Positions 1-64,000 of a DNA stretch of 64,000 nt are shown piece after piece; within the stretch, counting starts at the first letter, position 1; each line of letters begins with the position of its first letter. The notes below the pieces were generated by a model. The model saw nothing but the letters and a program-made list of their open reading frames with translations. It ran no database searches and was not told the origin of the DNA. A program made the position numbers and the translations under genes. This DNA comes from Candidatus Electrothrix rattekaaiensis. Its GTDB lineage: Bacteria > Desulfobacterota > Desulfobulbia > Desulfobulbales > Desulfobulbaceae. The stretch is from the NCBI GenBank assembly GCA_032595675.1, contig JAVQMD010000001.1:1-64000 (forward strand), in the 5' to 3' direction.

Positions 1-121
1 AGAAGCAAGTCCATCATTGCAATACAGAGCTGCCGGGTGACTAAGTCACTTTGATTTGGAATAAACTTGGGGGAAATGTGTCAAGATAAAAAAACTGGCT
101 CATCGAGTTTTAGATAGGAGT

Positions 122-142
122 CGCATAATGTAACATTATGCG
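122..142. other. perfect 21-base palindrome
   Basis: Two 10-base arms, CGCATAATGT and ACATTATGCG, are separated by a single A. It lies in the gene-poor left edge of the window, downstream of the minus-strand Pmp3-type gene. It could be an operator or the stem of a weak terminator, but there is no T-run on either side to decide. Bases 1-278 otherwise show no supported gene. Confidence 0.4.
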
Positions 143-278
143 AAAGCCTTTCTCTTCTCATTTCCTACCGGATGCATGCCCAGCGCATGACCCGGTTTTT
201 TATATCTGTACGTCCTTAATCAACCGGCTCAGGTACCTTTCCCACCAAAAAAGTCCTGCAACACCCCATCCTCTTGCA

Positions 279-452
279 CTACTTTTTCAAAATAATCCAA
301 ACAGCATGAAGCACCCCTGGAAGATAGCCGAACAAGGTGAGCAAGATATTAATCCAGAAATGCATCCCGAAGCCCACCTGTAAAAAAACTCCTACCGGAG
401 GAATAATCAGCGATAAGATTATCCGCAAGAAATCTGCTGTTTTTTCCTTCAT
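279..452 (-). CDS. Pmp3/YqaE (UPF0057) family small membrane protein
   Basis: A 57-residue protein made of two hydrophobic helices. The first carries the family signature LSLIIPPVGVFLQVG (about residues 13-27), followed by a helix ending GYLPGVLHAVWIIL. Pmp3/YqaE proteins are small inner-membrane proteins linked to membrane potential and salt or osmotic stress; the exact role in bacteria is not settled. The ATG at 450-452 is preferred over a TTG 18 bases upstream because GGAGAGGG lies at ideal spacing before it, and 57 residues matches the family length. A TATAAT hexamer (minus strand, 511-516) could be its -10 box. Family assignment is secure from sequence; function is inferred from the family. 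Confidence 0.85.
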   Translation of the reverse strand: MKEKTADFLRIILSLIIPPVGVFLQVGFGMHFWINILLTLFGYLPGVLHAVWIILKK

Positions 453-615
453 TTTTTGTACCCTCTCCAAAATCCATATTAGCTAATTTAATTAAACTAT
501 TTCGAATAATATTATACGGTTTCATACTGAAAAATGCCTGCGCCTCCTTTATCCGTTATAATCAGGGAAAAAACGTTTTTTCAGCGGACTGGCCAGCAGA
601 TTTTACGCTTTTTTG

Positions 616-644
616 TTGACAAATACAATCCATCTGTTTAAGTT
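616..644 (+). promoter_or_regulatory. candidate sigma-70 type promoter of dsrAB
   Basis: A perfect TTGACA at 616-621 is followed after 17 bases by TAAGTT, a weak -10 box. It would give a leader of roughly 130 bases before dsrA. The whole 453-784 gap contains no other coding signal and is AT-rich. The match is only suggestive because the -10 is poor. Confidence 0.3.
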
Positions 645-784
645 CGCCCACTAAATAAGTAATCAATAAGGTAAAGCGTTGTTGTTTTCCTGAAAAACAT
701 CTGCATACCTCATGGATTTTCAGTAAATTTGTACATTTTTTACGTTTACCTTAATTTTTATAACATTATCGAGGAGGAACACCG

Positions 785-2065
785 ATGGCAAAGCATGATA
801 CGCCTTTGTTGGACGATCTGGAAAAAGGCCCTTGGCCAAGTTTCGTTACCGACATGAAGCGACAGGCAGAGACCCACCCCGAATGCTGGGACATTCTCGG
901 CCAGCTAGAGCTTTCGTTTAAAGACAGGATCACACATTGGAAGCATGGCGGTATAGTCGGTGTTTTTGGATATGGCGGCGGTATCGTTGGCCGTTATTCC
1001 GACGTTCCTAAACAGTTTCCTGGTGTTGAGCATTTTCATACTGTTCGTATTGCGCAGCCTTCTGGTCTCTACTACTCCACCAAGAACCTTCGCGCTCTGA
1101 TGGATCTGTGGGATAAGTACGGATCAGGTATGACCAATATGCACGGTTCTACCGGTGATATGATCTTTCTCGGTACCCGTACCGAAAACCTGGAGCCCCT
1201 GTTCTGGGATTTGACCCATGACTTGGATCAGGATCTTGGTGGTTCCGGTTCCAACCTGCGTACCCCTTCCTGCTGTTTGGGTGATTCTCGCTGTGAGTGG
1301 GCCTGCTACGATGCTCAGGATGTTTGTTACCACCTGACCATGCATTACCAAGATGAGATCCATCGTCCAGCTTTCCCGTATAAGTTCAAATTTAAGTTTT
1401 CCGGTTGTTCCAACGACTGTGTAGCCGCCATTGCTCGTTCCGACTTTGCTCTTATCGGTACCTGGAAAGACGACATCCAGATGGATCAAGCAGCAGTCAA
1501 GGAATACATAGCAGGTAACTATCCCTCCAACGGTGGTGCCCATGCCGGTCGTGACTGGGGTGCCTTTGACATCAAAAAAGAAGTTATTGATCTCTGCCCC
1601 ACCAACTGCATGTGGATGGAAGGCGATGAGCTGAAAATCGACAACTCCGAGTGTAACCGTTGCATGCATTGCATCAACGTTATGCCCCGCGCTCTGAAAC
1701 CGGGTAAAGAGAAAGGCGCAACCGTCTGCATCGGTGCTAAGGCTCCGATTCTGGACGGTGCCCAGTTCGCTACCATGGTTATTCCTTTTATCAAAGTGTC
1801 CAAAGACAATGAGTACGAGAATCTGATCGACGTGATTGAGCAGGTTTGGGACTGGTGGATGGAAGTCGGTAAAAACCGCGAGCGTGTCGGTGAAACCATG
1901 CAGCGTATCGGCCTGCCCACCTTCCTGAAGGTTATGGAAATTGATGCTATGCCGCAGCATGTGAAAGAGCCGCGTTCCAACCCCTATGTCTTCTGGAAGG
2001 AAGAGGAAGTTGAAGGCGGATTTGAACGTGATGTTGAAGAGTTCCGTAGGAAGCATGCAGCGTAA
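785..2065 (+). CDS. dsrA: dissimilatory sulfite reductase alpha subunit
   Basis: DsrA, 426 residues, pairs with DsrB in the cytoplasmic alpha2beta2 enzyme that interconverts sulfite and sulfide-level sulfur on sirohaem and [4Fe-4S] centres. Cofactor cysteines are visible: C164-x5-C170 and the SGCSNDC pair (C208, C212) for the sirohaem-coupled cluster. An inserted ferredoxin domain has C271, C275, C290, C293 and C296. The start has a strong GAGGAGGAA ribosome site. dsrB follows after 58 bases, so the two are co-transcribed. Length and motifs match reductive-type DsrA. Sequence alone does not say whether the enzyme runs toward sulfite reduction or, as proposed for cable bacteria, toward sulfide oxidation. 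Confidence 0.98.
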   Translation: MAKHDTPLLDDLEKGPWPSFVTDMKRQAETHPECWDILGQLELSFKDRITHWKHGGIVGVFGYGGGIVGRYSDVPKQFPGVEHFHTVRIAQPSGLYYSTKNLRALMDLWDKYGSGMTNMHGSTGDMIFLGTRTENLEPLFWDLTHDLDQDLGGSGSNLRTPSCCLGDSRCEWACYDAQDVCYHLTMHYQDEIHRPAFPYKFKFKFSGCSNDCVAAIARSDFALIGTWKDDIQMDQAAVKEYIAGNYPSNGGAHAGRDWGAFDIKKEVIDLCPTNCMWMEGDELKIDNSECNRCMHCINVMPRALKPGKEKGATVCIGAKAPILDGAQFATMVIPFIKVSKDNEYENLIDVIEQVWDWWMEVGKNRERVGETMQRIGLPTFLKVMEIDAMPQHVKEPRSNPYVFWKEEEVEGGFERDVEEFRRKHAA

Positions 2066-2123
2066 GTCGTTGGCCGATTTTGCTTAAAATTTGAAATATA
2101 TAACTATATAAGGAGATTGTGCA

Positions 2124-3263
2124 ATGGGTTACGATCCTAAAAATCCCATGGAGGGTCGGATTACCGACTTGGGACCTCGTTCATACACGGAAATGCTGCC
2201 TCCGGTTATCGCGGCTAATAAAGGAAAATGGGACTACCACGAGATTATTGCTCCGGGTATCCTTCTGCATGTAGGTGAGAGTGGAGACGAATGCTACACC
2301 GTACGCGTAGGTTCTCCCCGTCTGGTTTCCATCGAATACATTCGTGAGCTGTGTGACATCGCGGATAAGTACTGCGAAGGGTACCTGCGTTTCACCACCA
2401 GAAACAACGTGGAGTTCATGACTGACTCCAAAGAGAAATGCGATGCTCTGGTTGAAGACCTGAAGGGTCGCGACACCAAGCTGCCTGTCGGCGGTACCGG
2501 TGCCTGTGTCACCAATATCGTGCATACCCAGGGTTGGGTTCACTGCCATACCCCGGCCACCGATGCTTCAGGTCCGGTTAAAGCGGTAATGGATGATCTG
2601 TTCGAGTACTTCGGTTCCATGACCCTGCCTGCACAGGTACGTATTGCTCTGGCCTGCTGCCTGAACATGTGTGGTGCTGTTCATGCTTCTGATATCGCTA
2701 TCCTTGGTGTGCATCGTAAGCCGCCGATGATTGATCATGCGCGTATCACCGGTGTGTGTGAGTTGCCTTTGGCTATTTCCGCTTGTCCGCTGGGTGCTGT
2801 TAAGCCTGCCAAGGCTGAGGTGAACGGTCAGGAAGTCAAGACCGTTAAGGTTAACGCTGACCGTTGTATGTTCTGCGGTAACTGCTACACCATGTGTCCG
2901 GCTATGCCTCTGGCTGACCCGGAAGGTGACGGTATTGCTATTCTGGTCGGCGGCAAGGTATCCAATGCCAAGTCCGCTCCGAAATTCTCCAAACTGGTTA
3001 TCCCGTTCTTGCCTAACACCCCGCCGCGTTGGCCGGAGACTGTTGAGGCTGTTCGTAAAATCGTTGAGGTTTACGCGAAGGATGCCAAGAAGTACGAGCG
3101 TATCGGCGAATGGGCTGAGCGTATCGGTTGGGAGAAGTTCTTTGAAAAATGTGAGATTCCCTTTACCGATAAGTCTATCGACGATTACCGTCTGGCTTAC
3201 GATACATGGCGGACATCCACTCAGTTCAAGTACACCAACGCTACAGACGCTTACACCAAGTAA
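2124..3263 (+). CDS. dsrB: dissimilatory sulfite reductase beta subunit
   Basis: DsrB, 379 residues, is the second subunit of dissimilatory sulfite reductase and binds the catalytically active sirohaem in known enzymes. The sirohaem/cluster region shows the CCLNMC motif (C178-C183). The ferredoxin insert shows the C-x2-C-x2-C-x3-CP pattern (C248, C251, C254, C258). AAGGAG precedes the ATG. It lies 58 bases after dsrA and is followed by a hairpin and then dsrD, the standard dsrABD order of sulfate reducers. No frameshift or missing ligand was seen. Confidence 0.98.
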
Positions 3264-3285
3264 GATTCTGCGTATAGCACAAAAA

Positions 3286-3315
3286 AACCCGGCATAGAAT
3301 TTTTCTAGCCGGGTT
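3286..3315 (+). terminator. hairpin between dsrB and dsrD
   Basis: Arms AACCCGGC and GCCGGGTT form an 8-bp GC-rich base that can extend by five more pairs (TAGAA/TTCTA) across a bulged A. There is no T-run afterwards (CCTATAAACT), so complete termination is unlikely. It more likely acts as a partial terminator or an mRNA stabiliser that sets the dsrAB to dsrD ratio. Confidence 0.6.
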
Positions 3316-3345
3316 CCTATAAACTCAGCCAATGAGGTACAGGTT

Positions 3346-3591
3346 ATGGTCATGAGTGTTGAAGAAGTGCAAGCAGCTATTATCGAAAAGGCGACCAAGT
3401 CGCCGAAGCCGCAGCTGTATATAAAAGATTTTTACAAGTGCGATCCTGATCGTAAACCGCGTGAGATCAAAAAAATCGCCAATGCTTTGGTTACCACAGG
3501 CGATCTGATGTTCTGGTCCTCTGGTTCAACCACCATGTATGCGCGTCCAGATCGTATTAAGGATGAAGAGGGATCTGAAGGGATAAACTGA
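3346..3591 (+). CDS. dsrD: DsrD, dissimilatory sulfite reductase D
   Basis: DsrD, 81 residues, is a small winged-helix protein found with dsrAB in sulfate reducers and reported to activate DsrAB allosterically. The sequence has the family's core, for example KPQLYIKDFYKC and the C-terminal LMFWSSGSTTMYA (about residues 54-66). The usual length is about 78 residues. GAGG at 3334-3337 sits 8 bases before the first ATG (3346), which favours it over the ATG at 3352. Its presence marks the dsr system as reductive type. Confidence 0.95.
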   Translation: MVMSVEEVQAAIIEKATKSPKPQLYIKDFYKCDPDRKPREIKKIANALVTTGDLMFWSSGSTTMYARPDRIKDEEGSEGIN

Positions 3592-3619
3592 TCCTTTTTC
3601 TTTCTCGTTGTTGCTTAAC

Positions 3620-3654
3620 AAAGCAAAGGCCATTTGGTCTTTGCTTTTTTTTTT
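3620..3654 (+). terminator. rho-independent terminator after dsrABD
   Basis: AAAGCAAAG pairs with CTTTGCTTT. The stem extends through a G-U pair and two G-C pairs to an ATTT loop, and is followed by a run of ten T. It closes the dsrABD transcript. The rest of 3655-3866 shows only weak open frames with no family signature. Confidence 0.9.
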
Positions 3655-3866
3655 CTACTTGTTCTTCCCCTGTTATTGCCTTACAATCCGGGTGATAATC
3701 CAGGTAACGGCATGGATGCACCTCTTGTTTTTGTTATCTCAGGTGATTTTTTTTTCAAAAAGATGCTGTATTATATCTTTTTGCAGTATATTGTTTGCAT
3801 GGGGTTTTCGTTGCTCCGGGCAGGGAATAATTTTCTGTTGCAAATTCCGTTGATGCCCACTAAAAG

Positions 3867-4463
3867 GTGAAGACAAAGAATAAATCAGCATACAATAACA
3901 TGATGAATTTCAAGAAAAGTTTACAGGCAAATCAGTGCTGTCTCTATGTCATTGATCCGCAGGAACGGTTGATGGCTCATATCCATGAGAACCGACGAGT
4001 GATCAAAAATATTGAATTGATGATTCGTCTTGCCGATGCCTTGGAATTTCCCGTGATTGTCAATACGCAATATAAGAAAGGGATCGGTCCGATTGTTGAA
4101 GAGCTTGTCCCGCTGCTTGCGGATTGGCCCTGCATTGATAAAACAGAATTTAACGGATTGGATAATGCCGGGGTCAGGTGTATGCTCGATAAGCTGCCCT
4201 CAACGGTTGATACCCTCCTGCTCTGCGGTGTGGAGAGTCATATCTGTGTCTACCAGACAGCTATGGGAGCTCTGCGGGCCGGTTATGATGTTCAGGTGGT
4301 TGCGGATGCTGTCTCTTCCCGTACCCCTGAAAATGATGCCTATGGCAGAGAACGCCTCAGAGAGATCGGCGCGGTCGTGGCCCCGGCAGAGATGATTATT
4401 TATGAATTATTGCAAAAAGCTGGAACACCAGCCTTTAAAGTCATGCTTCCTTATTTGAAATAA
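3867..4463 (+). CDS. isochorismatase-family cysteine hydrolase
   Basis: A 198-residue cytoplasmic hydrolase of the isochorismatase/nicotinamidase superfamily. The catalytic triad is visible: Asp30 in VIDPQE, Lys92 in DKTEF and Cys127 in GVESHICVYQ. It resembles the YcaC-like branch, whose substrates are mostly unknown, so no specific reaction is assigned. The GTG at 3867 is the longest start. The ATG at 3900 leaves a more typical short N-terminus before the first strand and may be the true start, although neither has a clear ribosome site. It stands alone between the dsr terminator and alaS, 84 bases upstream of the latter. Confidence 0.88.
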   Translation: MKTKNKSAYNNMMNFKKSLQANQCCLYVIDPQERLMAHIHENRRVIKNIELMIRLADALEFPVIVNTQYKKGIGPIVEELVPLLADWPCIDKTEFNGLDNAGVRCMLDKLPSTVDTLLLCGVESHICVYQTAMGALRAGYDVQVVADAVSSRTPENDAYGRERLREIGAVVAPAEMIIYELLQKAGTPAFKVMLPYLK

Positions 4464-4547
4464 AATCTGAAATAAAATTTTCAGGTGTTCTGGCGGCTGC
4501 TTTCCTGATTTTCTCCCCTTAAACGTTAAACGATTTATTAAACCGTA

Positions 4548-7199
4548 ATGACCGGCAACGAAATACGATTAAAATTTCTTAATTATTTTAAAAGTAAAGG
4601 GCATACCGCTGTTGATTCATCATCCCTTGTCCCCCATGATGATCCGACCCTTCTGTTCACTAATGCAGGTATGTTCCAGTTTAAACGAATATTCATGGGG
4701 GAAGAACACCGAGAATATACCAGAGCTGTTTCCTGCCAGCGTTGTGTACGTGCCGGAGGCAAGCATAATGACTTGGAAAATGTCGGCTATACGGCCCGTC
4801 ACCATACGTTTTTCGAGATGCTCGGTAATTTCTCCTTTGGTGATTATTTTAAAAAAGAAGCCGTTGATTTTGCTTGGGAGTTTCTGACCAAGGAATTGGG
4901 TCTCAACCCGGAACAACTCTGGGTCTCGGTCTTTCGTGAAGATGATGAGGCCTACGAACTCTGGGAGCAGATTGAAGAGCTGCCCAAGGGACGGATTGTT
5001 CGACTCGGCGAGGCGGATAATTTCTGGGCTATGGGCGATACCGGCCCCTGCGGCCCCTGTTCCGAGATTCATATCGACCAAGGCCCGGAACACGGGTGTG
5101 ACCGTCCTGACTGCGCCGTAGGCTGCGACTGTGATCGCTTTCTTGAGCTGTGGAATTTGGTCTTTATGCAGTTCTACCGTGATAGCGACGGTACCATGAC
5201 ACCGTTGCCCAAACCTTCCATTGATACCGGCATGGGAGTTGAGCGGGTCGCCGCTGTTCTTCAGGGCAAATATAATAATTTCGATTGCGACCTCTTTACC
5301 CCGCTCATTGATACGGTTGTTCGATTGTCCGGTAAGGCGTATAATGATAATGCTGCTGACGATGCGGCCATGCGGGTTATTGCCGATCATGCACGGGCCA
5401 CGGCCTTTCTGGTGGCTGACGGGGTGCTGCCCTCCAACGAGGGGAGAGGCTATGTCCTTCGTCGGGTCATGCGGCGGGCCATTCGTTACGGCAGAACCTT
5501 AGGCCTGACAGAGGCATTTTTCGGTGGCATCTGTCGGCAGGTGATCGACTTGATGCAAGATGCCTATCCCCATCTTGCTGATTCCCGAGAGTTGCTGGAT
5601 AAGGTGACGGATCACGAGGAAACCCGCTTCGGCGAGACCTTGGATCATGGCCTAGCCATGCTGGATGAGGAGATCGCTCGTATATTGTCGGAAAAGCAGG
5701 ACAAGCCCGTTATCAGCGGCGACTTCATCTTCAAGCTCTACGACACCTACGGTTTTCCCAAAGATATTGTCCGGGACGTGGCCTTGGAAAAGGGTATCTC
5801 TCTGGATGATGCCGGTTTTGAGGTGGCCATGCAACGACAAAGGGAACAATCCAAGCGTTCCTGGACGGGAAAGAATTTAGATCGGTTTTCCGCTGGCCTC
5901 ATTACCCTCTTGGAACAGGGCAAAACAACCGAGTTTCTCGGCTACAGCACAACCTCAGCCGAATCTCTGGTGGAAGGTATTCTTGATGCGCAGGGTAATC
6001 TGGTGCAGGAAGCCGCTACAGGAGCTGAGGTCCAGATTTATTGCCCGCAGACCCCGTTTTATGCCGAATCCGGTGGACAGATCGGCGACCGTGGCCTTAT
6101 CAGTTGGGATGGTGGTGCCTTTGCTGTTCAGGAGACAAAAGCTGCTGCGGAGGGATTTGTTTTGCACTCCGGTACAGTCAGCAAGGGAACCTTAGTAACC
6201 GGGCAGCAGGTCAGCTTGCAAGTCGACGAGAGGCGCACTGCCACAGCCCTCAATCATACAGCCACCCATCTTCTCCAGGCCGCTATGAAAGAGATCCTTG
6301 GGGACCATGTTAAGCAGGCTGGCTCCTTGGTGCGGGCTGATCGTCTTCGTTTTGACTTCACCCATTTTTCTCCGGTCACGCCGGAAGAAATTCGGGCCAT
6401 TGAACAGCTGGTGAATCGAGAAATCCAGAGAAACACGCCTGTTGAAACAGCTGTCCTCTCCAAAGAGGCAGCCATTGCCGACGGAGCAACGGCCCTGTTC
6501 GGAGAAAAATACGGTGATGAGGTTCGAGTAGTCAGTATACCGGATTTTTCCAAGGAGCTTTGCGGCGGAACGCATACCGGTGCCACCGGTGATATAGGGC
6601 TGTTCAAGATTATCGCGGAAAGCGGCATTGCTGCTGGCGTGCGCCGTATTGAGGCGGTGACTGGGCAGGCAGCGGTGGACTGGCTTCAGCATTTGGCTGA
6701 GCAGGCCGATACCTTGGGGCAACTGCTTTCCGGTTCCTTTGACGATGCACAGGCCAAGGTAAAGGCTCTGTTGCAGCGGCAAAAAGAATTGGAAAAGGAA
6801 ATCGCCTCTCTGAATACGGCCAAGGCCTTGGGCGGTCTTGACGATCTTTTGGCCGGAGCTGTGGAGATCAACGGCGTTCAGTTAATCTGCGGTCAGATTC
6901 CCTTGGATTCCCCAAAGACCTTGCGGGATATCGGTGATAAGGTTCGGGATAAAATGACAAGCGGGGTTGCTGTCCTCAGTGGTGAGTTCGGTGGCAAGGC
7001 TGCTCTGCTGGCCTTAGTCAGCAAGGATCTGACCGGCAGGATCAAGGCCGGACAGCTGGTGAAAGAGGTGGCCGCCCTTGTCGGAGGAAAAGGCGGCGGA
7101 AGGCCCGATATGGCTCAGGCCGGTGGTCCTATGGCGGATAAATTGCCGGAAGCCATGCAGGCGGTTCCCGGCATAGTACGCAGTCTGATAGGAGAGTAG
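4548..7199 (+). CDS. alaS: alanyl-tRNA synthetase
   Basis: AlaS, 883 residues, charges tRNA-Ala and edits mischarged Ser and Gly. The class II catalytic domain has motif HHTFFEMLGNFSFGDYFK near residue 85 and GMGVERVAAVLQG near residue 230. The editing domain carries NHTATHLL and CGGTH zinc ligands, and the C-terminal C-Ala domain ends with the glycine-rich GGKGGGRPDMAQAGG. The length is standard. It ends four bases before the ketosynthase at 7204, so the two may be co-transcribed even though their functions are unrelated. Confidence 0.98.
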   Translation: MTGNEIRLKFLNYFKSKGHTAVDSSSLVPHDDPTLLFTNAGMFQFKRIFMGEEHREYTRAVSCQRCVRAGGKHNDLENVGYTARHHTFFEMLGNFSFGDYFKKEAVDFAWEFLTKELGLNPEQLWVSVFREDDEAYELWEQIEELPKGRIVRLGEADNFWAMGDTGPCGPCSEIHIDQGPEHGCDRPDCAVGCDCDRFLELWNLVFMQFYRDSDGTMTPLPKPSIDTGMGVERVAAVLQGKYNNFDCDLFTPLIDTVVRLSGKAYNDNAADDAAMRVIADHARATAFLVADGVLPSNEGRGYVLRRVMRRAIRYGRTLGLTEAFFGGICRQVIDLMQDAYPHLADSRELLDKVTDHEETRFGETLDHGLAMLDEEIARILSEKQDKPVISGDFIFKLYDTYGFPKDIVRDVALEKGISLDDAGFEVAMQRQREQSKRSWTGKNLDRFSAGLITLLEQGKTTEFLGYSTTSAESLVEGILDAQGNLVQEAATGAEVQIYCPQTPFYAESGGQIGDRGLISWDGGAFAVQETKAAAEGFVLHSGTVSKGTLVTGQQVSLQVDERRTATALNHTATHLLQAAMKEILGDHVKQAGSLVRADRLRFDFTHFSPVTPEEIRAIEQLVNREIQRNTPVETAVLSKEAAIADGATALFGEKYGDEVRVVSIPDFSKELCGGTHTGATGDIGLFKIIAESGIAAGVRRIEAVTGQAAVDWLQHLAEQADTLGQLLSGSFDDAQAKVKALLQRQKELEKEIASLNTAKALGGLDDLLAGAVEINGVQLICGQIPLDSPKTLRDIGDKVRDKMTSGVAVLSGEFGGKAALLALVSKDLTGRIKAGQLVKEVAALVGGKGGGRPDMAQAGGPMADKLPEAMQAVPGIVRSLIGE

Positions 7200-7203
7200 A
7201 GCG

Positions 7204-8475
7204 ATGTCTAACGTCTCTTTGCCGGATGCGCAACCGGATGCGCAGCGCATAGTAATAACCGGAGTGGGCCTGACCGCACCCGGAGGGTCCAATACCCTTG
7301 CCGATTTTCGTGAGCAGGTTCTTGCAGGCCGGAGTGGAATCTCCACCATTGATCTACGCTATATGGATACCTATCCTGCCGGGATCTGCGATTTCCCAGA
7401 AACCAAGTATCGAAAAAAAAAGGAAAACAAGCGGGGGACCAGAGCCGGTTGTATCGGGGTGTACTGCGCCGGAGAGGCCTTGGCTGATGCCGGGATAGAT
7501 TTTTCCGAGTATGACCGCAGCCGCACCGGGGTCTACATGGGCTTGACCGAACACGGGACTGTGGAAACGGAAAATGAGGTCTATAATATAAGTAAATTTG
7601 ACTATAACGTCGATTACTGGACCCATCATCATAATCCCCGAACGGTTCTCAATAATCCGGCCGGGGAAATCACCATGAAATTCGGGATCACCGGCCCGCA
7701 TTATGCGGTTGGGGCTGCCTGTGCTGCCGGGAATGCCGCTTTGATCCAAGGTTCCCAGATGCTTCGTCTTGGCGAGGTTGATCTTGCCCTCTGCGGCGGC
7801 TTATCCGAATGTGTGGGCTCTTTCGGCATCTTTGCCAGCTTCCGCGCCCAAGGAGCTCTGGCTGAACATAAGGAACCGACAAAAGCCAGTCGTCCGCTAG
7901 ATCTGGATCGGAACGGTATTGTTATCTCCGAAGGCGGCTGCGTGTTCACCTTAGAGCGTCTGGACAAAGCCCTTGCCCGAGGAGCAAAGATCTACGGGGA
8001 AGTTGCTGGCTATGCCATGAACTCCGATGCCCGTGATTTTGTCCTGCCCTATGGCCCACGTCAAGCAGAGTGCATCCGTGTAGCTCTTGAACGGGCTGGA
8101 TTGACTCCAGAGGATATCAGTATTATCAATACCCATGCCACCGGCACCAAGCAGGGTGACGTGGAGGAGTGCAAGGCCTTGGCTGAGGTCTTTGCCGGTT
8201 GCTCCGCTGTCAGAAGCAATAACACCAAGTCGATAATCGGGCACGCTATGGGTGCTGCCGGAGTCTTGGAATTGGCAGCGAATCTCTCCGCTTTTGAAGA
8301 TAATTTTGTTCACCCGACAATTAATCTGGACAATCTTGATCCAGACTGTGTTCTCCCGGGATTGGTTGCTGACAAGGCGGAAAAAGTTGAACAGGTGGAG
8401 ACGATTCTTAATAATTCTTTCGGCATGGTAGGGATAAATTCGGTAGTCATTATCAAGAGATTTGTGGCGGACTAA
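7204..8475 (+). CDS. beta-ketoacyl-ACP synthase (FabF-like)
   Basis: A 423-residue condensing enzyme of the KAS II fold that joins malonyl-ACP to an acyl chain. The active-site set is complete: Cys173 in GAACAAGNAAL, His311 in NTHATGT and Lys342/His347 in TKSIIGHAMGAAG. Unlike housekeeping FabF, it is not next to fabD or fabG. Instead it is followed by a dedicated ACP (8591) and CrtI-like oxidoreductases, so it probably builds a special acyl chain. GGAG of the alaS end serves as its ribosome site. An ordinary fatty-acid role cannot be excluded from sequence alone. Confidence 0.93.
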   Translation: MSNVSLPDAQPDAQRIVITGVGLTAPGGSNTLADFREQVLAGRSGISTIDLRYMDTYPAGICDFPETKYRKKKENKRGTRAGCIGVYCAGEALADAGIDFSEYDRSRTGVYMGLTEHGTVETENEVYNISKFDYNVDYWTHHHNPRTVLNNPAGEITMKFGITGPHYAVGAACAAGNAALIQGSQMLRLGEVDLALCGGLSECVGSFGIFASFRAQGALAEHKEPTKASRPLDLDRNGIVISEGGCVFTLERLDKALARGAKIYGEVAGYAMNSDARDFVLPYGPRQAECIRVALERAGLTPEDISIINTHATGTKQGDVEECKALAEVFAGCSAVRSNNTKSIIGHAMGAAGVLELAANLSAFEDNFVHPTINLDNLDPDCVLPGLVADKAEKVEQVETILNNSFGMVGINSVVIIKRFVAD

Positions 8476-8590
8476 AGGTTTTTATGGTACTGTTATTCCC
8501 TTTTGCGAAAAAAAGGGTTGGCAGATATTTTCAGCGGAAAGGGTTGAAAGAAAAGCGAACGAATATTAAAGAGTATATAGAGGAACCGGC

Positions 8591-8842
8591 ATGACCCGTG
8601 ATGAAATCAAGGATATAATCCTTGAAATTATTGAAGATATAGATGAGGATGCAGATTTTGACGATTTGGATGCGGATCAGCCTCTCCGAGATCAGTTAGA
8701 TCTTGATTCTATGGATTTTCTTGATATCGTGATGGAGCTGCGGAAACGCTACAAGCTTCAGATTCCAGAAGAGGACTATCCCGAGCTTGCCACCTTGACC
8801 AGTTGTGTCAACTATCTTGAGCCGAAACTGCAGAATATCTGA
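8591..8842 (+). CDS. acyl carrier protein
   Basis: An 83-residue, very acidic ACP. The 4'-phosphopantetheine attachment serine lies in DLDSMDF (Ser about 37), the usual position. Helix II shows the MDFLDIVMELRKRY pattern. It differs clearly from the second ACP at 21196 (GIDSIDVLEM), so the two are not recent duplicates. It sits 115 bases after the ketosynthase and just before a CrtI-like gene, which suggests it carries the growing or modified chain of this locus. GAGGAA precedes the ATG. Confidence 0.93.
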   Translation: MTRDEIKDIILEIIEDIDEDADFDDLDADQPLRDQLDLDSMDFLDIVMELRKRYKLQIPEEDYPELATLTSCVNYLEPKLQNI

Positions 8843-8846
8843 GTCT

Positions 8847-8874
8847 GTAGGGGCACGGCGCGCCGTGCCCCTGC
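8847..8874. repeat. 28-base palindromic repeat, GTAGGGGCACGG type
   Basis: A near-perfect palindrome, GTAGGGGCACGG followed by its complement with CGCG in the centre, lies directly after the ACP stop. A second copy is at 49244-49271, next to the rpoN stop. Such short palindromes at gene ends may act as terminator stems or be remnants of small mobile repeats. Confidence 0.75.
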
Positions 8875-8939
8875 TGCATCAAAAGATAAGGTGTCTCCTG
8901 TTGAATCCCTAAGAATGCCGCACTTCCCGCACATCCGCT

Positions 8940-10328
8940 ATGGCTGATTACCAGCTCATCATTATCGGCGGCGGCCTCTCCGGCTTGGCCGCCGGTATCC
9001 GTTCAGCTCGTTTCGGGCAGAAAACCCTGATTATCGAGCAGCATAGCCTGCCCGGTGGTTTAAATTCCTATTACTACCGCCAAGGCTATCTGTTGGAAAC
9101 CGGTCTTCATGCGATGACCAATTTTGCCGCCCAAGGGGCCAAACATGCGCCCTTGAACAGGTTGTTCCGCCAGTTGAAACTTTCCCGCAAAAAATTTATC
9201 ACCCACGAGCAGCTCGGCTCCGAGGTGATTTTCCCCCAGGCATCGCTCCAATTTTCCAACGACTTTGATCTCCTCTGCGAAGAAATAGCACGTCATTTCC
9301 CGGCAAGCATTGACCGATTTCGGGCAATGGCTAAGGAAATTGATGCCTATGATCCCTTTGCCGAGGTGCCCTGGCAATCGGCTCGAAATTTTTTGCGGGA
9401 TCGCCTTGCCGAACCTCTGCTGGAAGATATGCTTCTCTTGCCTCTGATGGTGTACGGCAATGCCGAAGAGCATGACATGGATTTGGGGCAGTTTGCCATT
9501 ATGTTTCGGGCACTCTTTTTGGAGGGCTTTTTTCGTCCAGAAGGAACGATTAAAGATTTGATCGACATGCTGTTGGAACAGTATGCCCGATTCGGAGGAG
9601 AACTGCGCTTTCGTACTCCTGTTGCCGCAATCATCAACAAAGATGATACGGTACAGGGGATTCGCTTGGAAAACGGCGAAGAGATCACCGCAGATGCGGT
9701 CCTGTCCACTGTGGGCATTCCAGGAACAGCTCAATTAAGCGGCTGGTCCCTAGACATTGACGAGTATATTGGTAGAATGACCTTTATGGAGTCTATTTCT
9801 ATGGTACCGGAATTGCACCTGCCACCAGAACGAGCAGGCCGTACTATCCTGTTTTACAGCCTCAATGAAAAGCTTCGCTATCACCAGCCGACAGAGCCTA
9901 TTGATCCTTCTTGGGGGGTAATCTGTTTCCCGGATAATTTTGAGGGGCTGGAAAGGAAAAGCGATGCCCCTGTCCAGGTGCGGGTGACCAATGCGGCCAA
10001 TTATGAACTCTGGCAGCAAGCGGCGGACGATAAAGAGCAGTACCGGCAACTCAAAAAAGAATGCGGGCAACAGTCGGCAGCAGCAGTGAACCAGATCCTT
10101 GGTCAATACAACCAAGGCGCAGTGTTTCAGGACAGTTTTACGCCCATGACCATTGAGCGGTTTACGGAAAAGCGGGGCGGAGCCGTATACGGCAGTCCGA
10201 TCAAGATCAAGAGCGGCAGAACGCCGTTTGAGAATCTCTTTATCGCGGGCACAGATCAGGGCTATCTCGGGATTGTCGGGGCCATGCTCAGTGGCGTGAC
10301 TATTGTGAATCAGCATCTTTTGACCTGA
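8940..10328 (+). CDS. CrtI-like FAD-dependent oxidoreductase (phytoene desaturase family)
   Basis: A 462-residue flavoprotein of the phytoene desaturase/carotenoid isomerase family. The N-terminal dinucleotide fold is IIIGGGLSGLAAGIRSA, with the acidic end IIEQH and the following PGGLNSYYY. The C-terminal FAD motif lies near FIAGTDQGYLGIVGAMLSG. Family members desaturate, saturate or isomerise long polyene or isoprenoid chains. No squalene, phytoene or other carotenoid synthase is present nearby, but a ketosynthase and an ACP are, which favours an acyl chain as substrate (inference). It is one of three such genes in the window (also 11702 and 26948). Confidence 0.88.
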   Translation: MADYQLIIIGGGLSGLAAGIRSARFGQKTLIIEQHSLPGGLNSYYYRQGYLLETGLHAMTNFAAQGAKHAPLNRLFRQLKLSRKKFITHEQLGSEVIFPQASLQFSNDFDLLCEEIARHFPASIDRFRAMAKEIDAYDPFAEVPWQSARNFLRDRLAEPLLEDMLLLPLMVYGNAEEHDMDLGQFAIMFRALFLEGFFRPEGTIKDLIDMLLEQYARFGGELRFRTPVAAIINKDDTVQGIRLENGEEITADAVLSTVGIPGTAQLSGWSLDIDEYIGRMTFMESISMVPELHLPPERAGRTILFYSLNEKLRYHQPTEPIDPSWGVICFPDNFEGLERKSDAPVQVRVTNAANYELWQQAADDKEQYRQLKKECGQQSAAAVNQILGQYNQGAVFQDSFTPMTIERFTEKRGGAVYGSPIKIKSGRTPFENLFIAGTDQGYLGIVGAMLSGVTIVNQHLLT

Positions 10329-10343
10329 ACAGAGAATGGACTA

Positions 10344-10952
10344 ATGAGTTACAAAGGCACATTAACCTCTTGGGACGATGATAAAGGATTTGGTTTTATC
10401 ACCCCAGAGGATGGCGGTAAACGAATTTTTGTCCACATCAAGTCCTTTAGTAACCGTAGACAGCGACCTGAACTTCATCAAATACTGAGCTATAGGGTGT
10501 CTTCGGATAAGCAAGGTCGCCCTTGCGCAGTGCAGGTTGCTTTGCCTCATGAAAAGCGTAAACTGAAGATGAAGAAAGGGACCTGCTCCTATACAATCGC
10601 TTTTTTCTTTCTTGCAGCTATCACCGGTTCATTTTTTGCTGGAAAGATACCGCTTCTGATTATCGGTCTGTATTTCATTATCAGTCTGCTGACCTTTCTC
10701 GTGTACGCAAAAGATAAATCAGCAGCAAAGAAAGGGGCGTGGCGAACCCCGGAAAGTACCCTTCATCTGTTTTCACTGTTTGGGGGCTGGCCCGGTGCGC
10801 TTGTTGCGCAACAAAAATTACGTCATAAGTCGAAAAAGCAATCTTTCCGTTTGGTTTTTTGGTTAACAGTCCTGCTGAATTGCGCAGGATTGTTCTGGTT
10901 GTTTACACCGACCGGAGCGGCTAAGCTCAGCCTGCTGAAAAATGTTTTTTAA
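10344..10952 (+). CDS. cold-shock domain / DUF1294 membrane fusion protein
   Basis: 202 residues. Residues 1-70 form a cold-shock (CSD) domain with the RNA-binding segments KGFGFITPEDGG and IFVHIKSF. The rest is a DUF1294 domain with about three hydrophobic helices and the FGGWPGALVAQQKLRHKSKK segment that typifies that family. This CSD-DUF1294 arrangement is widespread in proteobacteria, but its function is unknown. It starts 15 bases after the CrtI-like gene, so it is probably in the same transcript, perhaps only by chance. Confidence 0.88.
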   Translation: MSYKGTLTSWDDDKGFGFITPEDGGKRIFVHIKSFSNRRQRPELHQILSYRVSSDKQGRPCAVQVALPHEKRKLKMKKGTCSYTIAFFFLAAITGSFFAGKIPLLIIGLYFIISLLTFLVYAKDKSAAKKGAWRTPESTLHLFSLFGGWPGALVAQQKLRHKSKKQSFRLVFWLTVLLNCAGLFWLFTPTGAAKLSLLKNVF

Positions 10953-11003
10953 AAATTTCTATATGCTTCATCCCTCTTTTCCTTAAACTATGTCTTCATA
11001 GCC

Positions 11004-11615
11004 ATGAAAGAAAAATACATGCTGAGGGAGGTTTTTGACGCCTTGCCTTCCATGGTCTTTGTGGTTGATCAGGATATGAGGATTCAGGAATATAACGCGG
11101 CGGCAGAAGAGCTGATGACGGATGGGCGAGAGGCTGTTCTTCAGCAGCGGGCCGGTGATATATTCCATTGTATACATTCAACAGAAGTACCTGAAGGATG
11201 CGGCAGTTCGTCGGCCTGCCGAGACTGCATTATTCGGAATTCCGTTACCACCGCTTTGCGAGGAAAGCGTATAGTTCGGCATCGGACACGAATGGAAATC
11301 ATGCAGAACAACCATAAGGCAGAGATATACGCATTGGTCACGGTGTCCCCGTTTTCCTTTCGCGGCAGTCCCCATGCCCTGTTGGTAATTGAAGACATCA
11401 GCGAGATAGCCGAATTGTATCGCATGATTTTTATCTGCCCGGTCTGCGGGAAGGTGCAGGGTGATGAAAAAATCTGGATGCGGGTTGAGGCTTATTTCAA
11501 AAATAACTGGAATGTTGAATGCTCACACGGTTATTGTCCTGATTGTTTTAAGAACGAGCTGAAAAAAATACGATCCTTCCCAACGAACGGGAACGACCTG
11601 CCGATCATTGATTAA
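11004..11615 (+). CDS. PAS-domain protein with cysteine-rich insert and zinc ribbon-like tail
   Basis: 203 residues with no transmitter or output domain. The N-terminal PAS domain (about 8-135) starts DALPSMVFVVDQDMRIQEYN. It contains a cysteine-rich loop, HCIHSTEVPEGCGSSSACRDC, often seen in PAS sensors of sulfate reducers. The C-terminal part has CPVCGKV and a later CSHGYCPDC, a pattern suited to one zinc or iron site. It may sense redox state or a metal and act through a partner; that is inference. A second ATG at 11019 is a possible start. Confidence 0.75.
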   Translation: MKEKYMLREVFDALPSMVFVVDQDMRIQEYNAAAEELMTDGREAVLQQRAGDIFHCIHSTEVPEGCGSSSACRDCIIRNSVTTALRGKRIVRHRTRMEIMQNNHKAEIYALVTVSPFSFRGSPHALLVIEDISEIAELYRMIFICPVCGKVQGDEKIWMRVEAYFKNNWNVECSHGYCPDCFKNELKKIRSFPTNGNDLPIID

Positions 11616-11701
11616 AGCGGATTGTTGCAAAGGAACGACGATTCAACAGCCTTGGGTAAAGCACTCTGGGTAACTTGTTAACATGGAAAGAGTTTATTGC
11701 T

Positions 11702-13108
11702 ATGTCCTTTACGCCTCTTGACAAGGTTCAAAACAACTACGATGTTATTGTTATCGGCTCCGGTCTCGGTGGCCTGACCTGTGCCAACCGTCTTGCCAAG
11801 GCGGGTCATGCGGTTCTCCTGCTGGAGCACCATATCCAGTTGGGTGGGTTGGCGACTTGGTTTAAGCGGGGAGGGCATATCTTTGATGTCTCCCTGCACG
11901 GTTTCCCGCACGGAATGGTCAAGACTTGCAAAAAATACTGGTCCAAGGAGATCAAAGACTCCATTGTCCAGCTCAAAAACATCGCCTTTGATAATCCCCA
12001 GTTTTCCCTGACCACCACCTTTTCTAAGGATGATTTTGTCCGCATCCTCCATGAGGATTTCAAAGTTGAGCGGACCACGGTGGATGATTTTTTCACCACG
12101 GTCAGGGCGATGAATTTTTATGATGATCAAGGCATGACTACTCGGGAGCTTTTTGAGCAGTTTTTTCCGGGCCGATCCGATGTTCATCGCCTCCTGATGG
12201 AGCCTATCACCTATGCGAACGGCTCTACCTTGGATGAGCCAGCCATTACCTACGGGATTGTTTTTTCCAATTTCATGAGCCGGGGCGTGTTCACCTTTGA
12301 GGGCGGTACAGATAAACTCATCGCCATGATGGCGGAGGATCTGCAAAAGAGCGGCGTGACCATCTGCACCGGGGCCAAGGTCGAGCGAATTTTGGTTGAT
12401 AACGGCAAAACCAGGGGTGTCCTTGTCGGAGGTCGGGAAATTATGGCCAAGGCTGTGGTCTCCAATTCCGGCATCACCAATACCATTGATAACTTAGCTG
12501 GACGGGAAGCCTTTAGTGCTGATTTTCTTTCCCGTTTTGATAAGGTGGTGGTGAATAACTCTTCCTGTCAGGTCTATTTCGGTATTCGTCAAGGGGAGTC
12601 CTTCCCGGATATCGGGGATCTGCTCTTTACCTCAACTGCCGAAGAGTTTTCCTCGGAAGAAATGCGGCGTATGGATACCAAAAGCCGCACCTTTTCTGTC
12701 TACTATCCCAAGACCCGCCCGGACAAGCCGGATTACACCGTGGTCGCCTCCATGAACGGTAATTACGACGACTGGGCAGGGCTGGATGATGTCGCCTATA
12801 AAGAGGCCAAGGAGGCTATGGTGGAGCGTTGTTTTGTTGATCTGGAACGCTATATTCCCGGCATCCGTGATAAGGTAGATACTATTTCTTCAGCCACGCC
12901 CAAGACCTTTAACCGCTACACCCTCCATACCAAAGGCACTTCCTTTGGCACCAAGTTCGAGGGGCTGGATATCTCCCGCTCTCTCTTTAAAGAGGTAAGT
13001 GGGCTGTTCCATGTTGGTTCGGTCGGGATTATCATGAGCGGCTGGCTGGGCGCGATCAACTACGGGGTGATTGTGGCTAATGATGTGGATGCGTATATAC
13101 GCGCATAG
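11702..13108 (+). CDS. CrtI-like FAD-dependent oxidoreductase (phytoene desaturase family)
   Basis: 468 residues. The N-terminal FAD fold is DVIVIGSGLGGLTCANRLA, followed by LLEHHIQLGGLATWFKRGG. The C-terminal segment LFHVGSVGIIMSGWLGAINYG replaces the usual FAD-closing motif. It is a distant paralogue of the proteins at 8940 and 26948. The ATG at 11702 is chosen because GGAAAGAG lies before it; an in-frame TTG at 11675 would add nine residues. The likely role is hydride removal, addition or isomerisation on a long unsaturated chain made by the ketosynthase/ACP genes nearby (inference from context). Confidence 0.88.
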   Translation: MSFTPLDKVQNNYDVIVIGSGLGGLTCANRLAKAGHAVLLLEHHIQLGGLATWFKRGGHIFDVSLHGFPHGMVKTCKKYWSKEIKDSIVQLKNIAFDNPQFSLTTTFSKDDFVRILHEDFKVERTTVDDFFTTVRAMNFYDDQGMTTRELFEQFFPGRSDVHRLLMEPITYANGSTLDEPAITYGIVFSNFMSRGVFTFEGGTDKLIAMMAEDLQKSGVTICTGAKVERILVDNGKTRGVLVGGREIMAKAVVSNSGITNTIDNLAGREAFSADFLSRFDKVVVNNSSCQVYFGIRQGESFPDIGDLLFTSTAEEFSSEEMRRMDTKSRTFSVYYPKTRPDKPDYTVVASMNGNYDDWAGLDDVAYKEAKEAMVERCFVDLERYIPGIRDKVDTISSATPKTFNRYTLHTKGTSFGTKFEGLDISRSLFKEVSGLFHVGSVGIIMSGWLGAINYGVIVANDVDAYIRA

Positions 13109-13144
13109 GTGAGCCAACAATAAATCTTTGTATGCAGGAATTCC

Positions 13145-13210
13145 GTAGGGAGCGAATCTGTGTGTTCGCCCTTGTTATGCGGGGCAGACACGCGGGTCTC
13201 TGCCCTTACA
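13145..13210. repeat. 66-base palindromic intergenic repeat, GTAGGG..GCGAA type
   Basis: The left arm (GTAGGGAGCGAATCTGTGTG) and the right arm (ending CGGGTCTCTGCCCTTACA) form a long imperfect inverted repeat. A cleaner copy lies at 52889-52950 between mvhD and metV. Both are in gaps beside unrelated genes, so this is a dispersed element rather than part of either operon. Confidence 0.75.
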
Positions 13211-13338
13211 TTTTTTTCACCAAATTTGGAAGGCGATGTACAGCTCATGCCGTGGTAACGGGATGGGCTGTTTTTGTTTGAGCAGGCTGATAAGTAAGAG
13301 AAAATTTTCAATTCTTCGGAAGAAGAGAGGAGACGGCA

Positions 13339-13926
13339 ATGAAGAAAACAATTCTGATCATAGTCATGATCTTATTACCGGTACAGGGCAATGCGCTTGA
13401 GTTTGATATATGGAAAACAGGTGAGGCAAAGAACAAGGTCATAGATAAAGCAAAGCGTGAAAAGATAGAGTTAAATACACCACATGCAAAGGTGGTTAAA
13501 GGCGGCGGCGTTGCGTCAAATGAAATTCATTATAGCGATGATCTTTTTCAGGAAAAAGCAGAGGTGAGCTTAGTCTTCACCAAAAAAACCAATGTACTCT
13601 ATGGAATAATAATAGATTGGATAGGCCTTGAAAACACAGGAAGGGGAGAGGCTCTGTATGAAAAGATAGGAAATACGCTTGGAGAAAAATATATAAAAGA
13701 TGGGGAGGTTGCTGGGAAGGAGTCGATAATAAATAAAAAAGAACACTTTAAAGACTGTGCAACAACAACGACCAAATACAAGGGTGGGATTAGTGCAACT
13801 CTGTTTCGATGTAACGAGAAACGATTTGTTAGCGTGAGCTATATAGATAGTAAGCTTGAGCAGCAGAACCTCTTTGAAGAAAAAAATGCGATAAAAGAGC
13901 GGAATGGTGATAGCGGGAAGTTTTAA
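13339..13926 (+). CDS. secreted protein of unknown function
   Basis: 195 residues, not recognised. The first 21 residues are a clean signal peptide (MKKTILIIVMILLPVQGNA), so the product should reach the periplasm or beyond. The mature part is lysine- and glutamate-rich, with two central cysteines (KDCATT and LFRCNE) that could form one disulfide. GAGAGGAGAC is a strong ribosome site. Base composition is more AT-rich than the neighbouring CrtI gene, which suggests acquisition. It stands alone, and nothing around it indicates a role. Confidence 0.6.
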   Translation: MKKTILIIVMILLPVQGNALEFDIWKTGEAKNKVIDKAKREKIELNTPHAKVVKGGGVASNEIHYSDDLFQEKAEVSLVFTKKTNVLYGIIIDWIGLENTGRGEALYEKIGNTLGEKYIKDGEVAGKESIINKKEHFKDCATTTTKYKGGISATLFRCNEKRFVSVSYIDSKLEQQNLFEEKNAIKERNGDSGKF

Positions 13927-14002
13927 GGGAAAGAGGATGCAGAGGTAGGGAACAGGGCTGGAAAAGGAGAAAAGATCAGGTTAATACAAAAGAAAAAAAA
14001 GA

Positions 14003-14037
14003 GCGGCGACTGTGAGATAAGAAGAAACAATCGCCGC
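14003..14037. other. inverted repeat, possible weak terminator
   Basis: GCGGCGA and TCGCCGC are separated by 21 bases. It lies between the secreted protein and the convergent small minus-strand gene at 14123. There is no T-run, so a terminator role is uncertain. Confidence 0.35.
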
Positions 14038-14122
14038 AGAGGAAGCTTGGGAAACGAAACTGCGTCATCTTGGTCGGTTCCGTTTGTTGTTATGTATAAA
14101 TCAGGAAGAGCGTTGCGCCAAC

Positions 14123-14362
14123 CTAATTTTCAAGGCAGTCGGTCTGCTCTTTAATGGTCGAATAAAGACAGCATTTTTTCCAATCAACTGTATAGCTCAT
14201 GCCATAAATAATCTCGACAACGCCGCACCCGCATTCACCGATGTTTGAGCAAACCTCCAGCTCCCGACTGAAAGCTTGTGTATTATTCTTGAGCTGTACC
14301 TGTACGTGTTTTTTGGTCAAAGGGCAGTCATACGCTTTGCTCGTTGTATGTCGGGGTTGCAT
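14123..14362 (-). CDS. small cysteine-rich protein of unknown function
   Basis: 79 residues, not recognised. Seven cysteines are spread through the chain, including YDCPLTKK, EVCSNIGECGCGV and KKCCLY, a spacing that could bind a metal or an Fe-S cluster. A very good ribosome site (AAGGAG, eight bases before the ATG) supports translation. It stands alone on the minus strand. The 14363-14728 gap upstream contains no strong gene, only a doubtful 60-codon frame. Confidence 0.65.
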   Translation of the reverse strand: MQPRHTTSKAYDCPLTKKHVQVQLKNNTQAFSRELEVCSNIGECGCGVVEIIYGMSYTVDWKKCCLYSTIKEQTDCLEN

Positions 14363-14480
14363 GTGAAACTCCTTTCAGTCAATTGATGCGCTCTAGGCTG
14401 TCGTACTTTTTGGCTACAATTAATTATTTTTTTATTAAAACATTTTGAGCCTGCCCTTACAATAAGGCGAACGCCTCATT

Positions 14481-14663
14481 TTATTCGGGTGAATCGCCCG
14501 GGTCCTTTGGGCATATTTTGAGCAGCTTGAAATATAACCGATTCTTAGGTAGCCTCAGGTCTCGAATATCTTCGACAGATATATATTTTAACCAGATTTT
14601 TCCAAAAAAGTCATTTAGGTGACAGCCAAAAATTAAACAGTTACAAGGCGGTGTACTATACAT
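14481..14663 (-). CDS. doubtful small protein
   Basis: A 60-residue frame with a hydrophobic, cysteine-containing N-terminus and PKDPGDSPE at the C-terminus. No family was recognised and no convincing ribosome site is seen. It is the only frame of note in 14363-14728 and may be chance or the remnant of a longer gene. Confidence 0.2.
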   Translation of the reverse strand: MYSTPPCNCLIFGCHLNDFFGKIWLKYISVEDIRDLRLPKNRLYFKLLKICPKDPGDSPE

Positions 14664-14728
14664 TCATAGCCCTTGTTAAACGTTCAGCATATTGCCAGTC
14701 CATTTTCGACTGATTTGAGGAGAGTATC

Positions 14729-16654
14729 TTGTCTATTCCTTTACTGCTGCAAGTCTGTGCAGCTCTCATTGCGGCTTTTCTCTTTTCCACCTACACGGTT
14801 ATAGCTACAGAGAGTAAGTGGACCACCCTCATGCTTCTTGATACAGTCTCTCTTGCAGCTCTTTTTTATTTCTTTTTCCAGGTTGTAACAAAAATAAAAT
14901 CGGTCAAGATGCGCATCGCAGTGGCGGCATGCATCAGTATTATCGTCAGTTTAACCTTTATCGGCAATGTCTTCTATTATCAAGTCTTTCACGATTGGGT
15001 GCATGCTGAACTCTTCGGCCAATGGAGTGTCGGGCTGTCCATACAAAGCAGTGTCTTTGAAAATGCAACGTGGCGAGAGATCTCTCTTGCCCTCTTTGTC
15101 CCGCTCATACTCTCTCTTCTTGCTGTACTCTGGAGAGATACACCGAAGAAATATTCGAAAAGAGTTGGCTTGCTGATCTTAATGCTCTGTCTCTCGGTTC
15201 ACTCTGTTGCCGCCTCAAGGCATTTTGAACCCTCGGAGCATAATTTTCTCGTTAACTTGGCAAGAGAGCTTGTTGTCAAAAGCTTTTCTTCCAAGGGAGA
15301 TGCAATGCGGGGAAGTATCGACCCATCGCTCTACCCTGCTGTTGATTCAAGCCGCTACATCAGCTCAACAGACAGTCGTTATCCTCTTATAAAAATCCCG
15401 AAAGAGCAAAACAGAGGAAATTCTTTATTTCCAGAGAGCAAACAGCCCAATATTGTGCTGATTCTGATGGAGTCGGTTCGAGCAAAGGAGTCAGGCACAT
15501 ATGGGGCCAAGCTGAGCTTTACACCTGCCTTTGATCAACTTGCTCGGCAAGGGGTGCTCTATAAAAACTTCTATGCAAACGGAACCCAAACCGTCCGGGG
15601 TGAGCTTTCGTTGCTCTGTTCTTTTTATCCGAACTACACGGGATCCCCGATCTACATGAAGCGGCCAAAGCTCAAATTGAGTTCACTGCCCGGTATTTTA
15701 CAGGAGGATGGCTACAAGACCATGTGGATCAGCGGCTTTAAATCAAGTTATGCCAACAAAGACGGCTTCCTAAAAAAGCATGGCATTGAAGATCTTTATG
15801 ACGGTAGCGACTTGGATCCAGACACTACCGAAAAGATCGGCTGGGGTTACTCGGACAGAGCGATCTTCTCCTATGCGGAATCAATCTTAGATAAGCAGAA
15901 GGAACCCTTTTTTGCCGAGATCATGACGCTCTCCAATCACTGGCCCTTTGATTTTGCCTATTCAGAGACGCCGGAGACCCTGCCGGAAACAGCGGATAAA
16001 AAGTACAGCAACTACTGTCGCGGGATGTACTATACAGACTGGGCAATGGGTGAGTTCATGAAGAGGATGCAAAAGAAGCCCTACTTTAACAACACCCTGT
16101 TCATCATAACCTCTGACCACGGTATCTGGTATTTTCCGCCGGAAGAGAAGCTGACCACCGTTGAAAAACAGGAGGCGTATTTCAGAATGCCCTTGCTCTT
16201 TTACGCGCCCACTCTCTTAGATCCCAAGGTGTCCAATATTGTGACAAGCCAGATTGACGTTGCTCCGACCGTGTTGGACCTCCTCGGCATCCAGCGAAAA
16301 AATGCCTTTCTAGGACAGAGCCTGCTTGATGAAAACCCGAGTCAGGAGCGTTTTGCCCTTATGCAGCATGTGATGAAATGGAGCTATCGTAGAGGGAATG
16401 AGTATATCTACAGTTCCGGTTCAGAGGCTTTTGTTGAACATTATCCGCCACCGCCCAAGGGCACTGCAATGAAACGATCTGATGAACATCTCATCTTTAC
16501 CCTACAGGGGGATCTTCTCCATAGAGGCGGTGAGCAATTTGTTTTTCATGAGGTTGATCAGGATCGTCAGGATAAAACGCAGTGGGTGATTAACCTGTTA
16601 AAATCAAATCAGGAGCTGCTGTTTAGTGATCGGATTTTTGATCATTTGTATTGA
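14729..16654 (+). CDS. LTA-synthase-like membrane sulfatase/phosphoethanolamine transferase family protein
   Basis: 641 residues. About five N-terminal membrane helices (1-165) are followed by a periplasmic alkaline-phosphatase/sulfatase fold. NIVLILMES (about 245) gives the first metal ligand. NGTQTVRGE (about 290) contains the nucleophilic threonine. IITSDHG (about 465) gives the other metal ligands. Such enzymes move phosphoglycerol or phosphoethanolamine onto glycans or lipids, or hydrolyse sulfate esters; the substrate here cannot be read. The start is TTG with GAGGAGAG just before it. A possible terminator follows at 16711. Confidence 0.88.
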   Translation: MSIPLLLQVCAALIAAFLFSTYTVIATESKWTTLMLLDTVSLAALFYFFFQVVTKIKSVKMRIAVAACISIIVSLTFIGNVFYYQVFHDWVHAELFGQWSVGLSIQSSVFENATWREISLALFVPLILSLLAVLWRDTPKKYSKRVGLLILMLCLSVHSVAASRHFEPSEHNFLVNLARELVVKSFSSKGDAMRGSIDPSLYPAVDSSRYISSTDSRYPLIKIPKEQNRGNSLFPESKQPNIVLILMESVRAKESGTYGAKLSFTPAFDQLARQGVLYKNFYANGTQTVRGELSLLCSFYPNYTGSPIYMKRPKLKLSSLPGILQEDGYKTMWISGFKSSYANKDGFLKKHGIEDLYDGSDLDPDTTEKIGWGYSDRAIFSYAESILDKQKEPFFAEIMTLSNHWPFDFAYSETPETLPETADKKYSNYCRGMYYTDWAMGEFMKRMQKKPYFNNTLFIITSDHGIWYFPPEEKLTTVEKQEAYFRMPLLFYAPTLLDPKVSNIVTSQIDVAPTVLDLLGIQRKNAFLGQSLLDENPSQERFALMQHVMKWSYRRGNEYIYSSGSEAFVEHYPPPPKGTAMKRSDEHLIFTLQGDLLHRGGEQFVFHEVDQDRQDKTQWVINLLKSNQELLFSDRIFDHLY

Positions 16655-16710
16655 TGGCTTGTATTGATGGGAGGCTCAATATGCGAGAAGGGCTGTGATG
16701 AGGAGGAATC

Positions 16711-16736
16711 AGGGGGAAGCACCAAGGTTTCCCCCT
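16711..16736. terminator. hairpin between convergent genes
   Basis: AGGGGGAA pairs with TTCCCCCT around a 10-base loop, between the sulfatase-fold gene (plus) and argD (minus). It is well placed to stop both transcripts, but no T-run follows on either strand. Confidence 0.5.
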
Positions 16737-16758
16737 CTGATCCTGCTTGAGAAAAAAA

Positions 16759-17970
16759 TTAGCCGATGGCAACTAGGGCCTGCCGTAACTGCTCAATAAG
16801 AATATCAATATCATCTTGGGTTACGGTCAGGGGCGGAATAAAACGCAGAACCCGTGCCCCGGCAAAATTGATCAGGCAGCCTCGCTCAAAGAGTTGTTGA
16901 ACAATTTCAGGACCGTGCGCAATCCCCTTTTCTGTCAGGACCAAAGCAAGGAGCATACCGCAACCGCGAACTCCGGAGCAAAGCTCTGGGAACTCAGTAG
17001 CAATCGCTTCTAGGCGTTGGATAAAATAGGCACTCATCTCCTGAACAGCGGCGAAAAAACCGTCAGCCAGCATGGTCTTCATCACCGCAACACCGGCTGA
17101 CGCAGCCACCGGATTACCGCCAAAGGTCGAGGCATGGGTGCCGACCGTGAAGGAGGCTGCGATATCAGAGCGAGTCAGCATGGCTCCGATAGGCAGGCCG
17201 TTACCTAGGGCTTTTGCCAAGGTCATGATATCCGGGGTAACGCCCAGCTGCTCATAGGCGAACAGGGTGCCGGTCCGTCCCATTCCGGTCTGCACCTCAT
17301 CAAAGATAAGCAACAGGTTATGCTTATCGCAAAGGCTCCGTATTTTTTGTAAATAGGCAGGCTCTAGGGGACGCACACCGCTCTCACCCTGAAGGGGTTC
17401 ACAAAGGATGGCGCAGGTAGTCGAGTTAATCAATTTTTCCAGCTCATCAGGATCACCAAAGCCAGCATGGACAAAACCGGCAGGCATGGGTTCAAAACCC
17501 TGCTGAAATTTGGGCTGCCCTGTAGCCGCAACTGTGGCCAGGGTTCGCCCATGAAAGGAGCCGGACAGCGAGATGATTTCATAGCGTCCCTTGCCGCTGT
17601 GGATCCGAGCCAGCTTGATCGCGGCTTCATTGGCCTCGGCACCGGAATTAGCCATAAAAACGCGATCCGCAAAGCTGTTGGCGGTGAGCAGTTCTGCCAG
17701 CTCGGTCTGCGGCTCGGTATAAAAGAGGTTAGAGACGTGCATGAGCTTCTTGGCCTGCGCACAAACAGCCTCTGTAACCGCCGGATGGCAATGTCCCAAA
17801 GAGCAGACCGCAATACCGGCCAGAAAATCCAAGTACTCTCTGTTGTCCGCATCCCAAAGCCTGCACCCTTCTCCCCGCACCATAGCTGCCGGAAATCGGC
17901 TGTAGGTCCCTGCAAACACGGCATCACCCTTTTCTTTCCATTCTGTATTGTTCAAACCTGCTGCTGTCAT
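16759..17970 (-). CDS. argD: acetylornithine aminotransferase
   Basis: ArgD, 403 residues, a PLP enzyme that converts N-acetylglutamate semialdehyde to N-acetylornithine in arginine synthesis and may also serve lysine synthesis. Seen: [26 protein letters not shown] and the PLP lysine in [13 protein letters not shown]. Its ATG overlaps the argB stop by four bases (ATGA), so the two are translationally coupled. The family also contains ornithine and succinylornithine transaminases; the argB partner supports ArgD. Confidence 0.95.
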
Positions 17971-18851
17971 ACTGTAATCTCCGTACCAATACCCTTATGG
18001 GTAAAAATCTCCAGCAGGATGGCGTGTTCCTGCCGCCCGTCAATAATATGGGCCTTGTTGACTCCGCCCTCAAGAGCGGAAGCGCAACAGCGGAGTTTCG
18101 GAATCATTCCGCCGCTGATTACTCCATCCGTAATCATCTGCTCAATGGTTTCCTTCTTGATAGAGGAGAGCAGGCTGCCTTCACTGTCCTTGACGCCTTC
18201 CACATCAGTGAGCAGGATGAGCTTGACTGCATCCAGCTCGGCAGCAATGGCTCCAGCCACCAGATCGGCGTTGATATTATATGCCTGCCCGTCTTCACCC
18301 ACTCCAACCGGCGCAATGACCGGGATAAAATCCTGGGCATCCAGAGTCGTAAGGATTTCAGGATTCACCCTAGTCACTTCGCCCACCCGACCGAGATCAA
18401 TGAGTTCCGGCGGAGCGTTTTCCGTTTCCGGTTTCCCGAGCACCTTCATCTTTTTTGCCTGGACAAGATCACCGTCCCGCCCGGAAAGTCCTACGGCCTT
18501 GCCGCCGTAATGATTGATCAGGCCGACGATCTCCTTATTCACCTTGCCCACCAGAACCATCTCCACCACATCCATAGTCGGGCCGTCCGTGACCCGCATC
18601 CCCTGGATATAGTTGGAGGTGATCTGCATTTTTTGCAGAAATTCATTAATCTGCGGTCCGCCGCCGTGGACTACCACGGGATTCAGGCCGATATATTTAA
18701 GCAGAATAACGTCCAGAGCAAAATTTTTCTTCAGCTCCTCGTCCACCATTGCGTGACCGCCGTATTTGATGACCACGGTTTTATGGTTGAACTCACGTAT
18801 ATACGGCAAGGATTCTATGAGTACCTTGGCTTTGGCTATTTCATGTTCCAT
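17967..18851 (-). CDS. argB: acetylglutamate kinase
   Basis: ArgB, 294 residues, phosphorylates N-acetylglutamate, the second step of arginine synthesis. Motifs seen: [10 protein letters not shown] near the N-terminus, [10 protein letters not shown] for substrate binding, and the C-terminal ISGGMIPKL. The ATG at 18851, with GGAG seven bases upstream, is chosen. A longer frame begins at 18938 but would overlap ychF and add residues absent from the family. It lies 40 bases after ychF and overlaps argD by four bases. Confidence 0.96.
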
Positions 18852-18891
18852 TGTATGCTCCGATTTTCTTTTTTGAACGCAGGCTGTTACA

Positions 18892-19989
18892 TCAGACATT
18901 AAAACGAAACAGGATGCAGTCCCCGTCTTTGACCACATACTCTTTGCCTTCTGAACGCATCAGGCCCTTGTCCTTGGCCGCAGGTTCAGAACCGCAGGCG
19001 ATATAATCCTCATAGGCAATAACCTCGGCCCGGATAAAGCCCCGCTGGAAATCCGTATGAATTTTGCCTGCTGCTCCGGGTCCGGTTGTCCCCTTAGTGA
19101 TAGTCCAGGCTCTGGTTTCCTTTTCACCTACTGTGAAGTAGGTAATCAGGCCCAGTAGGTCATAGCCAGCATGAATCAGGCGGTGCAGGCCTGGCTCTTC
19201 CATGCCCATGTCGGCAAGAAACTCCTGTTGCTCTTCAGCGTCCAATAGGCTAATTTCCTGCTCAATAGCCCCGGCAATGGTCACCACAGAGGCTCTTTCC
19301 TGCTCGGCAACCTTTTTGAGTCGCTCGACAAAATCATTACCATCGGCAATATCCTCATCGCTGACATTGGCCACATAAAGGACCGGTTTCGTGGTCAGCA
19401 GGCAGAGATCACGCATCAACTCCCGTTGCTGATCTGTTTCCACTTCCATTGTTCTAGCCGGTTTGCCCTCATCAAGGATGCCTTGGAGCTGTTCCAAAAA
19501 AGCAGCCTCAGCTATAAATTTTTTATCCCCGGATTTTGCTTGGCTTGCTGCTTTCTTCTGGCGTTTGCTCACCGTATCCAGGTCGGCCATGACCAATTCC
19601 ATAGTAATGACTTCTACGTCCCGGATAGGATCAATCGAGCCATCCACATGAACGATATTGTCGTCCTCAAAACAACGGACAACATGGAGAATAGCGTCCA
19701 CCTGTCGGATATGACCAAGGAACTGATTGCCCAGGCCCTCGCCCTGACAGGCTCCTTTGACCAGCCCGGCAATATCGACAAATTCCATTTGGGTGGGAAC
19801 CTTGCTGCGGGTCTTTGCCAGCTCGGCCAGGATATCAAGTCGTTTATCCGGTACCGGCACCACGCCCACATTGGGTTCGATTGTGCAGAAAGGATAATTT
19901 TCCGCTTCAATAGCTGCTGCTGTTAAGGCATTAAAAATGGTTGATTTTCCCACATTTGGCAGACCGACAATGCCGCATTGAAAACCCAT
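18892..19989 (-). CDS. ychF: ribosome-associated ATPase YchF/OLA1
   Basis: YchF, 365 residues, an Obg-family P-loop protein that prefers ATP and associates with ribosomes and stress responses. The P-loop is [12 protein letters not shown] at residues 7-18. The effector/switch region is DIAGLVKGA, a coiled-coil insert lies near residues 130-200, and a C-terminal TGS domain ends [11 protein letters not shown]. The length equals the family norm. It is the first gene of the ychF-argB-argD run. Confidence 0.97.
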
Positions 19990-20102
19990 AGCTCTCTCTG
20001 GTTATTGTTAAGATATAGAAATACCCCGGTTTCGGGGAGCAGGTGAAAAGCAAACGGGACTCGCCCCTGATGCTTCGCAAGAATAATCGTCAGATATTTT
20101 TA

Positions 20103-20948
20103 TCAGCGCTCGGAGGTCGCTGCAGTATACTCTTTATCATGAGAAGAGCGGAAAGGAAGATTTTGAAAAACCGCCTTCAGCCGTCTGTTCCCGCAGTTAC
20201 CCATGCACATCCTATCGCACATGGGCGGAAGGCCCGCACAATTTTGTTCGCATATTTCCTGGCAGCAGAGTTGCCGTTCAAGGCTGCCGGTCTGCGGATC
20301 CCGAACACCCAATACTTCCTTCTCCTGTGTTATTGTTGCCGCACAGATATTTTGCTGCATCCCCCCTCTGCCGGTAAAGAATGCAGAGCCAGTCACGGTC
20401 ACCGTGTCTCCCACACGAAAATAAAAGACAGACGGACATTTGGCTGTTAATCGTTCCGGATAGACGTGAATAACCGTGCCCGGCTGCTGACCGGTTTCTA
20501 TATCAAGATGCAGGCCGCTTCGTCCTGTGAAGGGTTGAATCCTGTACTCAACATTGCGTATCCGTCCCTGAATCTTGGCAAGAGGGTGTTTCCAGGGGCG
20601 ACCGCATGTCGAGCTATTTATCGTTTTACTCTGTTGCATCAGGGACATTTGCCGGGCGATTTTTTGTTTTATTTGTTTTTTCATTACGGCGGAAGGGTTT
20701 ATTATTCCCTGGTCTCCTCCTGCCGAGGCATCCGATTTGCCGGGCGATACGCTGTCATGTGCAGGCGAATAATCGGAGAAAGAGAATGACCGGCCTTTTG
20801 CTCCGGGAAGTTCAGCCCCAGAGACAGCGGAAATACATTCGCCTGTTACCAGCAGAAAGATAAGAAGGAAAATGACCTTATGCGTTGAGAACAGTTCTGT
20901 TTTTGCGTTCTGACAAGCGGAACAACGAAATGGTGTGTATATTTTCAT
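20103..20948 (-). CDS. exported protein of unknown function with OB-fold-like core and Cys-rich tail
   Basis: About 281 residues. A basic, cysteine-containing N-terminus precedes one strong hydrophobic segment (KVIFLLIFLLVTGECISA), a signal peptide or anchor. The middle (about 165-225) has alternating strands with KIQGRIRNVEYRIQP and RVGDTVTVTGSAF, a pattern like small nucleic-acid or copper/OB-type beta barrels. The C-terminus has eight cysteines in a short span (for example CCQEICEQNC). No known family was recognised. The start is uncertain: an upstream ATG at 20969 and a TTG at 20996 are in frame. Confidence 0.55.
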   Translation of the reverse strand: MKIYTPFRCSACQNAKTELFSTHKVIFLLIFLLVTGECISAVSGAELPGAKGRSFSFSDYSPAHDSVSPGKSDASAGGDQGIINPSAVMKKQIKQKIARQMSLMQQSKTINSSTCGRPWKHPLAKIQGRIRNVEYRIQPFTGRSGLHLDIETGQQPGTVIHVYPERLTAKCPSVFYFRVGDTVTVTGSAFFTGRGGMQQNICAATITQEKEVLGVRDPQTGSLERQLCCQEICEQNCAGLPPMCDRMCMGNCGNRRLKAVFQNLPFRSSHDKEYTAATSER

Positions 20949-21195
20949 GCCGTGAGAATAACACGACATCCTTTTTGAGGAAAGAATATTCAACAACAGG
21001 AAACAGTCACTGCATATTCTTTCTCTTCTTTATTTTTATGCACAGTCGTACAGTCAGACAATCTGTGATGTCAAAAAGATCCAGGTAAATAAGATGACTT
21101 TTTTGGATCAGCCCTATATATTTGTTACCAAGCCTCTATCCTTTTTTTGTCCGCAAGCGGATTTTTCATTGTAACCAACCAGCCAAACGAAAATT

Positions 21196-21462
21196 ATGCA
21201 GGAACTGACCAACGAACTCAAGACAAAGCTTATTGAGATCCTGAATCTCAGCGATATAGAGCCGGAAGATTTTGACGAGCAGGCCCAACTGGTCGGCGGA
21301 GAACTCGGCATTGATTCCATCGACGTTTTGGAGATGGTGGTGATGGTCGAAAAAGACTACGGGATCATCATTAATAATCAGGAAGTCGGCCAAAAAGTCT
21401 TTGCCTCCCTTGCCTCGCTTGCCGAGTATATTCAGGAAAATTCGCAGGGAACATCCTCTTGA
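21196..21462 (+). CDS. acyl carrier protein
   Basis: An 88-residue ACP. The phosphopantetheine serine lies in GIDSIDVLEMVV (about residue 38), with acidic helices either side. Its stop overlaps the TTG start of the ketosynthase fusion (TTGA), so ACP and synthase are made together. The 20997-21195 gap upstream is AT-rich and should hold the operon promoter, though no clear boxes were found. It is more like ACPs of secondary acyl pathways than housekeeping AcpP, judged by its dedicated context. Confidence 0.93.
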   Translation: MQELTNELKTKLIEILNLSDIEPEDFDEQAQLVGGELGIDSIDVLEMVVMVEKDYGIIINNQEVGQKVFASLASLAEYIQENSQGTSS

Positions 21463-23753
21463 CAGTCAAACCGGTATATATCTGCGGCACCGGGATCATC
21501 AGCCCACTCGGTGTTGATTATGCTGCGACAGAAGCAAAACTGCGACAAGGGGACACGGCGATCCGTCCGCTGGATCTCTTTTCCCTGGTCCAGGAAAATC
21601 CTCTGCCGGTGGGGCAGGCACCCCTGCCTGAAGAGAGGGCAGACAGTACACACTTTCTGCCGAGAAGCCATCGTCTGGCCCTTGCAGCAGCCAAGCAGGC
21701 TATGACAGACAAGGTTACGGATAAAATTACAGATACGAAGGATGGAGTATCCGGCGTTCCTTCAGAGATAGAGATAATTCCCGATGCCGTTATTCTCGGC
21801 ACCACCACCGGCGGTATCCTCTTCACGGAAGAGCTGCTGTACCAACAGGTGAAGGAAGAACAGGTTAAGGATAAATCGCGTTTCCGGTATCACGGTTTAC
21901 ATACGGTTGCCAATTGCATAGCAGCGGCATGTCACTGCATTGGCCCGGCCCTGACCGTCTCCACAGCCTGCGCCTCCGGGGCGGTGGCCCTGGCTCTGGC
22001 CCTGCGTATGCTCCGCAGCGGGCAGGCCGAGACCGTGTTGGCAGGCGGGGTAGATTCGCTCTGTCGTCTCACCTATTTCGGTTTTCATTCCCTACAATTG
22101 GTTGATCGAAAGGGCTGCAAACCCCTTGATCAGAATCGGCAAGGCATGGCTGTGGCGGAAGGAGCAGCAATGCTTCTGCTCTCCACTGCCAAGCCCAAGC
22201 ATTGCCGAGCACGATTGCTCGGAGCCGGTTTGTCCTGTGATGCCTATCATCCTGCGGCGCCCCATCCCGAGGGCAAAGGTGCTTTTGCCGCTATGGAGGC
22301 AGCCTTGGCCGATGCTGGGCTGACTCCTGATGATATCGACTATATTAATCTGCACGGTACCGGTACTCCGGATAATGATCTGGCGGAATCCAAGGCGGTG
22401 CGCAGGCTGTTCAGCACCGTGCCCCCGCTTTCCTCAATTAAGGGCGCATCCGGTCATTCGCTGGCTGCTGCCGGGGCCATTGAGGCTGTTGTCTCGACAC
22501 TCTGTGTTGCGCAAGGACTGCGACCCGCCAATACCGGGCTTCAACAGGTAGATCCCGCTTTGGGCCTGACCCCGTTGATCAAACCAACTGTACAGCCGAC
22601 CAAGGCGGTTCTCTCCAATTCTTTCGGGTTCGGCGGGAATAATGCCTCCTTGGTTATCGGAGCACCTGAGCTGCCGGAAAAAAAACATAAAGACCAGGAA
22701 CAACCAGAGGAAATGCTGGCGGTTCATAGCTGCTCCTGCCTGACCGGAGCCGGTGATCTGGCTGCTACCCTTGAATATCTGCAAAACGGAGGATCCGCTG
22801 CTGGTTGTGCAGAACAGGAGATCATTGCAAAAAACCTCCCTCCCCGTCTGATCCGCCGTTTGAAGCGGCTACCGAGAATAACCTTGTCCTTGGCCCTGGA
22901 AGCAGTTCATGCTGTTCAGAGTAAGAAGGGAACTGAGTCAGAGAAACCGGCTGCCATTTTTATGGGCACAGGTTGGGGGGCACTTTCCGATACCTATGAT
23001 TTTTTGACCCGGCTGCGGGAATCGCAAGAACAATTCCCCAGTCCCACGGATTTTGTCGGGTCCGTGCATAATAGCCCGGCCAGTCAGGCCGCGATTCTCT
23101 TCGAGGCAACCGGCCCCAATATCACCACCAGCGGGGGCGATTACTCCTTTGAGCAGGCCCTGTTGGCGGCCCAGCTCCAGCTTGATGATTCGATGCCTGC
23201 CCTCATCCTTGGAGCTGATGAGGGGCATCCTGAATTCTCACCGCTCTTTGATGCTTCGATTCATCAGGGAGCCTCTCCGGCTGACCTTGCTGATGGCGGC
23301 GGGGCCTTGTTGGTGAATCGGAGTATGGAAGGCGCGATCTGTAGCGTACGTCTTCCCTTTTATCAAAGCAGCAAAGGGGAAGATCCGGTCAGCGCACTCG
23401 TCAAGACGCTTTGCCCTGAAGGAACCAAAGATCTGAGCCGTTATGCCCTTGTTTTGGTTGGTATCCCGGCAGCTATGGAAAAAGAGGGGGAAGAACAGCT
23501 TGCCCGTTTTATGAAACAGGCCTCTCTCACCGCCCCGGTCCTTCGTTATCGCAAGCAGATTGGTGAGTTTGCCTCGGCCTCGGCAACGGCAGCAGCACTT
23601 GCAGTCTCTTTTATGGCAGCAGGATGTATTCCCGGTACCCTGACAGGAACAGAGGATATCCTCTTGGACGACCAGAAGAATGAGCAGAAGAATTCCATCC
23701 TGGTCTTGGGTCTGGGAGAGTACATCACGGTGATGGAGTTCCAACGGCCATGA
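21459..23753 (+). CDS. ketosynthase - chain-length-factor-like fusion
   Basis: 764 residues with two thiolase-fold halves. The N-half (1-405) is a complete FabF-type ketosynthase: Cys171 in TVSTACASG, His299 in NLHGTGTP and Lys328/His333 in IKGASGHS. The C-half (about 425-764) matches the N-terminal ketoacyl-synthase-like family used as chain length factor. It has FVGSVHNSPASQAAILFEA and GPNITTSGGDYSFEQALL, where the active-site Cys position is Gly, so it cannot condense. The pair therefore resembles a type II PKS KS-alpha/KS-beta dimer made as one chain (inference). It starts with TTG overlapping the ACP and ends ATGA into the radical SAM gene. Confidence 0.88.
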   Translation: MTVKPVYICGTGIISPLGVDYAATEAKLRQGDTAIRPLDLFSLVQENPLPVGQAPLPEERADSTHFLPRSHRLALAAAKQAMTDKVTDKITDTKDGVSGVPSEIEIIPDAVILGTTTGGILFTEELLYQQVKEEQVKDKSRFRYHGLHTVANCIAAACHCIGPALTVSTACASGAVALALALRMLRSGQAETVLAGGVDSLCRLTYFGFHSLQLVDRKGCKPLDQNRQGMAVAEGAAMLLLSTAKPKHCRARLLGAGLSCDAYHPAAPHPEGKGAFAAMEAALADAGLTPDDIDYINLHGTGTPDNDLAESKAVRRLFSTVPPLSSIKGASGHSLAAAGAIEAVVSTLCVAQGLRPANTGLQQVDPALGLTPLIKPTVQPTKAVLSNSFGFGGNNASLVIGAPELPEKKHKDQEQPEEMLAVHSCSCLTGAGDLAATLEYLQNGGSAAGCAEQEIIAKNLPPRLIRRLKRLPRITLSLALEAVHAVQSKKGTESEKPAAIFMGTGWGALSDTYDFLTRLRESQEQFPSPTDFVGSVHNSPASQAAILFEATGPNITTSGGDYSFEQALLAAQLQLDDSMPALILGADEGHPEFSPLFDASIHQGASPADLADGGGALLVNRSMEGAICSVRLPFYQSSKGEDPVSALVKTLCPEGTKDLSRYALVLVGIPAAMEKEGEEQLARFMKQASLTAPVLRYRKQIGEFASASATAAALAVSFMAAGCIPGTLTGTEDILLDDQKNEQKNSILVLGLGEYITVMEFQRP

Positions 23754-25111
23754 GAGTCTTGCTGATCTCACCCAATACCCTGACCGTCCCCTACCCGGTC
23801 TATCCCATCGGGCTTGATTATGTGGCAGGCTCGATTCCGCCGCACCATGAGGTCCGCATTGCCGATTGCAATGTCCTTTCCCGCGATGAATTGGAGGTGC
23901 TGCTTGCAGAGTATCAACCTGAAGTCATAGGTATTTCATGTCGGAATATTGATAATACCGAGGCCGGAGATCCGCTCTGTTTTATCAATGTCTACAAGGA
24001 ACTGGTTTCCTGGCTGCGTTCCTGTTCGCAGGCGATCCTAGTTTGCGGCGGCAGCGGCTTCAACATCATGCCGGAAAAGATCCTGCCTGCCCTTGATGTG
24101 GATTACGGCCTTGTGGGAGAGGGCGAGCACTTTGGTTTGTTTTTGGAAGCCTTGGACAAGAAGCAGAACCCGACCAAGATTCCCGGAGTACTTGCGGCCT
24201 CCTCCTGTTTGCCTGACATCCCTACGGAGAAGGCCCCTCCTTGGGACGGCTTGCAATATCGCGCTGTTCAACAAGAGGCAGGGTATTATCGTTTTTATCT
24301 TGAGCACGGCGGCATGCTCAATCTCCAGACGAAACGAGGCTGTTCTTTCCGCTGCGTGTACTGCCCGTACCCCCATATTGAGGGAAAACAACATCGCCTG
24401 ATTGATCCGCAACAGGTGGCAGAAACCGCATTGGAATTGGAAGCGGCTGGGGCAAAATATCTCTTTCTCACGGATTCAGCCTTTAACTCGGATATTGACC
24501 ACAGCCTTGCTGTTGCCAAGGCCTTTCAAAAGGCCGGGTTGACAATCCCCTGGGGCGGCTTCTTTGCCCCGGTCAAGCTGCCTTTGGACTATTTTACGGT
24601 CATGGCCGATGCCGGGCTTGCCCATGTGGAATTCGGTACAGAATCCCTGTCTGATGCCATGCTGAAGAATTACAGGAAACCCTTCCGGGTGCAGGAGGTC
24701 TTGACTGCCCATCAGCAGGCCCTTGATGCTGGTTTACATACGGCCCATTATTTTCTCCTTGGAGGACCGGGGGAATCCGCAGACACGATTAACGAGAGCC
24801 TGGAGCATCGGGAGCAGCTCAAGAAGACCGTTACCTTCTACTTTGTCGGGATTAGGATTTATCCTGGTACAGGGTTGTACGATATTGCCTTGGAAGAGAG
24901 GAAGATTAATAAGGCAACGGATCTCCTCCAGCCTGTTTTCTATGAACCTGATTTAATTACTCGGGAGCAGATTGATGAGATGGTTACGGAACGGGCCGGG
25001 AATCGGATTAATTGGATTGTTGGTTCTGGAGGTGCGCAAGCTGCTGCCACAGTCGCCAAAATGCATTCCAGAGGATACACAGGGCCGTTGTGGGAGTATC
25101 TGATACGGTGA
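23750..25111 (+). CDS. B12-binding-type radical SAM protein
   Basis: 453 residues. The N-terminal cobalamin-binding-like domain (1-130) has LLISPNT and PIGLDYVAG but lacks a DxHxxG motif. The radical SAM core has the cluster motif C198-x3-C202-x2-C205 in GCSFRCVYCPYP and a glycine-rich SAM strand, ahead of a C-terminal helical region. Such enzymes perform radical methylations, cyclisations or C-C couplings. It is translationally coupled (ATGA) to the ketosynthase fusion, so its substrate is probably an ACP-bound or free product of that synthase. This is the gene that most suggests an unusual carbon skeleton. Confidence 0.88.
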   Translation: MRVLLISPNTLTVPYPVYPIGLDYVAGSIPPHHEVRIADCNVLSRDELEVLLAEYQPEVIGISCRNIDNTEAGDPLCFINVYKELVSWLRSCSQAILVCGGSGFNIMPEKILPALDVDYGLVGEGEHFGLFLEALDKKQNPTKIPGVLAASSCLPDIPTEKAPPWDGLQYRAVQQEAGYYRFYLEHGGMLNLQTKRGCSFRCVYCPYPHIEGKQHRLIDPQQVAETALELEAAGAKYLFLTDSAFNSDIDHSLAVAKAFQKAGLTIPWGGFFAPVKLPLDYFTVMADAGLAHVEFGTESLSDAMLKNYRKPFRVQEVLTAHQQALDAGLHTAHYFLLGGPGESADTINESLEHREQLKKTVTFYFVGIRIYPGTGLYDIALEERKINKATDLLQPVFYEPDLITREQIDEMVTERAGNRINWIVGSGGAQAAATVAKMHSRGYTGPLWEYLIR

Positions 25112-25154
25112 AGCTGCATGAATCCACACCTCAAGGCATAAGGGACATAAGGTT

Positions 25155-26939
25155 ATGAAGTTTCCCTACGGCATCTGCGACTTTCAGAAAATTATCAGCC
25201 AAGGCTATTTCTACGCCGATCGGACCAATCTGATCCCCCTGCTGGAGGAAACCGGTGACCAGCTCCTGTTTCTCCGTCCCCGCCGTTTCGGCAAGAGTCT
25301 GCTCCTGTCCATGCTGGAAAATTATTATGATCTGGCCAAGGAGGATACCTTTGCCCAGCTCTTCGGTAACCTGAAGATCGGAAAAAATCCGACCCCAAGG
25401 CATAATAGCTATTTTGTTTTGAAATGGGATTTTTCAGCGGTCAGCCCCCAAGGGGCAACGGAAGAAATCAGGCAGCATTTGCATGATTATCTCAATGATC
25501 GCATTAATTTTTTTTCCGTTTATTACCGTGATCGGCTAGCGACTGAAATCCGTCTTGACAGGAAGAACGCCCTGTCTTCCTTTCAGTCCCTGCTCAATGC
25601 GATCCAGCAGAGTGGACACCCACTTTATCTGTTTATTGATGAATACGATAATTTCGCCAATGAAGTGATGGTGAGTGCGGAGCAGCGGCAAGAAACAGAT
25701 TATGCCACCCTACTTTCCGGTGAAGGTGCGCTGAAAGCCCTGTTCAAGGTCATCAAGTCCGCCGCAGCAGGCCAAGGGCTGGACCGGGTGTTCATCACCG
25801 GGGTGTCACCCGTGGTGCTGAGCGATATCACCAGCGGCTATAATGTTGCAGAAAATATCTACCTGCTACCGGAATTCAATCATCTCTGCGGCTTTCATCA
25901 GGAGGAAATCGCGGAAATGTTACAGCTGGTCGCAGCCCGCTGTGATTTACCTGAAGAAAAGACGGCAGAAACCCTGGAGCTGATGCGTACTTTTTATAAC
26001 GGCTACTGTTTCAGTCCTCGTACCGAGAAGCGTATCTACAATCCGACCTTGGCTCTTTATTTTCTCAAGTCCTTTCAGCGTGACTGCGAATATCCGCAAA
26101 AGTCCCTTGATAGCAATATGGCTATGGACAGGGGGAGAATTCGCAGCATTGCCCATATGCCCGGAGGACAGCAGCTTATCATGGAGGCGTTGGCGGAGCG
26201 GCCCTCCGTAAGTATCCCGGAACTGGTTGACCGCTTTGGTATACAGGACATGCTTGATGCTCGGAAAGATACGACCTTCATGGCCTCGTTGCTCTATTAT
26301 TTCGGGGTGCTGACCATAGGGGGGAAAGACGATTTCGGCAAAACCGTTCTGAAGATCCCCAACCTAGTGATCCGCAAACTGTATGCTGAACGGATCCGGG
26401 ACTCCTTGCTGCCGGATAATCAAAGCATGGAAACCGCCCGACAGGCAGCCGAAGCCTTGTACCAGCAGGGAAATATTCATCCTCTGTGCGATTTCGTTGA
26501 GCAGAAATACTTCAAGATCTTTCATAACCGTGATTATGCCTGGAGCAACGAACTGACCCTGAAGACCGCTTTTTTGACCCTGCTGTTCAACGACACCTTT
26601 TACATCATGGAATCGGAGACCGCGCTGGAACGCTCGTACGCAGACCTCACCATGATTGTGCGCCCGGATATGCGTCAGTACGGGTTGTTGGATATCCTGC
26701 TGGAATTTAAATATGTCTCCTTGAAAGAAGCAGGGCTGAACGGAGAACAGCTTGAACGGCTCGGTCCCGAAGAACTCGGACAGCTGCCTGCGGTGCAAAA
26801 AAAACAGGAGGAAGCACGGCAAGGCTTGGCCCGTTATCAGCGCAAGCTTCACGATAAATTTTCCGATCTGCTTAATCTGCGCAGCTTCAGTGTGGTTTCG
26901 GTGGGATTTGAACGACTGGTCTTCACCGAGGAATCATAA
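25155..26939 (+). CDS. AAA-ATPase-like / PD-(D/E)XK nuclease domain protein
   Basis: 594 residues of the AAA-ATPase-like family that carries a C-terminal PD-(D/E)XK (PDDEXK_9) domain. The N-terminus KFPYGICDFQKIISQGYFYA is diagnostic. The P-loop is RPRRFGKSLLLS and a Walker B acid lies in LFIDEYDNF. The C-terminal nuclease-type core includes GLLDILLEFKYV. Function is unknown; these proteins are numerous in Bacteroidetes and some Desulfobacterota and look like mobile or selfish genes. It sits inside the lipid operon, 43 bases after the radical SAM gene and eight before the CrtI gene, which looks like an insertion. Confidence 0.88.
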   Translation: MKFPYGICDFQKIISQGYFYADRTNLIPLLEETGDQLLFLRPRRFGKSLLLSMLENYYDLAKEDTFAQLFGNLKIGKNPTPRHNSYFVLKWDFSAVSPQGATEEIRQHLHDYLNDRINFFSVYYRDRLATEIRLDRKNALSSFQSLLNAIQQSGHPLYLFIDEYDNFANEVMVSAEQRQETDYATLLSGEGALKALFKVIKSAAAGQGLDRVFITGVSPVVLSDITSGYNVAENIYLLPEFNHLCGFHQEEIAEMLQLVAARCDLPEEKTAETLELMRTFYNGYCFSPRTEKRIYNPTLALYFLKSFQRDCEYPQKSLDSNMAMDRGRIRSIAHMPGGQQLIMEALAERPSVSIPELVDRFGIQDMLDARKDTTFMASLLYYFGVLTIGGKDDFGKTVLKIPNLVIRKLYAERIRDSLLPDNQSMETARQAAEALYQQGNIHPLCDFVEQKYFKIFHNRDYAWSNELTLKTAFLTLLFNDTFYIMESETALERSYADLTMIVRPDMRQYGLLDILLEFKYVSLKEAGLNGEQLERLGPEELGQLPAVQKKQEEARQGLARYQRKLHDKFSDLLNLRSFSVVSVGFERLVFTEES

Positions 26940-26947
26940 AGCACCTT

Positions 26948-28435
26948 ATGCCTTCTGATAAAAAAATACTGATTATCGGCTCCGGTATCGGTGGCCTGAG
27001 TACGGCAATTATTCTGGCAAAGCTGGGCTTTGAGGTCGCCGTGCTGGAGAAGAATGCTCAGGCTGGCGGATTGATGCGCAGCTATCCCCGTGATGGTATT
27101 GAATGCGAAGTCGGGGTCCATTATCTGGGCTCTCTTGATAAGGGACAAGTTCTGCGGAAATTCTTTGATTATCTGGGCGTCACAGAGGATATTCCGGTCA
27201 CCAAGATGGGGGAAGGCGGCATCATTGATCGTTATATCTTTGATGCTTCCGACCGTCAGCCTGTACAACCCACAGTCTTTGATGTACCTCAGGGGATGTC
27301 CGCCTTTGCGGAAAATCTCAACCAGGCTTTTCCCCTGGAACGAGAGGCAATCGCCGAAATTCTTTCCCATTTGCGCAAGGCGAGTGAGCAGTTGCACCGC
27401 CTGGATTTTCTTTATGGGATGGAAAATAATTTTTCCCTGCTTGATCAGGCGGACTCCTTTGGTGAAATTCTCAATCAACTGAACTGCTCTCCACGGCTTC
27501 GCAGTATATTGGCCGTGCCTTCCTGCTGGATCGGCGTCCCTTTGGAGGATTGTCCGGCCTATTATCATAATATGGCCTTGGCCTCCTATCTCTCTTCCTC
27601 GTGGAGGCTGAATTGCAGCGGTTCGGATATGGCTGATGTTTTCAGTCGCCGTTTCTTGGAATTGGGTGGGAGGATTATAACCCGAGCTGAGGTCAGCGGG
27701 CTGGAGGTTGAAAACCGAGTCGTCAAAGGCGTGCGTTTGCAATCTGGGGAGTATCTCCCGGCTGAAACAATAATCGGGGCCGTACACCCGAAAGTGGTTT
27801 TGCAGATGCTGCCAGAGGGAGCTGTGAAACCATCCTACCGCCAACGAATCAGTAACCTGCACGATACCCACGGGATTTTTGCTGCTCATGTTCGTGTTGA
27901 TGCGGAGAGCCATCCCGAGATCCCCTATAATATCTTCAAGATCGACACAGATCAGGAAGGGAATGTCCCGGATCTGAAGTATTATCAAATCCGCAAAACG
28001 GGAAAAGAAGATGCTCACCTCCTTTCCATCCTGACTTCAGGTAAGGATGAACTCTGGGCACCTTGGGCTCATACCAGCACCGGTCGGCGCGGTAAGAAGT
28101 ATGGCGCGGTGAAAACGCAACATGCCGAAGAATTACTCAAGGAGGCCGAGGCCTTATTTAGCCCCTTTAAAGGAGCAAAAATCCTTGATGCCTATACTCC
28201 CCTGACCATGCGGGATTGGGTCAACGCACCCGGCGGGAGTGCTTACGGGATCCAGCGTTCCTCCAGCCAGATGCTGTCTGCTGCTTTGCTGAACCGCACT
28301 GCTGTTAAAGGCTTGTATCTTGCCGGTCAAAATGTATTGGCTCCCGGAATCATCGGTGCTATCATGGGATCATTCAGTACGGTGAAATTAATCGTCGGAG
28401 CAGAGGTATTTCAAGAAGACTGCTTGATGATGTGA
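26948..28435 (+). CDS. CrtI-like FAD-dependent oxidoreductase (phytoene desaturase family)
   Basis: 495 residues. The N-terminal FAD fold is ILIIGSGIGGLSTAIILAKLG, followed by VLEKNAQAGGLMRSY. The C-terminus GLYLAGQNVLAPGIIGAIMGS closes the FAD site. It is closer to carotenoid isomerase/retinol saturase-like members than to classical CrtI in appearance. It is the third such enzyme of the window and completes the ACP, KS-fusion, radical SAM and oxidoreductase group. recD follows after 19 bases. The substrate is unknown; a long unsaturated acyl chain is inferred from neighbours. Confidence 0.88.
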   Translation: MPSDKKILIIGSGIGGLSTAIILAKLGFEVAVLEKNAQAGGLMRSYPRDGIECEVGVHYLGSLDKGQVLRKFFDYLGVTEDIPVTKMGEGGIIDRYIFDASDRQPVQPTVFDVPQGMSAFAENLNQAFPLEREAIAEILSHLRKASEQLHRLDFLYGMENNFSLLDQADSFGEILNQLNCSPRLRSILAVPSCWIGVPLEDCPAYYHNMALASYLSSSWRLNCSGSDMADVFSRRFLELGGRIITRAEVSGLEVENRVVKGVRLQSGEYLPAETIIGAVHPKVVLQMLPEGAVKPSYRQRISNLHDTHGIFAAHVRVDAESHPEIPYNIFKIDTDQEGNVPDLKYYQIRKTGKEDAHLLSILTSGKDELWAPWAHTSTGRRGKKYGAVKTQHAEELLKEAEALFSPFKGAKILDAYTPLTMRDWVNAPGGSAYGIQRSSSQMLSAALLNRTAVKGLYLAGQNVLAPGIIGAIMGSFSTVKLIVGAEVFQEDCLMM

Positions 28436-28454
28436 TGGAAAGGAAAACATCGTG

Positions 28455-30380
28455 ATGCATAAGCAACTGCAACAGGCCTGTGACCAAGGAGAAATACGGC
28501 TCTTGGATCTCCACCTCGGTCTTTTTTTAGAAAAGCAGGCCCTTGACAGAGATAGGCAGCCCACCAAGAATACCAAAAATATCGAAAGCGTGGGCAGCCG
28601 ATCAGAGCACCCCTCCCTGCTTCTTGCCGCAACCTTGGTCAGTGCCGCAGTGGGCAACGGACATGTCTGTTATCCCCTGGGCGAGGCACCTGAGCAGCCA
28701 GCTCTGGCGGAAATGGTGAAGGAAAATTGTCCCGGCCCAGAACAATGGCGGGAAGAGCTGCTCGCCACCTCCGTTGTCGGGCAGCCCGGCGAGGTCTCGC
28801 CCTTGATTCTTGATGAAAAAAATCGGCTTTATCTGCACCGGTTTTCCTGCTACGAAGAATTTATCGCCACAGCCTTGCGTCGTCGGGCAGCTACCCGTCT
28901 CGACCTTGATCTTCAGGTTGCCTCTCAACTGCTGGCCCGACTTTTTCCTCGGACCGAAAAGAACAGCGCGATTGATTATCAGAATTATCAGGATTATCAG
29001 CAGCTGGCCGCTGCTCTGGCCCTACTCAAACCTCTGGTGATTATTTCTGGTGGACCAGGAACCGGAAAAACCCATACTGTGGCCCGTATCCTAGCCGCGA
29101 TTCAGGCTCTTCATGCCCGGCAGCAGGATGAACAGAGGGGGCAGAAAAAAAGGCTGCTCAGGATCGCCCTCGCCGCTCCCACGGGTAAGGCCGCAGCCCG
29201 TCTGGAAGAATCCATTCGCAAGGCCAAGCTCTCTTTGCCGGAAGACCTCCGTCATGATATCCCGGAACAGGCCCAGACCCTGCATCGGCTGCTCGGTTCC
29301 CGGCCCGGTGCAACGGCTTTTCGTTTTAACAGGGATAATCCGTTGTACCTGGATCTGCTGATCCTGGATGAGGCCTCCATGATTGATGTAGAGATGATGG
29401 TTGGTATTTTGGAGGCCCTGCCGGAAAAAACGCGCATTATCCTGCTTGGAGACCGCAATCAGCTGGCTTCGGTGGAAGCAGGCAGCCTGTTTGCCGATCT
29501 CTGCGGCAACGATGAACTTGGTTGGTCGCCGCAACTCTGTAGAGAATTGGAGCAGCTGACTGGCACCTCGGGCTTGCCTTCCTCCTCATCAGGTGAAACA
29601 TCTGATCCTGCCCTAGCAGACTCCTTAGTCCTCCTGCGTACCAGTTATCGTTTTCAGGACAACAGCGGCATAGGTCGTCTTGCTAGCGCAGTGAAGAGCG
29701 GTTCTGTGGAGCAGGTGAACAGGGCGATGGCAGAAAATTTTGCTGATGTGGAGAGAGTGCAGTACACTGGAGCAAAGCGGGAGCAATGGCTTGAAGGTCG
29801 GATCAGAAAGGGATTTCAGCCCATGCTGACAGCCTCCACGCCGGAACAGGCCTTTGCCGCAATGGAAGAATTTCGTTTCTTATGTGCTCTGCGCAGGGGG
29901 CCGGACGGGGTTGAAGGTATCAATGCCTTGGTGACCCGGGTTCTTCGGCGAGCCGGTCTGATTTCTCCGCAAAACACGGAATGGTATCAAGGAAGACCGA
30001 TCATTATTCTCCGCAATCAATACGAAATGCAACTCTTTAACGGAGATACCGGTATCCTCTGGCAGGATGAGAAAGGACGTTTACGGGCCTGGTTCCGACG
30101 ACCAGATAACACCCTTTCTTCAATCAGCCCGGCACGGTTACCTGAGCATCAGACCGCCTATGCCATTACTGTCCATAAGGCCCAGGGGTCCGAGTTTAAT
30201 CAGGTTCTGCTTCTCTTGCCCGAGGAGGACAGTCGGGTGCTCAGTCAGGAGCTTCTCTACACCGGTATTACCCGAGCCCGCAACAGACTCATCCTCTGTG
30301 TATCTTCGGAAATAATAGCAACAACGGTCTGGCGAAAAACACAGCGCTTTTCCGGGTTGGCAGAGAAAGTACATGGTTAA
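28455..30380 (+). CDS. recD: exodeoxyribonuclease V alpha subunit-like helicase RecD
   Basis: 641 residues, a 5'-3' SF1B helicase. It has an N-terminal domain of about 185 residues, then the P-loop SGGPGTGKTHT (about 200), Walker B LDEASMIDVEM, motif III GDRNQLASVEAGSLFADL and motif VI VHKAQGSEF. RecD normally works with RecB and RecC in double-strand break repair. Neither recB nor recC is adjacent, so they are elsewhere or this acts alone as RecD2-like proteins do; the N-terminal region fits RecD1 better. GTG at 28452 directly precedes the ATG used here. Confidence 0.88.
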   Translation: MHKQLQQACDQGEIRLLDLHLGLFLEKQALDRDRQPTKNTKNIESVGSRSEHPSLLLAATLVSAAVGNGHVCYPLGEAPEQPALAEMVKENCPGPEQWREELLATSVVGQPGEVSPLILDEKNRLYLHRFSCYEEFIATALRRRAATRLDLDLQVASQLLARLFPRTEKNSAIDYQNYQDYQQLAAALALLKPLVIISGGPGTGKTHTVARILAAIQALHARQQDEQRGQKKRLLRIALAAPTGKAAARLEESIRKAKLSLPEDLRHDIPEQAQTLHRLLGSRPGATAFRFNRDNPLYLDLLILDEASMIDVEMMVGILEALPEKTRIILLGDRNQLASVEAGSLFADLCGNDELGWSPQLCRELEQLTGTSGLPSSSSGETSDPALADSLVLLRTSYRFQDNSGIGRLASAVKSGSVEQVNRAMAENFADVERVQYTGAKREQWLEGRIRKGFQPMLTASTPEQAFAAMEEFRFLCALRRGPDGVEGINALVTRVLRRAGLISPQNTEWYQGRPIIILRNQYEMQLFNGDTGILWQDEKGRLRAWFRRPDNTLSSISPARLPEHQTAYAITVHKAQGSEFNQVLLLLPEEDSRVLSQELLYTGITRARNRLILCVSSEIIATTVWRKTQRFSGLAEKVHG

Positions 30381-30417
30381 AAATATACAACTGAGTTTAA
30401 TTTTTTGAATCAAAGGA

Positions 30418-30447
30418 TTGACAGGCGAAACATCTAGCTTATACAAT
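30418..30447 (+). promoter_or_regulatory. sigma-70 type promoter of the haem lipoprotein gene
   Basis: TTGACA (30418-30423) and TACAAT (30442-30447) are separated by 18 bases, about 58 bases before the start codon at 30505. One of the best promoter matches in the window. Confidence 0.6.
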
Positions 30448-30504
30448 GTATTTATCCATGAAGAGGATAAATGCGTTTACTTATAACCAGAGAGGAAGAC
30501 CCAC

Positions 30505-31362
30505 ATGCGTATTACAAAAACAGCTGTTTTGTTCAGTAGTCTGTCATTACTTTTATCATTATCCGCTTGTAAGCAAGCAGATAACGAACAACCTGAGGTG
30601 CAGAAACCGGTGATTTCAGTAGCAACACCTGATGTTAAGGAGAGTGAGTCAGCAGCACCTCAGGAAGAAGTGCTGATTGATGATTCCGATGCCGCTGAAA
30701 AAATAGTGGAGATAACCGACAAAGATTTCGGTTGTATCCGTGATATGCAACAGATACGCGGAATGTATGTAGGAAATATGTTGGGCAATATCGACGCAAC
30801 CATTGCTGTTGCCAACTCTGAAGAAGGCGGGGTCTATCCTCCAGGAACAGTCGTGCAGATCGTTCCGGGTGAGGCTATGGTCAAGCGGGAGGCAGGCTTT
30901 AATGTGGCGACAAATGATTGGGAATTTTTTGTCCTTGATGTCTCTGCGGAGGGAAGCAAGATAGCAAGCCGGGGCGGAGAAGAGGTGAAGAATCTCTTTG
31001 GCCAGGATTGCCTTTCCTGTCATGCCCAGGCAGAGCTGAAATGGGATATGATCTGTGAGACAGGTCACGGTTGCGATCCGATTCCTCTTACTCGGGACAT
31101 GATCGTTGCCCTGCAAAAGACCGATAAGCGTTGTGCGCCGATGGAGCTTGCAGATGTTGATAAGCATGCGCTTGAAAATCTCCAGAAGCTGATTGAAACA
31201 GTTAAAGCACAGGCTGCGGAAGCAGCGAAAGCTGCTTCTGAGGTTGTCGAAGAGGCTAGCGAGGTGGTTGAGGATGCCGTCGAGATGGCACTGCCTGCTT
31301 CTGAAGAGGAGGACGCTGCCCCGGTTGAAGAAGAGGAAGAGGAAGGAGAAGGAGAACAGTAA
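30505..31362 (+). CDS. P460-like monohaem c-type cytochrome lipoprotein
   Basis: 285 residues. A lipoprotein signal peptide ends at the lipobox LSAC (Cys22), so it is membrane-anchored outside the cytoplasm. Residues about 75-200 resemble the cytochrome P460-like fold: YPPGTVVQIVPGEAMVK, NDWEFFVLDV and one haem site CLSCH. Three further cysteines (MICETGHGC and KRCAP) may form disulfides. The last 85 residues are an Ala/Glu-rich, very acidic tail. P460-type proteins oxidise N compounds or act as electron carriers; which applies cannot be read. It has its own promoter and terminator, so it is a single-gene unit. Confidence 0.7.
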   Translation: MRITKTAVLFSSLSLLLSLSACKQADNEQPEVQKPVISVATPDVKESESAAPQEEVLIDDSDAAEKIVEITDKDFGCIRDMQQIRGMYVGNMLGNIDATIAVANSEEGGVYPPGTVVQIVPGEAMVKREAGFNVATNDWEFFVLDVSAEGSKIASRGGEEVKNLFGQDCLSCHAQAELKWDMICETGHGCDPIPLTRDMIVALQKTDKRCAPMELADVDKHALENLQKLIETVKAQAAEAAKAASEVVEEASEVVEDAVEMALPASEEEDAAPVEEEEEEGEGEQ

Positions 31363-31387
31363 GATACGAAGAAGTTAAGCTCGTTGT

Positions 31388-31426
31388 AACGTCCGGTGCT
31401 CAGTGTGAGTACCGGACGTTTTTTTT
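31388..31426 (+). terminator. rho-independent terminator after the cytochrome gene
   Basis: AACGTCCGGT pairs with ACCGGACGTT and extends inward by GCTCA/TGAGT to a three-base loop, followed by eight T. A strong intrinsic terminator. Confidence 0.93.
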
Positions 31427-31778
31427 GTAAAAATCTACCACCCTTTTCTCCTCTGCATTCCTTTGACTTGTCGAAACGCACTGCTTTTGCTCGTATTCGA
31501 TTATTCGATTATTCGATTCCTTTGCCAGTTGTCTGTAGGTCAGTTTGCCTGACTTCCCCTAAGCCACAAAAATTCTGTCACCGATGGCTCATTTTGTATG
31601 GGCTTAAGCTGGTCGCCGAATTTTTTATTGATAATCCTGAAGTAGAGGAAGGGGATGCCGCAAGAAAAAATATTTGACAGAAAGGTGTAATTTTTGTAAA
31701 GCTCATACCTTTGTTAGATTTGTTTTCAATTTTGTTTAAAATAAAACGTTCTTTTCAAGAGTCATCAGGAGTGGTTAT
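31427..31778 (+). promoter_or_regulatory. gap upstream of the F1 ATP synthase operon
   Basis: No gene is supported here. A run of CGATTATT/ATTCGATT short repeats lies at about 31496-31519. A perfect TTGACA at 31674-31679 is the best -35 candidate for the atp operon, but the downstream -10 candidates (TGTAAA at 15 bases, TAAAGC at 17) are poor. The stretch just before the first gene is AT-rich, as expected for a promoter. Confidence 0.35.
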
Positions 31779-32210
31779 ATGATTTCAGTCGATATCACGG
31801 TGCTCATTCACATCATTAATATGATAGCTTTAATGTTCATCCTGAACAAGGTTCTGTACAAACCCATCATTGAGATTATGGAAAAACGACAGGATAAGCT
31901 GGATGACCTGGGTAATGACGTTGAAAAATGTGAACGAAACGCCAAAAAACGCCAAGCGGAAGTGGAAAAGAAAATGCGGGAGGCTTCGGTCAAAGCCAAG
32001 GAAGCATTAGATGCAGCCAGAAATGAGGCGGCAAAGGCAGGTGCTGAAAAGTTGGCTGTTGTTCGTCGGGAAGCAGACGGCGAAAAGGAAAAACAGCTTG
32101 CTGAAGTGCATGCCGAGTTTGAGGAAACCCGCAAAGAATTACAGGGCAACATGGAAGACTTTGCCCGAGAGATGGCCTCAAAAATACTGGGAAGGAGTCT
32201 GGAAGCATGA
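31779..32210 (+). CDS. atpF': F0F1 ATP synthase subunit b'
   Basis: 143 residues. One N-terminal membrane helix (ISVDITVLIHIINMIALMFI) is followed by a long charged alpha-helix, the dimeric peripheral stalk. It is the first gene of the F1 cluster b'-b-delta-alpha-gamma-beta-epsilon, a layout usual in Desulfobacterota in which the a and c subunits are encoded elsewhere. Its stop overlaps the next ATG by four bases (ATGA). b and b' together form a heterodimeric stalk. Confidence 0.93.
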   Translation: MISVDITVLIHIINMIALMFILNKVLYKPIIEIMEKRQDKLDDLGNDVEKCERNAKKRQAEVEKKMREASVKAKEALDAARNEAAKAGAEKLAVVRREADGEKEKQLAEVHAEFEETRKELQGNMEDFAREMASKILGRSLEA

Positions 32211-32992
32211 AAGCTCGAAGTATGAAAAAGATTGTTCCGACACTGCTCGTTGCTGGCTTGTGCGTGGGGGTATGCGCACTATCCTTTGCTCAGGAACACG
32301 GCAACGAAGGACATCCTGTTGAACAGGCTGCTGTGTATGAACAGCATGCAGAGCAGCAGGCTGAACATCAGAATCCGGCTGCCGGTACTCCTGAGGGCAC
32401 GCATGGCGATGGCACCCTAGAAGCGCACGGAACAGCAGAACATTCAGAATATGCTGCTGCTGAGCACGGTGAGAGTCATGGCGAAGGCCACGTCGCTCCT
32501 ATGATTACCAAAGCAAAGTTATGGGATCTCTTATGGCGGGCTCTGAACTTTGCCGCTTTGGTTTTTATTCTGGTCAAGTTTCTTGCCAGACCCATTGCAG
32601 CTGGCTTGGGCGGCAGGAAACGCCAGATTCAGGATGAGCTGGAGACCATGAAGGAAAAACGCGACGAGGCGGAGCAGGAATATAAGGCCTTTGAGTCGCG
32701 CTTAGCCGGAATGGACAGCGAACTGGTGGAGCTCGTTGAAAAGGCCAAAGCAATGGCTGAGGACGAGAAGGCCAGAATTCTTGCCGAGGCCGAAGCGTCG
32801 GCAAAGGATATACGGCGTCAGGCTGAAGCAGCAGTAGAAGGGGCTCTTGCTCATGCAAAGAGTAAGCTGCAGGTGGAAATTGCGGAGCAGGCTGTTGTCA
32901 TGGCTGAGGAGCTGATCGTAAAAAACCTGACTCCAGAAGATCAGGTGGCGATCACTGAACAGTATCTTGAACGTGTGGGTGCGGTACAGTGA
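32207..32992 (+). CDS. atpF: F0F1 ATP synthase subunit b with His-rich N-terminal extension
   Basis: 261 residues, much longer than the usual 160-200. The order is: a signal-peptide-like helix (IVPTLLVAGLCVGVCALSFA), a hydrophilic segment of about 75 residues very rich in His, Glu, Ala and Gly (about 30-100, some 15 His), a membrane helix (ALNFAALVFILVKFL), then the stalk helix. The extension would lie on the periplasmic side and could bind metal or protons; this is inference. Ends by overlapping the GTG start of atpH. Confidence 0.92.
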   Translation: MKARSMKKIVPTLLVAGLCVGVCALSFAQEHGNEGHPVEQAAVYEQHAEQQAEHQNPAAGTPEGTHGDGTLEAHGTAEHSEYAAAEHGESHGEGHVAPMITKAKLWDLLWRALNFAALVFILVKFLARPIAAGLGGRKRQIQDELETMKEKRDEAEQEYKAFESRLAGMDSELVELVEKAKAMAEDEKARILAEAEASAKDIRRQAEAAVEGALAHAKSKLQVEIAEQAVVMAEELIVKNLTPEDQVAITEQYLERVGAVQ

Positions 32993-33537
32993 AACAGACA
33001 ATTATAGCAAAGCGATATGCCAGGGCGATCTTTACACTCGGGCAAGAAAACGGGACTGTTGATAGCTACGCGGAGACGCTCTGCACCATTGCTGATCTCT
33101 TTGATGATCCGGCACTTGAAGTCGCAGAAACCCTTGTCAATCCTCTGTATCCGCTTGAGGCCAGACATAAAGTTATGACCGCGATTGCGGAAGCCGCCGG
33201 TGCCGATGCCCTGACGACCGCCTTTCTTAATCTCCTGGTAGAGCGGAAACGGATTGATGTTTTGCGAGAAGTCGCGGACCAGATTCGTGAGCTGCTTGAC
33301 CTTGAAAAGAATATCAGTCACGGTCGTGTCACATCGGCAATGGAGCTTGATGAAGTACTGCTCGGCAAGATTCAGGCAAAGCTGGAAGAAATTACAGGTC
33401 ATAAGGTAATTCTTGAAACACAGGTTGATCCCTCGATTATCGGCGGCATGATAGCTAGAGTCGGAGATCTGGTGTTGGACGGAAGTATTAGAACACAACT
33501 TAATGGATTAAAAGAATCTATCAAGGGGAGAGAATAG
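32989..33537 (+). CDS. atpH: F0F1 ATP synthase subunit delta
   Basis: 182 residues, the OSCP/delta subunit that ties the peripheral stalk to the top of F1. Typical N-terminal [12 protein letters not shown] and C-terminal region with [20 protein letters not shown]. It starts with GTG overlapping the atpF stop (GTGA) and ends four bases before atpA. Confidence 0.95.
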
Positions 33538-33541
33538 TCAG

Positions 33542-35065
33542 ATGCAGATCAAAGCCTCAGAAATCAGTCGGATCATAAAGGATCAGATCGCCGGTTATGC
33601 CAGCGATATAGATCTGAAAGAAACCGGAACAGTCCTTTCGGTCGGTGACGGTATTGCCCGTGTATATGGTGTTGAAAACTGTCAGGCCATGGAGTTGCTT
33701 GAGTTCCCCGGCGGCATCATGGGACTCGCTCTGAACCTGGAGGAGGACAATGTCGGTGTTGCGGTCATGGGAAATGTCCGTCATATTAAGGAAGGCGACA
33801 TAGTCAAGCGGACCGGAAAAATCGCCCAGGTTCCGGTCGGCCCGGAATTGGAAGGCCGGGTGGTTGACGGTATCGGGCTGCCCATTGACGGTAAAGGAGC
33901 GATTGAGGCCAAAGAAACCCGGAAAATGGAATTACTGGCTCCCGGTGTTATCGCCCGTAAGGGTGTGCATGAGCCCTGCTACACCGGTTATAAGGCGGTT
34001 GATGCTATGACCCCGGTGGGTCGCGGTCAGCGTGAGCTGGTGATCGGTGACCGTCAGATCGGTAAGACAGCCCTTTGTGTGGATGCGATCATCGCCCAAA
34101 AAGACAGCGGCATACATTGTGTGTACGTCGCCACGGGACAGAAAAAATCCACGGTTGCTCTGGTGGTCGAGGCCCTGCGGAAAAACGGTGCTATGGAATA
34201 CACCACCGTGGTTGCGGCCTGTGCCTCTGATCCTGCTCCGATGCAGTATGTTTCCGCGATGGTCGGCTGCGCAATGGCTGAGTACTGGCGCGATAGCGGT
34301 CAGCATTCTCTGATTATATATGATGACCTTTCCAAGCAGGCGGTCGCCTATCGTGAGCTGTCTCTGCTGCTCCGTCGTCCGCCGGGACGTGAGGCCTATC
34401 CGGGTGATATTTTCTTCAACCACTCCCGTCTGCTGGAGCGGGCCGCCAAAGTCAGCGATGAGCTCGGTGCTGGTTCCATGACCGCTCTGCCCATCATTGA
34501 GACCCAGGCTGGAGACGTTTCCGCCTTTATCCCGACCAATGTTATTTCCATTACCGACGGTCAGGTTTTTCTGGAGCCAAGCCTGTTCTTTGCTGGTGTT
34601 CGCCCGGCGATCAACGTAGGTATTTCCGTATCACGCGTCGGTGGTGCAGCCCAGGTGAAGGCTATGAAGCAGGTCGCGGGTACCCTGCGTCTTGACTTGG
34701 CCCAGTACCGTGAGCTAGCAGCCTTTGCCGGTTTCGGTTCTGACCTAGACGCTGCCACTCAGGCCCAGCTGACCCGAGGTGAGCGTCTGGTTGAGATCCT
34801 CAAACAACCCCAGTACCAGCCCCTGTCCATGGAAAAGCAGGTCACGATTATCTTTGCTGGCACCAAAGGGTTTCTTGATAAATTTCCTGTCGATACTCTT
34901 GCAGATTACGAGCAGGAAATGTACAGCTATATTGAGACCAATGAGCCGTCGATTTTTACGGAGCTGCAGGAAAAACAAGAGATTTCAAGCGAGCTGGATG
35001 AAAAAATGAGAAAAACGCTGACTGCTTTTGGTGAGGCGTTTAAAGCGACTAAAGGGCTGAACTGA
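33542..35065 (+). CDS. atpA: F0F1 ATP synthase subunit alpha
   Basis: 507 residues, the regulatory nucleotide-binding subunit of F1. The P-loop is GDRQIGKTA (about 170-178), and the alpha signature [14 protein letters not shown] lies near residue 355. The length is standard. It is followed by a 94-base spacer that contains a degenerate short repeat (GAACTGAGG, GTCTCAACTAAAGG, CTGAACTAAGGG). Confidence 0.98.
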
Positions 35066-35159
35066 GGTTCTTAACTGAAGGTCTCAACTAAAGGCCTGAA
35101 CTAAGGGCCTGCACGAAGCTCGAAGTTCGAAGAGCAAGGAACTGCAAGGAACTGATCAC

Positions 35160-36029
35160 ATGCCTGGATTAAAGGATGTCAAAAATAAAATAGAAGGCGT
35201 CTCAAAGACTTCGCAGATTACCAAGGCCATGAATATGGTTGCCTCTGCGAAACTGCGCGGTGCGCAGGAGAGAATGGTGACCTTCCGGCCCTATGCGGAA
35301 AAATTCGCCGAGACCATGAAGGATCTGTCCGGCGGCATGAGCGGCAACCAGCCGCTTATGGAAGTCCGTGAGGTGCAGACTGTTGAACTTATTGTCGTCA
35401 CCTCCGACCGAGGGCTTTGCGGGAGTTTTAATGCCCATATTATCTCTACGGCACAAAAGCTCATAAATCAATTTGAGGCAGAGGGAAAAGAGGTCAGTCT
35501 GATCACGGTGGGCAATAAGGCTGCTCAGGCCTTTAGGCGATCCGGGAAGATTCGTGAATCCTATAAGGATATCATGGGTACTTTTCAGATGTACCATGCC
35601 CGTGACATATCTCGGAGTGCCACCCTGAATTTTCTCTCAGGAGAAACTGATGAGGTGCGGGTCGTGTATGCACGCTTTCTTTCTATGGCCAAACAGCAAC
35701 CGACCGAGGAAACGCTGTTGCCCATTAAACCTCTTGAGCAGGGAGAGGAGGAAAAGACCGGTACGGCTGTGGAGTATATCTATGAGCCCGATCCTGAACA
35801 GATTATGGAGGCCCTTCTCCCGCTGTATCTGAATGTACAGGTCTATCATGCTATGATTGAGGTTGCGGCCGGTGAGCATGCGGCTCGAATGGCGGCTATG
35901 GATAATGCAACCAATGCATGCGGAGATATTATCAGTGAGTTGACGCAATTGTACAATAAGGCTCGCCAGGCGGCCATTACCGGCGATCTTATGGATATCG
36001 TCGGTGGTGCTGAGGCACTGAAGGGGTAA
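35160..36029 (+). CDS. atpG: F0F1 ATP synthase subunit gamma
   Basis: 289 residues, the rotor shaft of F1. The N-terminal helix is GLKDVKNKIEGVSKTSQITKA, a conserved core SDRGLCGSFN lies near residue 82, and the C-terminal helix has MDNATNACGDIISELTQLYN. The gene is intact. Its last 190 or so bases occur a second time, decayed, at 37501-37700, just before atpD, beyond two unrelated genes that split the operon here. Confidence 0.97.
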   Translation: MPGLKDVKNKIEGVSKTSQITKAMNMVASAKLRGAQERMVTFRPYAEKFAETMKDLSGGMSGNQPLMEVREVQTVELIVVTSDRGLCGSFNAHIISTAQKLINQFEAEGKEVSLITVGNKAAQAFRRSGKIRESYKDIMGTFQMYHARDISRSATLNFLSGETDEVRVVYARFLSMAKQQPTEETLLPIKPLEQGEEEKTGTAVEYIYEPDPEQIMEALLPLYLNVQVYHAMIEVAAGEHAARMAAMDNATNACGDIISELTQLYNKARQAAITGDLMDIVGGAEALKG

Positions 36030-36112
36030 TTATTTTTTATGATCGAGCAAAATTACTGATCAGTTTTTTTGCTCCACCTATCACATTCAATTTTCTTGAG
36101 GGAGGCATAGGA

Positions 36113-36718
36113 ATGAAACGGTTATTCTATATGGCGTTAACAATATTTTTTGTGGTGGGGGCGCATACAGCTGCGCAAGCCGAGGCCCAAAGCCGTTTAA
36201 ATGATAGTGTAACGAGTGTTAGGCCCGGGGACATATTAGGAGGAGGGCATATAGGGATAAAACCCCCGGAAACAGATTTGCGTGTAGGTGGAATCAGTTG
36301 TGGGCTATACTGTTGTGAATGTCAGCTCAACGGTGGACTCAAAGGGCTCAAAGATATAGGTGCTTTTTATATGAAAGAAATCAGCGTGGGCATTTCTAAT
36401 TATCCGTCCAGCAATGGAGGTCATGTAAATATACCATCAGTATTGACGCTGACATATTATGACTTGACGAAAAATCAGGAGGTAACAGTTGTTAGAAAAC
36501 TTCCTAAGATGCCATCAAAGATGGTTCTTGACGAAAAACATATTGAGCATTATCATACCTTTATTAATGTAGTTAACTCTCCAGTACTGGTAAAAAAATC
36601 GAAAGGTATTCGTGTAGAAATAGCACCAATAAATGACAATACTATTGATAAGGATTCTGCTAATAATGTTAAAATATTTAATGAATGTGATCGAGATTCT
36701 CAAATAGAGATATTCTAA
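36113..36718 (+). CDS. secreted protein of unknown function, paralogue 1, inserted in the atp operon
   Basis: 201 residues, not recognised. A signal peptide (MKRLFYMALTIFFVVGAHTAAQA) is followed by EAQSRLNDS. The mature part has LRVGGISCGLYCCEC, a beta-rich centre and a C-terminal DKDSANNVKIFNECD. It is a clear paralogue of the next gene: shared AEAQSR, TDLRV, YYDL, RELPKMP-like and KKSKGIR segments. Probably a small disulfide-bonded periplasmic or outer protein. GAGGGAGGC ribosome site. AT-rich compared with atpG and atpD, so likely acquired. Confidence 0.7.
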   Translation: MKRLFYMALTIFFVVGAHTAAQAEAQSRLNDSVTSVRPGDILGGGHIGIKPPETDLRVGGISCGLYCCECQLNGGLKGLKDIGAFYMKEISVGISNYPSSNGGHVNIPSVLTLTYYDLTKNQEVTVVRKLPKMPSKMVLDEKHIEHYHTFINVVNSPVLVKKSKGIRVEIAPINDNTIDKDSANNVKIFNECDRDSQIEIF

Positions 36719-36852
36719 CCAGTGGAGATATGGGAAAGATCGGTGGTGCTACAAGGTGTATCTATAAAAACATCATGTATGAGTAACTTTCGTCCGATGT
36801 ATCGGAAAATTGATCACAATGTATGAATAATTCTGGCGTTAGAGGTATAGAA

Positions 36853-37401
36853 ATGAAACAGTTACGTTATTATGTATTGTTAATAGTATGTCTTGTGATG
36901 ACTGCGGCTCAAGCTGAAGCCCAAAGCCGTTCAAATAATGGTGTGATAGGGCTTAGGAATCCATCAGTTACGAGAATAGGACTGCCAAAAACAGATTTAC
37001 GGGTGGATAAAATTTTTTGTGGATGGGACTGTTGTCCGAGCGAAGAATGCGACCTCAAGGGTGTGAATGCGTTTTATATGGAGAAAATCAAAGTGCGTGT
37101 TACTAACTATCCGTGCAGCGATGGCAAGCATATAAATGTTGAATCAGTATTGAAGGTGACATATTATGATTTGCTTAAACATAAAGAAGTAGAAATTATC
37201 AGGGAGTTACCTAAAATGCCAAACGATAATAATGGACATTGGTTCATTGACAATCTCATTGTTAATGTACCTGTGTTGATAAAAAAATCAAAAGGCATTC
37301 GTGCAGAAATAACTCCCAAAAATGTCAATATTATTGATGGCGACTCTTCTAACAATGTTAAGATAATCAACGATTGCTATTACTATTCGACTCTTGAATA
37401 A
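36853..37401 (+). CDS. secreted protein of unknown function, paralogue 2, inserted in the atp operon
   Basis: 182 residues, not recognised. Signal peptide MKQLRYYVLLIVCLVMTAAQA, then EAQSR as in paralogue 1. Cysteines lie in KIFCGWDCCPSEEC. Shared segments with 36113 are TDLRVDKI, FYMEKIKV, VTYYDL, RELPKMP and VLIKKSKGIRAEI, so the pair arose by duplication followed by strong divergence. The ATG at 36853 is chosen (AGAGG seven bases before); an in-frame ATG at 36823 would put ten residues before the signal peptide. Confidence 0.7.
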   Translation: MKQLRYYVLLIVCLVMTAAQAEAQSRSNNGVIGLRNPSVTRIGLPKTDLRVDKIFCGWDCCPSEECDLKGVNAFYMEKIKVRVTNYPCSDGKHINVESVLKVTYYDLLKHKEVEIIRELPKMPNDNNGHWFIDNLIVNVPVLIKKSKGIRAEITPKNVNIIDGDSSNNVKIINDCYYYSTLE

Positions 37402-37500
37402 TCCATCATGGATGATTCTAACCTGTGAATACAGGAAAAGACCAAGACTGTAGTAGGGCATATTTATTCATCTAATTCCATATAAGATTATGAGAACTCT

Positions 37501-37700
37501 CATGCTGCTACATCCGAATGTACAGGTCTACCATGCTATGAGTAAGCATGCGGCCTCAATGACAGTGGTGGGTAAGGCAACCAAGGTATGTGAAGATATT
37601 TGTCAACAAGTTGATGAAATTGTACAATAAGGCTCGCCAGGCAGCCATTACCGGTGATCTCATGGATATCGTCGGTGGTGCTGAGGCACTGAAGGGCTGA
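37501..37700 (+). pseudogene. decayed duplicate of the atpG 3' end
   Basis: From GAATGTACAGGTCTA (37516) the sequence follows atpG from 35831 to its stop, with an internal deletion and many changes in the first half. The last 75 bases are almost identical, ending CACTGAAGGGCTGA at 37698-37700 against CACTGAAGGGGTAA at 36029. No start or full frame remains. It marks the point at which the two secreted-protein genes entered the operon. Confidence 0.9.
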
Positions 37701-39188
<1,488 letters not shown>

Positions 39189-39218
39189 TTCGTTCAAGCG
39201 AACCTGAGGTAGAAAACA

Positions 39219-39635
39219 ATGGCACAGATTCATCTTGAAGTAGTAACCCCCACCGGACCGGTTGTCAGTGAGGATGTGGACATCGTCACCGCACCCGGTG
39301 TTGAGGGCGAGTTTGGTGTGCTGGCAAATCATGCTCCGTTTTTGAGTGCGATTAAAACAGGTACCTTGGTCTTTAAACAGGATAAGCGGGAAAAATTCCT
39401 GATGGTCAGCAGCGGCTTTGCCGAGGTGTCGAATAATAAAGCCACCTTTTTGGTCGAAACTGCCGAGTTTGGGCACGAGATTGACGTGGACCGTGCTCTG
39501 GAAGCGAAAGAGCGGGCGGAAAAACGCTTGGCAAGGGATATCGCTCATGCTGATGATCTTGACCGAATCCGAGCCGAAATTTCTTTACAGCGGGCTGTTG
39601 CTCGCATAGCTGCTGCGCAACGGACTAAGCTCTAA
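39219..39635 (+). CDS. atpC: F0F1 ATP synthase subunit epsilon
   Basis: 138 residues, the regulatory rotor subunit. N-terminal beta barrel ([18 protein letters not shown], then [19 protein letters not shown]) and C-terminal helical pair ending [10 protein letters not shown]. Last gene of the operon, with its own terminator. Its final 120 bases, with the terminator and downstream DNA, are duplicated at 40667-40990. Confidence 0.96.
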
Positions 39636-39838
39636 TCTTCTGTTTCCCACCCTGTTTGTTCTCAAAGGTCGTCCTTATGGACGGCCTTTTTTTGTTACAG
39701 CTCATCGACAGGATCGCCTCTGTCTGGTATCGTTATACCCTGAAAGGACTGCTGGACAATCCGGCAAATGTGTTGTTCCCATTCATTTTTCCGCTAGTTC
39801 GATATGATTGAAGGATTACTGTTATGTCGGGGTGCCAG
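39513..39838 (+). repeat. direct repeat copy 1: atpC tail, terminator and NACHT gene start
   Basis: About 325 bases nearly identical to 40667-40990. The copy contains the end of atpC, its terminator, a common leader, and at 39804 an ATG followed by the first codons of the NACHT protein (MIEGLLL). Here the frame then runs into unrelated sequence and stops after 19 codons, so it is a broken 5' stub. Confidence 0.92.
39664..39693 (+). terminator. terminator of the atp operon
   Basis: AAAGGTCGTCC and GGACGGCCTTT form an 11-bp stem with one G-U pair and a TTAT loop, followed by T. The same hairpin, with a perfect stem, recurs at 40818. Confidence 0.92.
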
Positions 39839-39976
39839 ACAGAGCCTCTCTGCTGCTGACTGACGGTAGCGAAATTGAGGCGGTTGCGGTCGGATGACCA
39901 TGCTTTAAAAATCAACGGAAATTTTCAAGCGGCAGGGGCAAGCGGCCTGCTCGGATTGACAGCAAGGAAAGAAAAT

Positions 39977-40294
39977 ATGCCGAAGCTTAAACCTGGAACA
40001 GTCCCGACCACTGACGAAGAAGATCACTGTATTAAAGAGGGAATTGCCGAAGACCCGGATACCTCTGAAATGACGGATGAAATGTTTGCCAATGCACGTC
40101 CTGCAAGTGAAGTGCATCCGGAAATTGTGGAATGGTACAAGCGCACTCGCGGCAAACAGAAAAAACCGGTTAAAATGCCGATATATATCCGTTTAGACAA
40201 TGATATTGTTGAGCACTTCAAGTCCGGCGGTAAAGGTTGGCAAACCAAAATCAATGATGCGCTCCGAAAATCTATAAATTCGCAACATGCGTAA
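39977..40294 (+). CDS. BrnA/DUF4415-type antitoxin
   Basis: 105 residues. The C-terminal part PIYIRLDNDIVEHFKSGG followed by KGWQTKINDALRK is the ribbon-helix-helix pattern of BrnA-family (DUF4415) antitoxins, which bind DNA and neutralise a BrnT RNase-like toxin. No BrnT-like gene is seen upstream or downstream, so it is an orphan. AGGAAAG precedes the ATG; an upstream in-frame start at 39875 has no support. It sits in the segment trapped between the two 325-base repeats. Confidence 0.8.
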   Translation: MPKLKPGTVPTTDEEDHCIKEGIAEDPDTSEMTDEMFANARPASEVHPEIVEWYKRTRGKQKKPVKMPIYIRLDNDIVEHFKSGGKGWQTKINDALRKSINSQHA

Positions 40295-40666
40295 ACAGCA
40301 GTCCGGCACACAAGTTGCTGGATTTGTTCGGGCAAGCTCCATTGCTTATAGTTTCCTGCCGCTTATGAACATGACGGAATCGAAGAGACACTCGACTTTG
40401 CGGAGCGGATTGGCGAACTGCGCATGTTGAACAGGCTGCATGAAAAAGCAGAAATTGCATCGTAAAAAAAATACGTGGTCACACCAAAAGCCCCTGTGCT
40501 CGGCAAGGTGCTTGAATGAAGAGATTGAACCGCTGGTTCAGCTGATGTGAGGTTGCTGTCTAGCCAAACTCAGATCCCTTATCTCTGCTGACTGACGGCA
40601 CGGAGATTGAGGCCGTGGAGGTTGAATCCTGAAGAAAAATTTCCGCATCCGGGTTTAAAGCCAGGA
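40295..40666. other. gene debris between the antitoxin and repeat copy 2
   Basis: No intact gene. Short out-of-frame stretches look like coding remnants, for example one reading TLDFAERIGELRMLNRLHEK near 40390-40455. The piece at 40578-40625 (TCTGCTGACTGACGGCACGG onward) repeats that at 39853-39895 and reads as the end of a lost protein, LLTDGTEIEAVEV. The stretch is a graveyard of small accessory genes. Confidence 0.5.
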
Positions 40667-40990
40667 GGCGGGGAAAAACGTCTGGCACAGGCTCAGGCTC
40701 ATGCTGATGATCTTGATCGAATCCGAGCTGAAATTTCTTTACAGCGGGCTGTTGCTCGCATAGCTGCTGCGCAACGGACTAAGCTCTAATCTTCTGTTTC
40801 CCACCCAGTTTGTTCTCAAAGGCCGTCCTTATGGACGGCCTTTTTTGTTACAGCTCATCGACAGGACCGCCTCTGTCTGGTATCGTTATGCCCTGAAAGG
40901 ACTGCTGGACAATCCGGCAAATGTGTTGTTCCCATTCATTTTTCCGCTAGTTCGATATGATTGAAGGATTACTGTTAAGTTGGGGTGCCA
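40667..40990 (+). repeat. direct repeat copy 2: atpC tail, terminator and NACHT gene start
   Basis: Second copy of the 39513-39838 segment. It begins within an atpC-like tail ([20 protein letters not shown]) without the rest of atpC, carries the same terminator at 40818-40846, and leads into the intact NACHT gene at 40957. The 828 bases between the copies hold the antitoxin and debris. Confidence 0.92.
40818..40846 (+). terminator. duplicated atp terminator
   Basis: AAAGGCCGTCC pairs perfectly with GGACGGCCTTT around TTAT, followed by six T. It stands 110 bases before the NACHT gene, so that gene needs its own promoter within the shared leader. Confidence 0.9.
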
Positions 40991-43926
40991 CAGCTGCATG
41001 GTCGGTCTTCGGGCCGGTGCTGGAAAATCTGGCCCAAGATGCGGCCAAGAGCTATGTGGGTAAATGCTTCGGCAGCGTATTGTCGCCCCTGAACCGCAAG
41101 CCGCTGACCAAGGCAACCGGTCTCGCAGTGAAAGAGCTGCTCAAGCTGCTGGAAGATGAATTGCTGGACGCAGATCTGGAGACCCGCGAGCTGGAGGCGA
41201 TGCGTGATGTCGTTGCCGACTTTCTGGAGCAGGAGCCTGTGCAGCAGGCCATCGGCAGCCTCTTCCTGGAACCGGGCTATCATCTTGATCCGGCCCTTTT
41301 TGTCAAAGCGTGGCAGGATACTCCTGATGCCCCGGCCCTGCCAGAGGATTTTTCCTGGAAGCGAATCAGCAAACGTTTCAGCCGCAAGGTAGAGGCTATC
41401 CGGGAGGATTCAGCGGAACTGCGGGAGACCTTTGCCCGTCTGCGTTCGGCGAAGGACAGCGAGGATTGGCAGAAAGGGCGTGACCTGCCGCCGGAGTTTG
41501 ATCTGGACAAGTATGCCGAAGCTTTGGTGGAACGTTTTGCCAGCCTCAGTTTGGACAGCTTGGATACTGACGGTGCAGCCTATAATGCGGTCCGCCTCTG
41601 GAACGTTTTTGTGCCCCAGTCCATCCGGGAATGCCAGAATTATCGGCCTCAGCTTCTGGAATTACCCAAGGAAGAACAGCAACGCCTGATTCAGCAGGGT
41701 GAGGTCGATGCCCGTGAATTTGAGCAGCTGGAACGGGAACGCCACGATCTGCGACGGGCCTATTTTGATCAGACCCCCCGCCCGGTCTTGGAGGTCTGCG
41801 CTGACCTGCAACTGCCCCGGCTGGTGATTCTCGGCGATCCCGGTTCCGGCAAATCTTCGCTCCTCCGCTTTCTGGCTCTGGAATGGGCACGGGACGAGGA
41901 TGCCAACCGCCGCTACACTGCGCCCCTACCTTTACTCATCGAACTGCGCGATTATAATCAGTGGAATTGCCCCAACGGTAAGGGCTTTGTCTCGTATCTC
42001 CATCATGCCCGTACTTGGCATCGTCTTAATCAACAGACCCTTGATGCCTTGCTTAAAATACCGGGCCGGGTTGTGCTCCTGCTGGACGGTCTGGACGAGA
42101 TCTTTGATCCCAAGGAGCGGGAGCAGGCCATCAACGATATCCACCGCTTCAGCAACGACTATCCTGATACCCGAATCATCCTGACTTCGCGGGTGGTGGG
42201 CTATAAAGCGCAGCGGCTGCGGGGTGCCGGGTTCCAGGATTTCATGCTTCAAGATCTGGATGAGGAGCAGATTGAACAATTTCTGAATCTTTGGCATGAA
42301 ACCACCTTTACGGATACCAATGAGGCCGAACGCAAGAGAGAGCGCCTTGCCAAGGCGATCAAGGACTCCCGGCCCATCAAGCTGTTGGCGGGCAATCCGC
42401 TTCTGCTCACCCTGATGGCTATCATCAACCGTCATGAGGAATTGCCCCGAAACAGAGTTGAACTTTACGAGAAGGCGGCCAAGCTGCTCCTCCAGAATTG
42501 GGACACTGGACGGCATCTGCAAAATTATCCTGACCTAAAGGCAAGAATCCGTTTCTGGGCAAAAGCAGAAATCTTGCGCAAGGTTGCTATGGAAATGCAG
42601 ACTGGCGGGAAGAAGGCAGCCAATCTGATTCAGGGGGATAAGCTCATCGTCCTGATTGCGGACTATCTGAAAGAAACATTTGGAAATGAGCTGCTGAAAG
42701 ATCATCCCCGTAGCGTAGCAGAGGTTTTGGTCAGACAGCTACGGGAGCGCAATTTCATCCTCTGCTTCCTCGGAGGCGACAGCTACGCTTTTGTCCACCG
42801 CACCTTTCTCGAATATTTCTGTGCGGCTGAGTATGTTGATCAGTTCAAGGAGCGGCAGACGCTAAAGATTGACGACCTGCTTGCGCTCTATGATCAGCAT
42901 TGCCGCGACGACGACTGGCAGGAAGTGCTGCGCCTCATCTGCGGCCAGCTTGATGAGCAGTTTGCTGGGCGGATTATTGCGCATCTGACAGATAAAGTGG
43001 ATATGGAGGCGTGGAATGGGGAGATACCTCCACCTGAATTGGTACTCGCTGTTTGGTGTTTGAGCGAAGTTAAAAATTTGAAGCGGATCGAAAAAAAGGT
43101 TGGTGCAGATTTGCTGTTGAAGGTGATTGACTGCTTTTTGCTGGGTCAAGCTGGATATTACTCAGGCCCAGATGATTTTATTGATTTTTCTGAAGGATTG
43201 AGTGCTGCCGCTAAGACTGTCGGTTCGGAATGGCCGGGGAAATCAACGTTTCGTTTTTGTGGACAGTATCCAGATTATGAATTTTCCACCTATCAAAGTG
43301 AATGGCCGTTTTTTATAGCTGCTGTTTTTCAGCAACGTGAATGGATTGAGAATCTCGTTCGTAAAAATTTAGATGACAGGGTTTCTTATCCTCTTGCCGC
43401 ATTAGTGAAATATTGGCCGGATGATAAAACTCGTCAGTTAATCATTCAGAATATTTTTTCTGATCACAAAGGAGTCATCATTTATAGTAACCACCCTTCC
43501 AGTGTAGCGTTAAAATTGCTGGTACAAGAATGGCCTGATTATAATACATGGCGTCTGCTCACGGAGCTTATCCTACAGGATGAGAGGGAATGGCTTTGCT
43601 GCTGGGCCTTGGAACTGTTGGCGGACCACTGGCCCGATAATGACACCCGACAGTTGATCAAAAAACAAATCCTAGTTAATGGAGCGGCAGCATCCTTATA
43701 TGGTAAAGAGCATTCTCGATTTGGCCGGCTTGTATTTTACGATTCTTCTACGATACTGGCATTTGGCTACCTCAATCCTCGCCAACCCATCCCCACCGAA
43801 CACATCCAAAAAGCCGCAAAAGAAGCCAATATTCCCCCGGACAAAATAGACGAAGCCGTGCGCTCGCTTTCAAAACACATGGGCTGGGACATCACCAAGG
43901 GCAGTGAGGCCGGGAAGCTGCCGTAG
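40957..43926 (+). CDS. NACHT-domain NTPase with C-terminal helical repeats
   Basis: 989 residues, a STAND-type NTPase. The N-terminal helical region (1-280) contains a long charged segment. The NACHT domain has P-loop ILGDPGSGKSSLLRFLA (about 291) and Walker B VLLLDGLDEIFD (about 372), followed by LILTSRVVG-type sensor and winged-helix segments, with HRTFLEYFCAAEY near 620. The C-terminal third has short repeats with the signature WPD-x-x-T-R/W-x-L (about 820-905), HEAT-like. Bacterial NACHT proteins are often anti-phage sensors (bNACHT/Avs-like); that role is inferred. The 5' and 3' ends are both duplicated nearby. Confidence 0.9.
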   Translation: MIEGLLLSWGATAAWSVFGPVLENLAQDAAKSYVGKCFGSVLSPLNRKPLTKATGLAVKELLKLLEDELLDADLETRELEAMRDVVADFLEQEPVQQAIGSLFLEPGYHLDPALFVKAWQDTPDAPALPEDFSWKRISKRFSRKVEAIREDSAELRETFARLRSAKDSEDWQKGRDLPPEFDLDKYAEALVERFASLSLDSLDTDGAAYNAVRLWNVFVPQSIRECQNYRPQLLELPKEEQQRLIQQGEVDAREFEQLERERHDLRRAYFDQTPRPVLEVCADLQLPRLVILGDPGSGKSSLLRFLALEWARDEDANRRYTAPLPLLIELRDYNQWNCPNGKGFVSYLHHARTWHRLNQQTLDALLKIPGRVVLLLDGLDEIFDPKEREQAINDIHRFSNDYPDTRIILTSRVVGYKAQRLRGAGFQDFMLQDLDEEQIEQFLNLWHETTFTDTNEAERKRERLAKAIKDSRPIKLLAGNPLLLTLMAIINRHEELPRNRVELYEKAAKLLLQNWDTGRHLQNYPDLKARIRFWAKAEILRKVAMEMQTGGKKAANLIQGDKLIVLIADYLKETFGNELLKDHPRSVAEVLVRQLRERNFILCFLGGDSYAFVHRTFLEYFCAAEYVDQFKERQTLKIDDLLALYDQHCRDDDWQEVLRLICGQLDEQFAGRIIAHLTDKVDMEAWNGEIPPPELVLAVWCLSEVKNLKRIEKKVGADLLLKVIDCFLLGQAGYYSGPDDFIDFSEGLSAAAKTVGSEWPGKSTFRFCGQYPDYEFSTYQSEWPFFIAAVFQQREWIENLVRKNLDDRVSYPLAALVKYWPDDKTRQLIIQNIFSDHKGVIIYSNHPSSVALKLLVQEWPDYNTWRLLTELILQDEREWLCCWALELLADHWPDNDTRQLIKKQILVNGAAASLYGKEHSRFGRLVFYDSSTILAFGYLNPRQPIPTEHIQKAAKEANIPPDKIDEAVRSLSKHMGWDITKGSEAGKLP

Positions 43927-44019
43927 GGCCGAAAGATTTTTCGCCCTTACTGTTTCATGCTATAATAAATCATTACGACGCAATGAGATAGAAAGAAAAC
44001 AGCAGCAAGGAGACACGAT

Positions 44020-44241
44020 ATGGAACAAATAGTTGTCCAAGTACGGGATAAAGAGAAGGCCAAAATGCTGCTTGATCTGCTGACAGCGTTGGACTTTGTT
44101 GATTCTGTTCAGGCCGGTCAAAGCGAAACTTCTGAGCAGGATACCCCGGAGGATTTCTTTTCCTTGGCAGGCATCTGGCAGGACAGAGATATTACTCAGG
44201 AGACAATCCGTAAAGAAGCCTGGCCGAGGCAGGAGACATGA
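44020..44241 (+). CDS. antitoxin of a VapBC-type pair
   Basis: 73 residues, small and acidic. The end DFFSLAGIWQDRDITQETI (about 47-65) is the usual toxin-binding tail of antitoxins paired with PIN toxins. AAGGAGA precedes the ATG, and the stop overlaps the PIN gene start by four bases (ATGA), as expected for a vapBC operon. The DNA-binding part is not of an obvious class. Confidence 0.75.
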   Translation: MEQIVVQVRDKEKAKMLLDLLTALDFVDSVQAGQSETSEQDTPEDFFSLAGIWQDRDITQETIRKEAWPRQET

Positions 44242-44450
44242 TCCTCTGTGACACCAACATCCTGATCGAGTTCTACAAAAATAATCCGCAGATTACAGAA
44301 GAACTGCGCCGGATCGGCCCGAACCGCCTAGCGATCAGCGCGATTACCCAGGCCGAACTGTATTTCGGTGCCTTGAACAAAGCAGAATTACAGCGCATCA
44401 AAGATTTTCGCTTCATTTCCGGTTTAAGCTTATATCGTCCGAAAGCGTGA
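44238..44450 (+). pseudogene. truncated VapC PIN-domain toxin
   Basis: 70 residues. The N-terminal half of a PIN RNase is intact: MILCDTNILIEFYK with the first catalytic Asp, and AISAITQAELYFGA with the conserved Glu. The frame then runs into GLSLYRPKA and stops, so the second half with the remaining acidic residues is missing. The break lies just before a piece of the NACHT gene 3' end, which points to a recombination junction. Probably inactive. Confidence 0.8.
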
Positions 44451-44455
44451 GTGCA

Positions 44456-44533
44456 AGCCAGAAACTGTGCGCTCACTCTCAGAACACATGGGCTGGGATA
44501 TCACCAAGGGCAGTGAAGCCGGGAAGTTTCCGC
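44456..44533 (+). pseudogene. duplicate of the NACHT gene 3' end
   Basis: Encodes a remnant matching the last 25 or so codons of the 40957 gene (VRSLSEHMGWDITKGSEAG against VRSLSKHMGWDITKGSEAG), about 85-90% identical at the base level. The homology ends at the original stop region. Third case in the island of a displaced gene tail. Confidence 0.9.
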
Positions 44534-44604
44534 CTTGCCCTCCGCACCCGGTTTTCAACGTGCAAAAATAGAAAAATCTATATTTGAATGAGGGCGAGCA
44601 TGTC

Positions 44605-44814
44605 TCGTCACCGAGGGATGATGCCTCGTCACAAGGGGATTGCCTTGCGTCACTGGGGGATCATGCCTCGTCACAAGGGGATCGTCTTGCGTCACTGGGG
44701 GATCATGCCTCGTCACAAGGGGATTGCCTTGCGTCGCTGGGGGATCATACCTCGTCACAAGGGGATTGCCTTGCGTCACAAGGGGATCGTCCTGCGTCAC
44801 AGGGGGATAATGAT
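44605..44814 (+). repeat. 21-base tandem array A (10 units)
   Basis: Ten units of 21 bases in alternating forms, CGTCACAAGGGGATTGCCTTG and CGTCACTGGGGGATCATGCCT, so the higher-order period is 42. Because 21 is divisible by three and the units lack stops, three frames remain open. The plus frame from 44584 would read heptads such as SSQGDCLASLGDHA. No ribosome site or family supports translation. Confidence 0.92.
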
Positions 44815-44823
44815 CATCTCCTT

Positions 44824-45087
44824 ATGAATGATGACTAATTTGTGTCAAATCCTGACGAAATACTACCGAATGATGACAAAAATATTGCGCAGCGTCATGA
44901 TTCCCTGTCTTAGAATGCTTCTGCGATAGGTACGGATCGTTCTGCAACGCCGCTGCATGATCCTGCGATAGGTGAGAACGGTTCAGCACCTCCAAAGAAT
45001 CATTCTGCGATAGGTACGGATCGTTCTGCGCAAGAAAAGAATGACTCTGCGATGGTGCGGAATGATCCAGCACAGGGTTCACAGGAT
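44824..45087 (+). repeat. 21-base tandem array B (degenerate)
   Basis: Directly after array A. The clearest units are at 44920-44940 and 45004-45024 (TCTGCGATAGGTACGGATCG), with eight in-phase 21-base units from 44920 to 45087 and weaker ones back to 44824. A minus frame here would read heptads such as QNDPYLSQNDSLEV. Same period as array A, different sequence. Confidence 0.75.
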
Positions 45088-45219
45088 GGACAGCATCCTG
45101 AGCATCCTCCAACAAGGCTTGTCCGGTAACCGTTTGGGTTATTTTCTTGGAGACATCTTGTTTTAAACTTGACTGCTCTGTAGCCAGATGGCTACAATGC
45201 TCAATATGATAGGGCACGG

Positions 45220-45437
45220 GCTCGTGTTTTGGTGCGCATCAAACGACTGGCAGACGGGAACCCCGGTGATGTTAAGTCCGTCGGAGAAGGAGTTTCCGAG
45301 TTGCGGATTCATTACGGCCCAGGTTATCGAGTGTATTGAAAATTGATCATGAGATTGTACTGCTGTTGATTGGCGGTAACAAAAGCACCCAGTCAGGTGA
45401 CATCAAAAAAGCCCTGCACCTTGCCCGTACTTTATAG
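45220..45437 (+). pseudogene. broken RelE/HigB-like toxin (addiction module killer)
   Basis: The first frame reads [20 protein letters not shown] then [16 protein letters not shown] and hits a stop. The match continues in another frame as EIVLLLIGGNKSTQSGDIKK to ALHLARTL. The first 25 or so codons are absent. Sequence pattern and position just before the antidote gene identify it as the toxin of that module, inactivated by truncation plus frameshift. Confidence 0.8.
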
Positions 45438-45446
45438 GAGTGGAAA

Positions 45447-45752
45447 ATGAGCAAAACAGACACAACCCCTTTTGATGTGGCGGAACATCTCAGAACACCG
45501 GAAGAAATGGCGGCCTATCTTGAAGCCACCTTTGAAGAGGCGGACGGGGACGCTGCATTCATCGCCAAAGCATTGGGGGATATTGCCCGTGCTCAGGGAA
45601 TGTCTCAAGTGGCAAGGGATGCCGGACTGTCTCGTGAAAGCCTGTACAAGGCACTTTCCGGCGAGAGGGTTCCGGGATTTGATACAATATTGAAGGTCGT
45701 CAGGGCACTCGGTCTCAAGCTGCACGCAGAAATAAATCTTGCTCATGGGTGA
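45447..45752 (+). CDS. addiction-module antidote, HTH type
   Basis: 101 residues of the putative addiction module antidote family: FDVAEHLRTPEEMAAYLEA, then a helix-turn-helix GMSQVARDAGLSRESLYKAL. It should bind DNA and neutralise the RelE-like toxin whose remains lie directly upstream (stop 45437, GGAG ribosome site, ATG 45447). With the toxin dead it is an orphan antitoxin. It overlaps the start of a HigA fragment by a few bases. Confidence 0.88.
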   Translation: MSKTDTTPFDVAEHLRTPEEMAAYLEATFEEADGDAAFIAKALGDIARAQGMSQVARDAGLSRESLYKALSGERVPGFDTILKVVRALGLKLHAEINLAHG

Positions 45753-45860
45753 ATATTCTGTTCAGCGTCCGCCAGCGCATCCTGGTGAAATCTTGCGTGA
45801 GGATGTGCTGCCGTCCCTCGGCCTTTCTGTCAGCGAAACAGCCCGTCGGCTTGGTGTTAA
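45745..45860 (+). pseudogene. HigA-like antitoxin fragment
   Basis: Starts MGEYSVQRPPAHPGEILRED and continues through LGLSVSETARRLGV, the first half of the HigA-family helix-turn-helix antitoxin. The match then stops abruptly in VKFRITFLQS. The frame stays open into the PD-(D/E)XK gene at 45922, so a chimeric 348-residue product is possible, but the strong internal ribosome site makes separate translation more likely. Confidence 0.75.
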
Positions 45861-45921
45861 GTTCCGCATAACCTTTCTTCAAAGCCTTGTATCAACCCTT
45901 CAGAAAAAGGAGACTGAACCG

Positions 45922-46785
45922 ATGCGCATCGCCAATCCAATCTACGACGTGGTCTTCAAATACCTGATGGAAGACCGCGAGTCCGCTATCCTGCTGCTTT
46001 CCGAGATCATCGGCGAGGACATCGCGGAGCTTGCATTCCACCCGCAGGAAAGCACCGCTGAGATCGCCGGACGGAACCGCTGTATCACCGTGTACCGCCT
46101 CGACTTTGCCGCCAAGATACGGCTGAAAGAGGGTGGATACCGAAAGGTCATCATAGAAATCCAGAAAGCCAAGTTCTCCACCGACATCATGCGCTTCCGG
46201 CGATACCTGGGCGAGCAGTACAGAAACCGGGAGAATGTATACCGCGACGACAACGGGAACAAAAAGGCCCTGCCCATCATCAGTGTTTATTTTCTCGGCC
46301 ACCGTCTGAGCGGCACAGACCGGGCCGTGATCAAAGTGCAACGGTCGTATTACGACGGCATCACCGAGGAAAAACTCTCCTGCCGGGAGGAGTTCATCGA
46401 AAGCCTGACCCACGACAGCTTTGTGGTTCAGATTCCCAGCCTGCAACAGCCGTACCGGAGTCGCCTAGAGCAACTGCTCAGTATCTTTGATCAGCACAGA
46501 AAGGTGAGCGACCATATCCTGGAGATAAACGAGGATGATTATCCCGAAGAGTACCGGCAACTGGTCAGACGGCTGATCAGGGCTGCGGCGGAAAAACAGG
46601 TCATGGACACCATGGATGCGGAGGACGATATCCTGGAAGAGCTGGAGAATATGGAGAGAACCATAGAGAAGAAAGATAAAACTATAAAGGAACACAGAGA
46701 GAAGCTGGAGGAAAACAAGAAAGAGTTGGAAGAAAAAGACAGAATCATCAGGGAGCTGATGGAAAAAATGAAGAATCAGCAATAG
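45922..46785 (+). CDS. PD-(D/E)XK nuclease-family protein (Rpn/transposase-like), tandem copy 1
   Basis: 287 residues. The N-terminal IANPIYDVVFKYLMEDRESA and the core YRLDFAAKI ... VIIEIQKAKF give the D...E-x-Q-K arrangement of Rpn-like PD-(D/E)XK nucleases. The last 70 residues form a charged coiled coil. This copy's tail is the longest: KKDKTIKEHREKLEENKKEL plus EKDRIIRELMEK. AAGGAGACTGAACC precedes the ATG in all three copies. Relatives are found in many copies per genome and some promote recombination; the role here is unknown. Confidence 0.85.
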   Translation: MRIANPIYDVVFKYLMEDRESAILLLSEIIGEDIAELAFHPQESTAEIAGRNRCITVYRLDFAAKIRLKEGGYRKVIIEIQKAKFSTDIMRFRRYLGEQYRNRENVYRDDNGNKKALPIISVYFLGHRLSGTDRAVIKVQRSYYDGITEEKLSCREEFIESLTHDSFVVQIPSLQQPYRSRLEQLLSIFDQHRKVSDHILEINEDDYPEEYRQLVRRLIRAAAEKQVMDTMDAEDDILEELENMERTIEKKDKTIKEHREKLEENKKELEEKDRIIRELMEKMKNQQ

Positions 46786-46819
46786 GGTTCGGAGAACTGT
46801 TCCGAAGGAGACTGAACCG

Positions 46820-47662
46820 ATGCGCATCGCCAATCCAATCTACGACGTGGTCTTCAAATACCTGATGGAAGACCGCGAATCCGCTATCCTGCTGCTGTCC
46901 GAGATCATCGGCGAGGACATCGCGGAGCTTGCATTCCACCCGCAGGAAAGCACCGCCGAGATCGCCGGGCGGAACCGCTGTATCACCGTGTACCGCCTTG
47001 ACTTTGCCGCCAAGATACGACTGAAAGAGGGTGGATACCGAAAGGTCATCATAGAAATCCAGAAAGCCAAGTTCTCCACTGACATCATGCGCTTCCGGCG
47101 ATACCTGGGCGAGCAGTACAGAAACCGGGAGAATGTATACCGCGACGACAACGGGAACAAAAAGGCCCTGCCCATCATCAGTGTTTATTTTCTCGGCCAC
47201 CGTCTGAGCGGCACAGAACGGGCCGTGATCAAAGTGCAACGGTCGTATTACGACGGCATCACCGAGGAAAAACTCTCCTGCCGGGAGGAGTTCATCGAAA
47301 GCCTGACCCACGACAGCTTTGTGGTTCAGATACCCAGCCTGCAACAGCCGTACCGGAGTCGTCTGGAGAAGCTGCTCAGTATCTTTGATCAGCACAGAAA
47401 GGTGAGCGACCATATCCTGGAGATAAACGAGGATGATTATCCCGAAGAGTACCGGCAACTGGTCAGACGGCTGATCAGGGCCGCAGCGGAAAAACAGGTC
47501 ATGGACACTATGGATGCGGAGGACGATATCCTGGAAGAGCTGGAGAATATGGAGAGGACCATAGAGAAAAAGGATAAAACCATAAAGGAACACAGAGAGA
47601 AACTGGAGGAGAAGGATAAGGTGATAGCGGAGCTTCAGGAACAACTGAAAAAAAATAGATAA
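46820..47662 (+). CDS. PD-(D/E)XK nuclease-family protein (Rpn/transposase-like), tandem copy 2
   Basis: 280 residues. Almost identical to copies 1 and 3 over the first 240 residues, with the same D...E-x-Q-K core. The coiled-coil tail is different: after REKLEEKDKVIAELQEQLKKNR it ends without the MEKMKNQQ of copy 1. It lies 34 bases after copy 1 and 16 bases before copy 3. The conserved body with exchanged heptads in the tail suggests recent tandem duplication followed by recombination in the repeat-rich 3' part. Confidence 0.85.
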   Translation: MRIANPIYDVVFKYLMEDRESAILLLSEIIGEDIAELAFHPQESTAEIAGRNRCITVYRLDFAAKIRLKEGGYRKVIIEIQKAKFSTDIMRFRRYLGEQYRNRENVYRDDNGNKKALPIISVYFLGHRLSGTERAVIKVQRSYYDGITEEKLSCREEFIESLTHDSFVVQIPSLQQPYRSRLEKLLSIFDQHRKVSDHILEINEDDYPEEYRQLVRRLIRAAAEKQVMDTMDAEDDILEELENMERTIEKKDKTIKEHREKLEEKDKVIAELQEQLKKNR

Positions 47663-47678
47663 AAAGGAGACTGAATCG

Positions 47679-48521
47679 ATGCGCATCGCCAATCCAATCT
47701 ACGACGTGGTCTTCAAATACCTGATGGAAGACCGCGAATCCGCTATCCTGCTGCTGTCCGAGATCATCGGCGAGGACATCGCGGAGCTTGCATTCCACCC
47801 GCAGGAAAGCACCGCCGAGATCGCCGGGCGGAACCGCTGTATCACCGTGTACCGCCTTGACTTTGCCGCCAAGATACGACTGAAAGAGGGTGGATACCGA
47901 AAGGTCATCATAGAAATCCAGAAAGCCAAGTTCTCCACTGACATCATGCGCTTCCGGCGATACCTGGGCGAGCAGTACAGAAACCGGGAGAATGTATACC
48001 GCGACGACAACGGGAACAAAAAGGCCCTGCCCATCATCAGTGTTTATTTTCTCGGCCACCGTCTGAGCGGCACAGAACGGGCCGTGATCAAAGTGCAACG
48101 GTCGTATTACGACGGCATCACCGAGGAAAAACTCTCCTGCCGGGAGGAGTTCATCGAAAGCCTGACCCACGACAGCTTTGTGGTCCAGATTCCCAGCCTG
48201 CAACAGCCGTACCGGAGTCGCTTGGAGAAGCTGCTCAGTATTTTCGACCAGCACAGAAAGGTGAGTGACCATATCCTGGAGATAAACGAGGATGATTATC
48301 CCGAAGAGTACCGGCAACTGGTCAGACGGCTGATCAGGGCTGCGGCGGAAAAACAGGTCATGGACACTATGGACGCGGAGGACGATATCCTGGAAGAGCT
48401 GGAGAATATGGAGAGGACCATAGAGGAGCACAGGAAAAAGCTGGAGGAGAAGGATAAGCAGCTCGGAGAAAAAGACAGAATCATCAGGGAGCTGATGGAA
48501 AAAGTGAAAAATCAGCAATAA
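47679..48521 (+). CDS. PD-(D/E)XK nuclease-family protein (Rpn/transposase-like), tandem copy 3
   Basis: 280 residues. The body is as in copies 1 and 2, and the base sequence of the first 500 bases matches copy 2 better than copy 1. The tail reads IEEHRKKLEEKDKQLGEKDR and ends IIRELMEKVKNQQ like copy 1, so it appears mosaic. The long open frames on the opposite strand (46748-47692 and 47508-48518) are shadows produced by the repeated sequence. A palindromic element follows six bases after the stop. Confidence 0.85.
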   Translation: MRIANPIYDVVFKYLMEDRESAILLLSEIIGEDIAELAFHPQESTAEIAGRNRCITVYRLDFAAKIRLKEGGYRKVIIEIQKAKFSTDIMRFRRYLGEQYRNRENVYRDDNGNKKALPIISVYFLGHRLSGTERAVIKVQRSYYDGITEEKLSCREEFIESLTHDSFVVQIPSLQQPYRSRLEKLLSIFDQHRKVSDHILEINEDDYPEEYRQLVRRLIRAAAEKQVMDTMDAEDDILEELENMERTIEEHRKKLEEKDKQLGEKDRIIRELMEKVKNQQ

Positions 48522-48527
48522 GATTCG

Positions 48528-48665
48528 GGGCTACTAACGTAAAGGCGGGACAGTCTGCAAAATCAGGCAATTGCACAGTTCGTCGCAAGCTGTTCATTGC
48601 AGGGCTTTTGCCGAATTCGGAGACCTTGTAATCCGAACTTGTGTCCCGGCTTACGTTGGTAGCCC
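48528..48665. repeat. 138-base long-palindrome element (MITE-like)
   Basis: Terminal arms of about 24 bases, GGGCTACTAACGTAAAGGCG at the left and its near complement CGGCTTACGTTGGTAGCCC at the right (48642-48665), continue inward as an imperfect stem. The whole unit could extrude as one hairpin. No protein is encoded and no clear target duplication is seen. It closes the accessory island before ptsN. Confidence 0.7.
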
Positions 48666-48731
48666 GGTATACTTTAGCAAGCTGATTCTACATAGAAAGA
48701 ATATAGTGCATTGTTTTTAAATGTAAAACTA

Positions 48732-49178
48732 TTAGTCTGCCGGAGGATTAAAAAGCTGCTGAATAGTTTTTTTACTGCCAGCCTGGAGAAATTTATTCCT
48801 CTTACTCTCGCTGTTCATCAATTTACTGACCCTGGCCAAGGTCTGCAGGTACTCCTCAGCCATATTTATGGGAGAAAGAATCATCACAACAAGATGAACA
48901 GGTTTGTTATCTTTTGCCTCAAACCCGATTCCCTTTGTTGATCTTCCAAAGCAGAGCATGCATTGCTCTAGGCCATTCAATTTTCCGTGGGGAATCGCCA
49001 CACCGTTTCCGACACCAGTCGAGCCAAGCTGCTCCCGCTCCAGCAGCACCTGTTGGATGGTCTCAACATTCAGTTTTGGGTTGTTCTTTTGGGCAGCCCC
49101 AGCCATTTCTCCAAGAAGGCCCTCTTTATTGGTAGATTCTAATTCAAGGACTATACATTGCTCTGTGAGTTCTATCAT
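48732..49178 (-). CDS. ptsN: PTS IIA-like nitrogen regulatory protein
   Basis: 148 residues, EIIA-Ntr fold. The phosphorylatable histidine is in GNGVAIPHGKL (about 65). In proteobacteria PtsN takes phosphate from EI-Ntr and NPr and regulates potassium, nitrogen and cell-envelope functions. It is the last gene of the lptA-lptB-rpoN-ptsN run, the conserved order in Gram-negative bacteria, which supports the assignment. No hpf gene lies between rpoN and ptsN here. Confidence 0.92.
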   Translation of the reverse strand: MIELTEQCIVLELESTNKEGLLGEMAGAAQKNNPKLNVETIQQVLLEREQLGSTGVGNGVAIPHGKLNGLEQCMLCFGRSTKGIGFEAKDNKPVHLVVMILSPINMAEEYLQTLARVSKLMNSESKRNKFLQAGSKKTIQQLFNPPAD

Positions 49179-49243
49179 TTTTCTGTCAAATATTCCTTTC
49201 CCGCAGGGATACCAAGAATTACTCTAAAAAAAATCAATCAACT

Positions 49244-49271
49244 GTAGGGTCACGGCACGCCGTGCCCCTAC
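49244..49271. repeat. 28-base palindromic repeat, GTAGGG.CACGG type, copy 2
   Basis: GTAGGGTCACGG and CCGTGCCCCTAC surround CACG; the same family as 8847-8874. It ends on the first base of the rpoN stop codon, so it may serve as the stem of a terminator for rpoN or simply have inserted there. Confidence 0.75.
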
Positions 49272-50722
49272 TAACGACTCTTACGACGATGCTTAACCGG
49301 AAGAATTTTCATCTGATCCCTGTACTTTGCCACTGTTCTCCGGGCAACTTTCACCCCCTCCTTTTCTAACAGCTCAGAAATAGCATTATCACTGAGCGGT
49401 TTTTCCGGTGCCTCCTGCTGAATAATCTGCCTGATACGATTTCTTATCGCTTCAGAGGCTACCAAATTCCCTTCAGTTGTCGAAACCGCACTGGAGAAAA
49501 AATACTTCAGCTCATAAAGCCCCTGAGGGGTATGCACATATTTATTTGAGGTAATTCGGCTAACCGTCGACTCATGAAGTCCGATATCCTGTGCTACATC
49601 ATTAAGGACAAGCGGCTTCAGATAACCCGGCCCTTTTTCAAAAAAATCATGTTGAAATTTAAGCAAACTCCTCATGACCTTGTAGATCGAATTCTGTCGA
49701 TAATGCACCGAGTTGATAAAATTTTGTGCATGCCGCTTCTGTTCTGCCAAATACCCCTTGGATTCGGCCCCCATCTTGTCTTTATCCTTTATAAGCTCCT
49801 GGTACTCTGTAGATATCTGCAACCGGGGCAATCCGTCGTTGTTGAGCTGAATAATGAATTCACCATCCAGTTTATACAGGTACACATCAGGAACAACATA
49901 GTTGGTCTGCTCATTACTGTATTCATTACCAGGGTATGGCGTTAACGAGGTAATCACAGCAAAGGCGTTGCGGACCTCACGGGCGGTATAGTCAATATTA
50001 GCCGCGATCTTGGTAAAATTATGCGTCTGCAACTCATTCAGATGTTCAGCAACGAGCATATAGGCCAAATCCTCTTCCATCCCCTTGCGCTCCAGCTGGA
50101 GCAACAAGGATTCGCGGAGATTACGTGCAGCTACTCCCGGAGGATCAAGACTTTGCACTAAGCGCAGCATTCCTTCGGCCTCCTCATGGCTGCACCCTGC
50201 ATAGTCACAGATATCCTCGATAGATGCTTCAAAAAAGCCATACCCGTTCAGGCTTCCGAGGATAAATATGGCTAGATCCTGATCTGTTTCGTCAAGTTTA
50301 ATATGAGAAAGCTGCCATTCCAGAAAGGAAAGTAGGCCGGGAGCGGCTGAGATAAAATCAAACTGCGACGGAGCGTCAGCAGGTGGGGCTTCCTTGGCAA
50401 AGGAGAAATCAGAATCAAAATTATTGCTGTAATCTTCCCAATCAACCTCGACCACGTTTTTCGGATCATCTCCGGTCACCTGGGACGTGGCTGCCGACTC
50501 AGCAGAAACCTGAACCTCCTCAGCGGATAACGCATCAGGATTACTGACGCTTTCCTGGATATCCACCACCTCTTCCAGCATGGGGTTCTGTGACATTTCT
50601 TCGTGCAGTGCATTGGTCAGTTCCAAGCGATTTAGCTGCAGAAGTTTAATAGCCTGACGCAGTTGCTGCGTCATAACTAATTTTTGGGTAAGTTTTACTT
50701 GCTGTCGGAGTTCAAGACTCAT
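49271..50722 (-). CDS. rpoN: RNA polymerase sigma-54 factor
   Basis: 483 residues. The N-terminal region I is Gln/Leu-rich (LRQQVKLTQKLVMTQQLRQA), an acidic region II follows (about 60-120), then core-binding and DNA-binding domains. The RpoN box ARRTVAKYRDQM lies at the C-terminus. It directs transcription of promoters that need enhancer-binding ATPases. It lies 44 bases downstream of lptB on the same strand and is followed by ptsN. Confidence 0.97.
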   Translation of the reverse strand: MSLELRQQVKLTQKLVMTQQLRQAIKLLQLNRLELTNALHEEMSQNPMLEEVVDIQESVSNPDALSAEEVQVSAESAATSQVTGDDPKNVVEVDWEDYSNNFDSDFSFAKEAPPADAPSQFDFISAAPGLLSFLEWQLSHIKLDETDQDLAIFILGSLNGYGFFEASIEDICDYAGCSHEEAEGMLRLVQSLDPPGVAARNLRESLLLQLERKGMEEDLAYMLVAEHLNELQTHNFTKIAANIDYTAREVRNAFAVITSLTPYPGNEYSNEQTNYVVPDVYLYKLDGEFIIQLNNDGLPRLQISTEYQELIKDKDKMGAESKGYLAEQKRHAQNFINSVHYRQNSIYKVMRSLLKFQHDFFEKGPGYLKPLVLNDVAQDIGLHESTVSRITSNKYVHTPQGLYELKYFFSSAVSTTEGNLVASEAIRNRIRQIIQQEAPEKPLSDNAISELLEKEGVKVARRTVAKYRDQMKILPVKHRRKSR

Positions 50723-50766
50723 TGAGAAAAAAACATAAAGTATATGCCATTACAACGACCTGCCTT

Positions 50767-51498
50767 TTACATAGTAAAATTTTCGCCAAGATACATTTTC
50801 TTAGCCAATTCACTCTGAATAATATCATCAGCTACGCCGCTGGTAAGAATTTGCCCTGCATTCATTATATAGGCAAAATCGCATACCTGCAATGTTTCTC
50901 GAACATTATGATCTGAAATTAAAACGCCCAGCCCTTTCGCCTTCAATCCTCGAATAATCTGCTGTAAATCAGCAACAGAAAGGGGATCAACGCCAGCAAA
51001 GGGCTCATCAAGCAGAATAAAACGGGGTCGAGTAGCCAAGGCCCGCATAATCTCCACCCTTCTTCTCTCACCACCGGAAAGAGCATGCCCTTTATTCTTA
51101 GCCAAATATTCTATCTTGAGTTCAGCCATTAACTCGCTAATGCGATTATTAATTTCATTACGAGTTAACCCCAGCGGCTCAAGGACAATCCGAACATTTT
51201 CTTCAACCGTTAATTTTTTAAAAACCGACGGCTCCTGGGCCAGATAAGTAATCCCCCTAGATGCACGACGATGAATAGGAAGTTCCTGAATTTCTCTCTT
51301 ATCAAGAAAGATCGCCCCTGATGTCGGTCGGATAAAACCGACAATGGAGTAAAAGGTGGTGGTCTTACCAGCACCGTTCGGGCCTAACAGACCAACTATA
51401 GAGCCGTTCTGCACTTGCAGATTCACCTGATCCACCACCCGTCGGGCGCGATACTCCTTGACCAGATTCCTGGTTTCTAGGATGGAGATGGGTTCCAT
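50767..51498 (-). CDS. lptB: LPS export ABC transporter ATP-binding protein
   Basis: 243 residues. Walker A LLGPNGAGKTTTFY, signature ALSGGERRRVEIMRALA and Walker B FILLDEPFAGVDP are all present. LptB powers LptFG to extract lipopolysaccharide and pass it to the LptC-LptA bridge. Its ATG shares one base with the lptA stop (TAATG), showing tight coupling. No oddities. Confidence 0.97.
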   Translation of the reverse strand: MEPISILETRNLVKEYRARRVVDQVNLQVQNGSIVGLLGPNGAGKTTTFYSIVGFIRPTSGAIFLDKREIQELPIHRRASRGITYLAQEPSVFKKLTVEENVRIVLEPLGLTRNEINNRISELMAELKIEYLAKNKGHALSGGERRRVEIMRALATRPRFILLDEPFAGVDPLSVADLQQIIRGLKAKGLGVLISDHNVRETLQVCDFAYIMNAGQILTSGVADDIIQSELAKKMYLGENFTM

Positions 51499-52052
51499 TA
51501 TTTCTTTTTCTTATCAGAGGAGGGGATAATCGTTGCTTTAACCCGTCCCTGTTTTTTCCCTTTTCCGAGGACCGTATCAGGACTTTCCACCTCGGAACGT
51601 TTTTCATCAAGATAATAGGTAATAGTTTTTCCTGAAACCATATTTTTTCCCTGCCACGTCTTAGCATTTCCATGCAAAATTACCTTACGTGCATCGGCAA
51701 AATAGTCCATCCGATCACCAGTACCAAGCCAGTCTTCCTGGGTTATCTTAACTTTACCAATACAGATCATTTTCTCCACCTGACGGGACTGATCTTTCGG
51801 TTTCTTCGGGTCATTCGGCTGATAATAAATCGTCATCTCATCAGTGCGGATGTTTACCTTACCCTGACTTGCATCAACATTACCAATAAAAACGACAGAA
51901 TTTTTCTCTTCCTGGGAAATCATGCGATCCGCTTCAATATTAATCGGATCATCATCATTTTGACAGAATCCCGAGCTGGTAGCCAGCAGAAGAATACCTA
52001 AGATGATAGCCGCCTGAAGATTTTTTCGAGATGGTGACAGAAAAAAACGCAT
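51498..52052 (-). CDS. lptA: LPS transport periplasmic protein LptA
   Basis: 184 residues. Signal peptide (LQAAIILGILLLATSSGFC) then the OstA/LptA beta-jellyroll: INIEADRMISQEEKNSVVFI, DEMTIYY and the C-terminal SGKTITYYLDEKRSEV. It bridges the periplasm between LptC and LptD. lptC is usually just upstream but is not seen here; the operon starts with lptA after a gap of about 75 bases that holds no gene. Confidence 0.92.
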   Translation of the reverse strand: MRFFLSPSRKNLQAAIILGILLLATSSGFCQNDDDPINIEADRMISQEEKNSVVFIGNVDASQGKVNIRTDEMTIYYQPNDPKKPKDQSRQVEKMICIGKVKITQEDWLGTGDRMDYFADARKVILHGNAKTWQGKNMVSGKTITYYLDEKRSEVESPDTVLGKGKKQGRVKATIIPSSDKKKK

Positions 52053-52127
52053 TATTACCTACCTATGAAAAGATTTTCTTTGAGAGTAGCCACGGGGGTA
52101 CTCGATCATAAATCCAGTTTCGCTTAA

Positions 52128-52172
52128 ACAAAAAAACAGGAATCTTTCCGTTATGCCGGAATGATCCCTGTT
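52128..52172 (-). terminator. terminator of the metV transcript
   Basis: On the minus strand a long imperfect stem (AACAGGGATC with AATCTTTCCG on one side) closes on a short loop and is followed by a run of T (forward A-run 52130-52136). It stands 28 bases beyond the metV stop. Confidence 0.75.
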
Positions 52173-52199
52173 TGTCAATACAATTTTCTGTCCGCGTTG

Positions 52200-52868
52200 C
52201 TACACAGTGAGATCCTCTCTCACCTGCTTACGTGGACCACCATGCCTGGATGTGGACCAATCACGCATAGGTGCTGATGCTGTCAGTTCTTCCTGACGTT
52301 GCAGATTCCCCATACGATCATAGATCATCTGCCAGACGCAATCGACCTCGGGATGAATCTCGCAGCGTCCGTCCACAGAACCGCCGCACGGGCCGTTCAT
52401 CAGGCTCTTCGCACAGCGAGCCACCGGACACAAACCGCCGGTAAAATGGAGAACGCAGTCGCCGCAACCGGCGCATTGTTCACTCCAGATACCCTGCTCA
52501 GCAGAACCGCCAAAAAAAGTGGTATTCAAGGCTGGAAAAACATTATCTTCAGGTCGCAGATTCGCAATAAAATTCACGCCAACGCCGCAGGCCGTGGAGA
52601 CAATCGCATCGTACTGCCCTTTAAACTGATCAATAGCGTCTATATATTCTTTATCGCATTGACGAACCAGAGAAGCATCAAAGACCTCAGCATTTTTTCC
52701 TGCCTTTTTCAGGCCAAGCCGAATAAGCGAGGCCAAAATCTCTGCCTCCCGCTCTCCGCCTGCTGAGCAGACTGTTACACAGCCCCGACAGGCCAGTACC
52801 AGAATCTTTTTACAATCCTGAACCATCTCTATTATTTCAGCCAAAGGCTTCCGTTCAGCAACAATCAT
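52200..52868 (-). CDS. metV: MetV-like methylenetetrahydrofolate reductase C-terminal-domain protein
   Basis: 222 residues. Cysteine-rich: LACRGCVTVCSAGGERE near the N-terminus, CAGCGDCVLHFTGGLCPVARC, then a NGPCGGS segment and HPEVDCVW near the C-terminus. This is the zinc/Fe-S protein that partners MetF in the Wood-Ljungdahl methyl branch and links it to HdrABC-MvhD-type electron bifurcation. Here it follows hdrC and mvhD, but metF and hdrA are absent. GGAG precedes the ATG. Confidence 0.88.
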   Translation of the reverse strand: MIVAERKPLAEIIEMVQDCKKILVLACRGCVTVCSAGGEREAEILASLIRLGLKKAGKNAEVFDASLVRQCDKEYIDAIDQFKGQYDAIVSTACGVGVNFIANLRPEDNVFPALNTTFFGGSAEQGIWSEQCAGCGDCVLHFTGGLCPVARCAKSLMNGPCGGSVDGRCEIHPEVDCVWQMIYDRMGNLQRQEELTASAPMRDWSTSRHGGPRKQVREDLTV

Positions 52869-52888
52869 ATGGAACTCCTGAAAAAGTC

Positions 52889-52950
52889 GTAGGGGCGAAC
52901 CCCTGTGTTCGCCCTTGTCTATCGGGCAGGCACAGGGGTCTGCCCCTACA
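52889..52950. repeat. 62-base palindromic intergenic repeat, GTAGGGGCGAA type
   Basis: The left arm GTAGGGGCGAACCCCTGTG is mirrored by the right arm, which ends GGGGTCTGCCCCTACA; the centre is TTGTCTAT. Second copy of the family at 13145-13210. It splits the mvhD-metV gap and may weaken or end read-through. Confidence 0.8.
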
Positions 52951-52997
52951 TATCAAAAAATATCGAAAACGGGGAACTTGTGTTTTGGGAATCCCCC

Positions 52998-53408
52998 TTA
53001 TCCAAAAGGAGACGGTCCTAGTTCAGTAACAAGCTCATTCATTTCACGAGCAGCACCGACGAATTCCGGATGCAGTCCACGCGGGAGAAAAAACATTTTT
53101 GCCCGATCCTGTTCCACGCCGAGCTCACCCAAGGATGAGCGTACCGCTTCCACACGTTTGGCGGCCCGTTGGCTGCCCTTCACATTATGACATCCGTCAG
53201 CTGGACATCCGACCACATATACTCCGTCCGCTCCCTCCTCAAAGGCCTTGAGCAGAGTTGTTTCCTCTATTTTCCCGGTACAGACGACACGAGTCATCTT
53301 GACATTCTCAGGAAAATTTAACTGCTGAAGTTCACGACCCTCATCAGCACAGCTTTGCTGGGAGGTATAATGACAGCTGAACAAACGTATGTCCGGTGTA
53401 AAACTCAT
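52998..53408 (-). CDS. mvhD: MvhD-like hydrogenase/heterodisulfide reductase iron-sulfur subunit
   Basis: 136 residues, the delta-subunit fold that passes electrons into HdrA in bifurcating complexes. Cysteines of the [2Fe-2S] centre are visible in LFSCHYTSQQSCADEG, VVCTGKIE and GCPADGCHNV. It lies 19 bases after hdrC. With no HdrA gene adjacent, its electron partner must be encoded elsewhere. Confidence 0.92.
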   Translation of the reverse strand: MSFTPDIRLFSCHYTSQQSCADEGRELQQLNFPENVKMTRVVCTGKIEETTLLKAFEEGADGVYVVGCPADGCHNVKGSQRAAKRVEAVRSSLGELGVEQDRAKMFFLPRGLHPEFVGAAREMNELVTELGPSPFG

Positions 53409-53427
53409 CGAATCTGCTCCACGTATA

Positions 53428-53991
53428 TTAGTTAGTTCCGCAGGCGGCGATCAGCCGCTCATCCTCGGATTCATTCAGGGTGATGGCCTGCGCGGGACAT
53501 TCTGCAACGCAGATACCGCAGGCTTTACAGTCCGTAACAGTAATCGCTGCAACTCCGCCTTCATCAATCTTGGGCACTTCCCACGGGCAGACTCGAACGC
53601 AGGTCAGGCAGGAAACACAAAGGTCACGCTGTACCTGTGCGGCCTTGCCTTTTTCCACCAGCTGCTCTTCGGTAACATAGCCCTTTTTCAAAGCCAAACC
53701 AGCCAAGGTTCCCATGATATCGGCAAAGCTCACATCCTGCGGACAGACAAAGACGCAGCTGCGACAACCGGAACAATACCACAGCAGATCGGACTTGAGC
53801 AAACGCTCCTCCATACCCATACGAACCATGTGGATGATCTTGCGGGGATCAAAATCAGGAACAGCCTGACTGACCGGGCAGGCACCGGAACAGGCACCGC
53901 AGGAAAAACAGGAGTTCAGGTGCTGACCACCGGGTTCCGCAACCACTTCAGCGCTGAATCCAGGATTGATTTCAAATGTTTTCTTTGACAT
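53428..53991 (-). CDS. hdrC: HdrC-like four-cluster iron-sulfur protein
   Basis: 187 residues. Four cysteine motifs in order: CFSCGACSGACP (about 28), CSGCRSCVFVCP (about 73), CVSCLTCVRVCP (about 123) and CKACGICVAECP (about 152). The first two form the HdrC core and the last two a ferredoxin-like tail. It is a cytoplasmic electron relay between HdrA-type and partner subunits. First gene of the hdrC-mvhD-metV group. Confidence 0.9.
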   Translation of the reverse strand: MSKKTFEINPGFSAEVVAEPGGQHLNSCFSCGACSGACPVSQAVPDFDPRKIIHMVRMGMEERLLKSDLLWYCSGCRSCVFVCPQDVSFADIMGTLAGLALKKGYVTEEQLVEKGKAAQVQRDLCVSCLTCVRVCPWEVPKIDEGGVAAITVTDCKACGICVAECPAQAITLNESEDERLIAACGTN

Positions 53992-54000
53992 ACCATCACC

Positions 54001-54390
54001 ACATTGAGCAATTATATTCTCTGATCATTATATTCCAGCAGACCGAACGAGTACTGAATCAGAAAACGGTAGGAGTACTAAATGACAACTGAAACAAAAA
54101 ATGCTGATACATTGACAAGCTCTGCTACAATTAACAAGCAAACATAAATATCCCATTTTTGTCATTTTGTCAACGGAACGGTTCATAATTTGTAAGATTG
54201 GAGGTGGAAAACTCCTGCGTTATGGGCTGCAAAGTTTTTTTCATGGAGGTTGTGAGGTAGGGGGAAGGAGGGTTGTGGACGGGAGACTAGAGGGAAAGGG
54301 TCGCCAACGTGGGCTGGCGGCACCTTTTTGTTTCACATAAGATCTCTTATGCGACATTATTTCAATTAAACAAAGCTATTACTTTGCAAA
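54001..54390. other. gap before the AT-rich cassette
   Basis: No gene is supported. An imperfect hairpin at about 54298-54335 (GGTCGCCA against TGGCGGCACC, then TTTTTG) is oriented as a plus-strand terminator, although no plus-strand gene precedes it. A TTGACA at 54112 has no matching -10. The promoter of hdrC should lie near the left end; a TATAAT on the minus strand (54027-54032) is the best -10. Confidence 0.4.
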
Positions 54391-54882
54391 TCATTCGTCA
54401 CGCCTATCCTCTTTTGCTTTATTCGCCAAGTCATCTTCCCAAACTTTAATAATAGTTTCTATATTAATATTGAGCGAACGAAGATTGTAAAAAAGCTTAA
54501 TAAATGTGACTGAAATTAAAGAACAAACAAGATCGGAAGAAATTTTATAACCGAGCGGCAACAATACCTTATCAGCAAATTGCAACGAAAAGGCGTTATA
54601 TTGCAAATAAGCAGATACTAGCAATTCAACTATACCTGTTCTGTCTAGAATATCAGGTCGTTCAGCAAAAGATATCAACACAAGAAAAACCAATGAATTT
54701 AAGGATAAAAAAATACTCAAAGATAATGATTTATCAAGCACTTTAAGAGGGGCTAATATATCTTTTTTATAAGCACCCTCTTTCGAAAGATTGTTAATTT
54801 TTTTTTTGATAGTTTTCATCAGAATAAACCGTATCATAGATCTTAAAGACAATAAACGTGCGTGCCGCAAAAACAAAACCAT
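54391..54882 (-). CDS. membrane protein of the AT-rich cassette, C-terminal part after a frameshift
   Basis: The meaningful part begins after the A10 tract (54798-54807) as INNLSKEGAYKKDILAPLKV and contains two to three hydrophobic helices (SLSIFLSLNSLVFLVLISFA; LVCSLISVTFIKLF), ending with a charged tail. Residues before that in this frame overlap the N-terminal part out of frame and are probably not real. Adding one A to the tract would join this to 54794-55066 as one protein of about 225 residues with four helices. Not recognised as a known family. Confidence 0.55.
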   Translation of the reverse strand: MVLFLRHARLLSLRSMIRFILMKTIKKKINNLSKEGAYKKDILAPLKVLDKSLSLSIFLSLNSLVFLVLISFAERPDILDRTGIVELLVSAYLQYNAFSLQFADKVLLPLGYKISSDLVCSLISVTFIKLFYNLRSLNINIETIIKVWEDDLANKAKEDRRDE

Positions 54883-55066
54883 TCAAGGCAAGCAAACCAC
54901 TAAACAAACTACTGCTAGTTATTTTAAGGTTATCAATTGTAAACTGAGGTAAGCATAAAAAAAGCAATAACGCCCCTGTAACGATAAGAAATATCACACA
55001 CTTGATATCTCGCAGGCGTTGTGCAATATACTTATTTATTTTCAGAAAAAATTTCTTCACTTTCAA
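54794..55066 (-). CDS. membrane protein of the AT-rich cassette, N-terminal part
   Basis: 90 residues with two hydrophobic helices (VIFLIVTGALLLFLCL and SLFSGLLALNGFVFAARTFI). The reading frame stops just after an A10 run in YSDENYQKKN, while the neighbouring frame continues the protein. Either the gene is frameshifted (true mutation or homopolymer sequencing error) or slippage makes two products. The start overlaps the end of the soluble gene at 55032 by 35 bases, which suggests coupled translation. Confidence 0.55.
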   Translation of the reverse strand: MKVKKFFLKINKYIAQRLRDIKCVIFLIVTGALLLFLCLPQFTIDNLKITSSSLFSGLLALNGFVFAARTFIVFKIYDTVYSDENYQKKN

Positions 55067-56036
55067 GGCTCGAAATCATAAGTTGTAAAATTTCATGATC
55101 AAATAATTTTTCCAATTCGATAGTTCCTATTTTATCATAATCATATTCAAGAAAATTCTCCAAAGTCTTATCAAAATCAATAGAAACGCGATTAGATGAG
55201 TTGTTGTATCCATATAACGCCCCATGATACTTAACCTTATTGTCTTTAAGAACCAATTTTGTTTTTAAACGGATCGCAGTGACCCAATTTTTTATCGTTT
55301 TATCAATAAGGTGTTCCTTGTTAAACCTATAAATTGTACGTTTTGACGTTAAAGCATCAACAACAGCCTGATCCTCCTCCGAATCTATTTCATATGTAGT
55401 TAAGCATAATTTATCTATATACTTCAGGTCTACCAATAATCTTTCAAAGGATTGAGGGGTATATAAGGGGCCTGCCAAACACTTTTTAGATACGGAATAG
55501 GACTTTTTAATTTTTGATTTGCTACCTTGCTGTTCTAGCAATGCCTTATCCTTTTGCATAGAAACAAAAAAACGATATGACCCCCACAAATCACTGATAA
55601 AAATACGAAAAGGGTAAGAGCCTACATAATGAGAATATATCCCTTTACCGCTATTTTTTCGTATACAAAAAAAATTTAATTCTACAGGAGGCTTACCAGA
55701 TATCTCCTTAGCCTTAATTACCAATTTGCCATCATCATCCCCTAACGTATGCTGAAATTGATTCGTTTTACCAGAGATAACCAGTCCATACCAATATTTT
55801 TCTGACGAATAAACATATATTTTTTTAATTTCATTTGGTTTATTAACTTCGTCATCTGAATCACCTGAATCAGTTTTTTTTTCGGTTGAAGATTCATCTT
55901 TATCTACAAAGTAAGGCCATTGCTTCTCAGTATTATTCCGAGTAGATAACCAATCAAAATATTTTAAAAAAGAAGCATCCTCAGCATCAACTTCCTTTCC
56001 AAAATAAAATGATCCCCCTTTAATATTCAACGCCAT
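55032..56036 (-). CDS. soluble protein of unknown function, partner of the membrane protein
   Basis: 334 residues, not recognised. No signal peptide. Mostly beta-rich to residue 180 (FYFGKEVDAEDASFLKYFDW near the start), then an alpha/beta part with LLVDLKYIDKLCLTTYEID and a final FDHEILQLMISSLESEEIF. The acidic, low-complexity stretch STEKKTDSGDSDDEVNK lies near residue 50. Strongly AT-rich, unlike hisA or hdrC. Gene order soluble-then-membrane recalls two-gene abortive-infection modules such as RexA-RexB, but no sequence match is claimed. Confidence 0.6.
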   Translation of the reverse strand: MALNIKGGSFYFGKEVDAEDASFLKYFDWLSTRNNTEKQWPYFVDKDESSTEKKTDSGDSDDEVNKPNEIKKIYVYSSEKYWYGLVISGKTNQFQHTLGDDDGKLVIKAKEISGKPPVELNFFCIRKNSGKGIYSHYVGSYPFRIFISDLWGSYRFFVSMQKDKALLEQQGSKSKIKKSYSVSKKCLAGPLYTPQSFERLLVDLKYIDKLCLTTYEIDSEEDQAVVDALTSKRTIYRFNKEHLIDKTIKNWVTAIRLKTKLVLKDNKVKYHGALYGYNNSSNRVSIDFDKTLENFLEYDYDKIGTIELEKLFDHEILQLMISSLESEEIFSENK

Positions 56037-56195
56037 TCATTTCCTCTTTATAATTCTTGTTTTTTTTCATTGTAATATACAGAAAATCAGGGACAACCCC
56101 CAACTAAACAAAAACAATTTCAAATTAACATAGACACATATTGAATTGAAAAAGTCAATAAAAAGTATTCATATCGGTATCACAGAGCAAAATCA

Positions 56196-56256
56196 ACCCC
56201 CGCAGTGATGCGGGTTACAGGCCGGGGTCGCAGATTCGAATCCCAGCAGCTAAAAA
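56196..56256 (+). other. degenerate tRNA-3'-end-like sequence
   Basis: A small hairpin (CCCGCA-GTGA-TGCGGG) is followed by GGGGTCGCAGATTCGAATCC, which looks like the variable loop and T-arm of a tRNA, but the T-stem does not pair properly and no 5' half is present. It could be a remnant of a tRNA-type attachment site beside the AT-rich cassette. The rest of 56037-56432 has no gene. Confidence 0.25.
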
Positions 56257-56263
56257 CGAGAAG

Positions 56264-56297
56264 AGGGTCACCGGCATAAGCTAGCGACCCTTTTTTT
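56264..56297 (+). terminator. plus-oriented terminator-like hairpin
   Basis: AGGGTC pairs with GACCCT around 16 bases, followed by seven T. No plus-strand gene lies upstream. It resembles the hairpin near 54298 on the other side of the cassette (54391-56036), so the cassette is bracketed by two similar hairpins. Confidence 0.5.
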
Positions 56298-56432
56298 ATT
56301 CACCACCGGACGACGGCCCTTTGGGCGATCAAAATGGACAAAATGTGAGATGAGGAGACATGGTCGCTGCAGAGAAAGCATGAGAGGCGGGTGCTGGTTC
56401 CGTTTGATTCAAAGAAACCCTAAATCAAACAG

Positions 56433-57206
56433 TTACCCCGTAGCCTGATTATGAAAAGCCACCACCTCTTCGTAGGTACACCCTGTGCCACCGAAGATAT
56501 CCAGAGCACTTCCCACTGTTGCATCCAGCTTGGATTTCCCAGCCCTATGAATAAGTTGCAAATCGTTCATGTCAGTAACCCCACCTGCATAGGTGATAGG
56601 CTTGTTCACCCCGGCTGCTGCCAAGATCTCAATCAACCGTTCATCAACACCCATGCATTTTCCCTCCACGTCGACAGCATGGATCAAAAACTCATCGCAA
56701 CTCTCCTCCAGCTCCTTCAGCATTTTTCCGCTGATCATCAAATCAGTAAACTTCTGCCATCGGTCGGTGACCACGTAATAACCGTCATCTTTCCAGCGGC
56801 AGCTCAGATCAAGCACCAAGTGCTCTTTGCCGATGAGCCGACACAATCTATCCAACCGCTCCGTATCCAATTGCCCATCATGAAAAACATGGGAGGTGAC
56901 AATAACATGGGACGCCCCTCGGTTCAGCCAAAGCTGAGCATTTTCCGCAGTTATTCCCCCGCCGATTTGCAGCCCTCCGGGCCAGCCTTGCAGGGCCTCG
57001 GTTGCTGCCTCTTCATTACCTGGTCCCAGCATAATGATATGGCCTCCAAGGAGGTTATCTTGGCGGTACATTCGGGCGTAATGGGAAGACGAAAATTGAG
57101 AAGAAAAATTGGTTCGTAGGTTTGCGGAATCGCTGTCGCTCAGCGTGGAGCCGACAATCTGTTTCACCTTGCCATTATGCAGGTCAATACAAGGACGGAA
57201 GCGCAT
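56433..57206 (-). CDS. hisA: HisA, eukaryotic-type ProFAR isomerase
   Basis: 257 residues, (beta/alpha)8 isomerase of histidine synthesis (ProFAR to PRFAR). It matches the plant/fungal-type HisA rather than the common bacterial one: FRPCIDLHNGKVKQIVGSTL, LLGGHIIMLG, GGLQIGGGITAENA, GASHVIVTSHVFHDG, HLVLDLSCRW, VVTDRWQKFTD and PITYAGGVTD. The first catalytic Asp is in CIDLHNGK. The gene stands without other his genes. Such eukaryotic-type HisA genes occur in scattered bacteria, so lateral transfer is likely. Confidence 0.9.
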   Translation of the reverse strand: MRFRPCIDLHNGKVKQIVGSTLSDSDSANLRTNFSSQFSSSHYARMYRQDNLLGGHIIMLGPGNEEAATEALQGWPGGLQIGGGITAENAQLWLNRGASHVIVTSHVFHDGQLDTERLDRLCRLIGKEHLVLDLSCRWKDDGYYVVTDRWQKFTDLMISGKMLKELEESCDEFLIHAVDVEGKCMGVDERLIEILAAAGVNKPITYAGGVTDMNDLQLIHRAGKSKLDATVGSALDIFGGTGCTYEEVVAFHNQATG

Positions 57207-57237
57207 TTTTTTTAAATAACGTATGAATTAACTTGGG

Positions 57238-57276
57238 CAAAAAAAAAGCAAGATGCGAAAAAATCGCATCTTGCTT
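57238..57276 (-). terminator. terminator of the RecA-like ATPase gene
   Basis: A perfect 13-bp stem AAGCAAGATGCGA/TCGCATCTTGCTT with a five-base loop is followed on the minus strand by a run of T (forward A-run 57240-57247). It lies 22 bases after the stop at 57298. Confidence 0.92.
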
Positions 57277-57297
57277 CTGTACCGATGAGCAGATTAA

Positions 57298-57996
57298 TCA
57301 GTCATCTTTCTTAACCATCATGGTCGCCGGATCAAGGATCAGGTGATGTACGTCGCCGCTACAGGCATCGCTGTTATGACGTATAATCTCCAGCTGAACA
57401 TGCTCCTGCTCGGACTTAAGCAACACAACCGTCTCAAAAAGGTCGTCAAGCTCATGACAAGGGGCAGGTACCCCTGACGGAGATACCCGCTCATCTTCAC
57501 GATGACTGGTCGCGGAAAACCACGTCTGGAGGCGCAGGCTCTCCATCAGATTATTAATATCTTCCAAGTCCTCGTGATCCATGTTTGTGAAATCAAAACC
57601 ATCAATCACCACACAATCCGGTTTAAAGATATCCTGGAGGATCAGATCGTTCAATCGCTCTTCAAGACGGGCCCGGTTAAAGGCAGATTCCTTGAAGCTC
57701 ATGATCATCCGGTGCTGCTGCACCATATCAATCAATTCATGGGGCTTGGCCACAGAGCATTCCTGAAGAATAATCTCCAGCATATCATCATACCAGAGCT
57801 TGGTCTTTTCCAGATTTTCACCGATACTGATATGGACAACCCGTTTTCCGCGCAGAATGGAATCCAAGGCAATCTGGACCAGAAGAGCAGTCTTTCCCAG
57901 TCCTGCTCGAGCCATGATCAGGCCCATTTTTTTGTCGTTTCCGGCTAAATTCAAAACCCGTAATGGATTTTTTTTCACCAATGGTTCATATCCCAT
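57298..57996 (-). CDS. RecA-like P-loop ATPase of unknown role
   Basis: 232 residues. Walker A IMARAGLGKTALLVQIAL lies near residue 28, and a Walker B-like strand CVVIDGFDF near 128. The overall alpha/beta order is that of RecA/DnaB/KaiC-type ATPases, without a helicase or DNA-binding extension. The protein is acidic and cytoplasmic. It is known in Desulfobacterota only as a conserved hypothetical, to my knowledge. It lies 99 bases after fusA on the same strand with a strong terminator behind it, so it may be the last gene of that transcript. Confidence 0.7.
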   Translation of the reverse strand: MGYEPLVKKNPLRVLNLAGNDKKMGLIMARAGLGKTALLVQIALDSILRGKRVVHISIGENLEKTKLWYDDMLEIILQECSVAKPHELIDMVQQHRMIMSFKESAFNRARLEERLNDLILQDIFKPDCVVIDGFDFTNMDHEDLEDINNLMESLRLQTWFSATSHREDERVSPSGVPAPCHELDDLFETVVLLKSEQEHVQLEIIRHNSDACSGDVHHLILDPATMMVKKDD

Positions 57997-58095
57997 GCTA
58001 CCACCTCTTATTTTTTCGTTTCTCTTTCGTATCGCTCAGCGCAGTCCACAATCAGCCGCAGGCTGCGCCGTACTTTTCCCAAATGCCGTTGGGCA

Positions 58096-60180
58096 TTATC
58101 CGTTTTTCCTAGAGTTTTCGTATTCCTTAATCAGCTCTTCGGAAACACTCTTGGGAACCTGCTTATACGTTGAGAACTCCATCGTGAATTCAGCCTTTCC
58201 CTGGGTCAGAGAACGCAGTGTTGTTGAATAGCCGAACATCTCAGATAAAGGCATATCCGCCTCTACAACGGTATAGCTCCCCTCTTCAGAGGTACCGACA
58301 ATCATACCGCGTCGCTGATTCAGGCTGCCCATGATTGATCCCTGAAACTCGGAAGGCCCTTCTACAGACACCTTCATGATCGGCTCCATGATAACCGGAC
58401 CAGCTTTTTTATAGCCCTCTTTAAAGGCCCCTTTGGCAGCCTGTTGAAAAGCCATATCCGAGGAGTCGACCGCATGGTAACTCCCGTCGTTGATCAGGCA
58501 ACGAACCCCAGTAATGGGTGCACCGATCAGCATACCCTTTTCCATGGAAGCCTGGAAGCCCTTGTCACAGGACGGGATATACTCACGCGGGATAACACCA
58601 CCCACAATCTGATCGACAAATTCGTACTCTTCCTCTTCCAACGGCTCCATATGACCACCTACTCGACCGAACTGACCTGAACCACCGGTCTGTTTCTTAT
58701 GGGTGTAATTGAAGTCAGCATGCTGCGTAATGGCCTCACGATAGGCAACCCGGGGAGCACCGACCTCAACCTCGGCCTTGTACTCGCGCTTCATTCGTTC
58801 AATATAGACCTCAAGATGGAGCTCACCCATACCGGAGATAATGGTCTCATTGGTCTCATGATCAACAAAAGTCTTGAAGGTCGGGTCTTCCTTACTAAAG
58901 CGGTTCAGGGCCTTGGACATATTGTCTTGGGCTTTATTGTCAACCGGGGTGATGGCCAAGGAAATAACCGGGGCAGGAACATGCATGGAACTCATAGACC
59001 AGTTGACCTTGCTGTCGCAGAAGGTATCGCCGGAGGCGCAGTCTACACCGAAGAGACCCACAATATCGCCGGAACCGGCCTCTTCGATTTCCTCCATCTC
59101 ATTGGAGTGCATCCGAACCAAACGTCCGACTTTGACCTTCTTACCGGTTCTGGTATTGAAGATGGTCTCGCCTTTTTTCAGTGTACCCTGATAGGTACGA
59201 ACATAGGTCAGCTGACCGTATCGACCGTCCTCAAGTTTAAAAGCCAGAGCAACCAACGGATCATCAGGATTATTAGAAACCGTCATTTCCGCTTCATCAT
59301 TATCCAGATCAAGAGCGGTATTTACGACATCAGTCGGACAGGGCAGGTACATCTCGACAGCATCTAACAGGGGCTGAACACCCTTATTTTTATACGCCGA
59401 ACCGATCATGACCGGTGCCAGCTCCAGATCCAGAGTCCCTTTCCGAATAGCGGCCTGAATCAGCTCTACAGGAATTTCTTCCTCTTCCAGCATGGCCTCC
59501 ATCAACTCTTCCGAGAACATGGAAACTGCATCCAGCAGTTCCTCTCTCTTCTCTTCGGCGTCATCTTTCAGGTTATCAGGGATCTCTTCATAACGAATTT
59601 CATTGCCCTGATCTCCGTCAAAATAGATAGCCTTCATGGTGACCAGATCAACCATACCTTCAAGATCTGATTCCAAACCAATAGGCAGCTGAATCATTAC
59701 GGCATTGAGGTTCAGCTTTTCCCGCAGCTGCTTGACAACTCGTTCTGGATTAGCACCTGTTCGATCGCATTTATTAATAAAGGCGATACGCGGAACATTA
59801 TACCGAGTCATCTGACGATCAACTGTGATGGACTGCGACTGAACACCGCCCACGGAGCAGAGGATCAGAACAGCACCATCAAGTACCCGCAGAGCACGTT
59901 CAACTTCAACGGTAAAATCCACATGGCCCGGTGTGTCAATAATATTGACATCAATATCTTTCCATGAACAGTAGGTGGCTGCCGACTGAATGGTGATACC
60001 GCGCTCTTTTTCCAGCTCCATGGAATCCATTGTCGCGCCGACGCCGTCCTTGCCACGTACCTCATGAATAGCGTGGATGCGCTGCGTGTAGTAAAGGATT
60101 CGCTCGGTAAGTGTTGTCTTGCCGGAATCAATATGGGCACTGATGCCTATATTCCGTACCTTATCCAGATCTTTGTTCAT
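58096..60180 (-). CDS. fusA: elongation factor G, spdEFG1 type
   Basis: 694 residues, the GTPase that drives ribosomal translocation. G1 is AHIDSGKTT (Ser replaces the usual Ala of AHVDAGKTT), G2 region [12 protein letters not shown]3 DTPGHVDFT and G4 [10 protein letters not shown]. The [20 protein letters not shown] sequence marks the spirochaete/planctomycete/delta-type EF-G1, related to mitochondrial EF-G1. In organisms with this type translocation and recycling are divided between two EF-Gs, so a second gene elsewhere is expected. It is not in a str operon. Confidence 0.95.
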
Positions 60181-60846
60181 CTCTTATTCCTCTGTTACAG
60201 CTGCCTGGCCGCTGGTTCTATCCGGCTTCCTCTGATCTCCCTCGGAATTCGGATAAAACAATTCGCTGTTTGCCGAGCAAACAACCATTTAAAAATAAAA
60301 AAGGAGTCACAGCGAATTCTGTAACCCCTCAACACATATCCTGTATTCGGGATGATACTGAAGTGGTATCAAGTAAGTGGCTTAAAAAGCGACACTTTAA
60401 AGACAGGGAGTCATTCATTATACTCTAAAAGGGATTTTATATACCCTATATAACGAAGATGCGCAAGGTAAAACTGCGGAAGAAATACAGGGAGAAGGAA
60501 ATTAAACGGGTAGCCATTTAGGCTAAATGGCACAACCCAAATTGCACAACAAGACACCCTGCCGATTCAGCAGGGAAGATACATTTACACTTCTGTATCC
60601 GTTTGTCCAGTATCCGTTTGGCACCTCTCCAGCCCTGTGATACCGGCAAGCGTGCTTTTTGCCTGACAGCGGTAATTTTTTATTTACTTGTTGAAATCAA
60701 TGTGTTCTTTTGGAGATATGGGCATTTAAAAAAGCAAGCCGGGTGCAAATAAAATCAAACTGTCTGATTTCGTTTTGCTCAATCAGACCTATGTAACTAT
60801 ATGAAGTAACTTTAAACTTTAATGAAACATTACTGACGGTAAAAAT
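60181..60846. other. non-coding gap upstream of fusA and the next accessory gene
   Basis: 666 bases without a supported gene. The part next to fusA should hold its promoter. A perfect hairpin GCCATTTA-GGC-TAAATGGC lies at 60513-60531. Two short direct repeats GTATCCGTTTG are at about 60596 and 60612. The AT-rich right end leads into the hypothetical gene at 60847. Confidence 0.5.
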
Positions 60847-61983
60847 ATGGCACAAAAACGAGTGATACTTTATGGAAATGACCTCTTTCAAGAAGTAGTC
60901 TGTCCAAACGGCAAAAAACTAGAAATTACATATTGGAACTTATGGATAACAATAACTTTGTTCGAGATATTTAATGGGGATTGGGATGAACTTTCAAATA
61001 AAATAGTGAACAGTATATGGGGAAGAGAAAACAGAGAAGGTATGCTTCATCATATACAACAACTTCGCAGAACCTATGCTGAGAACAATTTCAATGCCCT
61101 GGAATATTATAATGATTTGGAAAATGCCTTGATTAAGAAGGCGAAGCCGAAAGCTAAAAAGAAAATAATTGAGATGGGGTATGTGGAAAAAGAGAAAAGT
61201 GTTTGGATGATAAAAACACCCAAAAAAGAAAAAGAATATTCCGCTATGAGGGGCCATTGGGATACATTTCAAGTAGATCCTGATAGGTTCGCTGTAGAGA
61301 TTGAACGCTCATTTTCAAAGAAGTTTTGTAGTAAGAGTCAATCATTTAAATTGTCTGATAAATTGCAAAATAAAATTAAAAAATTGGAGAAGAAAAAGTC
61401 AATACCAAAACTGTTATCATTATACAGAGCATGCTTAACGGTTATATTAGAACGTATTGAATCAGTAGATGATTCCTTTGGCGTTATTGGAGAATTATAT
61501 CAAGATGTTTTTATAAAATATATCTATCTTGATAGATCAGAAATGTCAATGTCGGTAAACGACTTCTATAATGATATATTAGAGTTAATGATATGGGAAG
61601 ATTACGCCTTCATAGATGACTTATATGGAGATTTTTTCTCTACAGTAGATGAGGGTGAAATTTCAATTGTAGAAAAAATATTAAAACATCAGTGGGATGA
61701 TTTAACTTCGTTCGATACGATGAGCTATCAGGCTGACAACGCTCTGACCTTACTTGGTGAACTTTACAAAGCCCAGTTGATCTATGAAAAATTTCCTGAA
61801 ATTGCAGCATTAATGGGTACTCGTGAATGGAGAAGAATTACATCTATGGCAGAATTAGCCGCAGAAAACGAAAAATATGATGTGGCTGCATCTATATATG
61901 AAGCGTGTTTGAGTCCTGGAAGGCATGAGGGGTATTTGAAGAAAGAATACGAAAAGCTTAAACGAACTATTCAAAAGGGATAA
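60847..61983 (+). CDS. protein of unknown function, AT-rich
   Basis: 378 residues, not recognised. No signal peptide or membrane helix. Mainly helical: a lysine-rich segment KKAKPKAKKK lies near 97-106, and a C-terminal region (about 300-375) has helix pairs such as AAENEKYDVAASIYEACLSP that look TPR-like. A weak ribosome site precedes the ATG. It stands alone, clearly more AT-rich than fusA. Its place beside repeat array C and an unknown downstream gene suggests accessory DNA. Confidence 0.6.
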   Translation: MAQKRVILYGNDLFQEVVCPNGKKLEITYWNLWITITLFEIFNGDWDELSNKIVNSIWGRENREGMLHHIQQLRRTYAENNFNALEYYNDLENALIKKAKPKAKKKIIEMGYVEKEKSVWMIKTPKKEKEYSAMRGHWDTFQVDPDRFAVEIERSFSKKFCSKSQSFKLSDKLQNKIKKLEKKKSIPKLLSLYRACLTVILERIESVDDSFGVIGELYQDVFIKYIYLDRSEMSMSVNDFYNDILELMIWEDYAFIDDLYGDFFSTVDEGEISIVEKILKHQWDDLTSFDTMSYQADNALTLLGELYKAQLIYEKFPEIAALMGTREWRRITSMAELAAENEKYDVAASIYEACLSPGRHEGYLKKEYEKLKRTIQKG

Positions 61984-62306
61984 AAAGTTTTGTAGTAATA
62001 GGGGGTTGACTATTATTATATGTATGAACCAAGCGGCAGGAAGATTTGTTTCTCGTTACTGTTTGTTCATAAACTGTATCTTGTTTTTTTGCGAAGGATT
62101 TCTGCATGAATTTTGGCGGAGATTTTTTGTTGGGGGATAAGGTGGATCGCTGTGATTCATTTCTTGAATTTTCTAAAGACATGCGATAGGTAAAGAGTTT
62201 TTACTCTCGCTTCAGGGAGTTTGTCCTCTTGTTTGGAGTTTTGTTGCAGAGATATTTGATAGGGTTTGTTTACAACTCTTCAGAAAAGCGATGCTTTTTG
62301 TTCACT
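61984..62306. other. gap before array C
   Basis: No supported gene. AT-rich, without a clear hairpin plus T-run after the 60847 gene. A possible TTG start at 62229 opens the frame that runs through array C. Confidence 0.4.
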
Positions 62307-62843
62307 GACAAAAGGTTGTTAGTAACCAACGAAGGAGTTTTGTTAAACAGCGAAGGAACGTTTGCTATCAACAGAAGGTTGTTGGTAACAAACAAGGAGT
62401 TGTTTGTTGCTAACAAAAGGTTGTTTATTATCAAGAGAAGGTTGTTTATTATCAAGAGAAGGTTGTTTGTTATAAACAAAAGGTTCTTGTTAATCAACGA
62501 AGGAACGTTTGTTATCAACAGAAGGTGTTTGATAATCAACGAAGGAGTGTTTGCTCCTGACAGAAGGTTGTTTGTTATAAACAAAAGGTTTTTGGTAATC
62601 AACGAAGGAGCGTTTGTTAACAAGAGAAGGTTCTTGATAGCTAACAAAGAGTTGTTTGCTCTTAACAGAAAGTTGTTGTTAATCAACGAAGGAACGTTTG
62701 TTATCAACAGAAGGTTGTTGGCAATCAACAAGGGGTTGTTTGTTCATGGCAGAAGGTTGGTAGCTATCAAAAGAAGACTATTTACTCCTGTCAAAGAGCT
62801 TTTAGTTATCAGCAACCGGGTGTTGCTGAGTGGAAGGTTCTGA
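62229..62843 (+). CDS. possible heptad-repeat protein spanning array C
   Basis: A 204-codon frame from a TTG start, mostly made of 25 heptads such as RRLFVINKRFLLINEGTFVI. The product would be very basic and hydrophobic, unlike known repeat families. No ribosome site is visible, and the opposite strand is also open for over 150 codons because the 21-base units contain no stops, so translation is doubtful. Listed because the frame is unbroken over all units, which might reflect selection or merely unit structure. Confidence 0.25.
   Translation: MFGVLLQRYLIGFVYNSSEKRCFLFTDKRLLVTNEGVLLNSEGTFAINRRLLVTNKELFVANKRLFIIKRRLFIIKRRLFVINKRFLLINEGTFVINRRCLIINEGVFAPDRRLFVINKRFLVINEGAFVNKRRFLIANKELFALNRKLLLINEGTFVINRRLLAINKGLFVHGRRLVAIKRRLFTPVKELLVISNRVLLSGRF
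62307..62831 (+). repeat. 21-base tandem array C (25 units)
   Basis: Exactly 525 bases, 25 units of 21. A common unit is AAGGTTGTTTATTATCAAGAG (two adjacent perfect copies at about 62427-62468); alternate units carry AACGAAGGAACGTTTGTTATC. The plus strand is nearly free of C. The period equals that of arrays A and B although the sequence is unrelated. Confidence 0.93.
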
Positions 62844-62912
62844 TACGGGAGAAACGATGCTCTTAAAATTTTGGTTACTCGTCCCGGGTTCCATGTTAGC
62901 TGCTGTATAGCG

Positions 62913-63042
62913 TGATAAGAGGAAAAATGGAGGCGAAAAGTGATAAGTGGAAAAGTTTTCCTGTTTTTCACCTCAATATCGTAATAAGTGGAAATTCGTG
63001 GAATCTATTACTGTCAATAGCATGGAAAGTTTCCACTTATTA
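62913..63042. repeat. cluster of four TRATAAGTGGAAA motifs
   Basis: Direct copies at 62913-62926 (TGATAAGAGGAAAA), 62941-62954 (TGATAAGTGGAAAA) and 62982-62995 (TAATAAGTGGAAAT), and one inverted copy at 63029-63042 (GTTTCCACTTATTA). The last two form a perfect 13-base inverted repeat with a 35-base loop. It lies directly upstream of the 63068 gene, so it may be its operator or an iteron-like binding site. Confidence 0.7.
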
Positions 63043-63067
63043 ATACTGTTCTGCATAAAATAACAAT

Positions 63068-63676
63068 ATGAATAGACCTTTAATCATAGATGACAGATTA
63101 CATGCTCCGTATTTCACTTTTATAAAAGAAGAGGGAAAGTTAAGTGTTACGAAATTACTTCAAACATTAGAGATAGAAGGGTATAAATCTACTGAATATG
63201 TAGAAGATTTTAACCATTATTTCTTTATTGTTAGAGATGGCAAATGGACTCATATCATAGATGATTGGTATTACACACTGTGGCACTCAAAACCTTTCTT
63301 AAGTAATATTAGAAAACTCGCTTCCAACTATGAAATTTTCTCATTTATGATTGGAGACTCTGACAACTCGTTCGAAATCGAATATCATCGGGGTGGGCAA
63401 ATGATGAGGCATTTCATCTTCGACCAATCACCATTTGGAAATGGCGAAGTTAAGGAAGACTTAGGAAAGAAGTTTGAGATAGAATCGAAAATAAAAATCG
63501 GAGATGATCCACTAAACCATCTCTGGAGTATTGCTGATTCACTTGGAATCAATTCCAACCATAAACAAGATGAAATCGACATATTTACAAAACCTTATAA
63601 AAGACATGATGCCTCCAATAAAAGACAAGGAGCCTCTAAATCTTGTTGGTGGCATCGATTTATCATGAAAGAATAA
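63068..63676 (+). CDS. protein of unknown function, AT-rich
   Basis: 202 residues, not recognised. Cytoplasmic, beta-rich N-terminal half (YFTFIKEEGKLSV, YFFIVRDGKWTHIIDDWYYT) and a charged C-terminus. Size, acidity and style recall immunity proteins of polymorphic toxins, but no toxin gene is next to it, so this is only a possibility. The codons after about residue 180 (KRHDASNKRQGASKSCWW) look like read-through into other sequence, so the original stop may be lost. A motif cluster lies upstream. Confidence 0.55.
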   Translation: MNRPLIIDDRLHAPYFTFIKEEGKLSVTKLLQTLEIEGYKSTEYVEDFNHYFFIVRDGKWTHIIDDWYYTLWHSKPFLSNIRKLASNYEIFSFMIGDSDNSFEIEYHRGGQMMRHFIFDQSPFGNGEVKEDLGKKFEIESKIKIGDDPLNHLWSIADSLGINSNHKQDEIDIFTKPYKRHDASNKRQGASKSCWWHRFIMKE

Positions 63677-63836
63677 AGGAATGCAGAACCATCGCATCAA
63701 CACGGACGTGGTTTCCGCTGTCGCTCCAACCACGCCGGTTATGCGAACGTTCTGTGCCATAAATCGTAAATAAGGGACAGACCCTCATTTTTGTGTTAGG
63801 TGTAGCCTCATACAAAAATCCCAGATTAAAACAGCA

Positions 63837-64000
63837 ATGTCCCTAAAGAACAAGGCTCAACAAGTACTTGAAATCCTCAAATCAGGCGGCTTTGAGATTT
63901 CTGGAAAATGGCTCGACTTGTCAGATGATTTCAAGTTTTGCGCTGAAAATTCAAAAATCTACCGTCCTGAAGATTTCGATTCCCTTCTCCATTCGCGTTC
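63837..64000 (+). CDS. partial gene running off the window end
   Basis: An open frame of 54 codons from ATG (63837) to the last base, no stop. It begins MSLKNKAQQVLEILKSGG and continues to IYRPEDFDSLLH. The start resembles the N-terminal part of the TIGR02452 (microbial PARG-like) family, but too little is present to be sure. The 63677-63836 gap before it holds a short open remnant (HRINTDVVSAVAPTTPVMR) of unknown origin. Confidence 0.4.
   Translation, partial: MSLKNKAQQVLEILKSGGFEISGKWLDLSDDFKFCAENSKIYRPEDFDSLLHSR

Follow-up and report, generated by a model that had tools for sequence, protein, structure and literature searches.

Gene content of the locus

Within the window, by which we mean the whole stretch of 64,000 nucleotides that was analysed, a single frame encodes a ketosynthase (KS) joined to a full-length chain-length-factor (CLF) half in one polypeptide (Table 1). 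The frame starts with TTG and overlaps both of its neighbours by 4 nt, the acyl carrier protein (ACP) gene on the 5′ side and the radical SAM gene on the 3′ side. Pfam places PF00109 at residues 4-244 (E 6.5e-37), PF02801 at residues 251-360 (E 1.4e-27) and PF13723 at residues 455-603 (E 3.2e-11, 43.7 bits, cut-off 25), and both Pfam and the ORF translation indicate that the protein stops after the CLF half, with no dehydratase (DH) domains on the same chain.

Table 1. Features of the KS-CLF locus, with positions in the window
Feature	Positions	Strand	Basis
ACP, 88 aa, PRK09184-like	21196..21462	+	PF00550 2.8e-8; NF006617 PRK09184 70.5 bits, cut-off 70
Fused KS-CLF gene, 764 aa	21459..23753	+	single unbroken frame
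KS half, residues 1-419, variable linker of ~15 residues at its end	21459..22715	+	PF00109 and PF02801
Catalytic Cys171 codon	21969..21971	+	20/20 fused homologues
His299 codon	22353..22355	+	20/20 fused homologues
Lys328 codon	22440..22442	+	20/20 fused homologues
His333 codon	22455..22457	+	20/20 fused homologues
CLF half, residues 420-764	22716..23750	+	PF13723; strands of both thiolase repeats in predicted model
Arg466-Arg467, counterpart of the ApeC Arg pair proposed for ACP docking	22854..22859	+	aligned with RR of 6qsp_B and E. coli CLF
Gly559-Gly560-Asp561; Asp561 opposite Cys171 of KS half	23133..23141	+	hhalign of the two halves
B12-binding radical SAM protein, TIGR04072 rSAM_ladder_B12 family	23750..25111	+	375.3 bits, cut-off 360
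AAA-ATPase-like/PDDEXK_9 gene, interloper	25155..26939	+	PF09820 2.4e-49
Phytoene-desaturase-like flavin oxidoreductase	26948..28435	+	PF01593 7e-20

Among 92 distinct loci, the ACP is the nearest upstream reference match in 82 and the TIGR04072 gene the nearest downstream one in 69, and a homologue of the phytoene-desaturase-like gene is present in 14 (source locus counted); the AAA-ATPase-like/PDDEXK_9 gene occurs at the source locus only (1/92). Genes for FabG, an ApeP-like dehydratase, LolA, a ligase, two KS and a thioesterase are contiguous in relatives. In the source genome these cluster parts and the window make up four separate loci, where all shared parts that were sought were found, and the genome also encodes a PKS-type dehydratase. 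A frame of 2578 aa at C1:596 kb of the same genome matches KS weakly.

A KS half with the catalytic residues and a partner half without them

The N-half possesses the Cys-His-His set and the Lys that a KS condensing enzyme requires, with Cys171, His299, Lys328 and His333 at exactly the positions given by the initial annotation. None of the four varies among the 20 fused homologues compared (present protein counted), and among 80 genome-contig loci (the best 80 of 195 in that search) they are conserved in every row that is not gapped there (C171 76/76, H299 78/78, K328 79/79, H333 79/79). The best PDB matches of this half are 7f28_B, 9s5h_B and 6qsp_A, and VIA-align relates it to 6KXD (Iga11-Iga12) with a Z of 59.7; at least a fifth of the VIA-align rows cover only residues 1-405, so they carry little information on the C-half.

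Several lines of evidence describe the C-half as a KS-fold partner without the catalytic Cys. PF13723, the family that the initial annotation had named for a domain search of this half, was found above its cut-off, and the predicted model contains KS-fold strands and helices. When the two halves are aligned profile to profile (hhalign, probability 98%, E 1.8e-12, 23% identity), Asp561 stands against C171 with no nearby gap and the Gly-Gly pair falls at 559-560; the earlier claim that the catalytic Cys is lost stands, whereas its replacement is Asp rather than the Gly then proposed. Residue 561 is D in 17, E in 2 and S in 1 of the 20 fused rows, and D in 79 and N in 1 of the 80 loci; two relatives, L053 and L054, have a Cys at column 559, two residues away from the catalytic position. 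The H333-equivalent position holds E (13), Q (5), H (1) or R (1) in the 20 rows and only E (69) or Q (11) in the 80 loci, and the K328 equivalent is Arg698 in all rows of both sets (20/20 and 80/80). With Asp561 facing C171 and the H333 and K328 positions changed, the C-half has no KS active site, having lost it by way of Cys-to-Asp.

The near-invariance of an acidic residue at position 561 would also suit a working malonyl-ACP decarboxylase, a KSQ-like primer unit in which Asp561 replaces Cys, instead of a passive CLF; loading-module KSQ domains carry Gln at the Cys position. A catalytic second half is nevertheless unlikely, and we regard this decarboxylase as quite improbable, considering that the C-half lacks both of the His residues on which decarboxylation depends: none of the 80 loci has His at the His333 position, and the GIPA segment near the His299 place, whose exact counterpart of His299 is uncertain, has no His in the 20 rows save two at its far end. 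In addition, alignments read by hand show that solved partner chains fill the Cys position with Ile, Arg or Val.

Searched against the PDB, the C-half profile scores best with four chains (9s5h_C, 6kxd_B, 6qsp_B and 7f28_A, E 3e-11 to 8e-7), each the partner chain in an entry of KS-CLF or two-KS type. FabF chains match at E 2.7e-6 or worse, and 17 of the 21 PDB sequences matched are FabF-type KS with weaker E-values, most matches spanning only ~140 profile positions. In four solved entries the N-half matches one chain and the C-half the other (7f28 B/A, 6qsp A/B, 6kxd A/B and 9s5h B/C); a literature search for the paper behind 9s5h found nothing relevant. That the C-half arose by duplication of the KS inside this lineage is not favoured, given that the best PDB matches of the C-half are partner chains and the halves are only 23% identical.

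Structure prediction of the whole 764-aa chain, a check suggested by the initial annotation, yielded a confident AlphaFold2 model (mean pLDDT 87.9, pTM 0.93) with strands running to residue 762. Its best PDB match is a KS-CLF didomain: the top Foldseek match is 6riw (PfaC KS-CLF; TMq 0.77 over 910 columns, TMt 0.65, rmsd 6.8, 19% sequence identity), the sole one with TMq >0.5 among the 50 listed. A KS-CLF fold arranged as an internal KS-type pseudo-dimer is predicted on the basis of this pTM and the 6riw match of the whole-chain model. A different fold for the C-half is ruled out by PF13723, the AlphaFold2 model, the PDB profile matches and the hhalign comparison of the halves.

Distribution and authenticity of the fusion

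A total of 88 distinct fused KS-CLF proteins (present one counted) were collected, mostly from Desulfobacterota by record title. In 395 genomes of Desulfobacterota, all 20 CLF matches above 400 bits are fused; 11 genomes with the fusion and 5 without it belong to the order of the source organism, and 9 fusion genomes lie outside this order. Cultured isolates are among the 80 named loci, 76 of which are fused and the other four of which end at a contig edge; Desulfogranum mediterraneum is one isolate that bears the fusion. The operon with the fused gene also occurs in two purple sulfur bacteria, and a CLF search of PLSDB plasmids returned one weak record only, from Aureispira anguillae. The fusion is a real, widespread variant in sulfate-reducing bacteria.

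In most of the related loci inspected, separate KS and CLF genes are arranged head to tail and their open frames overlap, so that a minor error could merge them; an in-frame ATG at residue 419, directly preceded by a purine-rich stretch, offers a possible separate CLF start. However, it is extremely improbable that an assembly or gene-calling artefact has joined two neighbouring genes here, in view of the counts of fused proteins, loci and CLF matches given above. The internal Met is absent from all 19 other aligned rows, and the spacing of the Shine-Dalgarno-like stretch before this ATG was judged too short. Neither an assembly error nor a different fold of the C-half, the two outcomes that the initial annotation had named as fatal to it, holds; its proposal of one chain with a KS and a CLF-like half is strongly supported by the agreement of domains, predicted structure, homology and the 88 distinct fused proteins.

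KS and CLF trees, quick ones without bootstrap, included 20 of the 88 fused sequences. The KS tree places these in one clade (SH-aLRT 99) that adjoins E. coli ApeO (91, long branch), and together with a clade of unfused TIGR04072-neighbour KS they make up one 30-row group (99), the inner order of which is not resolved. Support for the place next to ApeC in the CLF tree is only 69, and the apparent position beside ApeO/ApeC depends on long branches and on quick trees.

Proposed function and relation to polyene and ladderane systems

We consider KS-CLF, with a probability of roughly three in four, to be the single-chain enzyme of a type II, aryl-polyene-like acyl synthase, that is, a 1:1 pseudo-dimer elongating polyene chains. 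The N-half would be the condensing enzyme, in which Cys171 would receive the growing acyl chain from the ACP, and His299 and His333, together with Lys328, would decarboxylate malonyl-ACP. As the other side of the pseudo-dimer, the C-half, KS-fold but without catalytic residues, would shape the chain pocket, and its Arg pair may offer ACP docking. The fusion would turn the usual two-gene heterodimer into an internal 1:1 pseudo-dimer, and may set chain length or fix the 1:1 ratio in the cell. With the partners encoded elsewhere in the genome (ACP, FabG, ApeP-like and PKS-type dehydratases, two further KS, thioesterase and acid ligase), the whole system could, with no enoyl-reductase step, yield an acyl chain that is conjugated or polyunsaturated and that the B12-radical-SAM enzyme and the desaturase-like flavoprotein might then modify. 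This little-known pathway probably builds unsaturated lipid chains, and its product is possibly B12-radical-modified.

Among known systems, the aryl-polyene pair ApeO-ApeC (6QSP and, presumably, 7F28; E. coli CFT073, gene names assigned here) is the closest by NCBIfam, the best match of the KS half being PRK09185. The match lies under the cut-off of that family (377.7 bits versus 407), whereas the E. coli KS is a member with 556.1 bits. The available text of PMC8358021 and the CFT073 annotation agree with the initial annotation that KS and CLF are separate genes in aryl-polyene systems, so that two proteins there correspond to one polypeptide here. Most of the second thiolase repeat is lost in ApeC, as described in the available text of PMC8358021, whereas the present CLF half keeps it (345 aa versus 240 aa in E. 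coli). For the ApeC Arg pair, on the surface of CLF helix 1, the same text proposes a role in ACP docking; the pair is kept in the fused protein and conserved in 20/20 fused rows and 80/80 loci, but 14 of 19 other CLF rows have it too, and it is therefore neither diagnostic nor exclusive. The likeness extends to FabG, an ApeP-like dehydratase, LolA, thioesterase, acyl-activating ligase, extra KS and ACPs in the source genome. The fused system adds B12-radical-SAM and desaturase-like genes, and as no radical-SAM gene is annotated in the CFT073 aryl-polyene cluster, the product here should differ. An MMPL exporter is present in the E. coli cluster.

Two other polyene systems resemble the fused protein in different ways. 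Each half matches its respective chain of the ishigamide KS-CLF Iga11-Iga12 (6KXD), which belongs to an actinobacterial polyene cluster according to the available text of PMC8358021 but is a heterodimer from two genes (6kxd chains A and B). In the PfaC didomain of PUFA synthases (6RIW) and in HglC, KS and CLF lie on one chain in the same order, and PfaC is the best fold match across both halves. A covalent KS-CLF is thus already known from PfaC-type PUFA synthases (6riw; available text of PMC3098273), and the texts accessible to our literature search on fused KS-CLF or ladderane clusters outside anammox described one only for PUFA/Pfa-type synthases. PfaC runs on into two dehydratase domains within a multidomain system with tandem ACPs (PMC3098273, available text), whereas the present protein stands alone with a free 88-aa ACP.

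The fold match to PfaC may also suggest a PUFA-synthase analogue feeding OleABCD, in which polyunsaturated acyl chains would be coupled head to head to form long polyunsaturated hydrocarbons. The source genome encodes a KASIII that scores 446.5 bits with NCBIfam PRK09258 (cut-off 285), a model that presumably covers OleA, beside a haloalkane-dehalogenase-like hydrolase, which we take to be what is expected of OleB. C31:8 and C31:9 hydrocarbons are reported for Desulfotalea psychrophila in the available text of PMC2649909. However, we think this role unlikely: an OleA-like gene (E 1e-40 or better) is present within the order in 10 of 11 fusion genomes but also in 2 of 5 without the fusion, and outside the order in none of 9 fusion genomes but in 32 of the 379 genomes there. 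These outside counts rule out a general link of KS-CLF to OleABCD, and feeding it cannot be the general role.

The radical-SAM neighbour raises a further reading, in which the TIGR04072 enzyme would work with KS-CLF as one module to give polyene lipids with rings (ladderane-like or otherwise strained), a scheme proposed for the anammox genes kuste2802-2805 of Kuenenia. According to the available texts (PMC2649909, Table 2; PMC4790861), that cluster has like content: kuste2802 (called ACP synthase), 2803 (B12 radical SAM), 2804 (FabF) and 2805 (non-canonical FabB), in which a KS, a Cys-less KS-like protein with Glu at 333 and a B12 radical SAM protein come together. KS and the Cys-less partner are separate genes there, and the comparison covered published gene content and residues. 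At the present locus a TIGR04072 member above its cut-off lies immediately 3′ of KS-CLF, an adjacency characteristic of ladderane clusters, and a TIGR04072 match (E 1e-70 or better) occurs within ~2 kb downstream in 15 of 20 fusion genomes, 11 of the 15 being over cut-off. The genomes G325, G285, G232 and G240 carry unfused CLF genes no more than ~6 kb from TIGR04072 genes, with a separate KS alongside the CLF in the first two, and the 30-row group that the fused clade shares with unfused TIGR04072-linked KS is consistent with the same reading. Nevertheless, we hold it to be doubtful. D. psychrophila has syntenic clusters but no ladderanes, and polyunsaturated hydrocarbons instead, as reported in the available text of PMC2649909; the unfused KS that neighbour the highest-scoring TIGR04072 genes form a clade to which the fused KS halves do not belong; TIGR04072 matches downstream of the fused genes score 323-412 bits, less than the top values next to unfused CLFs (up to 698); 71 of 84 genomes with TIGR04072 over cut-off have no fusion; and in the residue-table comparison with the available Kuenenia data, Kuste2805 keeps Lys328 where the C-half has Arg.

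Returning to the aryl-polyene-like synthase, we tentatively suggest a wider role, although the odds are against it: the single-chain KS-CLF might be the core of an unrecognised anaerobic polyene-lipid pathway in sulfate reducers and two purple sulfur bacteria, combining aryl-polyene-type chain building with B12-radical-SAM chemistry by which the nascent polyene would be methylated or cyclised on its carrier. The same logic, with KS and CLF separate, might underlie ladderane synthesis, and the anammox 'non-canonical FabF/FabB' proteins would then be chain length factors. A natural covalent, stand-alone KS-CLF would offer a compact system in which to test how chain length is governed by a CLF, with no need for two-subunit assembly. 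Its operon holds a radical-SAM family named by NCBI after ladderane clusters and is found in sulfate reducers that are in culture as well as in two purple sulfur bacteria, whereas for anammox bacteria no pure culture was available as of 2009, according to the available text of PMC2649909.

Architecture of the fused protein

The KS-CLF is a single open reading frame of 764 aa, with a TTG start codon lying within the stop of the upstream 88-aa ACP gene and, at its 3′ end, four nucleotides (ATGA) shared with the next gene, which encodes a B12-binding radical-SAM protein. Pfam detects ketoacyl synthase N and C domains at residues 4-360, and the search of the second half for PF13723 proposed in the initial annotation gave a match at residues 455-603. 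Cys171, His299, Lys328 and His333 of the N-half occupy the positions reported there and are invariant in an alignment of 20 fused proteins from the phylum. The two halves are homologous (hhalign probability 98%, 23% identity). As previously claimed, the C-half has no catalytic Cys; in the hhalign register, the residue facing Cys171 is Asp561 rather than the Gly first suggested. The counterpart of Lys328 is an invariant Arg698, and that of His333 is mostly Glu or Gln.

An AlphaFold2 model based on the alignment of the 20 fused proteins (mean pLDDT 87.9, pTM 0.93) had as its top Foldseek match 6riw, the KS-CLF didomain of PfaC, with TMq 0.77 and TMt 0.65 over 910 columns (rmsd 6.8). Every remaining match of the 50 listed is a single KS chain with TMq <0.5. 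By sequence, the N-half is closest to PDB chains 7f28_B, 9s5h_B and 6qsp_A, with 6kxd_A lower down, and the four best matches of the C-half profile (9s5h_C, 6kxd_B, 6qsp_B and 7f28_A) are other chains of these entries, followed by 17 FabF-type sequences with weaker E-values. Chain 7f28_B is taken to be AbApeO, the aryl polyene KS, because its H257 (counted by hand) coincides with the His257 numbering in PMC8358021. ApeC, the partner CLF, is described in that paper as lacking the greater part of its second thiolase repeat, which the C-half retains; the paper also proposes an Arg pair of ApeC for ACP docking. The counterpart of this pair, R466-R467, is present in 20/20 phylum-set proteins and 80/80 of the best 80 of 195 places in the genome_contigs scan; RR also occurs in 14/19 other CLF rows compared, and the pair is therefore not exclusive to the fused family.

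Distribution and ancestry of the fusion

The fusion is neither chance nor error. When 395 genomes of the phylum were searched with the whole protein, 20 matches spanned its full length, the window's own among them (≥537 bits, ≥46% identity). The next-best score ≤256 bits and are confined to the KS half, reaching query residue 432 at most; the match in one genome, G129, is the exception (7-568). The C-half profile (E 1e-15 or better) matched 66 places in 65 of these genomes: 20 at ≥405 bits, which coincide with the full-length matches and lie in frames >700 aa, and 46 at ≤92 bits. Separate CLF and KS frames lie side by side at all ten loci of the best weaker matches (L169-L178). Among the best 80 of the 195 places, 76 are fused and 4 run off a contig end; 8 of the 80 are identical to phylum-set members, and at least 88 distinct fused proteins are known, the window's own included. 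This number and the 76 fused loci rule out an assembly error joining adjacent genes. The titles of the best 80 are Desulfobacterota-type names or MAGs titled delta proteobacterium, Proteobacteria or bacterium, with two exceptions, the purple sulfur bacteria Allochromatium palmeri (L104) and Thiorhodococcus mannitoliphagus (L110). Named records identical to phylum-set loci, such as L103 of Desulfogranum mediterraneum (of the window's family), which equals L044, point to Desulfobacterota as the phylum. The two purple sulfur bacteria hold the cluster from DegV through dehydratase, which is consistent with horizontal transfer.

In a quick maximum-likelihood KS tree (43 rows, 20 of the at least 88 fused proteins, SH-aLRT support only), the fused KS halves cluster together, apart from 22 unfused KS (99), and the E. 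coli aryl-polyene KS is their neighbour (91, long branch). A 30-row group (99) unites these, in uncertain inner order, with ladderane-type unfused KS. Fused CLF halves also form one group (88), with the E. coli CLF weakly beside it (69). The further fusion in G129, an 847-aa frame with Cys in its KS half and none seen at the corresponding place in its CLF half, lies near an unfused KS and CLF pair of its genome; it looks to have arisen independently, because both trees cluster it with that pair (89 and 90). Since the unfused loci inspected mostly have KS first and CLF second in overlapping frames, in-frame joining would be an easy route to fusion.

Radical-SAM link and split cluster

The adjacent radical-SAM gene scores above the cut-off of TIGR04072 (NCBI: rSAM_ladder_B12, 'lipid biosynthesis'), as do genes in 84/395 genomes, 71 of which have no fusion. 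A match lies within ~2 kb downstream in 15/20 fusion genomes, 11 of them above cut-off. Comparable components, each with a gene of its own, occur in anammox kuste2802-2805 (PMC2649909, PMC4790861); as a lead, the residues published for Kuste2805 (Phe163, Asn298, Lys328, Glu333) make it a candidate CLF. D. psychrophila yielded no ladderanes in the conditions of the study (PMC2649909).

Neighbourhoods were surveyed with 24 reference proteins (tblastn, E 1e-6) at 100 loci, of which 92 are distinct. The nearest upstream match was an ACP at 82 (another at 2, none at 8) and the nearest downstream match a TIGR04072-like radical-SAM protein at 69 (another at 15, none at 8), counts that are lower bounds because many loci end at contig ends. 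In relatives such as L042, one strand encodes DegV/Dak2, AMP ligase, B12-domain protein, LolA, FabG and ApeP-like dehydratase. The opposite strand encodes KS-CLF with two ACPs, one before it and one after it, then two further proteins, of which one matches radical-SAM weakly, and two KS, a thioesterase and a PKS-type dehydratase. The window's genome has homologues of such cluster genes, but divided over four loci, whereas they are contiguous in relatives. The 392-aa protein of L042, present in 3/92 loci, had no homologue in the stretches of this genome inspected. The AAA-ATPase-like gene, which separates the radical-SAM gene from the desaturase gene, had none in the other 91 loci (tblastn).

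Features of the window, its genome (G000) and G129
Feature	Location	Remark
KS-CLF	window 21459-23753 (+)	cluster part 1: ACP, KS-CLF, radical-SAM operon
AAA-ATPase-like/PDDEXK_9	window 25155-26939	
Stand-alone ketosynthase, two phytoene-desaturase-like flavoproteins	window 7204-8475, 8940-10328, 11675-13108	upstream of KS-CLF
Sulfite-reductase-type genes	window 785-3263	probably dsrAB
ATP synthase genes	window 31779-36029	two b-type, delta, alpha, gamma; ordinary
Cluster part 2	C1 118-128 kb (L197)	DegV, ligase, B12-domain protein, acyltransferase
Cluster part 3	C2 329-332 kb (L198)	LolA, FabG, ApeP-like and companion
Cluster part 4	C2 52-64 kb (L038)	ACPs, two further proteins, KS, thioesterase, dehydratase and more
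OleA-like KASIII	G000:C1:2593660-2594694 (L202, L205)	beside OleB-like hydrolase
Weak KS match	G000:C1:596079-596732 (L008)	in 2578-aa open frame, perhaps a type I multidomain synthase
G129 fusion	L066 9057-11597 (+)	

Novelty and putative product

The KASIII and adjoining hydrolase, which we take to be OleA-like and OleB-like, would make head-to-head olefin synthesis possible in this genome. The OleA-like gene occurs in 10/11 fusion genomes within the order and 0/9 outside it, and long-chain hydrocarbon synthesis is therefore ruled out as the general purpose of KS-CLF.

Covalent KS-CLF is known from PfaC/HglC-type megasynthases (PMC3098273), and the protein described here is thus a variant rather than a new kind. 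There it belongs to a megasynthase, whereas here it stands alone; searches of open-licence PMC papers found no earlier description of a type II system with a fused KS-CLF that stands alone. By established KS-CLF chemistry, the N-half would condense and the C-half would shape the pocket. Considering that the cluster proteins scanned, several without a family match, gave no match to an enoyl-reductase family and include two kinds of dehydratase, the product is most likely a polyene chain.
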